Below are positions 1 through 40,665 of a stretch of 40,665 nt of DNA, in pieces. The position numbers and the translations under genes were made by a program. The stretch spans positions 1-40,665 of IMG/VR virus record IMGVR_UViG_3300013306_000009. The stretch is one strand, 5' to 3'. Below the pieces are notes generated by a model. The model had not been told where the DNA came from. It did not search any database and worked only from the letters and a program-made list of their open reading frames with translations. Source of the stretch: a virus. The first letter of the stretch is position 1; each line of letters begins with the position of its first letter.

Positions 1-123
1 CCGCCCTCGAGGCGGACGATGGTGGTGTGCGCGACGCCGGCCAGCTTGGCCAGGTCGCGTTGCGAGAGCGCGCGGCGCGTGCGCAGCGTTTTGAGGTTGG
101 CCAGAGCGGGCACCGTTGTCACA
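1..123. repeat. terminal direct repeat, left copy
   Basis: The first 123 bases are identical to the last 123 bases of the window, both ending in ...gttgtcaca. This is what a circular molecule gives when a contig is written with its overlap. A true short terminal repeat of a linear virion genome would look the same. The repeat lies wholly inside the repressor coding frame, which argues for assembly overlap of a circle. Confidence 0.95.
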
Positions 124-170
124 GTAGCGCATGGTACGCCGGCGGTCGCGTCACGGACTTGTGCGAGCAT
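1..170 (-). CDS. XRE/Cro-C1 family repressor, N-terminal part (gene crosses the contig ends)
   Basis: This is the 5' part of the small HTH gene whose 3' part is at 40461-40665. Joining the ends through the 123-bp repeat gives an 83-residue protein starting at ATG 170-168 (MLAQVRDATAGVPC...). A later GTG at 122-120 is in the same frame and would give 67 residues. The ATG is preferred because a -10-like TATCAT lies six bases upstream, as expected for a leaderless message. The HTH signature (SQRDLAKLAGVAHTTIVRLE) is characteristic of lambda-Cro/XRE DNA-binding domains. It sits directly upstream of the serine integrase and divergently from the rightward operon at 229, the classical place for a lysogeny repressor. 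Function as repressor is inferred from family and position. Confidence 0.8.
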   Translation of the reverse strand, partial: MLAQVRDATAGVPCATVTTVPALANLKTLRTRRALSQRDLAKLAGVAHTTIVRLEG

Positions 171-176
171 GCCATG

Positions 177-182
177 ATGATA
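177..182 (-). promoter_or_regulatory. candidate -10 box for repressor/integrase transcript (leaderless)
   Basis: Read on the minus strand, TATCAT lies six bases before the ATG at 170-168, so transcription would begin at or next to the start codon. No convincing -35 box and no Shine-Dalgarno sequence are visible. This is inferred from motif and spacing only. Confidence 0.4.
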
Positions 183-191
183 GCACAGTGG

Positions 192-221
192 TTGCATGAC
201 GATGCGATGGTGAGGTATTAT
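192..221 (+). promoter_or_regulatory. candidate rightward promoter, leaderless for the gene at 229
   Basis: TTGCAT (192-197), an 18-bp spacer and TATTAT (216-221) resemble a sigma-70-type promoter. The -10 box ends seven bases before ATG 229, placing the predicted start of transcription at about 228. The first gene would then be leaderless; only a weak AGG is available as ribosome site. Near-repeats CATGATGAT (173-181) and CATGACGAT (195-203), 22 bp apart in the same gap, could be operator half-sites. Confidence 0.45.
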
Positions 222-228
222 TCCAGGC

Positions 229-609
229 ATGCAGAGCCTCAAGCTTCACGCTTACTTCACCTCCCCACACTTCAGCGACAGTCACGCGCCGACGCACTTC
301 GAGTTCCGCCAGGACTTCCCCACCATCGAAGCTGCAACCGCCTTCGTGGCGCAGTTCCCGAAGACGACCAAGATGTTCACGTTCACGGTCCACACAAGCG
401 AAGGCGGCAAGTACTACGGCGTCACCACCCGCGCGAACCTGACCAGCGACCGCAATAACGGCGGCGCCAATGAGACGGGGCTTCGCCGCTACCAGGCAGT
501 CATCAAGGCCGCCGCCAAGCTCGGCGTCGACATCATCTGCGTCCCCAATGCCGCAAACGCCTACGAGACGCGCGAAGCGTTCGAGCAGGCAATCGGAGCC
601 TCCCGATGA
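229..609 (+). CDS. hypothetical protein, first gene of rightward operon
   Basis: This encodes 126 residues of mixed alpha/beta character, beginning MQSLKLHAYFTSP. I do not recognise the family. It has no membrane segment, signal peptide or metal-binding cluster; the central part is rich in aromatic residues and threonine, and the C-terminal third (an ETGLRRYQAVIKAAAKLG stretch) looks helical. ATG 229 is chosen because the promoter-like box sits immediately before it. Its stop overlaps the next start (ATGATGG), so the two are probably translationally coupled. Being promoter-proximal and divergent from the repressor, it is a candidate immediate-early product, but no function can be assigned. 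Confidence 0.75.
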   Translation: MQSLKLHAYFTSPHFSDSHAPTHFEFRQDFPTIEAATAFVAQFPKTTKMFTFTVHTSEGGKYYGVTTRANLTSDRNNGGANETGLRRYQAVIKAAAKLGVDIICVPNAANAYETREAFEQAIGASR

Positions 610-854
610 TGGCAAAGCCCGCTTGCACCACCCCCGAGCTGCTCATCCTGCGCGGCGCGGACGTCGACGCCAGCCTCCCCCAGAACCAGGTCCTCGTCAC
701 TGGCAAGAAGATCGCCAAGAGCGACCGCTTCGGCCATCGCTACTTCCACACGCAGATCAAAGATGTCGCGACTGGCGTCGTCGCCAGCCACAGTCAATCG
801 ACCATCGCCGCCTACGCGCGCTGCTCCTGCGGTCGCGTCGCCTTCCATAAATAG
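606..854 (+). CDS. hypothetical small protein with C-terminal Cys pair
   Basis: This encodes 82 residues, starting at ATG 606, which overlaps the preceding stop by four bases. The C-terminus carries a CSCG element (ARCSCGRVAFHK) with a following histidine. It may be half of a metal site, but a complete four-ligand motif is not visible apart from a lone Cys near the N-terminus (PACTTPE). The middle contains a basic stretch (TGKKIAKSDRFGHRYFH). The family is not recognised. It lies in the operon of short genes 229-1892, and the reading frame shows the strong G/C bias at third positions seen in its neighbours. Confidence 0.7.
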   Translation: MMAKPACTTPELLILRGADVDASLPQNQVLVTGKKIAKSDRFGHRYFHTQIKDVATGVVASHSQSTIAAYARCSCGRVAFHK

Positions 855-863
855 GAGTCCCTC

Positions 864-1133
864 GTGAACTACACCCTCACCCTCACCGCTGACGAGCTGG
901 AACTCGTTACCCGCACCCTGCGCGCCGCCGTCCGCCCCGGCCAGGGCGTCGTACGCGACACCGAGATCGACCCGGTCTGGAGCCTGATCTCCCGCCTCGA
1001 GACGGCCAACCCCGACGGCGCCGTCCTCACGGAGTACGAGAAGACACGGCGCTTTCGCCAGGCAGCGCGCGAGCGCGAGGCTCGGCGTCGCCTCCTGGCG
1101 AATTACCCGAACGGATTCTTCGCCGACCGCTGA
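864..1133 (+). CDS. hypothetical small helical protein
   Basis: This encodes 89 residues from GTG 864. The start is supported by AGGAG at 854-858, five bases before the GTG, the first obvious Shine-Dalgarno in this operon. The N-terminus (MNYTLTLTADELELVTRTLRA) looks like a short beta strand followed by a helix, similar in layout to many small phage proteins with the pattern 'Ltl.eLe.i...L'. The C-terminal half is strongly basic and helical (RFRQAAREREARRRLLANYP). The stop TGA overlaps the next ATG (TGATGG). I do not recognise a specific family. Confidence 0.75.
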   Translation: MNYTLTLTADELELVTRTLRAAVRPGQGVVRDTEIDPVWSLISRLETANPDGAVLTEYEKTRRFRQAAREREARRRLLANYPNGFFADR

Positions 1134-1396
1134 TGGCCATCACGATCGCGGCTGACGACCCCCGCGGCCCGGCCGCGATCGCGCTGGTGGTCGAGGACAA
1201 GTGGACACGTCACTTCGACCTGGCCACCCGCCGCGTGTGCTTTGACATTCCGTCCTCGCGCCCCGGGCGCAACTACCGCACCACCGCCGACGGGTGCACC
1301 TGCTCCGACCTGAAATACCGCCCCTGGATCGTCTGCAAGCACATGCTGGCGGTCCGCCTGCAGCTCGAGCTCGACGCTGAGGAGTACGCATTCTGA
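1133..1396 (+). CDS. SWIM-type zinc-finger protein
   Basis: This encodes 87 residues. Residues near 55-69 read CTCSDLKYRPWIVCKHM, matching the CxCx(n)CxH pattern of the SWIM zinc finger, a domain found in MuDR transposases, SWI2/SNF2 proteins and many stand-alone phage or bacterial proteins that bind DNA or protein. The preceding YRTTADG strand is typical of the family. The start ATG overlaps the stop of the upstream gene, and the stop overlaps the next gene (TGATGAC). A role in nucleic-acid or host-protein binding is inferred from the domain; no catalytic domain is present. Confidence 0.8.
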   Translation: MAITIAADDPRGPAAIALVVEDKWTRHFDLATRRVCFDIPSSRPGRNYRTTADGCTCSDLKYRPWIVCKHMLAVRLQLELDAEEYAF

Positions 1397-1713
1397 TGAC
1401 ACTTGAAGGCACCGTCGAGTCGCGCAACGAGCGCGGCTTCAAGCTGAACGGCGACTGGCTGAACATCTCCAAGTTCCACGTCATCCACGACCTGCCCGCC
1501 GTCGGCGAGCAGGTCGCCGCCGAGGTCGACGGCAAAGGCTTTCTCAAGACCTGGTGGCGACTCCTGGACGACGAGCCAGCCGCGGCGCCCGCGAGCTCGC
1601 CGCGGCTCGAGGTCCTCAAACTGGCTGCGGGCTTCGCGGCCGGCCGCGAGGAGATCAAGTCCGCGGACGTGCTGCGCATCGCCGACTGCTGGCTCAAGTG
1701 GCTCGAGCAATGA
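1396..1713 (+). CDS. OB-fold-like protein with helical C-terminus
   Basis: This encodes 105 residues. The N-terminal ~55 residues (LEGTVESRNERGFKLNGDW, then HDLPAVGEQVAAEVDG) have the strand spacing and 'G-V-...-G-x-W-...-G-x-x-V' rhythm of a small OB fold. A proline/alanine linker follows. The C-terminal ~40 residues (around FAAGREEIKSADVLRIADC) form helices like those at the C-termini of several phage replication accessory proteins, where they often carry protein contacts. A single-strand DNA or RNA binding role is possible but inferred only from this layout. The stop overlaps the start of the membrane-protein gene. Confidence 0.65.
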   Translation: MTLEGTVESRNERGFKLNGDWLNISKFHVIHDLPAVGEQVAAEVDGKGFLKTWWRLLDDEPAAAPASSPRLEVLKLAAGFAAGREEIKSADVLRIADCWLKWLEQ

Positions 1714-1892
1714 AGCGCGTGCACGGAGTCTGGCCCCTGCTCATAGCAGGGGCCGTCGTCGTCCTTGGACTCTGGTGGGTGGGGATGACTTTGCTGCCCG
1801 CCCACGCGCCCTGGCTCCTGGTCTACGGTGCCTTCCTCTGGCCTATCGCTGCTGTGTCTGTAACGGCCACACTGCTCGGCCTCCAGGACTGA
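1710..1892 (+). CDS. small two-TM membrane protein
   Basis: This encodes 60 residues from ATG 1710, overlapping the previous stop by four bases. There are two hydrophobic segments, about residues 8-28 (WPLLIAGAVVVLGLWWVGM) and 33-56 (WLLVYGAFLWPIAAVSVTA), separated by a short PAHAP turn. The N-terminus is positively charged (MKRVHG), predicting a hairpin with both ends on the cytoplasmic side. It closes the first rightward operon and is followed by an intrinsic terminator. Holin-like or superinfection-exclusion roles are both possible; its distance from the endolysin makes the holin role less likely. Confidence 0.7.
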   Translation: MKRVHGVWPLLIAGAVVVLGLWWVGMTLLPAHAPWLLVYGAFLWPIAAVSVTATLLGLQD

Positions 1893-1941
1893 TTCGCCGA
1901 ACCGTCATAGAGCCTTTACACTTGCAGGATGTCGCCCAACT

Positions 1942-1977
1942 AAAAGGCCTCGGCGCCCAGCGCGCGAGGCCTTTTTT
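1942..1977 (+). terminator. Rho-independent terminator after the first rightward operon
   Basis: AAAAGGCCTCG (1942-1952), a GC-rich loop, then CGAGGCC followed by six T (1965-1977) form an 11-bp stem ending in a T-run. The A-run on the left also gives some terminator potential in the opposite direction. It lies 50 bp after the membrane-protein stop and before the ParB-like gene. Confidence 0.9.
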
Positions 1978-2014
1978 GGTAGGCGCCACACCTGGTTCGG
2001 AGGTGGAGCACCTA

Positions 2015-3196
2015 GTGGTCAGTGTAGCTTCAGAATTACCGCACATGGAGCGCGCGGTCCCGACACCCGGCAGTCGCTGGCTGCGAAAGAACGGCAAGCA
2101 TCGCGACGCGGAAGTGGAAGTCACCGACTCGAACGGGCTGAGTGTCTTCTTCAAAAACATCGGCGGCGGCGCGAACATGGGCAACCAGAAGGTTGACCCG
2201 AGCAAGGTCTACACGCTGCCGTACGAGACCTTCCTGCGCCAGTACGTCCAGGGCACCGTCGGCGTGCATGGCGGCGGCCGCGCGTTTCGCCAGGTAAACC
2301 TGCCCAAGCCGCCTGTCTACGAAGCGCCGCCGGCCAATGGCAAGGTGGCCAGCGCTGACGAGATCACATCATTCACCGAAGACGTCACGCCAGCGCAGGC
2401 GCAGGCCTGGCTCGACCGCGGCGGACACAACCGCGTGACGACCAGGAGTCGCGTCTTGCGCTACGCGCGGGTCATGGCCAGTGGGCGCTGGAAGTTGAAC
2501 GGCGAGGCCATCAAGCTCGACCGCAATGGGCTGATCATCGACGGCAAGCACCGCCTGCTGGCATGCGTCGAGTCCGGCGTCACCTTCCGCACCCTGGTCA
2601 TCCGCGGGCTCGAGCCGGAAGTCTTCAGCGTGCTGGACATCGGCAAGACCAGAACTGCGGGCGACATCATGGGCATCGCTGGCTACAAAGAGCGCTCGGC
2701 AATCGCCTCAGCCGCACGCGGGCTGGTGATCATCGAAGCTACCGGGCGGCTCGACCCGCCCACACGACGCGAGCTTGATCCACTGCTGACCCACGACGCG
2801 CTGCTGCACTACGTCCAGGAGCACCCTGAAGTGGTCGAGGGCGTCCAGCTAGCAGCCCGGGTCAGAAATACCGGCGGGCTCTCCGGCGGCGCGGGGTTGC
2901 TGGGCATCCTGTTCACGCTGCTGCTGCGCGTTGACCCCGCGGATACCGAAGAGTTTGCCGAGAAGCTCACAACCGGCGCCGACCTTGGCCAGGACAGTCC
3001 TATCTTGCGCTTCCGCAATCGACTGATTTCCGACAGTCGCATGTCCGGCGCCATAACCGTCCGCGAGCACTTGCTCGCGTTGGGGATCAAGGCGTGGAAT
3101 TTCTGGCGAGCTGGCGAAGAGATCCAGCAACTGACCTGGCACGCCGAGCGGACCACCGGTCGCCGCGGCGGCGAGGCCTTCCCGGTGCCGGCGTGA
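2015..3196 (+). CDS. ParB-like/DGQHR-domain phage protein
   Basis: This encodes 393 residues from GTG 2015, chosen because GGAGGTGGAG lies just upstream; ATG 2045 is an alternative. An N-terminal region of ~85 residues resembles a small beta-rich phage module. Around residue 176 it reads DGKHRLLACVESG, followed by DIGKTRTAGDIM. This DGxHR...G...(x)GxxRT..D pattern is shared by ParB/Srx-fold proteins common in phages and by DGQHR-domain proteins. The C-terminal ~150 residues are helical. In ParB relatives the fold binds CTP or cleaves DNA; no activity can be claimed here. It is transcribed rightward after the terminator, presumably from its own promoter, which I could not identify. Confidence 0.75.
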   Translation: MVSVASELPHMERAVPTPGSRWLRKNGKHRDAEVEVTDSNGLSVFFKNIGGGANMGNQKVDPSKVYTLPYETFLRQYVQGTVGVHGGGRAFRQVNLPKPPVYEAPPANGKVASADEITSFTEDVTPAQAQAWLDRGGHNRVTTRSRVLRYARVMASGRWKLNGEAIKLDRNGLIIDGKHRLLACVESGVTFRTLVIRGLEPEVFSVLDIGKTRTAGDIMGIAGYKERSAIASAARGLVIIEATGRLDPPTRRELDPLLTHDALLHYVQEHPEVVEGVQLAARVRNTGGLSGGAGLLGILFTLLLRVDPADTEEFAEKLTTGADLGQDSPILRFRNRLISDSRMSGAITVREHLLALGIKAWNFWRAGEEIQQLTWHAERTTGRRGGEAFPVPA

Positions 3197-3435
3197 GAAT
3201 CGTCGCCATGAACCGCACCGCCAGCATTGCCGAGGTGCTCACGCCGATCGTGTTGTGGGCGACCACCATCGTGATGATTGTCCACAACGAAAGCGCGCTC
3301 CCGGTTGCGCTCAGCGCCGGCAGTGCGGGCATGGTCTCAGGCGCGTACTTCGCGCGGTGGATCCACCGTCGCACCCAGGCTGAGCACGACGAGCGACTAC
3401 TCGATCAAATCCTCAACGAGCTCGAGACGCGATGA
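3193..3435 (+). CDS. small two-TM membrane protein
   Basis: This encodes 80 residues from GTG 3193, which overlaps the previous stop (GTGA); ATG 3208 gives 75 residues and is equally possible. Two hydrophobic segments (AEVLTPIVLWATTIVMIV and LPVALSAGSAGMVSGAYFA) are followed by a charged helical tail (RRTQAEHDERLLDQILNEL). Topology and tail resemble phage holin- or exclusion-type small membrane proteins, but it is far from the endolysin. Its stop overlaps the next gene's ATG by four bases. No family assignment. Confidence 0.65.
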   Translation: MRIVAMNRTASIAEVLTPIVLWATTIVMIVHNESALPVALSAGSAGMVSGAYFARWIHRRTQAEHDERLLDQILNELETR

Positions 3436-3671
3436 GACTCAAGTTACTGACGCTGGGCGTCGCCATCATCGTCGCGCTGGCATTCAGACTGATCGGCTTC
3501 CCAGACATCTCGCGCGTGGTCACGGCGTTCCTGACTGGCGCCGGCATCGTGAGCGGTGCCGTCGCTGGCGCCGTCGGCATCATCGTCGCCGTGCTGATCT
3601 GGTGGGCCGTCGCCTACTTCGTAGCGAAGCAACTCTCGAGGCGTGATGTTCAAGCGCCTGGAGGAAGCTAA
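3432..3671 (+). CDS. small hydrophobic membrane protein
   Basis: This encodes 79 residues. There are two strong hydrophobic segments, LLTLGVAIIVALAFRLIGF near the N-terminus and a long glycine/valine/isoleucine-rich stretch near residues 38-66 (AVGIIVAVLIWWAVAYF). The tail is short and polar. The start overlaps the upstream gene and the stop overlaps ATG 3671, so it belongs to the same transcript. With its neighbour it forms a pair of adjacent membrane proteins. A holin/antiholin-like or host-envelope role is conceivable but unsupported. Confidence 0.65.
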   Translation: MRLKLLTLGVAIIVALAFRLIGFPDISRVVTAFLTGAGIVSGAVAGAVGIIVAVLIWWAVAYFVAKQLSRRDVQAPGGS

Positions 3672-3865
3672 TGGTTAGCTCGACCAAGTGCCCCGAAACA
3701 AGCAAGCGTATCTATCGGTCCCACGATGAGATCGTCCGAGACTGTGGTGACCGCTTTGAGCCGTATATGTGCCCATTCTGCCGTTACTGGCACCGGACTA
3801 GGACTGACGCCGAACGGCGTGCGACACGGCTATTCGGAAGGAGCAGCGATGACTATCAAAGATGA
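3671..3865 (+). CDS. small zinc-ribbon-like protein
   Basis: This encodes 64 residues. The cysteines are arranged C(7)...C(25)...CPFCRYWH, where the CPxC-type knuckle and preceding cysteines could bind one zinc. This resembles the short zinc-ribbon 'converter' proteins often scattered in phage genomes; the pattern K-(R)-x-Y-x-S...D...C is typical of them. G+C is visibly lower here than in the neighbouring replication and virion genes, suggesting a more recent acquisition. The C-terminal end overlaps the start of the next gene. Confidence 0.65.
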   Translation: MVSSTKCPETSKRIYRSHDEIVRDCGDRFEPYMCPFCRYWHRTRTDAERRATRLFGRSSDDYQR

Positions 3866-4181
3866 ACCGTTCCGGGAGGCACTCGCGAAGAACGCTGATT
3901 CGGTGACTTACCGGCCACGCAATGTGCCCGAGTACTGGATGAATCTCGAACGCGAGAACAAAGAACTCCGCGCCGAGAACGAGCGGCTGCGGGCTGAGTT
4001 GGCACGCTGGAAACCATCGGAGTGCGGGAGGATCTATCCCGTGCCAGTGCCAGGCGAAGTAGTCAAGCACTGTACCCGAGAGGTAGACCACGATGGCCCC
4101 CACCAGACAGGTGACACGGTCTGGGGCTGGCTTGGCAACGATAAAAGATGGATAAGTCGACCAAGGACGATTCGGCACTGA
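3849..4181 (+). CDS. coiled-coil protein with C-terminal Cys/His cluster
   Basis: This encodes 110 residues from ATG 3849, preceded by GGAG at 3840-3843. A central heptad segment (ERENKELRAENERLRAELA) predicts a coiled coil, followed by a segment with C, H-C and D-H-D-G-P-H residues that may bind metal. This C...H-C...H-x(2)-H layout recurs in small actinophage proteins, where function is unknown. Part of the coiled-coil coding DNA is repeated exactly in the next gene. Codon and base use are less GC-rich than in the structural genes. Function unknown. Confidence 0.65.
   Translation: MTIKDEPFREALAKNADSVTYRPRNVPEYWMNLERENKELRAENERLRAELARWKPSECGRIYPVPVPGEVVKHCTREVDHDGPHQTGDTVWGWLGNDKRWISRPRTIRH
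3972..3995 (+). repeat. 24-bp direct repeat, copy 1 (coiled-coil coding)
   Basis: The 24-bp sequence encoding the AENERLRA core is found again, base for base, at 4334-4357 in the following gene. Identity at third codon positions suggests recent duplication or recombination rather than convergence. Confidence 0.85.
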
Positions 4182-4489
4182 GAGCCGCGCACATGGCACT
4201 GACTGAGCGCGCCCGCTCCGCTGAAGATGCCATCGAGCAGACGTGGCGGCCAGAAGTGAAAGCACTCCGCGCCGCACTAAACGAGGCCCTGGCGCAGAAC
4301 GAGCGATTCAACACTCGCTACAGGGACAGTGAGGCCGAGAACGAGCGGCTGCGGGCTCGGATCATCATGCTGCTGTGCTGCCACTACGACGAGCACGAGC
4401 ACCATGGGTCACCAACCTGCTTTGATATCCAGTCACCCACAGACGAATGGGAAACTGCGGCGCTGTTCCATGTTAGATGGACCGCTTGA
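4148..4489 (+). CDS. coiled-coil protein, partial paralogue of upstream gene
   Basis: This encodes 113 residues. The N-terminal two thirds are helical (ALRAAHMALTERARSAEDA; RDSEAENERLRARI), then CCHYDEHEHH...C provides a Cys/His-rich segment. The ENERLRA motif and a following metal-ligand-like region mirror the preceding gene, so the two may be diverged duplicates. The start ATG overlaps the end of that gene by 34 bases. It is the last rightward gene; the next gene converges on it across only 15 bp, with no hairpin visible between them. Confidence 0.65.
   Translation: MDKSTKDDSALRAAHMALTERARSAEDAIEQTWRPEVKALRAALNEALAQNERFNTRYRDSEAENERLRARIIMLLCCHYDEHEHHGSPTCFDIQSPTDEWETAALFHVRWTA
4334..4357 (+). 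repeat. 24-bp direct repeat, copy 2 (coiled-coil coding)
   Basis: This is an exact copy of 3972-3995, also in frame with the ENERLRA heptads of its own gene. Confidence 0.85.
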
Positions 4490-4504
4490 TAGAGCTAAGT
4501 GCCG

Positions 4505-4663
4505 TTAGAGCAGGTACGCCAGCGCGAGCCCTCCGATGAGCAGGCCGGTCTTGAGCTCCATCTGCCCAGTGGCCAGGAACACGACGTCGAGCACGAGCGC
4601 GAGGAGCGCGATGATTGCCCCGATCCACGAGCGAGCGATGGGGTAAGTGGGCAGTCCCTGCAT
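4505..4663 (-). CDS. small two-TM lysis-cassette protein (holin-like)
   Basis: This encodes 52 residues beginning MQGLPTYPIARSWIG. Two hydrophobic segments (IGAIIALLALVLDVVFLA, residues ~14-31, and TGLLIGGLALAYLL, ~39-52) are joined by a short polar turn. The start ATG overlaps the upstream stop (TAATG), so it is coupled to the preceding membrane-protein gene. As the last gene of the leftward late transcript and in the endolysin neighbourhood, a holin or antiholin is the natural guess, from topology and position only. Confidence 0.65.
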   Translation of the reverse strand: MQGLPTYPIARSWIGAIIALLALVLDVVFLATGQMELKTGLLIGGLALAYLL

Positions 4664-4881
4664 TAGCGATTCGTCTCCCTTCCAAAGATAAAGCCGACAG
4701 CTGAGCCGATGACCACGAGCGCAGCCTTGGCCGTCTCGTCAGTCGTCGGGCTCACCACGATCCACGTCATCGCCAGAATCAGCGTGATTGCGATGATCGC
4801 CATCGCGATCGTTTTGACCAGCTCGAGCTGACCGTCGCCAGCGGACCCATCGGGCTCTGGCATCAGCACCCACAATGCCAC
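4663..4881 (-). CDS. putative holin, two-TM
   Basis: This encodes up to 72 residues (MALWVLMPEPDG...; ATG for LMPEP is an internal alternative). Two transmembrane segments are clear: TIAMAIIAITLILAMTWIVV and AALVVIGSAVGFIFG, with a charged PTTDETAK loop and a short RETNR tail. It lies two genes after the C39-like endolysin, the usual place for a holin. The N-terminus overlaps a different frame that begins at 4963. If the two frames were joined by a +1 shift, the product would have three TM segments like a class I holin. Confidence 0.6.
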   Translation of the reverse strand: MALWVLMPEPDGSAGDGQLELVKTIAMAIIAITLILAMTWIVVSPTTDETAKAALVVIGSAVGFIFGRETNR

Positions 4882-4963
4882 CGACGAAGCCTGCGAAGGT
4901 GGGTAACCCGTGGTTGGTCAGCCAGTCGGCCAGCGCGAGCAGGCCGGTATTCGAGTCGCTCAC
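4739..4963 (-). CDS. overlapping small frame, possible holin N-terminus or separate protein
   Basis: This frame encodes 74 residues from GTG 4963, immediately after the endolysin stop. The first ~33 residues (SNTGLLALADWLTNHG, then LPTFAGFVGGIVG) look like a genuine helix plus membrane segment. The remainder, which overlaps the holin frame, is Arg/Asp-rich and looks like an out-of-frame translation. Either it is a real short protein with one TM and a basic tail, or the locus contains a frameshift (natural or from sequencing) joining its N-terminus to the holin. Confidence 0.4.
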   Translation of the reverse strand: MSDSNTGLLALADWLTNHGLPTFAGFVGGIVGADARARWVRWRRSARAGQNDRDGDHRNHADSGDDVDRGEPDD

Positions 4964-4966
4964 ACA

Positions 4967-5632
4967 TCACGCGTTGTCGAGCCACACGCACGAGAAGGGT
5001 CCGAGCTGGTTGAACTGCTCGCGTGTCAGCGTGTCATAGACGCCGCAGTAGCCAGGTGCGGAATTGGCGATGTTCAGTACCCCACCGCCGGCGCCGCGAA
5101 CCCCAATCCAGTGATACCAGGCGCCGCCTGAGGCCATCCCGGCGGTCTGGGAGTAGATCGCGTACGCCGAGTCGAAGCTCAGCCAGGACTGGTCGGAAGG
5201 GACCCCGTACTCAGCCAGGACACGCTGGAGCTGCGCGCCCGAGCCGTCCATCAGGCCGTATGTGGGGTTGATGTTCTGGGGCTGGCCGATTTCGGCGACA
5301 GCGCTCCACTCATCAGCGCCGGGGTTGACCTGAGTGGCCCGCTCGACCCAGGCCAAACTGCAAGCGGAGCAGGTCCACGACGCAGTCTGGCGCGGCATGG
5401 AGGTGTTCGGGTCGTAATTGCGCCACCAGTCGGGGCCGATGACCTCGCCGACCTCTGAGGTCAGCAGATAGTCAGCAACCGTCAGCGGTGCGAGTGTGGG
5501 ATTAATCGCCAGCAAGAACGCCTCGACACTCGGCGGCGCACCGCTCCACTGCCCCTGCAGCATGGCGACCAGCGTCTGAACGGTGAGCGCCTGCTGCGCC
5601 TGGAGCTGGGTGATGTCCGCCGCCGTGGTCAC
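4967..5632 (-). CDS. C39-like cysteine peptidase, probable endolysin
   Basis: This encodes 221 residues from GTG 5632, overlapping the previous stop (GTGA). Residues 1-55 are a Gln-rich helical module shared with the neighbouring gene. The C-terminal ~140 residues carry CSACSLAWVERA (Cys88/Cys91 as candidate nucleophile), AWYHWIGVRG (His174) and NIANSAPGY (Asn187/Asn190). This is the Cys-His-Asn/Asp order of papain-fold C39-like or bacteriocin-processing-like peptidases that also occur as phage lysins. It lies at the tail-fibre/holin junction of the late operon, which suits an endolysin cleaving peptidoglycan peptides. A tail-associated peptidase is the main alternative. Confidence 0.65.
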   Translation of the reverse strand: MTTAADITQLQAQQALTVQTLVAMLQGQWSGAPPSVEAFLLAINPTLAPLTVADYLLTSEVGEVIGPDWWRNYDPNTSMPRQTASWTCSACSLAWVERATQVNPGADEWSAVAEIGQPQNINPTYGLMDGSGAQLQRVLAEYGVPSDQSWLSFDSAYAIYSQTAGMASGGAWYHWIGVRGAGGGVLNIANSAPGYCGVYDTLTREQFNQLGPFSCVWLDNA

Positions 5633-5823
5633 GGCTGCTCGCTCTGCGTCACCGGCGGATCGCTGGTGATCATGCCCTGGAGCCCAGGGTCGATGGCGTA
5701 CAGGTACGCCTCGACGGAGCCGGCGCCCGTCCACTGGCCGGCAAGCGCGGCCACCAGGGCCTGGACCGTGAGCGCCTGTTGCTGCTGGAGCTGGGTAATC
5801 TGGGCCAGCTCTTCGTCAGTCAT
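5629..5823 (-). CDS. small protein homologous to the endolysin N-terminal module
   Basis: This encodes 64 residues from ATG 5823 (MTDEELAQITQLQQQQ). Its core aligns with residues 5-55 of the next protein: ITQLQxQQALTVQxLVA, then GQW(S/T)G, SVEA(F/Y)L, AI(N/D)P. It is therefore a free-standing copy of the endolysin's N-terminal module, produced by tandem duplication. The module is helical and could be a multimerisation or virion-docking domain. The start overlaps the upstream gene by eight bases, and the stop overlaps the endolysin GTG. Confidence 0.75.
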   Translation of the reverse strand: MTDEELAQITQLQQQQALTVQALVAALAGQWTGAGSVEAYLYAIDPGLQGMITSDPPVTQSEQP

Positions 5824-6085
5824 GCGCCACCCCATTGGCGACGAGCTCGCCGAACTGCGGCACCGCTGGCGCCTCGACCTCAACCTCGCCGTTTTGCCAG
5901 TTGACCGTGACGCGATCGCCCTGGCCCAGATCGATGCCCGCGGCGAAGGCGACCGCCTCGAGGGAGCTCTTGACCAGATCCTGGGCGTCGTTCTGGACGA
6001 GCTGCGCGCGCTGGAGCGCGCCCTGCACCGCGGTGAAGCGCAGCTCGAGCGCGCGGAGCTGCGTCTGCGACTCGATCCTTGGCAT
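5816..6085 (-). CDS. small structural/late protein, coiled-coil N-terminus
   Basis: This encodes 89 residues. The N-terminal half is a long amphipathic helix (SQTQLRALELRFTAVQGAL); the C-terminal half is beta-like and acidic (RVTVNWQNGEVEVEAPAVP). It sits between the tail-fibre gene and the lysin, with TGATG overlap to the upstream gene. Such helix-plus-strand proteins at this position are often tail-fibre accessory or chaperone proteins, but there is no family match that I recognise. Confidence 0.7.
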   Translation of the reverse strand: MPRIESQTQLRALELRFTAVQGALQRAQLVQNDAQDLVKSSLEAVAFAAGIDLGQGDRVTVNWQNGEVEVEAPAVPQFGELVANGVAHD

Positions 6086-6387
6086 CAGCCGCCCAGGTAC
6101 AGACCCATCAGGCGTCGCGAGAACACGCCCAGGTCGCTGGCTGGCGTGTGGTCCACCAGGCCCTTGTACACATTGGCGACGGTGGCCATGTCAGTCGCCG
6201 CGCTCTTGATGTTGTCCACATCCGCCTGCTCATAGCTGAACGGTGGCTCAAGCAGTGTCGCATCGGGCGTCGCGTCCATGTACTGCTTGAACTGCAACGC
6301 CTGGTTGGCGAACGTCTCGATGTTGCGCGCCAGCGTGCCGACCTGATTGTCGAGTTGAAACTTGTCTACGGGTAGTCCTGCTGCCAT
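6085..6387 (-). CDS. conserved-type small late protein downstream of tail fibre
   Basis: This encodes 100 residues with a strong ribosome site (TAAGGAGGCCCCG before ATG). It is predominantly helical: DNQVGTLARNIETFANQAL, FKQYMDATPD, then VDNIKSAATDMATVANVYKG. The pattern 'D..v......i......a..fk.yLd' occurs in many small late phage proteins next to tail fibres; the function is unknown to me. The strong Shine-Dalgarno implies high expression, consistent with a virion component. Confidence 0.7.
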   Translation of the reverse strand: MAAGLPVDKFQLDNQVGTLARNIETFANQALQFKQYMDATPDATLLEPPFSYEQADVDNIKSAATDMATVANVYKGLVDHTPASDLGVFSRRLMGLYLGG

Positions 6388-6397
6388 CGGGGCCTCC

Positions 6398-7438
6398 TTA
6401 GGTCCAGTACGGGAAGTAACACGTCGAACCGTTGATCTGGAAACGCACCCACCCGATAGCGCCGGGGTTTGGGCCGAAACCGGAACCGCGGCTCAGCGGA
6501 AGTGTGGCGATCGCTCCGTTGCCCTGGCCAACCTCGCCGCCAAAGCCCACGCCGGTGCCGACAGGTGCGGTGCCCTGGCACAGGATGCCGTAGCCGCTCA
6601 TGATCAACGGCGTGGTGACGTTGGTATTGACGGCCAGCGTGGCTGCGGCCAGGGTGGCCACGGTCAGTTTGTTGGCAGACACGTAGCCACTACCACCCTC
6701 GCTGAGCTGCCCGCCGCTCGGCCAGACGATCGCCGCGGACGCGCCCATCGACACACTGCCAGTCAGGAAGCTGCCGCCTGTCACGGAGAGCGTGGTCTGG
6801 CACGTCACGGCGCCGCTGAACACCGCCGTGTTCGCCGCCGCAACGGTCAACGGGCCGTTGACGGTCAGCGTGTTCGTTGCCGTGGTGCCCGGCGTGACGG
6901 TCAGTGCATTGATGTTGACGTAGCCGCCAGGGTAGTCGCTGATCGTGCCTCCGGAGGCGAACTTGAGCCCAGGATTGGCGCTCGGCCAGATCGTGGCATA
7001 CGTGGTGATCGCCGGTGCCGCTGGGGCCCCCGCGTACGACAGGTTCATGTAGGCGGTAAGGCTCGTCGCCCCGCTATTCGCGGCGGCGCTGATGTTGATG
7101 TTCGAGCCTGAAACGGCGAGTTGCGAATACACCGCGCCGCCGCGGTTATAGCTCTGGAGCACGCCCTGGGACGTGCCAGTGTCGTAGTACAGCTCGAGCC
7201 CGGTGCCGGTCGCGGAGAATGCGGAGGTATGCCCCGTCGAGCGGAACCAATCCGGCATGTCGATGGCGCTCTTGATGCCGCCGCCGCTCACGCCGAGCCC
7301 TTTGCCGTTGGAGTGGTCGTGCTGGTCGACCGCCAGCGCCAGGGTCTGGACGTCCTCCTTCCTGAACAGGTCAGTACCGGCCGTCGCATAGGGGAACTGC
7401 AGCGTGCCGGTGTAGTTCGTAGCGGTGAGTCGAGCCAT
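6398..7438 (-). CDS. tail fibre protein
   Basis: This encodes 346 residues. The N-terminus contains DQHDHSNGKGLGV, the HDH-(S/T)-x-G-x-G histidine motif found in trimeric phage fibre proteins. The body is low-complexity beta structure rich in Gly, Ala, Ser and Thr with repeated 'LTV' strands (LTVNGPLTVAAANTAVFSG; LSVTGGSF). The C-terminus ends in a W-V-x-F-x-I-N-G-S-x-x-(Y)-F-P-Y-W type tip (IGWVRFQINGSTCYFPYW). It is a host-recognition fibre at the end of the structural module, with GGGAGGT before the ATG. The receptor cannot be predicted. Confidence 0.85.
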   Translation of the reverse strand: MARLTATNYTGTLQFPYATAGTDLFRKEDVQTLALAVDQHDHSNGKGLGVSGGGIKSAIDMPDWFRSTGHTSAFSATGTGLELYYDTGTSQGVLQSYNRGGAVYSQLAVSGSNINISAAANSGATSLTAYMNLSYAGAPAAPAITTYATIWPSANPGLKFASGGTISDYPGGYVNINALTVTPGTTATNTLTVNGPLTVAAANTAVFSGAVTCQTTLSVTGGSFLTGSVSMGASAAIVWPSGGQLSEGGSGYVSANKLTVATLAAATLAVNTNVTTPLIMSGYGILCQGTAPVGTGVGFGGEVGQGNGAIATLPLSRGSGFGPNPGAIGWVRFQINGSTCYFPYWT

Positions 7439-7450
7439 GCGCTGACCTCC

Positions 7451-9388
7451 CTAGACGGTCGTCGGTGACCACTGCACGGCCTTGACGTGCAGGCTGCCGC
7501 GCCAGGTGCGACCGACCTCGTCGAACGCCTGGCTGATCGAATAGTCGGTGAACGACAGGAGCTGCGTCGTCTCATTGGGCAACGTCACCGTCACCGCGCC
7601 GGGGTAGTCGACTGCCTTCTCGACCGCGCGCTGGATCTCGAGGCGCCCGATACGCAGCGGCACGCCATCGCGCCTGGCCAGCCCGTCGGCGCACAGGATG
7701 TCGCACTCCATCTGCATGTAGCGCGACGGACGCAACGCGTGGCCGACCGCGAACGCCGACACGAGTGGGCTCTGCGCTGCGGCGACATTCTGCAGGTGGA
7801 CGCGGAAGGCGGCCAGCACCGCCGAGGCCGTCACCGGCAGCGCGAACTCTTCATAGATCTCCGAGTCGAACTGGTTCGGCAGCGTCGTCCAGGATGACAG
7901 GGTCGGGTCGAGCTTGTAGTCGATCGACACGAAATTGCTCGCATCCAGGAAGGTGCCCGTGACCGCGAAGTGGCGAATGCTCTTGACACTGGCGTGATAC
8001 CCGCCGTGCCAGATCGGCAGGTCGACCCAGCCGTCGCCGACGTCGAACAGGAACGCCGTGCACGCCGCGGGATTGGGCGTGCACGGATTGACCAGGTAGC
8101 CCAGCGTGCCGTCGGAGAGCCCCACCCACGTCCGTGTATGCCCGCTTGGAGCGTCGACGGAGCTCTCGAACAGCGCCTGGATCACCACCCCTGGCAGCCC
8201 GTGGATCAAGCTGCCGTGCCACACGTCGACGCGCTGTGGACCGCTGGCCTGCGAGCTCAGCGCCGAGGCCTGGCTGCCAGGCACGAAGCCGCCGAGCTTC
8301 ATCAGGTAACTGACCTGGGTGTCGGGGTTGTACAGACCCGTGTAGGCAAACATGTTGCCCACGCCGCAGAACGCCGTCGTGAGGCCGCGGACCGGGCCAT
8401 CGTTGTTGATCAGCTTTTCAGGGCCGACGTCGCTCAGGCTCAGGTCGGTGTCGAGGCGGAAGAAGCTGCGGCCGTAGCTGATGTACAGCGAGTTTTCGAA
8501 CTGGCCGGCGTACTTGCCGTTGTCGAGGCGTTTGGCGAACTTGAGGAACGGGAACAGGCTATGGTCGTCACCGTTGGCGTCCAGGGTGTAGATGCCGTCG
8601 GTTTTGCAGATGATCATGACACCGCTAGCGGTCTGCAGCAGGTTCGTGATCGGTGAGCCCTTGTCGCCGGCGCGGAAGATGAGACTGGTGTAGTTCGCCT
8701 CGAGCGTCGGGTTGGCGTTGGTGTCGCATTTGCGGAGCTGGTTGACGTCGTCGGCCCACCACCACTCGCGACCGATAGCCAGGAACGCCAGCGCGGCGAA
8801 GGTCGGCATTGGCGTGAAGGTGGCGCCGTCGGCGGTGTACTGCGCCGGCCCCGAGCTCAGCGCGAACCAGGCGCGCTGGATGCCGTCGAAGTTCGAGGTG
8901 AACACGGCCACATTCAGCACGCTGACGCCGGCGCCGAAGTCCTTGACGACCGCCCAGGTGTTGGCGCCCGCGGTCTTCTTGAGCACGTAGCGTCCGTTGG
9001 CCTCGTACAGCGCGCCGCCGAGCTCGAAGAAGGCACGGATGCCGTTGGTCGCGTCGCGCGTGGGCGGCGCGTAGCTGGAGAGCTGCGGGCCCTTGCACCA
9101 CGGCCAGACGCTCAGGTCGACGCCCATCGCCTGGCTGTAGCGGTAGTCCTGCCACTTCTCCTGGACCTGGAGCCCGATACCCAGTGCCAGGCTCTCATAC
9201 GGCTCCTGGCGGTCCGACTGCGGCGAGGTGCCGCCGTAGCTGAAGTCGGGCGGCACCACCTGGCTGAGGTCCTGGCTCTTGGAGCTCACAAGCTGCGGCG
9301 CGCCTGGCTTCGTTTGGCCGAGCAGCAAGCCCGTGCCGTCGATGATGATGTGGAACGGCCACGGCTCACGGCGGGTGTAGTACGCCAT
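7451..9388 (-). CDS. large tail protein, probable beta-propeller/tubular tail component
   Basis: This encodes 645 residues from ATG 9388 ([18 protein letters not shown]), which overlaps the stop of the preceding gene (TGATG). The sequence is almost entirely beta-rich with repeated aromatic/glycine turns (WFALSSGPAQYTADGATFT; SLYISYGRSFFRLDTD; MLxFDVGDGWVDLPIWHGG-like segments), suggestive of blade repeats. Size, composition and position just before the fibre parallel T7 gp12-type tubular tail proteins, although no sequence identity can be claimed. Role: distal tail or nozzle, inferred from context. Confidence 0.7.
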   Translation of the reverse strand: MAYYTRREPWPFHIIIDGTGLLLGQTKPGAPQLVSSKSQDLSQVVPPDFSYGGTSPQSDRQEPYESLALGIGLQVQEKWQDYRYSQAMGVDLSVWPWCKGPQLSSYAPPTRDATNGIRAFFELGGALYEANGRYVLKKTAGANTWAVVKDFGAGVSVLNVAVFTSNFDGIQRAWFALSSGPAQYTADGATFTPMPTFAALAFLAIGREWWWADDVNQLRKCDTNANPTLEANYTSLIFRAGDKGSPITNLLQTASGVMIICKTDGIYTLDANGDDHSLFPFLKFAKRLDNGKYAGQFENSLYISYGRSFFRLDTDLSLSDVGPEKLINNDGPVRGLTTAFCGVGNMFAYTGLYNPDTQVSYLMKLGGFVPGSQASALSSQASGPQRVDVWHGSLIHGLPGVVIQALFESSVDAPSGHTRTWVGLSDGTLGYLVNPCTPNPAACTAFLFDVGDGWVDLPIWHGGYHASVKSIRHFAVTGTFLDASNFVSIDYKLDPTLSSWTTLPNQFDSEIYEEFALPVTASAVLAAFRVHLQNVAAAQSPLVSAFAVGHALRPSRYMQMECDILCADGLARRDGVPLRIGRLEIQRAVEKAVDYPGAVTVTLPNETTQLLSFTDYSISQAFDEVGRTWRGSLHVKAVQWSPTTV

Positions 9389-10428
9389 CAGTAGCTCATG
9401 GCCGGCGGCCCAAAGCTGCGTCGCCGCTTGAACGTCCTGGCCGGCAGTGGCGCGGTGAAGTGTTCGCGCGTCTTGTCGGAAAACCACGCCGCGGCGGTCT
9501 GTTGGTCGCGCACCAGGCGCTGGTTCGATAGCGGCTCGAGCAGGTGTCCGTAGCGCCGCCAGGCGATCGTCAGCGCCGACGCGGTCAGCCACTCACGCTC
9601 GACGGGGCTTTCGTCGTCCTCCAACCGGAGGCCGCTCTGTTCACCGAAGATGCCGCCGGCCTTGCGGCAGTGGTCGTAGGCGCGCTTGAGGCAGCGCAGG
9701 TAGATGAGCTCGCCCTGGATGAAGCTGCGCGTCCAGGTGTTGAGATAGAAGCTGCCGCCGTCGCGCTCGACCTGGCCGCGGACAACGCGCTCGAACGGGT
9801 CAGTCGCATTGCGATCTTCAAACGGAGCCAGGTAGCCAACCTGCAGGATGTCGGTTGAATCCTGCAGCCAGGGAGTGACCACCGACAGGTCGTGGCGCGT
9901 CATGCCTTCGACGGGTTGGCACACCACCTCGACGATGAGCCAGCACTGCTTGAGGCCGTCGTTGATGATGCGGTGCGTCGTTGGCACATCGAACGGGCCC
10001 AGGATCTCGAAGCGCTCGCCGATGCCGTCGGTGCCCATGCCCTCCAGGTCCTCGTACAGGTAGCCCGGCGGGTCGGCCTCCCAATCGTGATAGGTGTAGC
10101 CCTCGAGGAAGTCGTAGGTGTTGCCGGTGTCCAGCGAGAACATCGGGAAGATCCACGGCAGGTCGGGCGTGACGGTGCCCGTGGACGGGTCGTACGTCAT
10201 CACGTAGCGGTTGATGTCGTGCGGATCCGCCGCCGTGGGGCGATACAGCGGACGGTCGACCAGGCTGGTGCTGATCGCCTGGCCGGAGCGAATGGGGTAG
10301 TCCGAGCACATCAGATGGGTCGTGCCGGAGCCCGAGGTCGCGCGGACCTCATAGCTCTCGGGCCCAACGTACGGCCCGCACTCGACGCTGAACATGGAGC
10401 GGTACTGCGCCAGGCTAGGCATGCTCAC
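9388..10428 (-). CDS. tail/connector structural protein
   Basis: This encodes 346 residues from GTG 10428, overlapping the collagen-like gene stop (GTGA); an internal ATG (MPSLAQYRS) is two codons on. The N-terminal and central parts are beta-rich with many Tyr, Asp and Pro; the C-terminal ~130 residues are helical and basic ([37 protein letters not shown]). It is coupled to the large tail gene downstream, so the pair may form the short tail tube, comparable in order to the gp11-gp12 pair of T7-like phages. The family is not recognised. Confidence 0.7.
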
Positions 10429-10973
10429 CCCGCATAGGTCAGATCCTCGATGGAATTCGGAATCGTCTTGGCCTCGAGCGCCGTCACGCGCGCGACCAGC
10501 GCGTTGAACGCCGCGAGTGTCACCGCTGGATCCGCCCAGATGGTTGCGAAGTCAGCCGCGGTCTGCTTGGTCAGGATCTGACTCGTCGCGCCGCCTGTCG
10601 GCACGCCTTGGCCTGGAGGCCCCTGGGAGCCCGCTGGGCCCTGCGCGCCGGTGGCCCCTGTCGCACCAGCGGGTCCGGTCGCACCCGTGCCCCCTGTGGC
10701 GCCCTGAGGGCCCTGCGCGCCCGTCGGACCCGGATCACCCTGGGGCCCCTGCGCGCCGGTAGCGCCGGGCGGGCCCATTGGGCCCTGCGGCCCGGGAGGG
10801 CCCATGGGGCCTGGCGGGCCCTCCCAGGCCGGCGGGTTCTCCGGCGTGATGGGCGTCAGCGGCGGCGGCAGACTGCCAGGCACCTGTAGCGGCGGACCGC
10901 CGACTGGCACGATCGGCTGCAGCGGCGGCGCGGCCGAGGGTGTACCGGGGCTGTACGGCGGTGCCTCAGTCAT
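10425..10973 (-). CDS. collagen-like virion protein
   Basis: This encodes 182 residues. A Pro-rich N-terminus (residues 1-51) leads into 23 uninterrupted Gly-X-Y triplets (about residues 52-120), then [19 protein letters not shown], a sequence commonly found after phage collagen stalks, and finally a short coiled-coil-like segment ([16 protein letters not shown]) able to nucleate a trimer. Such proteins form thin trimeric fibres on capsid or tail. The start overlaps the upstream gene by eight bases. The repetitive GC-rich tract is prone to length changes. Confidence 0.9.
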
Positions 10974-11424
10974 CGTCGAGGGTGACGTCGATCACCCGAG
11001 CCCCCTTGCGCTTGATGATGATCGGCACGCGTACGCCGCCCTGGCTGGCACGGTTGTCGCGCGCGGACACCGCCTCGGAGATCTGGCGGTAGACGCGCGC
11101 ATAGTCGGCCTCACGAACCAGCCCGGCCTCCACCATGGCCTGCTCGCGCGGCATGGCCAACCACGCCTCAGCGTCGATGACGTCGGGCGTGTTGGCGTCG
11201 CCGACGCGCATGCCATCCAGGCAGAAGCCATCGCGATCGACGCGCTCGACGTACTCGCGCGGCAGCAGCTTGACCGTGTCCTCGACGGCGGCCTGATCGC
11301 GGCGGTACAGGCGCTTGCCGTCGGCGAGCACGATCCTGAAGAAGTCGCGCTCGCCGCCGCCAAAGGTGCACAGATCCCGGTGAATGGTGACGACCAGGAG
11401 CTGCTCCGCGCGCGCATCGGTCAT
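10966..11424 (-). CDS. hypothetical structural protein
   Basis: This encodes 152 residues from ATG 11424, overlapping the preceding stop (ATGA). The N-terminal third is beta-like ([34 protein letters not shown]), the middle is helical ([18 protein letters not shown]) and the C-terminus is a basic strand followed by an acidic tail ([18 protein letters not shown]). It lies between an FN3-like protein and the collagen-like fibre. It could be an adaptor or capsid decoration protein; the family is not recognised. Confidence 0.65.
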
Positions 11425-11888
11425 GCCGTGGTGAATGCCAGCGTCTGCGAGAACGACGTCCCATTCGCGTTCATGGCGTTGACCTGGTAGTAGTAGACCT
11501 TGCCCGTGACCAGGCCGCTGAGCGCGATGCTCTGCGCGCCGGCCGCAGCCGAAGCCGCGGCCGTTGAACTGCCCAGCGGGATGGTTTGGCCGTAGTTCAC
11601 GCGCGCCGGTTGAGATGGCAGCGAGCTCAGGGTGAAGTTGATCGTCGCCGCCGTCGCCGTGATGCCCGACACCGAGATGGCGCTGATAACCACACCGCCG
11701 GGCGGCACGGTCGCCGACTGACCCTGGCCCGGGCGCGTGCCACTGATCGTGCCCCATTCGCCCTTCGATGCGTCGGTCGGCCAACTGGCAGGCTTGGCCA
11801 GGCCCTCGTTGCCGGCCCAGTCCACGGGCGTGTGGGTCCACAGTCCCTGAGCCGCGCCGACCTGGTTCTCGATGTCAGCCGGCGTCAC
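11421..11888 (-). CDS. fibronectin type III-like virion protein
   Basis: This encodes 155 residues from GTG 11888. The C-terminal ~90 residues have the strand pattern of an FN3/Ig-like domain: [19 protein letters not shown], then ARVNYGQT, then [19 protein letters not shown] with NANGTS. The typical 'L.pgt.Y.y.V.a.n..G.s' core is present as [20 protein letters not shown]. Such domains decorate phage surfaces and may bind carbohydrates weakly. The N-terminal part is short and probably a virion anchor. Its stop and start overlap both neighbours by four bases. Confidence 0.75.
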
Positions 11889-12169
11889 GAGCTCGCCCTG
11901 GCAACCTTGAAGCCTTTCGACTCGTAGTACGGGACGCTGGCGGTCTGCGCCTCGAACGTGGTGCCGTCAGGCTTGGTCATGGTCGTCGTGCCCTGCGGGA
12001 TCTGAGCATCGGGACCGCTCACCGCATCGGCGTACAGGTTGGGCTTGAGGTCAAGCACCTCCTTCGGACTGGCCGCGGCGGGTGGGAAGACGTACTCGTT
12101 GCTGCCCAGCGGGATCGGCGGCTGCGCCGGGCTGGGATCGACGACAGGCGGGTCTTTCTTTTCGGTCAT
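11885..12169 (-). CDS. small capsid-proximal protein with KPDGT/YY module
   Basis: This encodes 94 residues, starting at ATG 12169, which overlaps the upstream stop. The N-terminus is Pro-rich and acidic. The C-terminal ~35 residues read TKPDGTTFEAQTASVPYYES followed by KGFKVA, a pattern that recurs in the preceding gene product. It may be a small head-completion or decoration protein. The role is inferred only from its position just after MCP. Confidence 0.65.
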   Translation of the reverse strand: MTEKKDPPVVDPSPAQPPIPLGSNEYVFPPAAASPKEVLDLKPNLYADAVSGPDAQIPQGTTTMTKPDGTTFEAQTASVPYYESKGFKVARASS

Positions 12170-12786
12170 GCGGCTGATCCTCGTGGGCGCCTACGCGCCT
12201 GGTCGATCGGGTCGTAGCCCTGGCCCTGGATGATCTTGGCCTGCAGCTCCTCGAGGGATACCGTGGCGCTGGTCTCCACGCCGGCCATCAGGCGCGCATC
12301 GGCGGCCTCCTCGCGAGCTTGCGTGCGCTTCGGCAGGATGACGCGGATATCTTTGCCTGTGTCTGTCTTGATTTCCTTGAGATAGTCGCGAATCTCTTCG
12401 ACGGAATAGTCGTCAAAGGTGTCCTCGAGGTTCAGGTCGCGGTAGCGCTCGCCGGCGCGGCGAATGGCGTTGATGAGCGCCGCCTTGGTGCGCTGCTCCT
12501 CGAGGATCCTGGGGCGCTCGAGCTGCAGCCACTGCTGCTCCTCACTGATACCGCCCTGGCGGCCAGGCGCCTGGCCGAGCATCTTGTAGCCCTTGTCCTG
12601 GTAGTACGCGCGGTTTTGCGGGTCGCCCTGCAACTGCACCACCGTGCCGTCAGGCTTGAGGAACCAGCGCAGCGGGTAGTTGTAGTTCTGGCCGCGGCGC
12701 GGCTGGCTGGCCTGGGGCGGCGTACTTTGCAGCAGGCCGTCCAGGAAGGTGTTACCCGTGGTCTCCTGAGGCACGGTGTCAGTCAT
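12166..12786 (-). CDS. head-associated protein, Gln/Arg-rich helical
   Basis: This encodes 206 residues. Residues ~35-75 contain FLKPDGTVVQLQGDP...AYYQDKGYKML, a module repeated in the next gene. The rest is helical and charged (EEQQWLQLERPRILEEQRT; FDDYSVEEIRDYLKEIKTD). It lies three bases after the MCP stop in the same operon. Possible roles are head-to-tail completion or capsid decoration; there is no recognisable family signature. Confidence 0.65.
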   Translation of the reverse strand: MTDTVPQETTGNTFLDGLLQSTPPQASQPRRGQNYNYPLRWFLKPDGTVVQLQGDPQNRAYYQDKGYKMLGQAPGRQGGISEEQQWLQLERPRILEEQRTKAALINAIRRAGERYRDLNLEDTFDDYSVEEIRDYLKEIKTDTGKDIRVILPKRTQAREEAADARLMAGVETSATVSLEELQAKIIQGQGYDPIDQARRRPRGSAA

Positions 12787-12789
12787 GGC

Positions 12790-13644
12790 TTAGCTGGCTC
12801 CGTTCACGAGGATGCCGAAGTTGTCGCGCATCTCCTGGTGGCCGTAGATAACCTCCGACGCCAGCTTCCACGTGAAGAAGTCGATGTCGTAGAAGATGTG
12901 CGTCTTCGGCGTGCGCTGCTCGACGAGCGCGAGCGCGTCGCGGTGGAAGATCGAGTTGTTCGCCTGGCCGGCGGCCGGCTTGACCAGGTTGGTGGTGACC
13001 TTGAGCGTGAGGCCGTACATCTCGCCCAGCACGCCGTTCTTGACGGGCATGTTGCCCGTGCCGATGTACAGCGCGTTGCTCCAACGATCGAGCGCGAGCT
13101 TGGCGACCTTCTCGGCCGGCGTCATGATGAAAAAGCGGTCGTCTTGCGGCACGTCCGCGTCGTCGAGCAGCTTGACGGCGCCGAGTACGTTGGCGTCGGA
13201 GGCCGCAGTGCCGAGGGTGCCGACCGTCTGCGAGAAACCGGCAAAGTCCGCAGCGAGCTTGCTGTCGATGTCCCTGGCGAGCGCGTAGCCGAGCTTGCGC
13301 TGGTACTCGTTCTGCAGGTCGACGTTCGACTGGACCTTGACGATATCTTCGATGCCGAGCGCCGCGTACGACCAGATGTTGAGCACGATGGTGACGGCGG
13401 TCTCGGCCACGGTCTCGTAAACGATCGCGGTGTTCTCCGCCTTGGCGCGCGCGGCGAGATTGCCGATGCTGGCGACCTTGACGCTCTTGCCGACGCTGGC
13501 GTCGTCCTCGAAGCCTCGGTTCACCGAGTCAGCGATGACCAGATTCGATTCGGTCGCGCGCAGCACCTGCTTGCTCCAGATATCTGGCGAGAAGATGCCG
13601 TCGGCGATGGTTTTGTCGACGAACTCTGAGGCCCCAGTGGCCAT
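12790..13644 (-). CDS. major capsid protein (HK97-fold, P22-like group)
   Basis: This encodes 284 residues starting MATGASEFVDKTIADGIFS, with GGGAG six bases before ATG. Features typical of P22 coat-like/HK97-fold capsid proteins are present: an N-terminal helical segment (FSPDIWSKQVLRATESNLV), a spine-helix-like stretch (QNEYQRKLGYALARDIDSKL), then the A-domain region (DDRFFIMTPAEKVAKLAL; YGLTLKVTTNL) and a strand-rich C-terminus (FFTWKLASEVIYGHQEMRD). It follows the scaffold gene directly, the standard order. A hairpin in the short gap between them may boost or separate its expression. Confidence 0.88.
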   Translation of the reverse strand: MATGASEFVDKTIADGIFSPDIWSKQVLRATESNLVIADSVNRGFEDDASVGKSVKVASIGNLAARAKAENTAIVYETVAETAVTIVLNIWSYAALGIEDIVKVQSNVDLQNEYQRKLGYALARDIDSKLAADFAGFSQTVGTLGTAASDANVLGAVKLLDDADVPQDDRFFIMTPAEKVAKLALDRWSNALYIGTGNMPVKNGVLGEMYGLTLKVTTNLVKPAAGQANNSIFHRDALALVEQRTPKTHIFYDIDFFTWKLASEVIYGHQEMRDNFGILVNGAS

Positions 13645-13661
13645 GTTGAACTCCCTGGCGT

Positions 13662-13680
13662 CTCACCCTTTTGGGGTGAG
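13662..13680 (-). terminator. hairpin between scaffold and MCP (regulatory or partial terminator)
   Basis: CTCACCC (13662-13668), a five-base loop and GGGTGAG (13674-13680) form a perfect 7-bp stem. There is no T-run on the minus strand side, so full Rho-independent termination is unlikely. It may be an mRNA-processing or stabilising element ahead of the highly expressed capsid gene. Confidence 0.55.
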
Positions 13681-13684
13681 GAGA

Positions 13685-14608
13685 TCAGCGCCGGGAAACG
13701 TCGATGCCGCGTGTCAGACGGACTCGTACCCCGTTGCGCGCTTTACCGTTCTCGTCGAAGTACCGCTCGTATTCCGCCAGCGTCATGCGTTCGATCTCGG
13801 CGTCCGTGATCTCGCGGACTCCTGGGCTCGGTCCACCTTCTCGCTCTGGCGTGGGCTCAGCGCCGACGGTGGCGTTGAGCGCGGTCTTTTCCAGCGCCCC
13901 CTGGCGCTTGCGGATCTCGGCCTCGACGGCGTGTTTGACGCCCAGGTCATGCAGTGCTTTGAAGTACTCCGCGGTAGTGGAGTACATCCTGCCCGACACT
14001 TCTTTCTGGACTTCATCCGGCAAGGTCATCTGGAACTCGGTGACGCTGCGCATGAAGGGCTCGCTCGCCTGGAGCTGGGCCTGCTGCTGCGCGATTTGCT
14101 CCTGGGTCTGGCTCTCGAGCTCACCCAGACGGTAGTAGTCTCCCCGCCGCCACGCCTCCTGCTTTTCCCGCGCAGCCTCCTCGATCGCACGCTGGGCGGC
14201 TTGCTCGCGGGATGCCCGCTGGGCCATGTTGCCGAGCCAGCCTGCAATCTGGGGATGCTTGAGCAGGTCGTCAAGGGGAGCGTTTTTGAGAATGGTGCCC
14301 AGCGCCGTTTGCGGGTCCGTCGACTCGCGCACAGCTTGCATCCACTCCGGCGGCGAGGTGCCTTCGGGCGAAGAATCGGGCTGGGAATTGGAGGCGCCCG
14401 GCTCTCCGCCCTCCGGCGACTCGGGGGCCCGCGAGGCTCCGGGAGGGGAGCCAACCTCCGAGTCGCGCGAGGAGCGGCGTTGAAACCGTCCTCGCGCGTC
14501 ACGTGATGCGGCGTCCTGGCGTTCAGCTTGCTGGTCCGCCTCGGCCGCGCGTGTAGTCTCGACCTCTTCGAGGAGGTCCGGGTGGACCCCTCGATCCGAC
14601 ATCGTCAC
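13685..14608 (-). CDS. scaffolding protein
   Basis: This encodes 307 residues from GTG 14608 (overlapping the preceding stop); ATG 14602 is the alternative. Composition is typical of scaffolds: a disordered acidic/Ser/Pro-rich N-terminus, a long Gln/Glu/Ala helical centre (REQAAQRAIEEAAREKQEA; ELESQTQEQIAQQQAQLQA) and a basic C-terminus (KARNGVRVRLTRGIDVSRR) that would bind the inner capsid surface. It lies directly upstream of MCP. No protease domain is seen, so the scaffold is probably released whole or cleaved by another factor. Confidence 0.8.
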   Translation of the reverse strand: MTMSDRGVHPDLLEEVETTRAAEADQQAERQDAASRDARGRFQRRSSRDSEVGSPPGASRAPESPEGGEPGASNSQPDSSPEGTSPPEWMQAVRESTDPQTALGTILKNAPLDDLLKHPQIAGWLGNMAQRASREQAAQRAIEEAAREKQEAWRRGDYYRLGELESQTQEQIAQQQAQLQASEPFMRSVTEFQMTLPDEVQKEVSGRMYSTTAEYFKALHDLGVKHAVEAEIRKRQGALEKTALNATVGAEPTPEREGGPSPGVREITDAEIERMTLAEYERYFDENGKARNGVRVRLTRGIDVSRR

Positions 14609-14775
14609 GGCTTCTTGCCTCGCGATGTCTTCGGCAGCTTCTTGACGTCGACGCCCTTCAATTTGTTGCGCGCCTCGCTGGGCTTGAAGCCTGGCACCTG
14701 GCCGCCCGCCGCGGCGCCAAACAGGCGCGCCTGCGCCTGCGAGGTGGGCTTCTTGTATGGCTTGTTGCCTGGCAT
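14605..14775 (-). CDS. small basic protein of phage head module
   Basis: This encodes 56 residues beginning MPGNKPYKKPTSQAQARLFG. It is very basic, with KPYKKPTSQAQARLFGAAAGG near the N-terminus and a lysine-rich tail. Very similar short proteins occur in the head modules of unrelated tailed phages; their function is unknown to me. ATG 14775 follows directly on the upstream stop, and the TGA overlaps the scaffold GTG. The TSQAQARLFGA motif is my reason for calling it real despite its size. Confidence 0.75.
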   Translation of the reverse strand: MPGNKPYKKPTSQAQARLFGAAAGGQVPGFKPSEARNKLKGVDVKKLPKTSRGKKP

Positions 14776-16457
14776 CAGATCGTCGGTCGCTTTACTGTCC
14801 CGAATGTAGCGGGTGCTTGAAATCCCGGCAACGTGTTTTTGAGCTGCGCGTAGGCGTCGGTGGGGTCGATGCCGTACTTCTCCTGCATGCCCTGCAGCAC
14901 CAGGTTCTGGGTGCTCTGCGGCGCCTTGAAGAACTGCACCGAGTTCATCTTGTTCGGCGTCGGGATGGCGTCCATGACCTGGTTCATGCCCTGGGTGTTC
15001 GCGGCGGGGCTGCGGATGTCGTCGATCATCTGCTGCAGGTAGCCCAGGCCGGCACCGCCACCGGAGGCCGGCAGTCCGGCCTGGGCGGCGGCTTGCGCCT
15101 GGCCGGCCTGGCCGAGGCCGTTGACGGTCTGCGTCTGGCCGAAGCCCGAGACCGCGCCGTTGCCGAGGAGCTGGTTCAACTGCCCCATCGCCTGCTGCTG
15201 CTTGAACGGATTGGCCTGCATCTGATTGATCAGGCTGACCAGGCCGGTGCCCTGGTTGTATTGCTGCTGCTGCGCCCCGAGCGTGCTCTGGCCGACGTTG
15301 GGCATGTTCACGCCGGCCTGGCCCTGCTCACCAGGCCTGAGCGGGGTGTAGTACTGGCCGTACATCTGCGCCAGGTCCTGCCCCTGCGTGAAGTACTGGT
15401 TCTGCGCCTGCAGCGTCTCCTGCGGCGTGCCCGAGTCGCCCGGCAGCGTGACGTTATTGGCGGCGGCCCACTCGCGAATGGCCTTGTTCGAGTCACCGAC
15501 CCACTTGTTCATGGCGGCATTCCAGTCCGAGCCGTTGGACATGAAGTACGCCTGCTGGGTGCCCTGGTCCAGGTCGCTGAACTTGCCGCCGTTGAGGTTG
15601 GTGCCGGGCGGCATGACCGCCGCCGGGCGCGCGTACATGCCCGTCACACCGCTCTCCGCCAGCGCTGAGTTCTGCGCCTGGGCGTTGAGGTTGGCGTAGG
15701 TCGAGAGGCCCTGGAGCGTCTGCTGGGGCAGATTCTGCGGCGGCGCCCGCTCGAGCATGATGGCGTTCTGGGCGGTCGTCGTCGGCATCTTCGACAGGTC
15801 GCCGTCCCAGCCCATAGCGCGCGCCTGGGGGATGTTGACACGCATGAGCTGACCGCTCGGCTGCACGTAGCTGATCTGCACGTCACCGTACTGCGTCGTG
15901 TCGTACGTGCCCGGGTCCAGGCGCACAAAGGTGCCAGGCAGCCACTGGCTCTGCGCCGGCTGGGCGTACCACCCGGTGAGCCCAGCCGAGCCCTGGGCGG
16001 TCTGCGCCTGCTGCGCGAGCTCCGACTGCGTCTGCCCCATCGTCAGGCCACTGAAGCCAGGGATGTAGCCCACCGAACCGACCGCCTGACTGGCGGCCAG
16101 CGAGCTCGCGGTCTGCGGCGCGAGCACGCCCGGGCCGAAGTTCTGACCGTACGTGCCGGCCATGGTGTTGCCGAAGTTGAGATTGAACTCGCGGATGAGC
16201 TCCTGGAACTGCGCCATGTTGCCCGAGGCGCTGGCCCCGCCGACCAGGTTCAGGAAGCTCGCGATGTCTGCTGCGCTTGGCGTACCACCACCTCCATTCG
16301 TCGTCTGCGGAGCCCAGCCCATATCGGCGGCACCGTTGGCTTGTTGCTGCGCGGTCGCTGCGCCGGCGCCGCTGGGTTTCTGCCCCGCGGCGTACTGCGC
16401 GCGGCCGTCAGGTGTATCCGCGTAACCCGCTGCGTTGAGCTGGGCCGTGCTGGGCAT
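14775..16457 (-). CDS. probable internal virion/ejection protein (Gln-rich)
   Basis: This encodes 560 residues from ATG 16457 (MPSTAQLNAAGYADTPDGR), overlapping the previous stop (TGATG). It is extremely rich in Gln, Ala, Gly and Asn, with long low-complexity helical segments (ELAQQAQTAQGSAGLTG; INQMQANPFKQQQAMGQL). There is a more ordered central region with repeated Tyr (PGTYDTTQYGDVQISYV; MYARPAAVMPPGTN). With the next two upstream genes it forms a block of large Gln/Ala-rich proteins between portal and scaffold, compatible with ejected internal core proteins of podoviruses. No enzyme domain is visible. Confidence 0.7.
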   Translation of the reverse strand: MPSTAQLNAAGYADTPDGRAQYAAGQKPSGAGAATAQQQANGAADMGWAPQTTNGGGGTPSAADIASFLNLVGGASASGNMAQFQELIREFNLNFGNTMAGTYGQNFGPGVLAPQTASSLAASQAVGSVGYIPGFSGLTMGQTQSELAQQAQTAQGSAGLTGWYAQPAQSQWLPGTFVRLDPGTYDTTQYGDVQISYVQPSGQLMRVNIPQARAMGWDGDLSKMPTTTAQNAIMLERAPPQNLPQQTLQGLSTYANLNAQAQNSALAESGVTGMYARPAAVMPPGTNLNGGKFSDLDQGTQQAYFMSNGSDWNAAMNKWVGDSNKAIREWAAANNVTLPGDSGTPQETLQAQNQYFTQGQDLAQMYGQYYTPLRPGEQGQAGVNMPNVGQSTLGAQQQQYNQGTGLVSLINQMQANPFKQQQAMGQLNQLLGNGAVSGFGQTQTVNGLGQAGQAQAAAQAGLPASGGGAGLGYLQQMIDDIRSPAANTQGMNQVMDAIPTPNKMNSVQFFKAPQSTQNLVLQGMQEKYGIDPTDAYAQLKNTLPGFQAPATFGTVKRPTI

Positions 16458-18211
16458 CAGCGTGTGGCCGGCGCAACGAATGGCGCCAGGGGCACGTACG
16501 GGATGGTCATGCCTGGGCCGGTGTTGAGCATCGGACTGGCGGCCAGATTGGCCGGCAGACCCACCGCCGAGTTGAGCTGCGCGCGATTCCACGGCGTGTC
16601 AGGCAGCCCGCGGGCGTTCAGTGCAGCGGTGCTGTTCTGGCCACCGGGGCTGGCCAGCGCCGCCAGTTGCTGCTGCGCCTGCAGCGCCTGGTTGACGGTG
16701 TCGGTCGTCTGCTGCCCCTGCGCCGTGCCCGTGTTGGGGGCCACAATGGCCGTGCTGACCGCGTTGGGGTTGACCGCAGCGCCACCGCCTGTGGTTCCTC
16801 CGGTGGTCGCTGCAGCCGCCCCTGCGCCGCCTGGGGCACCGGTATCGCCAGGCGACCAGTCACGTCCGGTCATCTGCTTGAAGGCGTCCATCAGCGGCTT
16901 GACCATGGTGTACATCTGCTGACTGGCGACCTGGTTCTGGCTGATGGCCGGGTTGGCCGCCTGGACCATCGCCGCCGCCGAGTCGTACACCCCCTGACCA
17001 CCGCCCAGGTCGGTCAGGAACGGCTTGACGCCAGCCGCGAACGCCTCGCCGGCGCCCGACGGCCAATTCAGGATGCTCTTGTTCTGCGCCGCTCCCAGCG
17101 CCTGGCCGAACATGTTCGCGCCGGCGTTGACGCGCGTGTTCAAGATGTCGCCGCCGGTGCGCGCGTTGGTGCTCGTCGTCGTCTGCTGGTTGGTCGTCAT
17201 CGACGACAGCGCGTTCAGCGCGGCGGTGTCCTTCTGTGCCTGCGCGGTGGCGACAGCTTGCGCTTCGGCCGCCTGGTTGTGGCGCGTCGTCTCCTGGCCC
17301 TCGACGCCGCGCAGACGGTTGCTCTCGACCTGCGCCGCAGCGGTGGCCTGTGCCGCCTCGTTGGTTTGCTGCTGCTGGAGCTCACTCAGCGCGATGCGGC
17401 GGTCGTTCTGCTTGTTGACGTAGTCGTTCTGCAGCTCGAGCGCCTTTTGCTTCTGCTCCTCGGTTGCCTGGCCCGCCTGGGCGACCTGCACACGCAGGTC
17501 GTCGACCTTAGCCTGGTGCTCGGCCGCCTCGCGCTGAGTGACCGCGTTCATCGCCGCGATCTCGTTGGACCGCATCGAATTGGCGTTGTTGTTGCTGGCG
17601 ACCTGCAGCGCGTTGTCGATCTGCTGCTGCGTCAGGCTGTTCTTGACGCCCTGATCCTTGATGTCGGCGACTTCCTTGTCGGTCAGCGCCAGGCCGGTCT
17701 TGGCCTTGTTGGCGTCGCGCTCCTGGTTCTCCTGCTGGATCTTCTCCAGGTTCGCGCGCGCGGTGTCCGCCGCGGCCTGCGCGGTGGTCAGCGCGGCCTT
17801 GTTCTGGTCGGAAGTCGGCGACTGCGGCTTGACCGTCTGCTCGACGCCGTAGATGTCCCAGTCGACCTGGTCCATCGGCATCGAGGCGGGGTCCGTGCCC
17901 GCCTTGGGCGTGATGGTGATGGTGCGGACTTCGCCCTCGGGACCGGTGGCAGTGACGGTGTACTGGTTGCCCTGGACCGTCGCGCCGGTCGAGTCACGCT
18001 TGCGCACGGGCGGACTGGAGATCTGCCAGCCCGTGACGTTCGCCAGCCCCAGCGCGGCCTTCAGGAAGGCTTCGGTGTTGTAGCGAGACTTGTCGCCACG
18101 GTCCGACGGATTGGTCTGCACGGCCGTGCCATTGCCCTGCGTCGGTGTCAGTCCGCTGGCAGCCGGCTCGCCGACCGTGCCGTTTTCATTCAGGACCGGG
18201 TTCTCGGCCAT
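16457..18211 (-). CDS. probable internal virion protein with long coiled coils
   Basis: This encodes 584 residues. Residues ~45-130 form a beta-rich domain (VRKRDSTGATVQGNQYTVT; GEVRTITITPKAG). Residues ~140-350 are an almost continuous Ala/Gln/Glu coiled-coil region (ARANLEKIQQENQERDANK; ALSELQQQQTNEAAQATAA). The C-terminal ~230 residues are Gly/Thr-rich and end with a LNARGLPDTPWNRAQLNSAV motif echoed at the start of the next protein. The length and helix content could suit a tape-measure, but no tail-tube genes are seen, so an internal/ejection protein is preferred. Confidence 0.7.
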   Translation of the reverse strand: MAENPVLNENGTVGEPAASGLTPTQGNGTAVQTNPSDRGDKSRYNTEAFLKAALGLANVTGWQISSPPVRKRDSTGATVQGNQYTVTATGPEGEVRTITITPKAGTDPASMPMDQVDWDIYGVEQTVKPQSPTSDQNKAALTTAQAAADTARANLEKIQQENQERDANKAKTGLALTDKEVADIKDQGVKNSLTQQQIDNALQVASNNNANSMRSNEIAAMNAVTQREAAEHQAKVDDLRVQVAQAGQATEEQKQKALELQNDYVNKQNDRRIALSELQQQQTNEAAQATAAAQVESNRLRGVEGQETTRHNQAAEAQAVATAQAQKDTAALNALSSMTTNQQTTTSTNARTGGDILNTRVNAGANMFGQALGAAQNKSILNWPSGAGEAFAAGVKPFLTDLGGGQGVYDSAAAMVQAANPAISQNQVASQQMYTMVKPLMDAFKQMTGRDWSPGDTGAPGGAGAAAATTGGTTGGGAAVNPNAVSTAIVAPNTGTAQGQQTTDTVNQALQAQQQLAALASPGGQNSTAALNARGLPDTPWNRAQLNSAVGLPANLAASPMLNTGPGMTIPYVPLAPFVAPATR

Positions 18212-21200
18212 CAGCGACTCCCTGCGGGCTGCAGCTTACCCGCGACGCGGGTGCTGGCCTGATCCATGCGACGGTCAATCTCGGCGTCTGGGGTGATGCT
18301 GGCCCAGATGTTGGCCGCGCGGTCGTCGTAGCGCGACATGATGCGCGTGAGTGCGCGCGCCTGCTCGTTGGGCGTCATTGTCTTCCACTCGGACGAGTTG
18401 ACGAGCTCACTGGCGGCCTGGTCGATGAGCTTGCCACGCTCGACGGCGACCTTGCGCTGCTCGTCCTCACTGAGGGTGATCACGCGGCCACTGCGCGTGA
18501 TCTCCTTCGGCGCGCGCGTCGGGTCTGGGATCGAGTACCCGTTGCGCTCGAGCTCGTTGATGGCCGTTTGGACGCTGCTGACCGGCCGTGTCTGCATGCC
18601 GATGAGCTCGCCGAGGCCGGCCGATCGGCGCTGCTCGGGCTGGCCGCTGGTCATCACGGGCGTGGGCGGCAGCATGCTCTCCACGCCGGGGATCTTGGCC
18701 TGCTGGCGCTCGAGCACCGCGCGCAGTCCCTCGTTGCTCGGATCGCGCAGGATGGGGTCCCACGCCGCGGTGGCCTGATTCAGCGCCGCGCTGGCCGGCA
18801 AGTAGCGATCGGTGTAGCTGGCGCCGAGCTGGCCGAGCGCGCCCATGGCATTGCCCTCGCCGACCTGGTTGAGCACCTTGATCATGTCCGCGGCGTAGAA
18901 CTGGTTGCTCAGTGCCTTGAGCGAGGCGTTGCCCACCGCGTTGATGTAGTTCGGGTTGGGCTTGTTGCCCTCGCGCTGCACGCCCTCGACGATCGCCGCC
19001 GGCAGCGCGATCGGCGCGGCCCACGGGCCCCAGCTCGAGTAGTCGTACCACTGCCCGTTCAACTTGATGCCGTTGGGGTGCTCTTTGTCGTCGGGGCCGC
19101 GGATATTGCCGTTGGCGATGTTGCTGAGGATCGCCGAGGAGATCACGCTCTGCGTCAGCGCGTCACCCATGGCACGGCGAGCCGCCTCGGGGTCGCCCCT
19201 GGCGAAGTGGAAGCCCGCGCGCGTGAGCGCCTCGAGCTCGCCGATGCCTGGCGTGCGCCGCAGGCCGATGTTCCAGATGCGGTCCGGCACGCCCGAGAAC
19301 GGCACCAGCGCGTCGACAAGGAGGCCGAGCGCCTGCTTGCCGTACGCCTGGGCGCGCGGCCCGAGGCCGGGGTCCGTCGGGGTTGCTGCGAGCAGGTCGC
19401 CCTTGAAGTGGCTGATCGCGCTGCCGATGCCCGTACCACTGTTCTCGCCGAAGACCGACATGGCGCCGCTGCGCTGCCCCGCAGCGTCGATGCGCGCCTG
19501 ATTCGAGGAGAGCACCTGACTCGCAACCATGCCTGGGTTCTCTCGCAACAGACGACTGCCTTCCTGTCCGGCACCCATGGCCCACCCCAGCGTGCGGAAG
19601 AAGTCGTCCGTGGCGCTCAGGATGCGGAAGAACGGCAGGAACTTGCTGGTATCGCCGGCCGTCATGGTGGTCTGGCCCGTGGCCATCGCATTCGCGAAGT
19701 TGCGGATCGCGTCGGGCACCGCGTGGCCGGCCATCTTGATGCCTGCCATCGCATCATCCTCGCGGCCGGAGAGCGCGGCGACCACGGGCTGGCGCGCGAG
19801 CTCGGCGAGCTGGGTCGCGATGTTGCTCACCGACGTCTTTGCGCCGCTCAGCAGATTCTGCTTGGTGTAGGCGCTGACCATCTGGCCAGGCGTCATCGAC
19901 GGCCGTGGCGTGCCCGGGAACGGGCGCGCAATCGGCGTTCGCTGGGCGGCCAGGTCGGCGTAGCGCGGGACGTTGCGCCCGGCGAGCGCGAGCGCGGTGC
20001 CTGGTGCCGCGGAGCCGAGCACGCCGCCGGCAATGTCGCGGCCAAAGCGGCCCCAGGGGTCGGACTTGTCCTGTTCGGACATCGTGCCTTCCTGGGACGC
20101 GACGCCGGCCGCGGCGCCGCCGAGGCGCAGAGCGGCCCGCGGGTCGATCGAGCCGGCTTCGGAGCCCTCGCCGGTTAGGAAGTTGCCGAGTCGGGAGCCG
20201 ACGTTTGCGGCGCTTGGAAGCTCTGGGCTGGGCCCTGGGGCCCCTGCGGCGAGGTCACGGACGGCGGCAGAGGTGCCTGCTGCTGCGGCGTCGCCGCCTT
20301 CGCCCCGGACGGTGGCGGCGAGAGGATGCGCCAGGTCCCAGAAAGCTTGGGCCCTTTGGGATCGGTTGATGACGTCTGCGTAATCTTCACCGTTCGGCCT
20401 CGATTCCCAGTCGTTGGTGAGGGTCGTCGTGTCAGCCCGTACGCGGGTGCGGGTGAGTGACTCGTCGCCTGGCAGAGATTCTAACGCAGCATCGACGGCC
20501 TTATGGAACTCAGGATTCGGGGCGCCGACCCACTGCCCGGCGGTCTTCGGCTGGCCTGGCACATTCGGCTGGCGGTTGAACTCGCCATCGTGATTGATGA
20601 TCCAGGCGCCGTTGTCGGTCGGCGTGATGCTGACCTTGTCACCGAGCTGCTGCTGGAGGTGAGCGACCTCATCGTCCGTGATCTGGCGCCCCATGTTGAC
20701 CACGACGCCGTTGGAGTCGCGCGCCGGCGCGCCCTCGAACACACGCGCCCAGGAGATCTCGGGCAGCTTCTGCAGCCAGGCCTTGGCCGCGGCGTAGGCC
20801 GAGACGGTCTGTGCCGCGGCGCGGCTGACCATACCCGCGTTTTCGGGGATGTTCTCCGTCATCACCTCGCTGGGCTTCTTCGGATTGCGGATGGCATTGC
20901 CCGCCTCGTCGTACAGCGTGCGCGAGCCCTTCTCGGCCGGCAGCGCGGGCGCGCCCTCCTGGCCAAAGAGGCCGAAAACGCGACGGAGCTGGTCGCCGAC
21001 GCCGCTGGCCTCGAGGTCACCGCCGACACGGCCAGCGCGCTCGGCCAGGCCGGTGCCGTAGTGGTAGCCGGCCTCGCCGAGCGCGGTGCCTTCCGTGCCG
21101 GCCTTGAAGGCGGACCAGATCGCCGCCTGGACCTGGTCGGGGCGCCAGCCGAGCTCCTTGGCCACGTTCTCGATCGCGCGCTGTGCGAACTCGTACTGGC

Positions 21201-24200
21201 CCTGCGGGCCGAGCGTGGGCACGTCCTTGAGGTACTTCAGCGCGCGCATCATCCAGATGTCGATGGTCGTGCCTGTCTGGCCGTCCTCTTTACCCATCGA
21301 CTTCCAGACGTCGTTGTCGATGTGGTACATGAGGTTGCGGTAGAAGTTGTTGGTCTTGCGGCCGTCCCAGTTTTTGCCGTCCACCAGGAGCTCGGTCGCC
21401 TTCTTGTCGAGCTGGCCCTTGCCGACGTCGATCGGCACGCCTTCCAGGAACTGGTGCCAGGCCGCCAGCGCCATCTGGGTGTTCGCTGAGACCGTGTTGC
21501 CGGGACTGTAGATGGCGAAGAGCTGCGCAAGCTTCTCCGCCTTGACCTTGTCGCCGCCCGCGGCGTCCATGATCGCCTGGCTGGCGTTGGTGTACCAGTC
21601 CTTCTGGCTCTCGCCTTGCTTGGCGAGCTCGAGCAGCCAGTTGTGCATGCGCGCCATGTTCGAATCCGTCTGAGCCGTCGGCGGCGCACCCTTCTGGATA
21701 GCTGCCTTGTCGCCGAAGCTGCGCAGGAACTGACGCGCGGCCAGGACCTGCTCGCTGGTGGGGCGCGCGGTGAACGCGGCGTTCGCCGCGTCGGCGATGG
21801 GCCCTGAGAACTTGAAGACGCGGCCGGCCGTCTCGCGCGCCTTATTGACCGCACCAGCGATCTCCTGCGCCGAGGCGCCCTTGCGCAGCGCCTGCTGCTC
21901 AAAGGCAGCGATGACGGGGTCCTGGCGGCGCAGCGCGCCGGCCACGAACGCGCCGCCGGCCGCGCGGTAGAGGCGATCCTGGGGGCTCTGGTTCTCGTCG
22001 CCCGTCGAGGCCCCCGCCGCGGCGCCCAGCGGGGCGTAACCCGCCTGGGTGCCAGCGAGCGTGCGGCTCTTGTCGAGGCCAGACTGGAACAGGACGCGCA
22101 CCTGGTGCTGGATGGGCTGGCCCGTATCCGGGTTGGGCATTGGGCGGACGTTTCCGCCCTGGTGGGTGATGCCGTCGAGGCCGGCGTCGGCGAGCACCTT
22201 GTTGACCGCCGCCTTACTGCCGGCTTCACCGCGGATCAGGTCGTACACCGCTGAGCCATTGACTTCAGGACGCGACCAACTCGCGACCTCGGCGGCCGTG
22301 TCGGGGTCTTGCAATGCATTCGGGCCCCAGAGCCGTTTCGCGATTGCCTCGGCCTGCGCCTGCGGAAGCGGCGCGTCCATGTCGAGCAGGTTCAGGTCAT
22401 TCGGCACGCTGAGCGGACGCACCACTGCCCCGGGTGCGCGGTCCGCGGCTTCAAGCTGCTGCCGCTGACGAGCGAGGATGTCCTGCGCCTGCTGCAGCTT
22501 GGCTTGCAACTCTGCCCGCTGAGCGGGACGTGTTTCCGTCTCCAGCGCGCGCTGATACGTCGCGATGCTCGGCTCCAGGCGAGCGATGTTGCGCTGGAGC
22601 GCGTCGTAGGTCTCCTGCGTCGGCGCCCCCGCGCGCGTAGCCGCGGACTGCGCGTAGCCCTCCTCCTCGACACGCGCCGGCGCGCTTGCAGGCACCACGT
22701 CCCATCTGGGCAGATCGCTGCGTCGCAGGGACGTGTACTGCGCCAGCAGCTTGTCCTCGTCCGCGCGCATCGCCGCTCGCGCAGCGGCCTGCGTCGGGAA
22801 GATCTTGCTGCCCTGCGCCTCGTCGATGCTGCCGTCGCGCTTGAAGAAGCGTGCGCGCCAGCCTGTTTGCGCGGGATTGACGATGCCGCCGGCGATGCGC
22901 GGGTCGTCGGTCGTGTAGAAGCCTGGCCCGTACAGCGCACTCTCGTCCGCGCGCCCCAGATCCGCACGCTCGAAATCGCCGGCGGTGCCCGAGTAGACGC
23001 GCGTCATGTTGTCCTTGATCGACGTGGCGACCTGGCGCAGCTTGTCGACGTCGAGCGCGCCTGATTCGTCGGTCAGGAAGCGGCCGATGGGCCCCTGGCT
23101 GAGCTCGCGCATGATGTCGTCGACACTCGAGCGCGCCCAGCGGCCGATCGCGCTGGTGGCCACCGTCGTGGCCTGGCGCGCATTCTGGATTTGACCACCC
23201 GCCCAGCGGAATGGGGGAAGCTGCTGCGTTGGGCCGAACGCGGCACGATCGGCGGCCCTCGAGGCCGCACCGGCCGCCCCGCCGGCGAAGCGCTCCTCCA
23301 TGCCCGTCGGAATCAGGAAGTTGGCGGCCTGGCCAATGATGTCGGCCACCGGCGTCGGGCCCAGGAATGGCAGTGTCCAGGTCTGCTCGGCCGGCACGAC
23401 GTTGCTCGACTTCAGGAAGGCTGCCAGCGGTCCGGAGATGTCGGGGGCTTGCGCGCCCGGCGGCATCGGCGCGGCGCCGGCGGCCTCGGTGAGGCCAGAC
23501 GGCAACTGGCGCCCGGTGAGCTCCTGCGCCAGGCTGAGGCCGGCGCCGATCGGGTTCTGCTCGCTCGCCTGACGCTGCGCCTCGGTGTTCGCCGCCTCGA
23601 GGCCCGCGCCGAGACGGCCAAGGTTGTCGGGCAGGCCAAGCACACTGTCGCGGATCTCACTCGGTGTCGAACCCGTCAGGCTGCGGCTGACGAAGTCGGT
23701 GGCCGGCCCAGCCACGGAGCCCACCGCCTGGCCGACGGGTGACTCGAGCGCCGGCCTGGCGTAGTTGTTGATCGCGTCAAAGCCCGGCCGCGCTGTCTGT
23801 ACGCCCTGGTCAAACGAGCTGCTCAACTGCTGGCGCGCCGCGTCCAGGTTGGCCTGCATCTGCTGACGCCACTGCTCGTTGGCCTTGGCCTGGTCGTCGA
23901 GCTGCTTCTGCAGCGCCTGCATGCTGGCGTTCAACTGGTCGTTGGCCTGCTGCAGCGCGGTCTTGCCCTGGTTGACCAGCTCACCCGCCTGGTTGGCCAC
24001 ATCGGTGCTGGTCCTGGTCGCTGCGTCCAGCGCACTCTGGCCAGCGCTGGTGACGGCATTGCCCGCAGTGCTCAACGTCTGGTTGACCGTGCCGCCCAGA
24101 TTGTTGGCGATACTCGAGACGATGCCCAGGTACTCGGGCTCCGCCGCGGTGAAGTAGCCGCCCTGCTTCAGGCCGTGCACGAACGTCGGCAGGTCGGGCG

Positions 24201-25503
24201 CGTTGACGGCGCCCTTGTAGCGATTCTTGATCAGGTCGATCCAGGCATTTACCGAGTCGAGCGGCGTCTTGTACTGGGCGAAGTCCGCGTTGGTGGCCAC
24301 GCCGCCGTACTCGCCTTCGTGCGTGGCCATCGACGCCGAGCCGGCGTTGCCGCTGCCCTTGACCCCGAAGAGCTCGTTGCCGCCGGCCTTGCCGTAGTTC
24401 GACTCGCTGGCCATCATCGCCACGATCCAACTCGGATCGAGGCCGAGCTGCTTGGCCGCGTACGCGGCGTACGGCGCCGCAGAGCGCGCGAAGGCCTGCG
24501 GCGAGCTCGCGTCGATCGAGCCCAGGTCCGTCGAGCTGGTGGCCGGAGTTGTGGCCGGGGTGGCCGGATTCGCCGTTCCGGCCAGCGCACCTGACGGTTG
24601 CTTGGCGCCGGTCTCATACGGCCGCGGGTCGATGAGCTGGTTGAGCGGGTCGCCGTTGCTGGCGTTCTTGCGCACCTCGTAGTGCAGGTGCGGGCTGCCC
24701 TCGGTGCCGCTCTCGCCCATCTGCGCGATCGGCGTGCCGCGTTGCACCTGGTCGCCGATCTTCACGTTGGCGCTCTTGAGGTGCATGTACGCATGCGTCA
24801 GCCCGTCGGCGTCCTGGACGTAGACGATCAGGCCGCCGGCGCCGCCTGGGTCACGGAACACGTTGGTGACCGTGCCCGGCGTGAACGCGTCCACCTCGGT
24901 GCCGATGCCGCCGCCGTTGCTGGGCACCAGGTCGACGCCGCGGTGCGGTGTGCCTGTGCGGTAGTCGCCGGTGTAGGTCGCACCGAAGTCGAACTGCGTC
25001 TTCCAGTTCTTGCCCAGGTCGGGGCCGGCGCTCGCCGACGGCGTGACGCCCACGTCGGTCGGAGTGGCCGGCTCCTCGGTGTGCGGTAACGCGGTCGTCC
25101 CGGTGCCCTGCTGCTGCTGGGGCTGGGTGACGGACCTGAACCAGTCATCGAACTGCTTCAGCGCACCGCTCGGATCGGGGATCTGCGACGGCGACAACTG
25201 AGGGGAGCTCGTACCTGTCAGTTCAGGGGCAGGCGCTGCCGCCGGCGCAGGCTGAGACTGTACCGGCTGCGGCTCGGGGACCAGCCGCTGGTTGATCTTG
25301 GCCTGCTGCTGCGCGAACCAGGTGTCAAAGTCGTTGAGTGCCTGCTGGCCCTGGTCAGTGACCTGCTGACCGTCCGAGGCCGCGGCCTGCACCGCGGGCT
25401 GCGCCGCCGCCGCGATCTGCCGCTTCTGCTGCTCGAACCAGCTATCGAAGTCGTTCAGCGCCGCCTGGCCGGCATCGTCCTGGAGCAGGAAGCCGCCAGG
25501 CAT
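18211..25503 (-). CDS. giant polyvalent ejection-type protein: M23 peptidase, GH73 glucosaminidase, ADP-ribosyltransferase-like domain
   Basis: This encodes 2430 residues, 18% of the genome. In order: three FD-x-WF repeats at ~15-30, 55-70 and 114-128; an M23 metallopeptidase at ~165-300 (HRGVD, His187/Asp191; HLH, His272/His274); a GH73-like glucosaminidase at ~335-470 (ESNYG with Glu367, NELFGVKG); helical linkers; an ADP-ribosyltransferase-like domain at ~833-1140 (YSGT, LYGPGFYTTDD, NLLDMDAPL, VRVLFQSG) resembling ART domains of phage polyvalent proteins; a conserved-looking helical domain at ~1250-1480; then ~900 more residues, mostly helical. The first two domains would open peptidoglycan during DNA entry; the ART-like domain could act on host targets. 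It starts at ATG 25503, straight after the previous stop. Domain roles are from family resemblance; ejection is inferred. Confidence 0.88.
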   Translation of the reverse strand: MPGGFLLQDDAGQAALNDFDSWFEQQKRQIAAAAQPAVQAAASDGQQVTDQGQQALNDFDTWFAQQQAKINQRLVPEPQPVQSQPAPAAAPAPELTGTSSPQLSPSQIPDPSGALKQFDDWFRSVTQPQQQQGTGTTALPHTEEPATPTDVGVTPSASAGPDLGKNWKTQFDFGATYTGDYRTGTPHRGVDLVPSNGGGIGTEVDAFTPGTVTNVFRDPGGAGGLIVYVQDADGLTHAYMHLKSANVKIGDQVQRGTPIAQMGESGTEGSPHLHYEVRKNASNGDPLNQLIDPRPYETGAKQPSGALAGTANPATPATTPATSSTDLGSIDASSPQAFARSAAPYAAYAAKQLGLDPSWIVAMMASESNYGKAGGNELFGVKGSGNAGSASMATHEGEYGGVATNADFAQYKTPLDSVNAWIDLIKNRYKGAVNAPDLPTFVHGLKQGGYFTAAEPEYLGIVSSIANNLGGTVNQTLSTAGNAVTSAGQSALDAATRTSTDVANQAGELVNQGKTALQQANDQLNASMQALQKQLDDQAKANEQWRQQMQANLDAARQQLSSSFDQGVQTARPGFDAINNYARPALESPVGQAVGSVAGPATDFVSRSLTGSTPSEIRDSVLGLPDNLGRLGAGLEAANTEAQRQASEQNPIGAGLSLAQELTGRQLPSGLTEAAGAAPMPPGAQAPDISGPLAAFLKSSNVVPAEQTWTLPFLGPTPVADIIGQAANFLIPTGMEERFAGGAAGAASRAADRAAFGPTQQLPPFRWAGGQIQNARQATTVATSAIGRWARSSVDDIMRELSQGPIGRFLTDESGALDVDKLRQVATSIKDNMTRVYSGTAGDFERADLGRADESALYGPGFYTTDDPRIAGGIVNPAQTGWRARFFKRDGSIDEAQGSKIFPTQAAARAAMRADEDKLLAQYTSLRRSDLPRWDVVPASAPARVEEEGYAQSAATRAGAPTQETYDALQRNIARLEPSIATYQRALETETRPAQRAELQAKLQQAQDILARQRQQLEAADRAPGAVVRPLSVPNDLNLLDMDAPLPQAQAEAIAKRLWGPNALQDPDTAAEVASWSRPEVNGSAVYDLIRGEAGSKAAVNKVLADAGLDGITHQGGNVRPMPNPDTGQPIQHQVRVLFQSGLDKSRTLAGTQAGYAPLGAAAGASTGDENQSPQDRLYRAAGGAFVAGALRRQDPVIAAFEQQALRKGASAQEIAGAVNKARETAGRVFKFSGPIADAANAAFTARPTSEQVLAARQFLRSFGDKAAIQKGAPPTAQTDSNMARMHNWLLELAKQGESQKDWYTNASQAIMDAAGGDKVKAEKLAQLFAIYSPGNTVSANTQMALAAWHQFLEGVPIDVGKGQLDKKATELLVDGKNWDGRKTNNFYRNLMYHIDNDVWKSMGKEDGQTGTTIDIWMMRALKYLKDVPTLGPQGQYEFAQRAIENVAKELGWRPDQVQAAIWSAFKAGTEGTALGEAGYHYGTGLAERAGRVGGDLEASGVGDQLRRVFGLFGQEGAPALPAEKGSRTLYDEAGNAIRNPKKPSEVMTENIPENAGMVSRAAAQTVSAYAAAKAWLQKLPEISWARVFEGAPARDSNGVVVNMGRQITDDEVAHLQQQLGDKVSITPTDNGAWIINHDGEFNRQPNVPGQPKTAGQWVGAPNPEFHKAVDAALESLPGDESLTRTRVRADTTTLTNDWESRPNGEDYADVINRSQRAQAFWDLAHPLAATVRGEGGDAAAAGTSAAVRDLAAGAPGPSPELPSAANVGSRLGNFLTGEGSEAGSIDPRAALRLGGAAAGVASQEGTMSEQDKSDPWGRFGRDIAGGVLGSAAPGTALALAGRNVPRYADLAAQRTPIARPFPGTPRPSMTPGQMVSAYTKQNLLSGAKTSVSNIATQLAELARQPVVAALSGREDDAMAGIKMAGHAVPDAIRNFANAMATGQTTMTAGDTSKFLPFFRILSATDDFFRTLGWAMGAGQEGSRLLRENPGMVASQVLSSNQARIDAAGQRSGAMSVFGENSGTGIGSAISHFKGDLLAATPTDPGLGPRAQAYGKQALGLLVDALVPFSGVPDRIWNIGLRRTPGIGELEALTRAGFHFARGDPEAARRAMGDALTQSVISSAILSNIANGNIRGPDDKEHPNGIKLNGQWYDYSSWGPWAAPIALPAAIVEGVQREGNKPNPNYINAVGNASLKALSNQFYAADMIKVLNQVGEGNAMGALGQLGASYTDRYLPASAALNQATAAWDPILRDPSNEGLRAVLERQQAKIPGVESMLPPTPVMTSGQPEQRRSAGLGELIGMQTRPVSSVQTAINELERNGYSIPDPTRAPKEITRSGRVITLSEDEQRKVAVERGKLIDQAASELVNSSEWKTMTPNEQARALTRIMSRYDDRAANIWASITPDAEIDRRMDQASTRVAGKLQPAGSR

Positions 25504-26046
25504 CTAGAAGGGCGTCCCTGGCGGCATCGGCGGTGGCACGGGTGGTGCGTTCTGTTGCTGCAGCATGGCCTGCTGAATCGCCGCCTGCACCAGAGCCGGG
25601 GGCACCGTCTGGGTTTGCGGCACGAGAGACGGTGGCGGCACTGGTACAGGGGCCGGCGGCGCCGCTGCCAATGGAGGCACGGGTGGCGGCGCCGCAGCCA
25701 GGTTGATGGGCGCAATCGCTGGCGGAGGGCCGGCCGGCAATGACGGCGGCATGGCCTGGAGGCCGTTCTGCTCGAGGCGATCGGGATGCACCAGACCGAT
25801 CGCCTCGGCGACGCGCATGAACTGCTGCGGGTCGCGCTGCGCCTCGTTGCCGAGCCACTCGCGGTCGCCGTCCAGGACCTTCTGACGGTAGAGCGTGCGC
25901 AACAGCTCGTCGCTGACGTGGGTAATGTCCGGCTCGCGCTTATCTGCGGCGCCGCTGAACAGTTGATTGCCGATGACCTCAGCGTCGCGGTTGACCTCTT
26001 CGGTGATCTGATCCCGCAGCAGCGAGACCTCGTTCTGGCTGGGCAT
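25504..26046 (-). CDS. portal-adjacent protein with Pro-rich tail
   Basis: This encodes 180 residues from ATG 26046 (MPSQNEVSLLRDQITEEVN). The N-terminal ~95 residues are helical and charged (LRTLYRQKVLDGDREWLGN; FMRVAEAIGLVHPDRLEQN). The C-terminal half is a Pro/Ala-rich disordered region ending PPMPPGTPF. It sits between portal and the giant ejection protein with only 1 bp on the portal side and none on the other. It could be a portal-associated chaperone or core protein. The family is not recognised. Confidence 0.7.
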   Translation of the reverse strand: MPSQNEVSLLRDQITEEVNRDAEVIGNQLFSGAADKREPDITHVSDELLRTLYRQKVLDGDREWLGNEAQRDPQQFMRVAEAIGLVHPDRLEQNGLQAMPPSLPAGPPPAIAPINLAAAPPPVPPLAAAPPAPVPVPPPSLVPQTQTVPPALVQAAIQQAMLQQQNAPPVPPPMPPGTPF

Positions 26047-26047
26047 G

Positions 26048-28012
26048 TCAGTAGCGGATGCTCTGCTGACCCGGCGGCAGTCCACCCGGTCCTATGCCGC
26101 CACCACCTGCGGCCGCGGCGCCGGCCATGACCTGGGGCCCTGGCGGTGGCTGAACGCCCGCACCGTTCGGGGCCGCTGCCAGAGCACCCATGTCCGGCAC
26201 AGCCGGCGACCCCTCGAACACGCCCGGAGCGGGCGCGCCTTGCGGCACCGCCTGTGTCTGATCGGCCAGCACCCCATTCGCTGCCAGATCGGATGCCTGC
26301 TGCGCGAGCTGCAGGATGTCGCCGCGGCCAGCGAACATGAACACCTGGCTGTCGAGCCACTTCTGGTACTGCGGCGTCTGACGGATGCGGTCGCGCTCCT
26401 TCGAGCGGCGGATCTCGTCAGGGTTATCCCCCAGGTACTCGATCGCCTCGTCGGCACCCCATGTGCCCGCGGCCAGGCGCTCGTGCGCGTAGCGCGCGCG
26501 CATCATGTCGTCGGTCGGGAGCTGCTGCTGCACCTCCCAGCGGATGCGCACAGGCCGATCGAAGTCCTTCGGGCCCAGCCCGATGTAGCCACCTGATCCG
26601 ATCTCGGCTTCACTATCGCCCGCCGAGTATCCGACGTAGATCTTCTCTTTGACCTTGTAGCGCGCCAGGTCCCAGAGTTTCTCGGTCTGACCCTTGAGCA
26701 GCGTCTCGAGGCCGCGGCTCACCGGCGCAACGCGCGTCCGCGAGTAGCTCAGCACCTGGCTGATGGCGAAGCCGGCGCCCTCCATGCCGCCCAGCGTGGT
26801 TACCTTCGGGCTTTCGAGCTGAGCGATCGCGCCATCGATCAGACTCATGTGCTTTTCCAGCGTCGCCGCGTCGGGGTATTCGATGCGCGCAAGCTGGCGG
26901 CCAGGCCCGTTATTGATGATCTCGCCGGGGAGGGGCCCAGGATCGCGCTCACGCGGCTTGCCGTCGTTGCCGATGACTGGCGCTGCGCTCGAATCGCCAA
27001 AGCTCTGGAGTGGACTCAGCAGGTCACGCGCAACGTATTGGGCGTGCATTGCGCGAAGGTACTGGCGGTACTTCACCAGCCAGAGCTTGGTCTGGCTGAT
27101 GCCCCAGCCTACCTTGCGGCTGCGCCAGTAGCTCATCCACAAGCCTGGGCCGAAGTCGTACGGCACGCCGAACGGGTAGCCGTGCTCGAACTGCTTGACG
27201 ATCGCGCTGGTCGGGTTGCCGTTGTAGTTGGTGCCGGCCACGGTCCACGTGCACCACTTCTCATCCCAGTGCTCGTGCATCGTCACGCTGTACGGCAGCA
27301 CGCGCGGGTTGTTTTCAGCCTGGGGGCGGCCAAGCGCCTCGGGCACAATGTTGCCGACCGCGTCCAGGTCGAGGCGATAGCGGCGCAGCGTCGAGCGCAG
27401 CGGGCGCTCGGTGATCTCGAGCACCTCGCACAGACGCCCGCCGCTGAAGACGGGATAGACGCAGCGCGGGTCGACGTACATCCACGAAAACGGCGGCCCT
27501 GCGGCCTTCTTCGCATCCTCAGTGTCGCGCTCGTAGGCGGTGTAGCTCTGGCTGTAGCTGGTATAGCTCTGGCTATAGCGCAAGTCCCAAGCGTCGCGTG
27601 TGAACAGCAGCTTGCTCCAGGCGCCGCCGTCATTCAGCGCAGCGTCGGTGCACTGCGCCATGGTGTCCTGGCCTGGCTCGCGTGTGCCGCACTCCCAGAG
27701 CGTCTCCTCGGTCCAGTGCTCGCGCAGGCTGGCGTTGGTCTGCGCCGTGTCACCCTCGCCTGCCTTGAGCGTGAGTTTCGGGCGCTCCATGGTCATAATC
27801 GCCGTCTGCTGGAACGCCTCCTCGGTGACGTCCGGGTCGCGTGGGTCGACGTTGACCAGCGTGTAGCGCTGGTCCGCGCCGGCCATCGCGGGCACGCGCA
27901 TCTCGCGCTGCTTGCGCGCGTCGTCGAGCTGGCGATCGTCGTCGAGGTACAGGTCGCCGAGCTCACTGGCGAGTGCGCGCAGGTACTCCGCACTCGGTGG
28001 CTTGTCAGCCAT
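26048..28012 (-). CDS. portal protein
   Basis: This encodes 654 residues. Portal-like features are an N-terminal helical region, the segment VDPRCVYPVF typical of portal wing strands ('..vdp..vyp....'), a long central clip/stem region with PGEIINNGPGRQLARIEYP, then helices around SPKVTTLGGMEGAGFAISQ and a disordered Pro/Gly-rich C-terminus (from ~residue 600). The size is close to podoviral and SPP1-like portals. A local duplication YSQSYT-SYSQSYT occurs near residue 150. It lies between terminase and capsid genes as expected. The start ATG overlaps the previous stop (TAATG). Confidence 0.85.
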   Translation of the reverse strand: MADKPPSAEYLRALASELGDLYLDDDRQLDDARKQREMRVPAMAGADQRYTLVNVDPRDPDVTEEAFQQTAIMTMERPKLTLKAGEGDTAQTNASLREHWTEETLWECGTREPGQDTMAQCTDAALNDGGAWSKLLFTRDAWDLRYSQSYTSYSQSYTAYERDTEDAKKAAGPPFSWMYVDPRCVYPVFSGGRLCEVLEITERPLRSTLRRYRLDLDAVGNIVPEALGRPQAENNPRVLPYSVTMHEHWDEKWCTWTVAGTNYNGNPTSAIVKQFEHGYPFGVPYDFGPGLWMSYWRSRKVGWGISQTKLWLVKYRQYLRAMHAQYVARDLLSPLQSFGDSSAAPVIGNDGKPRERDPGPLPGEIINNGPGRQLARIEYPDAATLEKHMSLIDGAIAQLESPKVTTLGGMEGAGFAISQVLSYSRTRVAPVSRGLETLLKGQTEKLWDLARYKVKEKIYVGYSAGDSEAEIGSGGYIGLGPKDFDRPVRIRWEVQQQLPTDDMMRARYAHERLAAGTWGADEAIEYLGDNPDEIRRSKERDRIRQTPQYQKWLDSQVFMFAGRGDILQLAQQASDLAANGVLADQTQAVPQGAPAPGVFEGSPAVPDMGALAAAPNGAGVQPPPGPQVMAGAAAAGGGGIGPGGLPPGQQSIRY

Positions 28013-28263
28013 TAGTGCGTATGCTCAGCCTCGTCACCGAGTGCGTTCATCGGGATGGCCTGCTGTTGCAGGTTTGACAGCGCCTGCTGGAAGAGGCCGC
28101 CGCTGCTGAGGCCGCCGGAGATGGAGTAGAGCGGGTACATGCCGCCCCAGTACGGGCCATAGTGGTAATGGACGGTGGGGATCACCACGTCACAGTGCTC
28201 GCAGTGACGGTGTGGGTAGCCGACGTGGCAGCACGGTCCACGTCCGCCGCAAGCCAGGCTCAT
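28012..28263 (-). CDS. small Cys/His-rich protein
   Basis: This encodes 83 residues with a strong ribosome site (AAAGGAGATCGCGC-ATG). The N-terminal 25 residues contain C5, C11, C12, H13, H18, H20, C21 and C24 (CCHVGYPHRHCEHC), a likely zinc site. The middle is Tyr/Gly-rich (YHYGPYWGGMYPLYSISGG) and the C-terminus helical. Directly upstream of portal, it may be a head-assembly or packaging accessory. The family is not recognised. Confidence 0.7.
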   Translation of the reverse strand: MSLACGGRGPCCHVGYPHRHCEHCDVVIPTVHYHYGPYWGGMYPLYSISGGLSSGGLFQQALSNLQQQAIPMNALGDEAEHTH

Positions 28264-28278
28264 GCGCGATCTCCTTTG

Positions 28279-28455
28279 CTAGCCATTGGCGAGGACCTCG
28301 CGCGCCGCGGCGATCCACGCGGTCTTCAGCGCGTCGGTCATGTCGTCCCATTGCGGCAGGACGTCGCCGCTGATCAACGACACCCAGCCCGTGTTCGTGC
28401 AGTACGCCTCGTAGCAGATCCGCCCCAGGCGCTCGTCCTCAGCTTGCATCGTCAT
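28279..28455 (-). CDS. small conserved-type phage protein (Y-x-x-Y...P-x-W-x-x-M...W-x-x-A-A)
   Basis: This encodes 58 residues from ATG 28455 (overlapping the previous stop as ATGA); the second ATG at 28449 gives 56. The sequence MQAEDERLGRICYEAYC, then SGDVLPQWDDM, then LKTAWIAAAREVL matches a very widespread short phage protein pattern (tyrosine-rich first helix, G-x-x-L-P-x-W, final W-x-A-A-A helix). The function of that family is unknown to me. It follows the primase-polymerase gene. Confidence 0.75.
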   Translation of the reverse strand: MTMQAEDERLGRICYEAYCTNTGWVSLISGDVLPQWDDMTDALKTAWIAAAREVLANG

Positions 28456-29138
28456 CCGCGTACGTACCTCGCCCAGACGTCGTACAGGCCGCGCTGATTC
28501 GATTGAATCATTGGCGGCGACTCGGTCAGCTTGTGGCCGGTGACGGAAAAGAAGCGACGGGCCGTCATCTCCACCCAGTCACGACGTCGACGACCCTCGG
28601 GCAGCGTGCCGCGCACGAAGATGCGATACCCGTCACCGCTCGGCGAGTGCTCGGTGTACGAATCAACCGTGCGCACGATGCGGTCGGCGTCGAGGCGGTG
28701 TTCGCTAATGTGGTCCAGGTCGATGCCGACCAGGCCAAAGCGATAGTTGAGCGCGAAGCTGACACCGTCGTACGGGCGCTGCCCCTGCTTCGGCACCAGG
28801 CGGTCCTGGTACGCGCGCCAGCAGTCCTCGAAGTCCGACCAGGTTGCGATGTCCGCCGGATCCGCCACCTCGCCAGTGAACGGGTCATACGGTGGTTTGG
28901 ACCATCGGTTGTCCGCATACTCGTACGCCCAGTTGGCCCAGGCGTGGTGGCGGCGCAGCTCGAGCGGAATGCTGAGCGGGTCGACACGGAGCGGCCCATT
29001 CGGCGGCGGACCTTTCTGCGGCGCGCGCGCCTTCGGGGTCTGGTACTGCTCAAGCCAGCGCGGCGTGATCACGGCTCGCGCGTGAGTGTAGCGCGCACAG
29101 GTCATGGACTCCATTACCTGTTTAGGAATGGACTCCAT
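28452..29138 (-). CDS. stand-alone AEP primase-polymerase domain (NrS-1/bifunctional prim-pol type)
   Basis: This encodes 228 residues. Residues ~57-202 show the archaeo-eukaryotic primase pattern of phage prim-pols: PLELRRHHAWANW...KPPYDPFTG, GLVGIDLDH (Asp140, Asp142), YTEHSPSGDGYRIF (165-174), and DWVEMTARRFFSVTGH (Glu190, RFF, T200-G-H). These correspond to the catalytic DxD, the sxH-like/SPSG loop and the third acidic site. No helicase domain follows, unlike most relatives. It sits far from the other replication genes, between portal and regulatory genes. It could act as a primer synthase or a repair polymerase, or be a remnant. The start is uncertain because of the repeat at its 5' end. 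Confidence 0.75.
   Translation of the reverse strand: MESIPKQVMESMTCARYTHARAVITPRWLEQYQTPKARAPQKGPPPNGPLRVDPLSIPLELRRHHAWANWAYEYADNRWSKPPYDPFTGEVADPADIATWSDFEDCWRAYQDRLVPKQGQRPYDGVSFALNYRFGLVGIDLDHISEHRLDADRIVRTVDSYTEHSPSGDGYRIFVRGTLPEGRRRRDWVEMTARRFFSVTGHKLTESPPMIQSNQRGLYDVWARYVRG
29104..29138 (-). repeat. tandem palindromic repeats at 5' end of the prim-pol gene
   Basis: ATGGACTCCAT occurs at 29104-29114 and 29128-29138, 24 bp apart. Each copy is an 11-bp palindrome around a central base, and the similarity extends to 17 bp (ATGGACTCCATxACCTG). The copies encode MESI/MESM near the protein start, so they may simply be a small tandem duplication that created a new start codon. As dyads they could also be an operator. 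Confidence 0.7.
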
Positions 29139-29161
29139 GACCTGGGGTAGGCGGTGCAGTG

Positions 29162-29404
29162 CTACGTTGCCGGCTGCACCGCAGCCGGCGCTGCCAGGCG
29201 AGGCCGCGGCCGCGGAATCGGGACCGGCGAGCTGCCGAGCTTGGTGTTCGTGTTGCGCGTCACCTGACTCAGCCACCGACTAAGCGTCGCGATATCGGGC
29301 GGTGCATCTGTACGCACCACAATGCTGAGGCTCGTGTACCAACCATCACTGCCCTCGCGGCTCTGAAACCCTACGAGCTGGCCTGATCCTGTCGAGTCAA
29401 TCAT
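29162..29404 (-). CDS. hypothetical protein, small
   Basis: This encodes 80 residues from ATG 29404, overlapping the previous stop by one base (TGATG). The N-terminal 55 residues are compact (LVGFQSREGSDGWYTSLSI followed by VVRTDAPPD); the C-terminus is Pro/Arg/Ala-rich (PVPIPRPRPRLAAPAAV) and probably disordered. G+C is lower than in the flanking virion genes. It lies in a four-gene set between terminase and portal that may be an inserted regulatory/replication cassette. No family recognised. Confidence 0.6.
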   Translation of the reverse strand: MIDSTGSGQLVGFQSREGSDGWYTSLSIVVRTDAPPDIATLSRWLSQVTRNTNTKLGSSPVPIPRPRPRLAAPAAVQPAT

Positions 29405-29691
29405 CACACTGTCCTCTCTTGCCACTCATGAATCCATGGATCGGGGACCACTTCACGCGCCATACGCGTCATCACCCAGCAGAGCAGCACCCCATCGTGA
29501 TCGAAGGCTGTCACCTCAAGACCTTGAGCCAGCCCCCAGCGAATGAACGCTTCGTTGGCGTTTCGGAGTCGCTGAGCAGATGTCAGCGGATACACCTCGA
29601 GCTTCTCCACCATCTGCCGATCACTCGGCCGACGTCGGCACGTGCCGAAGGCTTCCAGATAGTCCCCCCAAAACTCGGATGGGTTATGCAA
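29404..29691 (-). CDS. hypothetical protein, TTG start
   Basis: This encodes 95 residues if TTG 29691 is used; a stop lies nine codons upstream and no ATG or GTG intervenes, so the true start may be an internal codon. The sequence is alpha/beta: LTSAQRLRNANEAFIRWGL as a helix, then LEVTAFDHDGVLLCWVMTR as strands, ending with a Trp-rich segment (PDPWIHEWQERTV). It has lower G+C than the neighbours. Coupled to the next gene. No family recognised; function unknown. Confidence 0.55.
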   Translation of the reverse strand: MHNPSEFWGDYLEAFGTCRRRPSDRQMVEKLEVYPLTSAQRLRNANEAFIRWGLAQGLEVTAFDHDGVLLCWVMTRMAREVVPDPWIHEWQERTV

Positions 29692-29733
29692 CCGCGGTCG
29701 ACCGATAGCCCGACCTTACGCCTGGACGCGGCA

Positions 29734-29752
29734 GACCCAAGCGTTTTGGGTC
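29734..29752 (-). terminator. hairpin after the regulatory HTH gene
   Basis: GACCCAA (29734-29740), a five-base loop GCGTT and TTGGGTC (29746-29752) form a perfect 7-bp stem 16 bp downstream of the stop at 29769. There is no adjacent T-run on the minus-strand reading, so it may be a weak terminator, an RNA stabiliser or a protein site. Confidence 0.5.
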
Positions 29753-29768
29753 AGGAATGCTGAGAAAT

Positions 29769-30839
29769 TCAGTGCTTTACCCGCGCGACGCTGATCACCT
29801 CGTAGTCGCCGTCGTCCTCTAGATGGACGGCATTCGCGGCCTGCTGGAAGTCCTTGGCGTGCACGATGGTGGTCTCGGTCACCGTCCTGGTGTACGTGAC
29901 CAGCCACTCGGTCAACACGGAAACTACCCCATTGGTGGGTGCGGCCTCAACGTGCCCGTTCGATGATGGCGCCGTGCTTTGACTCATAACGTCCTCCTGG
30001 GACTCGAGCTCACGGTTGCGCTCCTCGACGAAGAGGCGCGCGCTCTCGGCGATCGCGGCGTAGTTCGGCCGGTACGGCCGTGGTGACCGAGGCGGCGGTG
30101 ACGACCAGCGTTGCTGCCGGCGCTGGACCTGGTCCGCGTTCTGAAGATGTGTGCGCAGCGGCACGCCCGCCTCGCGCAGGATGTTGTAGAGCGTCGTCGT
30201 CACAATGTTCGTCACGTTGCAGATGTCGTTGACGAACATGCCATCGCGGTAAGCGGTGATCACCTCCTGGACCTCGGGCTCGGTCAGGATCGTCGGCGGC
30301 GGGTCGCCGGCATTGGCCCCGCCTTTGTGGAAGTGCTTCATGCCCACGTGCTCCTGCCGTTCAGACTCAGGCGGACCGTCGAGCGCGGACTGCTCTGGCT
30401 CGGCGGCCGACTCCTCATGTGTGTCAGCGGTCTCGTTGTCAGCCGCCCAACCCGGCGGGAGCGTCAGCGGCATATTTCGTTCGCTGAGCCTGAACAGCTC
30501 CTGGTGCACCGTTTCGAACTGCTGCTCCGGCGTTTTGCCGTCGAGCTGCTGGTGGATTTCGACATCCAGAATCGCATCGTGAATCGCCTCGTTCGGCCTG
30601 CTTTCCAAGTTCAAATACGCCAACGTTCCGCCTTCTTGCTGCGCGTGGTTGTCGAGAATGCCGCCCCTTCTTGCGGCACGTTTCAACGCGCGTCTCCCCT
30701 TCACGGCTTGCCTTTCTGCTTGAAGTGCCGGCTTGACGAAGTCGAAATAGCACCGCGCGCACTGATCGTGGCCGGCGTGCGCAGTGCCCATGCACCCCGG
30801 CCCCTGGTACTGACACCTCCGATGTGACGTTGAGGGCAT
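29769..30839 (-). CDS. zinc-finger plus HTH DNA-binding protein, probable regulator
   Basis: This encodes 356 residues. The N-terminus has C9, C16, H24, C27 and C30 (CQYQGPGC...HDQCARC), a probable zinc finger. Residues ~186-229 form an HTH similar to resolvase/Hin-type or sigma-region-4-like helices (TEPEVQEVITAYRDGM, then VNDICNVTNIVTTTLYNIL, then REAGVPLR). The C-terminal ~55 residues (LTEWLVTYTRTVTETTIVH, then AKDFQQAANAV) form a small beta-alpha module seen alone in other phages. Internal methionines before each module mean it might be a fusion of shorter genes. It is preceded by three phased repeats (30864-30893), which are candidate binding sites. A late-gene regulator is plausible. 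Confidence 0.7.
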   Translation of the reverse strand: MPSTSHRRCQYQGPGCMGTAHAGHDQCARCYFDFVKPALQAERQAVKGRRALKRAARRGGILDNHAQQEGGTLAYLNLESRPNEAIHDAILDVEIHQQLDGKTPEQQFETVHQELFRLSERNMPLTLPPGWAADNETADTHEESAAEPEQSALDGPPESERQEHVGMKHFHKGGANAGDPPPTILTEPEVQEVITAYRDGMFVNDICNVTNIVTTTLYNILREAGVPLRTHLQNADQVQRRQQRWSSPPPRSPRPYRPNYAAIAESARLFVEERNRELESQEDVMSQSTAPSSNGHVEAAPTNGVVSVLTEWLVTYTRTVTETTIVHAKDFQQAANAVHLEDDGDYEVISVARVKH

Positions 30840-30863
30840 CTGGTTATGCTGCCCCTGGCGTAC

Positions 30864-30893
30864 TCACCAACGAATCACCACCCTTTCACCAAC
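30864..30893. repeat. three TCACCAMC octamers at 11-bp period
   Basis: TCACCAAC at 30864-30871, TCACCACC at 30875-30882 and TCACCAAC at 30886-30893 have starts exactly 11 bp apart, in the 54-bp gap between large terminase and the HTH gene. One-helical-turn spacing suggests cooperative binding on one DNA face. This could be an operator of the adjacent regulator or a packaging-initiation site near terminase. Confidence 0.75.
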
Positions 30894-32153
30894 TCAGCGC
30901 GAGAATGAGTAGCTCGAGCGCCGCGGCGCGACGTCCACGGCGGCGCCGAGATTCGCCAGGCACAACGCGATGACGGTGTCGTCGTGCATGCCGGACGGCG
31001 CCGCGTAGCGGATCATGCCCGTCGCCGTCTTCGTGCTTTCGAACGCGAGGAGCTCTGCCTGCTGCACCTGGTCGTCGAGCAGCGTGAGCTCGCCACGTTC
31101 GATGTTCAGCGCGAGCCTTTCGATCGCGGCAGCTTTGCTGGCGTTGTCGTTATGCCAGCCGTACACCGGCAGCGCCGCGCGCGGCTTGCCGATCAGGCGC
31201 GCGTAGCCACGCTGCAGGCGCTCGACCAGCGGTCCGCCCATGCTGTTACGCTCGGCGACGATCTGCGTCGGGTGGTACACGCCCACCCACTCATGCAGGC
31301 GCTCCGTCTGCACTTCGAAGTCCAGGTCGGTGAAGCGATCCAGCGCGACCTGCTCCATCGTCGTTGCATCAAGCACGCTGATGACGGTGAAGTCGTTCGA
31401 TCTGCCCCAATCGCAACCAAACGTGTACACGTGCCCGCGCTCCGGTGGCCGCGGCTTCAACCTGGACACCGCGCGCACGCCACGGAACACGCCCGCGCCC
31501 TCAAGGCTCAGGAACTGCGCGAGGTATTCCTGGGCAAACGTCCGCTCGGGCAGCTCGTGGCGTGCTGCCTCGATCTCTGCCGGCGAGATGAAGGGATTCA
31601 CCGACGTCGGCATCTGCCACGAGCGCCAGTCCGTCTCGAGTGGATCCTGGCCGCGCGTGAACAGCGTGTAGAAATCGTTCAGTCCGCGCGGCGTGGACAT
31701 GAACCAGCCGTCACCGCGGAAGTCGGTCAGCGTCGGGCGGATCGCCTGACCCCACACATCAGCCAGGTGCGGGATCATCGCAGCCTCATCGACGACCGCG
31801 AGCGCGTAGCGTCGACCGCGCGCAGGATCGCCCGTGTCTGTACTCCAGCACTCCAGTACGCCGCCGCCATACAGCTCGAGGCGGTGCTCCTGCTCACTCT
31901 TATCGACGATGACCTCGGCGACGACCGCCTTCAGCTCGCGCCAGAACTCCTCGAGCAGCTTGTACGTCGGCGCGAAGTACGCCGCCGGCCGCTGGGTAAG
32001 CGCGCACTTCGTGAGCAGGCGCTGCGCAAGCTTGCTCTTGCCGGCGCGACGCCCGAGCGCGACCGCGTTGAAGCGCGCGGCCTCGGCAATGATCTGCGCC
32101 TGGGCCGGATGTGGGGCGGCAAGCCTAACTGTGCGCTCGACCGTTGAGCTCAT
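30894..32153 (-). CDS. terL: terminase large subunit
   Basis: This encodes 419 residues. The ATPase has Walker A GRRAGKS (34-40) and Walker B ALAVVDEAAM (Asp122, Glu123), with a coupling-motif-like STPRG at 153-157. The C-terminal RNase H-fold nuclease has CDWGRSNDFTV (Asp248, Asp254) and MHDDTVIAL (Asp391, Asp392). It packages DNA into the prohead by cutting concatemers and translocating with ATP. Length is typical. The start ATG overlaps the small-subunit gene by 29 bases. The packaging mode (cos or pac) is not determined. Confidence 0.93.
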   Translation of the reverse strand: MSSTVERTVRLAAPHPAQAQIIAEAARFNAVALGRRAGKSKLAQRLLTKCALTQRPAAYFAPTYKLLEEFWRELKAVVAEVIVDKSEQEHRLELYGGGVLECWSTDTGDPARGRRYALAVVDEAAMIPHLADVWGQAIRPTLTDFRGDGWFMSTPRGLNDFYTLFTRGQDPLETDWRSWQMPTSVNPFISPAEIEAARHELPERTFAQEYLAQFLSLEGAGVFRGVRAVSRLKPRPPERGHVYTFGCDWGRSNDFTVISVLDATTMEQVALDRFTDLDFEVQTERLHEWVGVYHPTQIVAERNSMGGPLVERLQRGYARLIGKPRAALPVYGWHNDNASKAAAIERLALNIERGELTLLDDQVQQAELLAFESTKTATGMIRYAAPSGMHDDTVIALCLANLGAAVDVAPRRSSYSFSR

Positions 32154-32493
32154 ACGCCTGTTCGATGACGATCGGCTGGGGCTCGTCGATCACACGGATG
32201 ACGACCTCATGCTCGCCCTTGACCTCCACCGTCGCCTTGAAGCCGGCCAGCTCGAGCACGTACTTGCTGGCATTCAGGCGCACGGAGTCCTGGTCGGCGC
32301 TTTCGATCATCTGCGCCAACGCGTTGATGGCCGGGTGGACCAGCGCGCGCAGGCGCTCCTCCGCCTTCGCCAGGTTCTGCGGTGCCTTGCCGCCGTGCAT
32401 GTGGCACACGAGCTGGCCGCGCATGGGACGGTGCTGGCAGCGGTCGCCGTCGCGTGTGAGCGCTTTGCACAGCATGGGGTTGACGTTGACCAT
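32125..32493 (-). CDS. terminase small subunit-like protein
   Basis: This encodes 122 residues. The N-terminus has the zinc-binding pattern C-x-A-x-T-x-x-G-x-x-C...C-x-x-H-G-G-K-A-P-Q (LCKALTRDGDRCQHRP; LVCHMHGGKAPQN), characteristic of a terminase small-subunit/HGGxxPQ group in phages. Helices follow (AKAEERLRALVHPAINALA) and then a beta-like C-terminus (HEVVIRVIDEPQPIVIE). It is positioned directly upstream of TerL and would recognise packaging sites. GAGG lies seven bases before the ATG. Confidence 0.85.
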   Translation of the reverse strand: MVNVNPMLCKALTRDGDRCQHRPMRGQLVCHMHGGKAPQNLAKAEERLRALVHPAINALAQMIESADQDSVRLNASKYVLELAGFKATVEVKGEHEVVIRVIDEPQPIVIEQAYELNGRAHS

Positions 32494-32502
32494 GGGGTTA
32501 CC

Positions 32503-32730
32503 TCAGCGCCGCCCGCTCGACTTCTTCGTTTCCTTGCGCGGCACGATCTCTGGCTCGTGGTCGTAACAGAACTCCAGGCCACGTCCGCAGCCGCCGCAAT
32601 ACTGCCCCATCAGGAACCGGACCTGCAGTCCTCTCACGTGGTCGTCGCAGCGCGGACACACACCACACACCAGCTTTTCTCCAGGCTTCGGCGGATACCG
32701 CGGGTCGAGCACTGCACGACGCACGCTCAC
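32503..32730 (-). CDS. small zinc-ribbon protein
   Basis: This encodes 75 residues from GTG 32730, overlapping the upstream stop (GTGA). It has several CxxC knuckles: VCGVCPRCDDH and YCGGCGRGLEFCYDH, enough for two zinc sites, and a basic tail (IVPRKETKKSSGRR). It resembles short phage zinc-ribbon proteins often found near HNH or terminase genes. DNA or RNA binding is inferred from the fold type. Confidence 0.7.
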   Translation of the reverse strand: MSVRRAVLDPRYPPKPGEKLVCGVCPRCDDHVRGLQVRFLMGQYCGGCGRGLEFCYDHEPEIVPRKETKKSSGRR

Positions 32731-32915
32731 CGCGCGAACTCCCGCTGGATCACATACGGCGACGACCTGAGCAGCTTTCTCACCGCGCCTTGCTCCTTCG
32801 CATGGTGCGACACACAGCAATACCGACGCTTTGGATAGTTGGCACTGCGCGGGATCAGCCGCCCGCAAAACAGGCAGTACCGCCCTCGTTTCAGCAGCCT
32901 CACGGCGCCCATCAC
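32727..32915 (-). CDS. small zinc-finger protein
   Basis: This encodes 62 residues from GTG 32915 (ATG 32912 is next). The sequence contains YCLFCGRLIPRSANYPKRR and YCCVSHHAKEQ, i.e. CxxC...CC...HH, resembling the small finger found at the ends of some HNH nucleases and in stand-alone phage proteins. It is strongly basic. The gene is the first after the AT-rich double hairpin, so its transcript may start within or read through that region. Confidence 0.65.
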   Translation of the reverse strand: MMGAVRLLKRGRYCLFCGRLIPRSANYPKRRYCCVSHHAKEQGAVRKLLRSSPYVIQREFAR

Positions 32916-32923
32916 GCGGGCAT

Positions 32924-32968
32924 CCGTATTTCTATATTCCTATATTCCATAGGAATACAGAAATACGG
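32924..32968. promoter_or_regulatory. 20-bp-arm AT-rich inverted repeat (candidate origin/regulatory hairpin)
   Basis: Left arm 32924-32943 and right arm 32949-32968 are complementary over 20 bp with one mismatch around the 5-base loop ATTCC. The arms are about two-thirds A+T in a G+C-rich genome and contain tandem TATATTCC octamers (32933-32948). A second perfect hairpin (AAACTC-CATC-GAGTTT) abuts at 32969-32984. It lies 23 bp after the primase-helicase stop. Origin, terminator and operator roles are all possible. Confidence 0.8.
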
Positions 32969-32984
32969 AAACTCCATCGAGTTT
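32969..32984. terminator. second small hairpin adjoining the AT-rich repeat
   Basis: AAACTC (32969-32974), loop CATC and GAGTTT (32979-32984) form a perfect 6-bp stem, followed on the plus strand by one more T. It is eight bases from the primase-helicase stop codon, so on the minus-strand transcript it could act as a weak terminator preceding the long hairpin. Confidence 0.5.
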
Positions 32985-32991
32985 TGGGCTC

Positions 32992-35061
32992 TCATGAGCC
33001 CAACGTCCGGCGGTGGTATTGGAACGGATCGCGGGGCTTCCCAGCGCCCCGAACCTGGATCTCGCCGAGCTCCGCGAGCTCCTTGACGGCACGCCAGCAG
33101 AGGTTACGCTCGAGCCCCGCGGACTCGCGGATCTTGTCCGTCACCGGCCAGTAATCGTCGGCAAATTTCTCGAGCGTCGTGAGCACGCGTGCCTTCGCGT
33201 CATCAAGCTTCAACACCGTCACCAGCTCGCCCAGGCCGACCGTGCCGTGTTCCTCATCCATGGGTACTGCTGTCTCCGCCAGGTCGGTGCCATAGCGCTG
33301 CACGCTGTTGATGGTGCGCTGGTTGTCCTTCAGTCGCCGCATCAGCAGCAGCGTGTCCACTGCGCCGAAGATCGCCGTGCTGCCGAGCACGTCGTCGCCG
33401 CCCTCGCGCACCATCTTGCCCAGGTGGTGCGTCAGCGCGATATGGCAGCCGGTGGTGCGCGCCAGCTCGATGATCGGCTCGAGCTCGCGCGTCAGCTCGG
33501 CATAGTCGGAGCTGTCCTTAACGCGAACAAGCTTGAAGATCGGATCGACCACCACCAGCACCGGCTGGTACATCGCGATCGCCACCGCCAGCGCCTGCAG
33601 ACCCTCCCTCGAGCTCGCCGGCGCCGCGCCGACGTGCAGGTGGAGCGATTCATCCGTGCCGCCCATCATGCGGAAGTGGTTGATCACCTCTGCACGTTTT
33701 TCCTCCAGTGCCAGGTACAACACCGTGCCCTGGTGGCACTGCCGTCCCAGGAACACGCCGCCGCGCGCCACCGCCATCGACAGGTTGCGGACCATCACCG
33801 ACTTCCCAACCTTCGGCTTGGCTCCGAATATAGATACTCCGCCGCTCGGTAGCAGACCGTCCGCCAGATACGCCGTAAGTTCGAGCGGCTCGGACAAAAC
33901 CATCTCGAGCGCGGAGAATTGGAAGCCTTTCTGACTTCCAGTATTCTGCGTATTTCCCGTATTTGGGAACACGCTGGGAACGATGAAATGCGTGCTAAGG
34001 AAGTCCGCCAGCTCCGGCCACCGCTTGCCGATGGTGGGCAGCCCCTCCACCTGCTGGTTGCCCAGGATCTTCGCGGCGCTGCCCTCGCACAGGCGGTCGA
34101 TTTCTTCCGACCAACGGCGCTGCTTGTCGCCGATGAACTCCAGGTCGCCCGACGCGAGCGCCACTTCTTTGAGCATCGCCGCGGCCGGCTCCGCGCCGAT
34201 CTGACGGGTCAGGAAGCCTGACAGGGGCAGCAGGTAGTCCGTGTGGCGGCTGACGCCCAGGTCGGTCGGCCAGGACGCCGCCATGGCGGCGACGACCGCC
34301 GCGTTGTGTACGACGTTGCTGCGCGCCTCCGACCAGGCCGTCATCGGAGCCTCCGGAGACGGCTCAGCCGTCTCCCCGAGCTGCCGCGCGCGCGCCCAGA
34401 CGCCGACGAGGTACTCGTTCGGACTCCACTCCTCGTCGGGCGCCGTCGGGATCGCCGCCCGTGGATGCTCGGCGAGCTCCAGGATGGCGGGCATATCCTT
34501 GCCCAGCACCTCGGCAAGCTCGAGCCGCACCTTGTAGTGGTTGCCTTTGACGTTCAGCGTGTTGGGCAACCGCCACAAGCGCAATTTGTCGTAGATGCTC
34601 TTGTCGAACAGGATCTTGCCCATGAGCTCGACCGCGGCGCGGCGCTCGTACACGTGCAGCTCGGTTGATGGCTCGAAGCCACCGAAGAGCACATGGGGGA
34701 TCTCGAGATGGAAGCCCTTCGACCCTGAAAAATAAAAGCGCAACGCGTCGAGCGGGACGTCCTCCATCGCCAGCTTGTGGACGAACTGACGCACCCACTC
34801 GAGCGCGTTGGCGGGGTCGTTGCGATCATCGAAATCGAAGGGGAGTGACGCGTCCCAGACCTCCCCTTCGTACCCGGCAACGCTCTGATGCTCAGCGACC
34901 CACTCCGCCAGCGCGATCGGGCCGCGGCGGTGGGTGATGTACCGCTCGGCGCCCTGGTCGTCGAAGTTGACCTCGCGCAGGCGCTGGACGTGGTTGCGGC
35001 GGTTCACGCCGCCGAAGGCCGTATCGACGTACACGTACGTCGCCGCGACGTTGTCAAGCAT
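32992..35061 (-). CDS. AEP primase-RecA-like helicase fusion (replication protein)
   Basis: This encodes 689 residues. Primase half (~1-230): PFDFDD (Asp76, Asp78), FSGSKGFHLEIP (111-122, with the catalytic-type S-x-H) and RLWRLPNTLNVKGNHYKV (161-178), all typical of archaeo-eukaryotic primases. Helicase half (~395-600): Walker A GAKPKVGKS (413-421), Walker B VLVVVDPIF and ALTHHLGK, typical of RepA/AAA_25-type RecA-fold helicases, followed by a winged-helix-like C-terminus. It would prime and unwind at the phage origin. The linker (360-376) carries PNT-GNT-QNT repeats over lower-GC DNA. The start overlaps the SSB-like gene by eight bases. Confidence 0.9.
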   Translation of the reverse strand: MLDNVAATYVYVDTAFGGVNRRNHVQRLREVNFDDQGAERYITHRRGPIALAEWVAEHQSVAGYEGEVWDASLPFDFDDRNDPANALEWVRQFVHKLAMEDVPLDALRFYFSGSKGFHLEIPHVLFGGFEPSTELHVYERRAAVELMGKILFDKSIYDKLRLWRLPNTLNVKGNHYKVRLELAEVLGKDMPAILELAEHPRAAIPTAPDEEWSPNEYLVGVWARARQLGETAEPSPEAPMTAWSEARSNVVHNAAVVAAMAASWPTDLGVSRHTDYLLPLSGFLTRQIGAEPAAAMLKEVALASGDLEFIGDKQRRWSEEIDRLCEGSAAKILGNQQVEGLPTIGKRWPELADFLSTHFIVPSVFPNTGNTQNTGSQKGFQFSALEMVLSEPLELTAYLADGLLPSGGVSIFGAKPKVGKSVMVRNLSMAVARGGVFLGRQCHQGTVLYLALEEKRAEVINHFRMMGGTDESLHLHVGAAPASSREGLQALAVAIAMYQPVLVVVDPIFKLVRVKDSSDYAELTRELEPIIELARTTGCHIALTHHLGKMVREGGDDVLGSTAIFGAVDTLLLMRRLKDNQRTINSVQRYGTDLAETAVPMDEEHGTVGLGELVTVLKLDDAKARVLTTLEKFADDYWPVTDKIRESAGLERNLCWRAVKELAELGEIQVRGAGKPRDPFQYHRRTLGS
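33940..33966. repeat. three 9-bp AATAC-type repeats within the replicase linker
   Basis: Read on the minus strand, AATAC recurs three times at exact 9-bp intervals (AATACGGGA, AATACGCAG, AATACTGGA), encoding NTG-NTQ-NTG. The same AATAC core occurs in the inverted repeat 1 kb away. Origin iterons inside a replication gene are known from lambda O; here this is only a possibility. Confidence 0.55.
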
Positions 35062-35440
35062 CGGCGAGCTGCTCCCTCAGGGACTTTTTGGGCGCCGGTC
35101 CTGCTGCCACCTTCGACGTGCGCCCGAGCGCCGCGTGCACGCCGGCCTGGGAGTGATTGGTTTCGTCGGGATTCAGTGGCAATACGTCGCTCGCCTCGAC
35201 CAGGTACGCCGTCCGCACACCGCCCGTGCCTTCCGCCCAGGTCTTGACCTCGAGCAGCCCGATGACGCTCAGATGTTTGCCGACGGCACACCAGCGCGCG
35301 AGCTGCGCCTGGTGCTGGCCGGCGTAGCGCACAACCATGGCAGGTTGTGCGCGCCGGCTGTCCACGACCTTGCCGCGGATCTGGAGCAGCTCGTTGCCAT
35401 TAACGTCGAAGCGCACGTCGGGCGCATGCGTCACGGTCAT
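35054..35440 (-). CDS. SSB-like OB-fold protein
   Basis: This encodes 128 residues from ATG 35440 (ATGA overlap with upstream gene). The sequence LLQIRGKVVDSRRAQPAMV, then YAGQHQAQLARWCAVGKHL, then SVIGLLEVKTWAEG and TAYLVEASDVLPLN follows the strand order of single-stranded DNA-binding OB folds ('v.G.v.d......v.......f.vvG.l...tw...g.r....v.as.v..l'). The C-terminus is basic/Ala-rich without the acidic DDDxPF tip of bacterial SSB. Immediately upstream of the primase-helicase, it probably coats template strands during replication. Confidence 0.7.
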   Translation of the reverse strand: MTVTHAPDVRFDVNGNELLQIRGKVVDSRRAQPAMVVRYAGQHQAQLARWCAVGKHLSVIGLLEVKTWAEGTGGVRTAYLVEASDVLPLNPDETNHSQAGVHAALGRTSKVAAGPAPKKSLREQLADA

Positions 35441-35634
35441 TCGGAACTCAGCCCGAATGCCCTCCAATCCTCCAGCCAACGATCGACCTCTTTCTCGAAC
35501 CGCTTTGACTCCACCAACGCGGCGTTCGTGTGATCTTTGAAGAAGCGCTTCTGTGCGCGGCGCATGTCGAGCGCGAGCTGTAAGAACGCCTCAACGTCGA
35601 CGATGAACGACGTCTCAGAATGGGAGCTCGCCAT
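35437..35634 (-). CDS. small helical protein in replication operon
   Basis: This encodes 65 residues, mostly helix: VEAFLQLALDMRRAQKRFF, then DHTNAALVESKRFEKEVDR, then WLEDWRAFGL. The pattern F...v..mr..Qk.yFk......l..sk..E..vD is a common short phage protein found near replication genes; its function is not known to me. The start overlaps the upstream gene by 20 bases and the stop overlaps the SSB-like ATG. Confidence 0.7.
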   Translation of the reverse strand: MASSHSETSFIVDVEAFLQLALDMRRAQKRFFKDHTNAALVESKRFEKEVDRWLEDWRAFGLSSE

Positions 35635-36022
35635 CGCCCTCGGATGCCTCGTCCGCCGTGGGCACCGCCGCGACGGGCGTGCCGCGCTCCAGCTTGACGA
35701 CGTAGTTGTGGTACGAGTTTTTGCCAGCCTGACGCGGCTGCTCCAGCCCGACGTACTTCACCGCCACGCGGTCGCCTGGACGCGGCTCGAGCTGATCGAA
35801 CTTCTTCTTCAACACCGCGCGGAACAGCGCCACGCCGTACGCCACCCCGTCGTCCTCGTCCTCAACGATGGCGATCTGCGACGGGCCGAAGTCGGTCACG
35901 ATCGTCTCGTAGCGCAACAGCTCGCCGACGATCATCGTGTCTGGGATGTCGTCGGGGTTCCAGCGCAGCGGCAAGCTGCCATCGTCGATCTCTGCTGCAT
36001 GGCGCAGTGCGTCCTGGGTCAT
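35615..36022 (-). CDS. OB-fold-like replication accessory protein
   Basis: This encodes 135 residues from ATG 36022 (ATGA overlap). The core GELLRYETIVTDFGPSQIA, VEDEDDGVAYGVALFRAVL, then RPGDRVAVKYVGLEQP and NSYHNYVVKLERG reads as an OB-fold-like barrel, with an acidic C-terminal tip ending DGELPF that resembles the SSB-type protein-interaction tail. It may be the functional SSB partner, with 35054-35440 a second ssDNA-binding protein. Assignment is by pattern only. Confidence 0.65.
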   Translation of the reverse strand: MTQDALRHAAEIDDGSLPLRWNPDDIPDTMIVGELLRYETIVTDFGPSQIAIVEDEDDGVAYGVALFRAVLKKKFDQLEPRPGDRVAVKYVGLEQPRQAGKNSYHNYVVKLERGTPVAAVPTADEASEGDGELPF

Positions 36023-36231
36023 TCGACTTTCCTCTTTCGATGTGTCCTGGGTTTCACCAGGCTTTCTTCGGCGGGCAAACACCACTCCTTGATCGTCTCG
36101 AGTGACAGCACCTCCAGGTCGTTGATCTGGCGCACACCAGTCATCGCCGCGATGTCGCGCAGCAAGTCGCCGCGCAGCCCCGGGTGCAGCGCCGCCCAGG
36201 GCTCGAGCTCGACGTGCAGGTGCAGGCTCAC
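36019..36231 (-). CDS. small hypothetical protein, replication operon
   Basis: This encodes 70 residues: HLHVELEPWAALHPGLRGD, LLRDIAAMTGVRQINDLEV, LSLETIKEWCLPAEESLVK and a basic tail KPRTHRKRKVE. The helical middle (LLRDIAAMTG..) is HTH-like in spacing but too short to call. Overlaps both neighbours by four bases. Function unknown. Confidence 0.6.
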   Translation of the reverse strand: MSLHLHVELEPWAALHPGLRGDLLRDIAAMTGVRQINDLEVLSLETIKEWCLPAEESLVKPRTHRKRKVE

Positions 36232-36590
36232 GCGTACGCCAGCGCGCGCTGAATGAGCTCGACAGCGCTGCCGTCCAGGATCATGTCGTCGGTCACACGG
36301 ATCACCCTCCAGCCCAGCGCTGCGGCCAGCGAGTACTTGCGGCAGTCTTCGCTGTAGCCACTGCCGCGCGTGTGGCGCCCCTGGGCCCAGATCGCACCTT
36401 CGACCTCGACGCCCAGGCGCTGCGCCAGGTACGCGCCGTCGAAGCGGTAGCGCCGCCCCTCAGCCTGAGCGAACGGATACTCGAGTGCGGGCCGCGGCAG
36501 TCCAGCCTGCGCCAGGCGCTCCCACAATGCCCACTCCAGCTTGTGCGTCGCGGCGTTATGGAGGATCTTCTGCGCCGGTGTCGGCTTCAC
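36228..36590 (-). CDS. Vsr/PD-(D/E)XK-like endonuclease
   Basis: This encodes 120 residues from GTG 36590. After an N-terminal helix (HKLEWALWERLAQAGLPRP) comes YRFDGAYLAQRLGVEVEGA, i.e. an Asp about 11 residues before an E-V-E, then W-x-x-G-R-H-T-R-G-x-G-Y-x-x-D-C-x-K-Y and LGWRVIRVTDDMI. This is the layout of Vsr/very-short-patch-repair-like and DUF559-type nucleases common in phages. It may nick or resolve replication or recombination intermediates. Stop and start overlap the adjacent genes. Confidence 0.8.
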   Translation of the reverse strand: MKPTPAQKILHNAATHKLEWALWERLAQAGLPRPALEYPFAQAEGRRYRFDGAYLAQRLGVEVEGAIWAQGRHTRGSGYSEDCRKYSLAAALGWRVIRVTDDMILDGSAVELIQRALAYA

Positions 36591-36928
36591 GGCAGAACTT
36601 CGACCAGCGCGTAGCTGCCGTACGCGCGCGCCAGGTCTGGGCGCCGCCACAGATCCAGCCAGCCGACCCAGCCCAGCCGCCCGCGGTCGGTGCAGACGAA
36701 CGTCTCGCCGTCGTCGAAGCGGAAACGGCTGCCCAGGGGGAAGTTCCAAGAGCACGCCGTCTGGCCATAGCCCGCCCGCACGCCGCTGAAGGTGACACCG
36801 GCTTCGACGTAGTAGGTCAGGCGCACCCACGCCAGCTCGCCCTCGTCAGCATGTGCGGTGGGCCCGCACACCGCCAGGAAGAGCAACGAGAGCAGCGTGC
36901 CGCCGACCATCGCCACCCGACACCTCAA
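36587..36928 (-). CDS. exported double-psi beta-barrel (RlpA/3D-like) protein
   Basis: This encodes 113 residues if TTG 36928 is used (n-region MRCRV with two Arg); GTG 36916 and ATG 36910 are alternatives. Residues ~8-28 (GGTLLSLLFLAVCGPTAHA) form a signal peptide with an AxA-like cleavage site, or a lipobox-like LAVC. The mature part (LTYYVEAGVTFSG; GYGQTACSWNFPLGSRFRF; FVCTDRGRLGWVGWLDLW) matches the order of 3D/RlpA double-psi barrels: G-x-x-T-x-x-G, ACS, P-L-G, C-x-D-R-G and D-L-W. Such proteins cut or bind peptidoglycan. Its presence inside the early operon rather than the lysis cassette is unusual. Confidence 0.7.
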   Translation of the reverse strand: MRCRVAMVGGTLLSLLFLAVCGPTAHADEGELAWVRLTYYVEAGVTFSGVRAGYGQTACSWNFPLGSRFRFDDGETFVCTDRGRLGWVGWLDLWRRPDLARAYGSYALVEVLP

Positions 36929-37233
36929 CGCGCGCGTGTCCCATTGCTGAGGTAGTCGGTCAGGCCCACCTGGGCGTCGGCGGTCTCCGTCCGGTCCGGT
37001 CCAGCACTGAGCGCGTTGGCAACTGCTCCCTCGCTGGTTCCGTCCACACCGGTCCGACCACCGACACCCATGCCCTCTACGAGCACGTCAAGGGCTCTGG
37101 CGGCGCGCCGTTCGTTGCCCTCGTTCAACGCCGCGTTGAGCGCCGTCATCGTCATGATGGCATCGCGGAAGCCATCGCGGAAGCCGATGCGGTAGCCGTC
37201 GTGGCAGCCCTCGGCGTACTTGTCGCGACTCAC
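36925..37233 (-). CDS. hypothetical early protein
   Basis: This encodes 102 residues from GTG 37233, overlapping the upstream stop. The N-terminus (GCHDGYRIGFRDGFRDAIM) contains a repeated G-F-R-D-G pattern like the short 'G-(x)-x-x-G-F-x-x-G' repeats of MORN-less phage helical proteins; a helix follows (AALNEGNERRAARALDVLV). The C-terminal ~50 residues are Gly/Thr-rich and probably disordered. Function unknown. Confidence 0.6.
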   Translation of the reverse strand: MSRDKYAEGCHDGYRIGFRDGFRDAIMTMTALNAALNEGNERRAARALDVLVEGMGVGGRTGVDGTSEGAVANALSAGPDRTETADAQVGLTDYLSNGTRAR

Positions 37234-37409
37234 GCGACCGTCTCCTCGAGCTCGGGGTCGTGCTTGCCTAGCGTGATCTCGAGCTCACCGCGATTGAGCT
37301 CGTCTCTGACCAGCCAGACCAACCAGGTCCGCGGCGACACGCCTTCTTGTTCGGCGCGGGCCACCAGCCTCTCGTTCCAGGTTCGCGGCACATCAAGGAC
37401 ATATCGCAT
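37230..37409 (-). CDS. small ribbon-helix-helix-like DNA-binding protein
   Basis: This encodes 59 residues from ATG 37409. MRYVLDVPRTWNERLVARA then EQEGVSPRTWLVWLVRDEL fits a short strand plus two helices with 'V-P...L...A...G-(x)S-x-x-x-(x)-L-V-x-(x)-L', the MetJ/Arc/CopG plan; an acidic C-terminal tail follows. It is the second gene of the leftward early block, where a small repressor would be well placed. The stop overlaps the next GTG (GTGA). Assignment rests on pattern, not homology. Confidence 0.6.
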   Translation of the reverse strand: MRYVLDVPRTWNERLVARAEQEGVSPRTWLVWLVRDELNRGELEITLGKHDPELEETVA

Positions 37410-37455
37410 GCCGCCCAGTGTCGAATTCGGCCACCGCGCCGAGGTTGCTAATCTA

Positions 37456-38256
37456 CTACGTCAAGTTTTTTCTGACAGAACTACTCCCCCACATCTCTTC
37501 GTTCTGCCATTCCTCGTACTTGCGGTCCAGGGTGTCCTTGGCAGTTTCGTCGGGGTGCTCTTCCAGCTCGGCGATGTGCTTGAGCCGCTTCTGCCAGGTG
37601 CCCTGCGCCAACTTCGTCTCGTACGCGAGGCGCGCCAGCGTTGGCCTGCCCAGCGTCGGCATGTCGAGCCGATCCTTGTTGCGCTTGCCGCGCAGGTCCT
37701 CGCGATCCTCGTCGTACACCTTCTCGAACAGGTCCTCGAGCTGGTGGCACCACACCTCGATTCTGTCACCGCCGGTGCCAGGTAGCCGCGGCTGCACTAC
37801 ACGCGCGGCACGCGAATGAAGGTTGCGAGGTGGTCCGAGCTGGTACGCCAGGATGCGCGCGCGGATGATCAGCACCGGCTGCATCTGCGCGTCCGCGAAG
37901 GGCGCCATGTCGCGATACATGGTCCCGTCGCCGGCCTGCACCCAGTAGTCGTAGGCAACCTTGAACCACCATGGCGCAAGCGGCTGCGACGGCAGTGACT
38001 CGCCGGCGCGGAGACGCGCGGACAGGCTCAACACCTCAGGGTAGACCGCGTTCATGCTCTCGCCTGGGCGCATCACGCTCAGCGTGGGCTGCCCCTTGAG
38101 CTCGTCCAGGGTCTGCACCATCAGGCGCTGGAACACCCCGTTCGAGCCGTGAATGCGATGGTCGTCGGTGACTTCGAACATGAAGAACTCACCGGTGCTG
38201 ACAAGCTGCTGAAGGATTGCGGGGAATGCGGCTGCGCCCGCAGAGTCGGAAACCAC
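37456..38256 (-). CDS. first gene of leftward block, hypothetical protein
   Basis: This encodes 266 residues from GTG 38256; an internal ATG at 38181 (MFEVTDDHRIHGS) is a credible alternative. The N-terminal half is alpha/beta (FMFEVTDDHRIHG; VFQRLMVQTLDELKGQP), the middle is rich in Trp and Tyr (LAPWWFKVAYDYWVQAGD), and the C-terminal half is charged and helical (YDEDREDLRGKRNKDRLD; WQKRLKHIAELEEHPDETA). I do not recognise a family. As the promoter-proximal early gene after a structured 294-bp gap, it may be a regulatory or host-takeover protein. Tandem stops (TAG TAG) follow the last codon. Confidence 0.7.
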   Translation of the reverse strand: MVSDSAGAAAFPAILQQLVSTGEFFMFEVTDDHRIHGSNGVFQRLMVQTLDELKGQPTLSVMRPGESMNAVYPEVLSLSARLRAGESLPSQPLAPWWFKVAYDYWVQAGDGTMYRDMAPFADAQMQPVLIIRARILAYQLGPPRNLHSRAARVVQPRLPGTGGDRIEVWCHQLEDLFEKVYDEDREDLRGKRNKDRLDMPTLGRPTLARLAYETKLAQGTWQKRLKHIAELEEHPDETAKDTLDRKYEEWQNEEMWGSSSVRKNLT

Positions 38257-38550
38257 TCACGGCCCCCCTCAAAGAGGAAGTGTTGTGGTCGCCACGAGGT
38301 CTGTCCACGACACTGGGCGGGGTCGCTACTCTCGACCCCCGCGGGCTGGCCATTGGGTGACCTGGTAGCTATTCAGCCACGCCCCACGAAGGACCAAGCT
38401 ACCAATCTGTTATTCAACTATGAACCGAACGTATGTGTCAGATTGTGGCGCAGCCGTTACCAGCTTTCAAGACACCTGTTTCACGCGACAGGTATTTGCC
38501 GGCTAACAGATTGTTAGGCCGGCATCGACCAGGAACGCCACGCTGACGGG
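38257..38550. promoter_or_regulatory. structured intergenic region, candidate attP/early control region
   Basis: No convincing gene lies in these 294 bp, which are less GC-rich than the genome. They contain several dyads: CGGGGTCG/CGACCCC (38318-38341), TGGTAGCT/AGCTACCA (38363-38404), ACCTGT/ACAGGT (38474-38493) and the strong hairpin 38498-38523. CAATCTG/CAGATTG occurs three times (38403, 38439, 38507). It lies near the serine integrase and upstream of the leftward early genes, making it a candidate attP, operator cluster and promoter region. None of these roles is demonstrated. Confidence 0.55.
38498..38523. terminator. strong hairpin GCCGGC-TAACA-gat-TGTTA-g-GCCGGC
   Basis: An 11-bp stem with one bulged G and a 3-base loop. 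It contains one copy of the CAGATTG heptamer at its apex. Without a T-run it is not a clear terminator; a recombinase or repressor site is also possible. Confidence 0.5.
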
Positions 38551-38751
38551 GTGAGCGAAGCGTCAGAGCCGACCCGCCTACCCGTCAAGCCCATCCCCTG
38601 GCGCGTCTACGAAATCCTGGCCCGCGTCAAGCTGCGTCAGGTCCAGGCCGACCTGGACGCCGGCATCGGTGACCGTGCTCAGCTCGAGGCCGAGCGCGAC
38701 CTGCTCGAGCGGCTGCTGGCTACGCCGCCAGCAGCTCGAAGTGCGGCCTGA
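38551..38751 (+). CDS. small coiled-coil protein, convergent with integrase
   Basis: This encodes 66 residues from GTG 38551. The sequence WRVYEILARVKLRQVQADL then RAQLEAERDLLERLLA predicts helices with coiled-coil character. It is the only rightward gene in the right 36 kb, and its last 32 bases overlap the integrase 3' end on the other strand. Such an arrangement could allow antisense effects on integrase mRNA. Codon bias is like the neighbours. It might be a recombination directionality factor by position, but nothing in the sequence shows this. Confidence 0.55.
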   Translation: MSEASEPTRLPVKPIPWRVYEILARVKLRQVQADLDAGIGDRAQLEAERDLLERLLATPPAARSAA

Positions 38752-40468
38752 CGCCGCGGTTGCAAACTAATCGGATTTTCTTGAAGGCGTTTTCAGAAAG
38801 CAGACTGACCTCGCCGGCCCACTCGATGCGCGCGTACTTCGGCGGCTTCTCCTGGATCAGCACGCCGTTGGCGCCCTCGGCCAGGTGGATCGTGCCGCGG
38901 ATGCCAAGCAGCTCCAGGACCTCGCGCCGCTCGGCCGGGGTGGCCAGCTCCAGCCCGCGGCCGCCGAGCGTGCGCAGCAGCTCGCGGAAGGCGACCACGT
39001 CTTCGGCACTGAGCCCTGCGGCGCGCGCGGTGCCGGCCTCGCGCTCGCGGTCGGCTCGCAGGCCGACCAGCAGCTTCTTGGCCTCGTCCTTGGCGCGCTG
39101 CGTCGAGGCGCGATCGTCGTCATCGTCGAAGTCGTCGTCGAGCAGCTTGGCCGTGGCCTTGTCCAGGCGCTTCTGATACCTGGCGATCTCGCCGTCGATG
39201 GCCTCGAGGCGGTCGGCGTTCTGCTCGAGCTCGGCGTCGTGCCGCTCGGTTGAGGCGGCCAGACTGGCATCGAAGGCGTCCACGTTGGCGATCGCAGCGA
39301 CGACCTGCCGCCAGAGCCAGTCTTCGATGACCTCGGCGCGGATGCCTGGCAAGGGGCAAACGTCGCCGCCATCCTTGACGCGTGAGGCGAACTTGTTCGC
39401 GCACCAGTAGTAGCGCCGGCGCTGCACGACTTTCTCCTGCGAGTGCAGGATCTGCGACTGGCCAGGCCTGGAGCAGTGTCCGCACTCGAGGAGCCCGCGC
39501 AGCACGAACGGGTCCTCGCGTTCAAGCTTCTTCTTGAGCCAGCTACTCGGGCGACGGTAGCGCCGCGCCATCGCCTGCTGCACCGCCTCAAAGTCGGCCT
39601 TGGTCACCAGGTGCGGCACGTCGAACTCCTCGACGCCGTAGCGGTAGCGCCCCATGTAGACCTCGTTGTTGAGGATCTCGGCAACGGTGCCAGGGTTCCA
39701 GCCGCCCTTCGGAGCCTTGCGCTGCTCGCGCATCTGACGCGGCGTCTTGATGCTGGCGGCGTCAAGTCGCTCGGCGACCTGGATGACGGAGCAGGTCCGT
39801 GCGAGGGTGAAGATCCAGCGCACGATCGTCGCCTCCGCCGGCACCTCGACCAGGCCGTTCACACGGTGCTTGGCGTCGTCGTTGCGGGTGTAGTCGTAGC
39901 CGAACGGCGGCGGGCCGTTGCCGACCACGCGCTGATCGCGAGCCTTGGCGTGGCGTGCGCGCGCCGTTCGGAACGCGATCATCTCTTTTTCCAGCTCGGC
40001 GAGCGCAAACGCGTCAGCCTCCATGCGGCGGCGGATGTACCGCTTCATGGGGTGGCCGTCACTGTCGTCGATGTCGGGCAGATTGCCCCAGATCACGCGT
40101 ATGCCGTACTTGGCGAGCTGCGCGGTGAGGGTCAGGCCTTTGGGTGTGTCGCGAGCGAAGCGGTCCGTAGCGGGCACCAGGAGCGTCTTGAAGCGCCCCA
40201 GCTTGGCCAGGTCGAGCATCTCGTTGAGTCCCGGCAACGTCCAGTCCGCGCCGCTGGCGTTCTGGTCGACGCCGTCGACGAAGCGCAGCTCTTTCGGCAG
40301 GATGACGTGGTTCTCCACGGCCATCTCATCCACGTCGCGGGCGCTGACCTTGAGGCCGTAACCGAACTCGGCCTGCGCCATGGTGCTGACCCGCTCGTAG
40401 GACGCGGCGATGTTGTCCTCGACGGCCTCCGCCTTGACGACGACCAGCGCGCGCTTGCGGTTAGCCAC
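38720..40468 (-). CDS. int: large serine recombinase (phage integrase)
   Basis: This encodes 582 residues from GTG 40468, with AGGAGGTGATC just upstream inside the repressor gene. The catalytic domain has AASYERVST (nucleophile Ser28) and PATDRFARD (Arg103, Arg106), followed by a recombinase domain (GNGPPPFGYDY; WNPGTVAEILNNEVYMGRY) and a zinc ribbon with C329, C332, C356 and C371. A long coiled coil (~395-470, including an acidic DDDFDDDDD run) precedes the C-terminal domain. It would insert the phage genome at attP/attB, unidirectionally unless a directionality factor is present. The GTG overlaps the repressor stop, so the two genes are co-expressed. Confidence 0.93.
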   Translation of the reverse strand: MANRKRALVVVKAEAVEDNIAASYERVSTMAQAEFGYGLKVSARDVDEMAVENHVILPKELRFVDGVDQNASGADWTLPGLNEMLDLAKLGRFKTLLVPATDRFARDTPKGLTLTAQLAKYGIRVIWGNLPDIDDSDGHPMKRYIRRRMEADAFALAELEKEMIAFRTARARHAKARDQRVVGNGPPPFGYDYTRNDDAKHRVNGLVEVPAEATIVRWIFTLARTCSVIQVAERLDAASIKTPRQMREQRKAPKGGWNPGTVAEILNNEVYMGRYRYGVEEFDVPHLVTKADFEAVQQAMARRYRRPSSWLKKKLEREDPFVLRGLLECGHCSRPGQSQILHSQEKVVQRRRYYWCANKFASRVKDGGDVCPLPGIRAEVIEDWLWRQVVAAIANVDAFDASLAASTERHDAELEQNADRLEAIDGEIARYQKRLDKATAKLLDDDFDDDDDRASTQRAKDEAKKLLVGLRADREREAGTARAAGLSAEDVVAFRELLRTLGGRGLELATPAERREVLELLGIRGTIHLAEGANGVLIQEKPPKYARIEWAGEVSLLSENAFKKIRLVCNRGVRPHFELLAA

Positions 40469-40665
40469 CGATCACCTCCTCAGGCTTGACCTTCAGCGCT
40501 CGAGCGATCTTGCGCAGGGTGGACGGCAGCACGTTCGGGTCTCCGCCCTCGAGGCGGACGATGGTGGTGTGCGCGACGCCGGCCAGCTTGGCCAGGTCGC
40601 GTTGCGAGAGCGCGCGGCGCGTGCGCAGCGTTTTGAGGTTGGCCAGAGCGGGCACCGTTGTCACA
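40461..40665 (-). CDS. XRE/Cro-C1 family repressor, C-terminal part (continues at 1-170)
   Basis: This is the distal 67 codons of the small HTH gene. SQRDLAKLAGVAHTTIVRLE is a clear helix-turn-helix, and the ending KIARALKVKPEEVIGG is the typical fifth helix of Cro/C1-like domains. The protein is DNA-binding only; no protease or dimerisation domain follows, so control would be by a small Cro-like or MqsA-like mechanism. The stop TAA overlaps the integrase GTG (GGTGGCTAA). Through the terminal repeat it is continuous with its true start at 170. Confidence 0.85.
   Translation of the reverse strand, partial: VTTVPALANLKTLRTRRALSQRDLAKLAGVAHTTIVRLEGGDPNVLPSTLRKIARALKVKPEEVIGG
40543..40665. repeat. 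terminal direct repeat, right copy
   Basis: Identical to positions 1-123. Removing one copy leaves a 40,542-bp circle in which the repressor gene is complete. Confidence 0.95.

What the first reader, a model, noticed from the sequence alone, without database searches (positions are those of the whole stretch)
18211..25503. 2430-residue virion-type protein combining two wall hydrolases with an ADP-ribosyltransferase-like domain
Seen: M23 motif (HRGVD...HLH), GH73-like E-S-N-Y-G/NELFGVKG, then YSGT...LYGPGFYTTDD...NLLDMDAPL...VRVLFQSG at ~833-1140. Known: ART-like domains occur in 'polyvalent proteins' of phages and conjugative elements that are thought to be injected with DNA. Inference: one polypeptide both opens the wall and delivers a host-modifying enzyme during ejection. 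The central helical domain (~1250-1480) and the ~900-residue C-terminus are unexplained and could be new domains.
Basis: partly seen in the sequence, partly recalled or inferred. Interest (0 to 1): 0.85.

Follow-up and report, generated by a model that had tools for sequence, protein, structure and literature searches.

The report
Phage ejection protein with swappable payload
A soil phage of an uncultured group makes a 2430-residue protein whose front end cuts the bacterial wall, whose tail end resembles the phage T7-type proteins that carry DNA into the cell, and whose middle is an exchangeable block holding an ADP-ribosyltransferase-like fold (with one key catalytic residue changed) and a second uncharacterised domain, so it is probably a delivery vehicle for whatever the middle block does.

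Summary
The ORF is real: 2430 aa, MINUS strand, 25503->18211. M23 (6e-21) and GH73 (7e-14) are confirmed with catalytic motifs intact. The ART-like segment (820-1163) has the ART-PolyVal fold (AlphaFold2 plus Foldseek, E 9e-6 to an ART-PolyVal-named protein; two relatives hit the Pfam family directly), but the strand-1 catalytic His, kept in 24 of 25 aligned sequences, is Ser838 here and in a 97%-identical sister; the core stays under purifying selection. The 'new' helical domain is DUF7178 (Pfam), which travels with a companion segment (1486-1771). The 'unexplained' C-terminus (1845-2429) is homologous to internal virion protein D of T7-like phages (profile-profile E 2.5e-31) and overlaps LPD38. 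Dozens of relatives keep the C-terminus and gene order while hydrolases and middle change; a relative with a 94%-identical capsid protein lacks residues 837-1771 as one block. Best reading: an ejection protein with an optional payload, i.e. a 'polyvalent protein' on a gp16-type chassis. A new variant of a known kind. Virion location is inferred from homology; catalysis by the ART is unproven and doubtful. Lead only: DUF7178 may be DNA-glycosylase-like (HhH-GPD).

The parts
18211..25503 (-). whole gene, 2430 aa, ATG start
25024..25503 (-). N-terminal leader (res 1-160): conserved start MPGxxLLxDD, three FDxWF repeats, low-complexity Ala/Gln/Pro
   Evidence: alignment A1 consensus
24604..24999 (-). 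M23 endopeptidase (res 169-300), HxxxD and HxH intact
24076..24495 (-). GH73 glucosaminidase (res 337-476), ESNYG Glu intact
23059..24054 (-). linker/coil and family-specific region (res 484-815), shared at 44% with the relative L003/L114 that lacks the payload
22015..23046 (-). ART-PolyVal-like domain (res 820-1163); Ser838 in place of strand-1 His, Tyr863, Asp1110; long variable insert 881-1040
21049..21696 (-). DUF7178 (res 1270-1485), invariant K1383 and D1415
20191..21048 (-). companion segment (res 1486-1771) found next to DUF7178 in other giant phage proteins
20005..20145 (-). Gly/Ala-rich joint (res 1787-1833) at the payload/C-terminus border in many relatives
18217..19971 (-). internal virion protein D / LPD38-type C-terminal domain (res 1845-2429)
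26048..28012 (-). conserved 654-aa neighbour in portal-like position (identity not established)
16457..18211 (-). 584-aa Ala/Gln-rich neighbour, candidate second ejection protein (inference)
12790..13644 (-). major capsid protein (phrog_267)
30894..32153 (-). terminase large subunit

Best explanation
This is the large ejection protein of a probably temperate (serine integrase) phage with a 40-kb genome. Its C-terminal ~585 residues are the same kind of domain as the C-terminal half of internal virion protein D (the positional counterpart of T7 gp16), which would place it inside the head and send it through the tail into the cell envelope with the DNA. Its N-terminus carries two peptidoglycan hydrolases (M23 peptidase plus GH73 glucosaminidase) where T7 gp16 has one transglycosylase, to open the wall for the DNA channel. 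Between them is an optional payload slot; here it holds an ART-PolyVal-fold domain with a Ser-Tyr-Asp instead of a His-Tyr-Asp signature, and a DUF7178 plus companion cassette, presumably delivered to the cytoplasm early in infection. Shown here: domains, homology, fold, payload presence/absence and swaps, constraint on the ART core. Inferred: packaging, ejection, cytoplasmic delivery, and any catalytic activity of the payload.
For: M23/GH73 with intact motifs. C-terminus: phrog_6651 'internal virion protein' in 18 of 30 relatives, best 4e-31; LPD38 in 3, best 9e-20; tblastn of relatives to annotated internal virion protein (D) of Roseobacter, Synechococcus and Desulfovibrio T7-like phages; hhalign 99.9%, E 2.5e-31 over 477 columns. 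ART fold; relatives hit PF18760. Payload slot: relative L003/L114 (capsid protein of the same contig 94% identical) aligns up to residue 836 and again from 1772 with only 35 residues between; L116/L127 versus L168/L154/L055 share the N-terminal block fully and the C-terminus at ~55% but nothing in the middle; L033/L123 (1301 aa) is nearly payload-free, SLT-C39-C-terminus. Gene order TerL - portal-position gene - giant - capsid conserved. ART core dN/dS about 0.05.
Against: The window's own C-terminus gives no direct Pfam or PHROG hit; the link runs through relatives and profiles. T7 gp16 itself is not matched. No PDB fold match for the C-terminal model. The strand-1 His of the ART is missing. 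No proteomics, no cultured relative, host unknown.
Confidence: 0.78

Rival explanations
1. The ART-like segment is a catalytically dead or repurposed scaffold (binding NAD or a protein partner, or just filling the slot), so no host protein is ADP-ribosylated by this phage. This is compatible with the ejection-protein reading and concerns only the payload.
For: Strand-1 His is Ser in window and sister, His in 24 of 25 aligned sequences; the strand-5 acid cannot be assigned firmly by sequence.
Against: The core around Ser838 is strongly conserved between window and sister (1 replacement, 6 synonymous changes over 51 codons) with a fast-evolving insert, a pattern of retained function.
Confidence: 0.5
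2. The protein is a tail tape-measure or minor tail protein rather than an ejected internal protein.
For: PHROG hits to tape measures, but only through the M23 domain.
Against: C-terminus is homologous to internal virion protein D, not to tape measures; gene lies in the terminase-to-capsid block.
Confidence: 0.08
3. DUF7178 is an HhH-GPD-type DNA-glycosylase-like domain injected with the DNA (a claim about the payload, compatible with the main reading).
For: Predicted from motifs before the structure search (note): S-P...N, G-x-K-T after a helix-loop, 18 residues (in stand-alone forms) to a D followed five later by R, as in E. coli EndoIII K120-D138-R143; K1383, D1415 and R1420 invariant in 33 of 33; helix boundaries agree; an 8-oxoguanine DNA glycosylase (AGOG, 7ou3) is rank 2 of the PDB search at E 0.31, prob 0.28.
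Against: The Foldseek hit is not significant and superposes poorly (rmsd 13.5); hhalign to Nth/MutY fails; no Pfam HhH-GPD hit.
Confidence: 0.25
4. The giant ORF is a chimeric assembly artefact.
For: It comes from a metagenome contig.
Against: A 97%-identical copy of residues 1-1093 in another contig and dozens of relatives with the same layout.
Confidence: 0.02

Closest known systems
T7-like internal virion protein D (gp16 type), e.g. S-TIP28, Roseobacter phage CRP-403, Desulfovibrio phage ProddE
   Same: homologous C-terminal half; wall hydrolase at the N-terminus in T7 gp16 (PMC8954989)
   Different: twice the length; M23+GH73 in place of SLT; a 935-residue payload block between; gene lies upstream of the capsid gene; T7 gp16 itself not detectably similar
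Polyvalent proteins with ART-PolyVal and LPD domains (Iyer et al. 2017, PMC5512222)
   Same: large multidomain phage protein, ART-PolyVal fold, LPD38 in relatives, wall hydrolases, exchangeable domains
   Different: no zincin MPTase, helicase or primase seen; ART lacks the His; C-terminus tied here to internal virion protein D
Bcep22-like giant DarB-type protein, JC1 gp69 (PMC9144972)
   Same: N-terminal lytic-transglycosylase-like domain, payload in the middle, LPD38 near the C-terminus
   Different: payload there is a DarB-like antirestriction helicase/methylase region; here ART fold and DUF7178
DUF7178 (PF23802)
   Same: clear member (E 4e-12; all nine aligned members hit)
   Different: elsewhere stand-alone 174-196 aa or inside ~740-aa phage proteins as well as giants; here inside an ejection-type protein

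Membership tests
ART-PolyVal (Tox-ART-HYD2 clade) | ART fold | tested here: met
   AlphaFold2 core strands high confidence; Foldseek to ART-PolyVal proteins E 9e-6, 1.6e-5, and PolyVal ART 2.5e-3
ART-PolyVal (Tox-ART-HYD2 clade) | profile hit of the window's own sequence to PF18760 | tested here: not met
   only relatives reach it
ART-PolyVal (Tox-ART-HYD2 clade) | His in strand 1 | tested here: not met
   Ser838; His in 24/25 aligned; PMC5512222 defines the clade by H-Y-D
ART-PolyVal (Tox-ART-HYD2 clade) | Tyr in strand 2 | tested here: met
   Tyr863, 25/25
ART-PolyVal (Tox-ART-HYD2 clade) | Asp in strand 5 | tested here: inconclusive
   Asp1110 (24/25 Asp) precedes the fifth core strand in the model; assigned by strand order only, no coordinates available
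T7 gp16 / internal virion protein D | homologous C-terminal domain | tested here: met
   (E 2.5e-31); not to T7 gp16 itself
T7 gp16 / internal virion protein D | N-terminal peptidoglycan hydrolase | tested here: met
   M23 and GH73
T7 gp16 / internal virion protein D | gene cluster with two other ejection proteins | tested here: inconclusive
   conserved 584- and 605-aa neighbours, identity unproven
T7 gp16 / internal virion protein D | inside the virion and ejected | not testable with these tools
   needs virion proteomics or cryo-EM
polyvalent proteins | several effector domains plus an LPD in one large phage protein | tested here: met
   LPD38 scored only in relatives
M23 peptidase | HxxxD and HxH zinc motifs | tested here: met
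GH73 | profile match and catalytic Glu motif | tested here: met
HhH-GPD DNA glycosylase (for DUF7178) | profile or significant fold match | tested here: not met
   only motif spacing and K/D conservation

The most novel reading that the evidence does not exclude
The phage clade uses a gp16-type ejection protein as a generic injector with a payload slot, and the DUF7178 cassette in this member is a base-excision (HhH-GPD-like) enzyme delivered together with the DNA, acting on host or incoming DNA at the start of infection, next to an ART-fold module with altered chemistry.
Probability: 0.2. Interest if true: 0.75.

Novelty: new variant of a known kind. Interest (0 to 1): 0.58.

Why it matters
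Polyvalent proteins were proposed to be injected mainly on domain-content grounds. Here a sequence link ties the C-terminus of such proteins to a domain of annotated ejection proteins, and one phage clade shows the same chassis with different, or almost no, payload. That gives defined payload borders, so unknown injected enzymes can be listed and tested one by one.

Tried and rejected
Direct Pfam/PHROG/PDB sequence searches for the ART segment and C-terminus of the window alone (nothing for these parts). PDB Foldseek of both models: no significant hit. PDB profile searches for ART, DUF7178, C-terminus and the portal-position gene: nothing meaningful. HHalign of DUF7178 against EndoIII/MutY: nothing. 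Host search in species-representative genomes with the giant and with the capsid protein: nothing. First mixed alignment misplaced the stand-alone DUF7178 rows and was replaced. Query began with a few residues mistyped by me outside the domain; it found nothing. Tape-measure reading rejected (M23-only hits). ART frequency among relatives (21 of 32 complete) is not used as a rate, because many loci were fetched by ART similarity.

Full report
What is there. The gene occupies 18211-25503 on the minus strand and encodes 2430 residues. The record is a 40.7-kb virus contig that is the whole window. Minus-strand neighbours include a serine integrase, replication genes, TerL, a 654-aa gene in portal position, the giant, two Ala/Gln-rich genes, a probable scaffold and the capsid protein. 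No similar giant exists in the named-phage collection beyond its hydrolase domains, and neither the giant nor the capsid protein finds a prophage in the species-representative genomes: the clade is uncultured as far as these collections show, and its host is unknown.

Relatives. Scanning viral contigs with the capsid protein gave 80 loci of the same clade, and an ART alignment gave 37 loci. Reading the gene upstream of the capsid gene gave 52 distinct entries (fragments and a few repeats included) carrying the C-terminal domain, 32 of them complete ORFs (one of these is a split 798-aa form). Gene order is conserved.

Domain by domain. (1) M23 at 169-300 and GH73 at 337-476 are unambiguous and have their catalytic motifs. 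In relatives the hydrolases are exchanged for SLT and C39-like domains and their order changes. (2) The ART-like segment 820-1163 aligns with its relatives around the motif TRMYHGT ... GPGYYLTsDPR ... GxNVRxxDvP ... aGfDGIxYxGG ... VIFPxSLDKxRNAiSG. Relatives hit ART-PolyVal and DUF3990, and the AlphaFold2 model of the window's segment matches ART-PolyVal proteins by Foldseek. Iyer et al. (PMC5512222) define this clade by H-Y-D. The window has Ser838 (codon TCG) where 24 of 25 aligned sequences have His; the 97%-identical sister contig has the same codon. Tyr863 is universal; Asp1110 is probably the strand-5 Asp. Between window and sister the first core stretch has dN/dS about 0.05 while the insert 881-1040 has 0.50. 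So the domain is maintained, but its chemistry cannot be assumed. (3) 1270-1485 is DUF7178, with W1303, Y1304, S1333, N1341, G1381, K1383, F1387, D1415, R1420, Q1459 and W1463 invariant or nearly so in 33 non-redundant members. The next ~285 residues recur beside DUF7178 in other giant phage proteins, so both form one cassette. (4) 1845-2429 is the constant part. The window's own sequence has no library hit, but 18 of 30 relatives hit phrog_6651 'internal virion protein' and 3 hit LPD38; relatives find annotated internal virion proteins of T7-like phages; profile-profile comparison gives E 2.5e-31 over 477 columns. T7 gp16 itself is too far.

The payload slot. Against L003/L114, from a phage whose capsid protein is 94% identical to the window's, homology runs to residue 836, stops inside the first ART strand, and resumes at 1772 with 35 residues between in the relative: ART, DUF7178 and companion are absent as one block. 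Other pairs share N-terminal block and C-terminus but no middle (L116/L127 vs L168/L154/L055). L033/L123 has almost no middle, i.e. nearly the layout of T7 gp16. A Gly/Ala-rich joint of about 45 residues marks the border after the ART and/or before the C-terminus in many members. One member carries a GNAT-like domain in the middle.

How it most likely works. By analogy with gp16 (PMC8954989: N-terminal hydrolase in the periplasm, C-terminal part reaching membrane and cytoplasm), the protein is packaged in the head, unfolds through the portal, its hydrolases open the wall, the C-terminal domain helps conduct the DNA, and the middle reaches the cytoplasm. Packaging, ejection and delivery are inferred from homology, not shown. 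The ART may be inactive, altered or repurposed.

DUF7178. From motifs I predicted, before the structure search, an HhH-GPD DNA-glycosylase-like domain. The PDB search then put an 8-oxoguanine DNA glycosylase at rank 2, but at E 0.31 with poor superposition, and profile comparison gave nothing. This stays a lead, not a result.

Novelty. Polyvalent proteins with ART, wall hydrolases and LPD38 are known, and the Bcep22-like giant of JC1 has the same plan (PMC9144972). In the open library I found no paper holding both 'internal virion protein' and 'polyvalent protein'; that does not prove absence elsewhere. New here: the tie of such C-termini to internal virion protein D, the presence/absence and swap evidence for a payload slot, the Ser-Tyr-Asp ART variant, and DUF7178 as payload.

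Noticed in passing
window 25110-25503 (minus), res 1-130: N-terminus MPGxxLLxDD is conserved across most giants although the rest of the leader varies; the window also has three LxxFDxWF repeats (res 16, 56, 115). Possible docking or packaging signal.
   Followed up: partly
window 20005-20145 (minus) and many relatives: Gly/Ala-rich ~45-residue joint (LGGAAAG..A..TPEDAsPxER..R...GA.AG) at payload borders; overlaps the most hydrophobic stretch of the protein; could be a membrane helix or a recombination joint.
   Followed up: partly
L171 (contig of 56584 b), L161, L152: Other giant phage proteins (up to a 4182-aa open frame) carry DUF7178 or ART in different contexts.
   Followed up: no
L011:247-3225: Giant gene apparently split: ART end in one place, C-terminal domain as a separate 798-aa ORF.
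   Followed up: no
window 10425-10973 (minus): 182-aa protein with collagen-like/tail-fibre matches.
   Followed up: no
window 38720-40468 (minus): Large serine integrase: phage is probably temperate, yet no prophage of the clade was found in species-representative genomes.
   Followed up: partly
window 1775-3196 (plus): 473-aa protein strongly matching phrog_5931 of unknown function.
   Followed up: no
window 22384-22863 (minus), ART insert res 881-1040: Insert evolves about ten times faster (dN/dS 0.50) than the ART core between two near-identical phages; may reflect target choice or escape from host immunity.
   Followed up: partly
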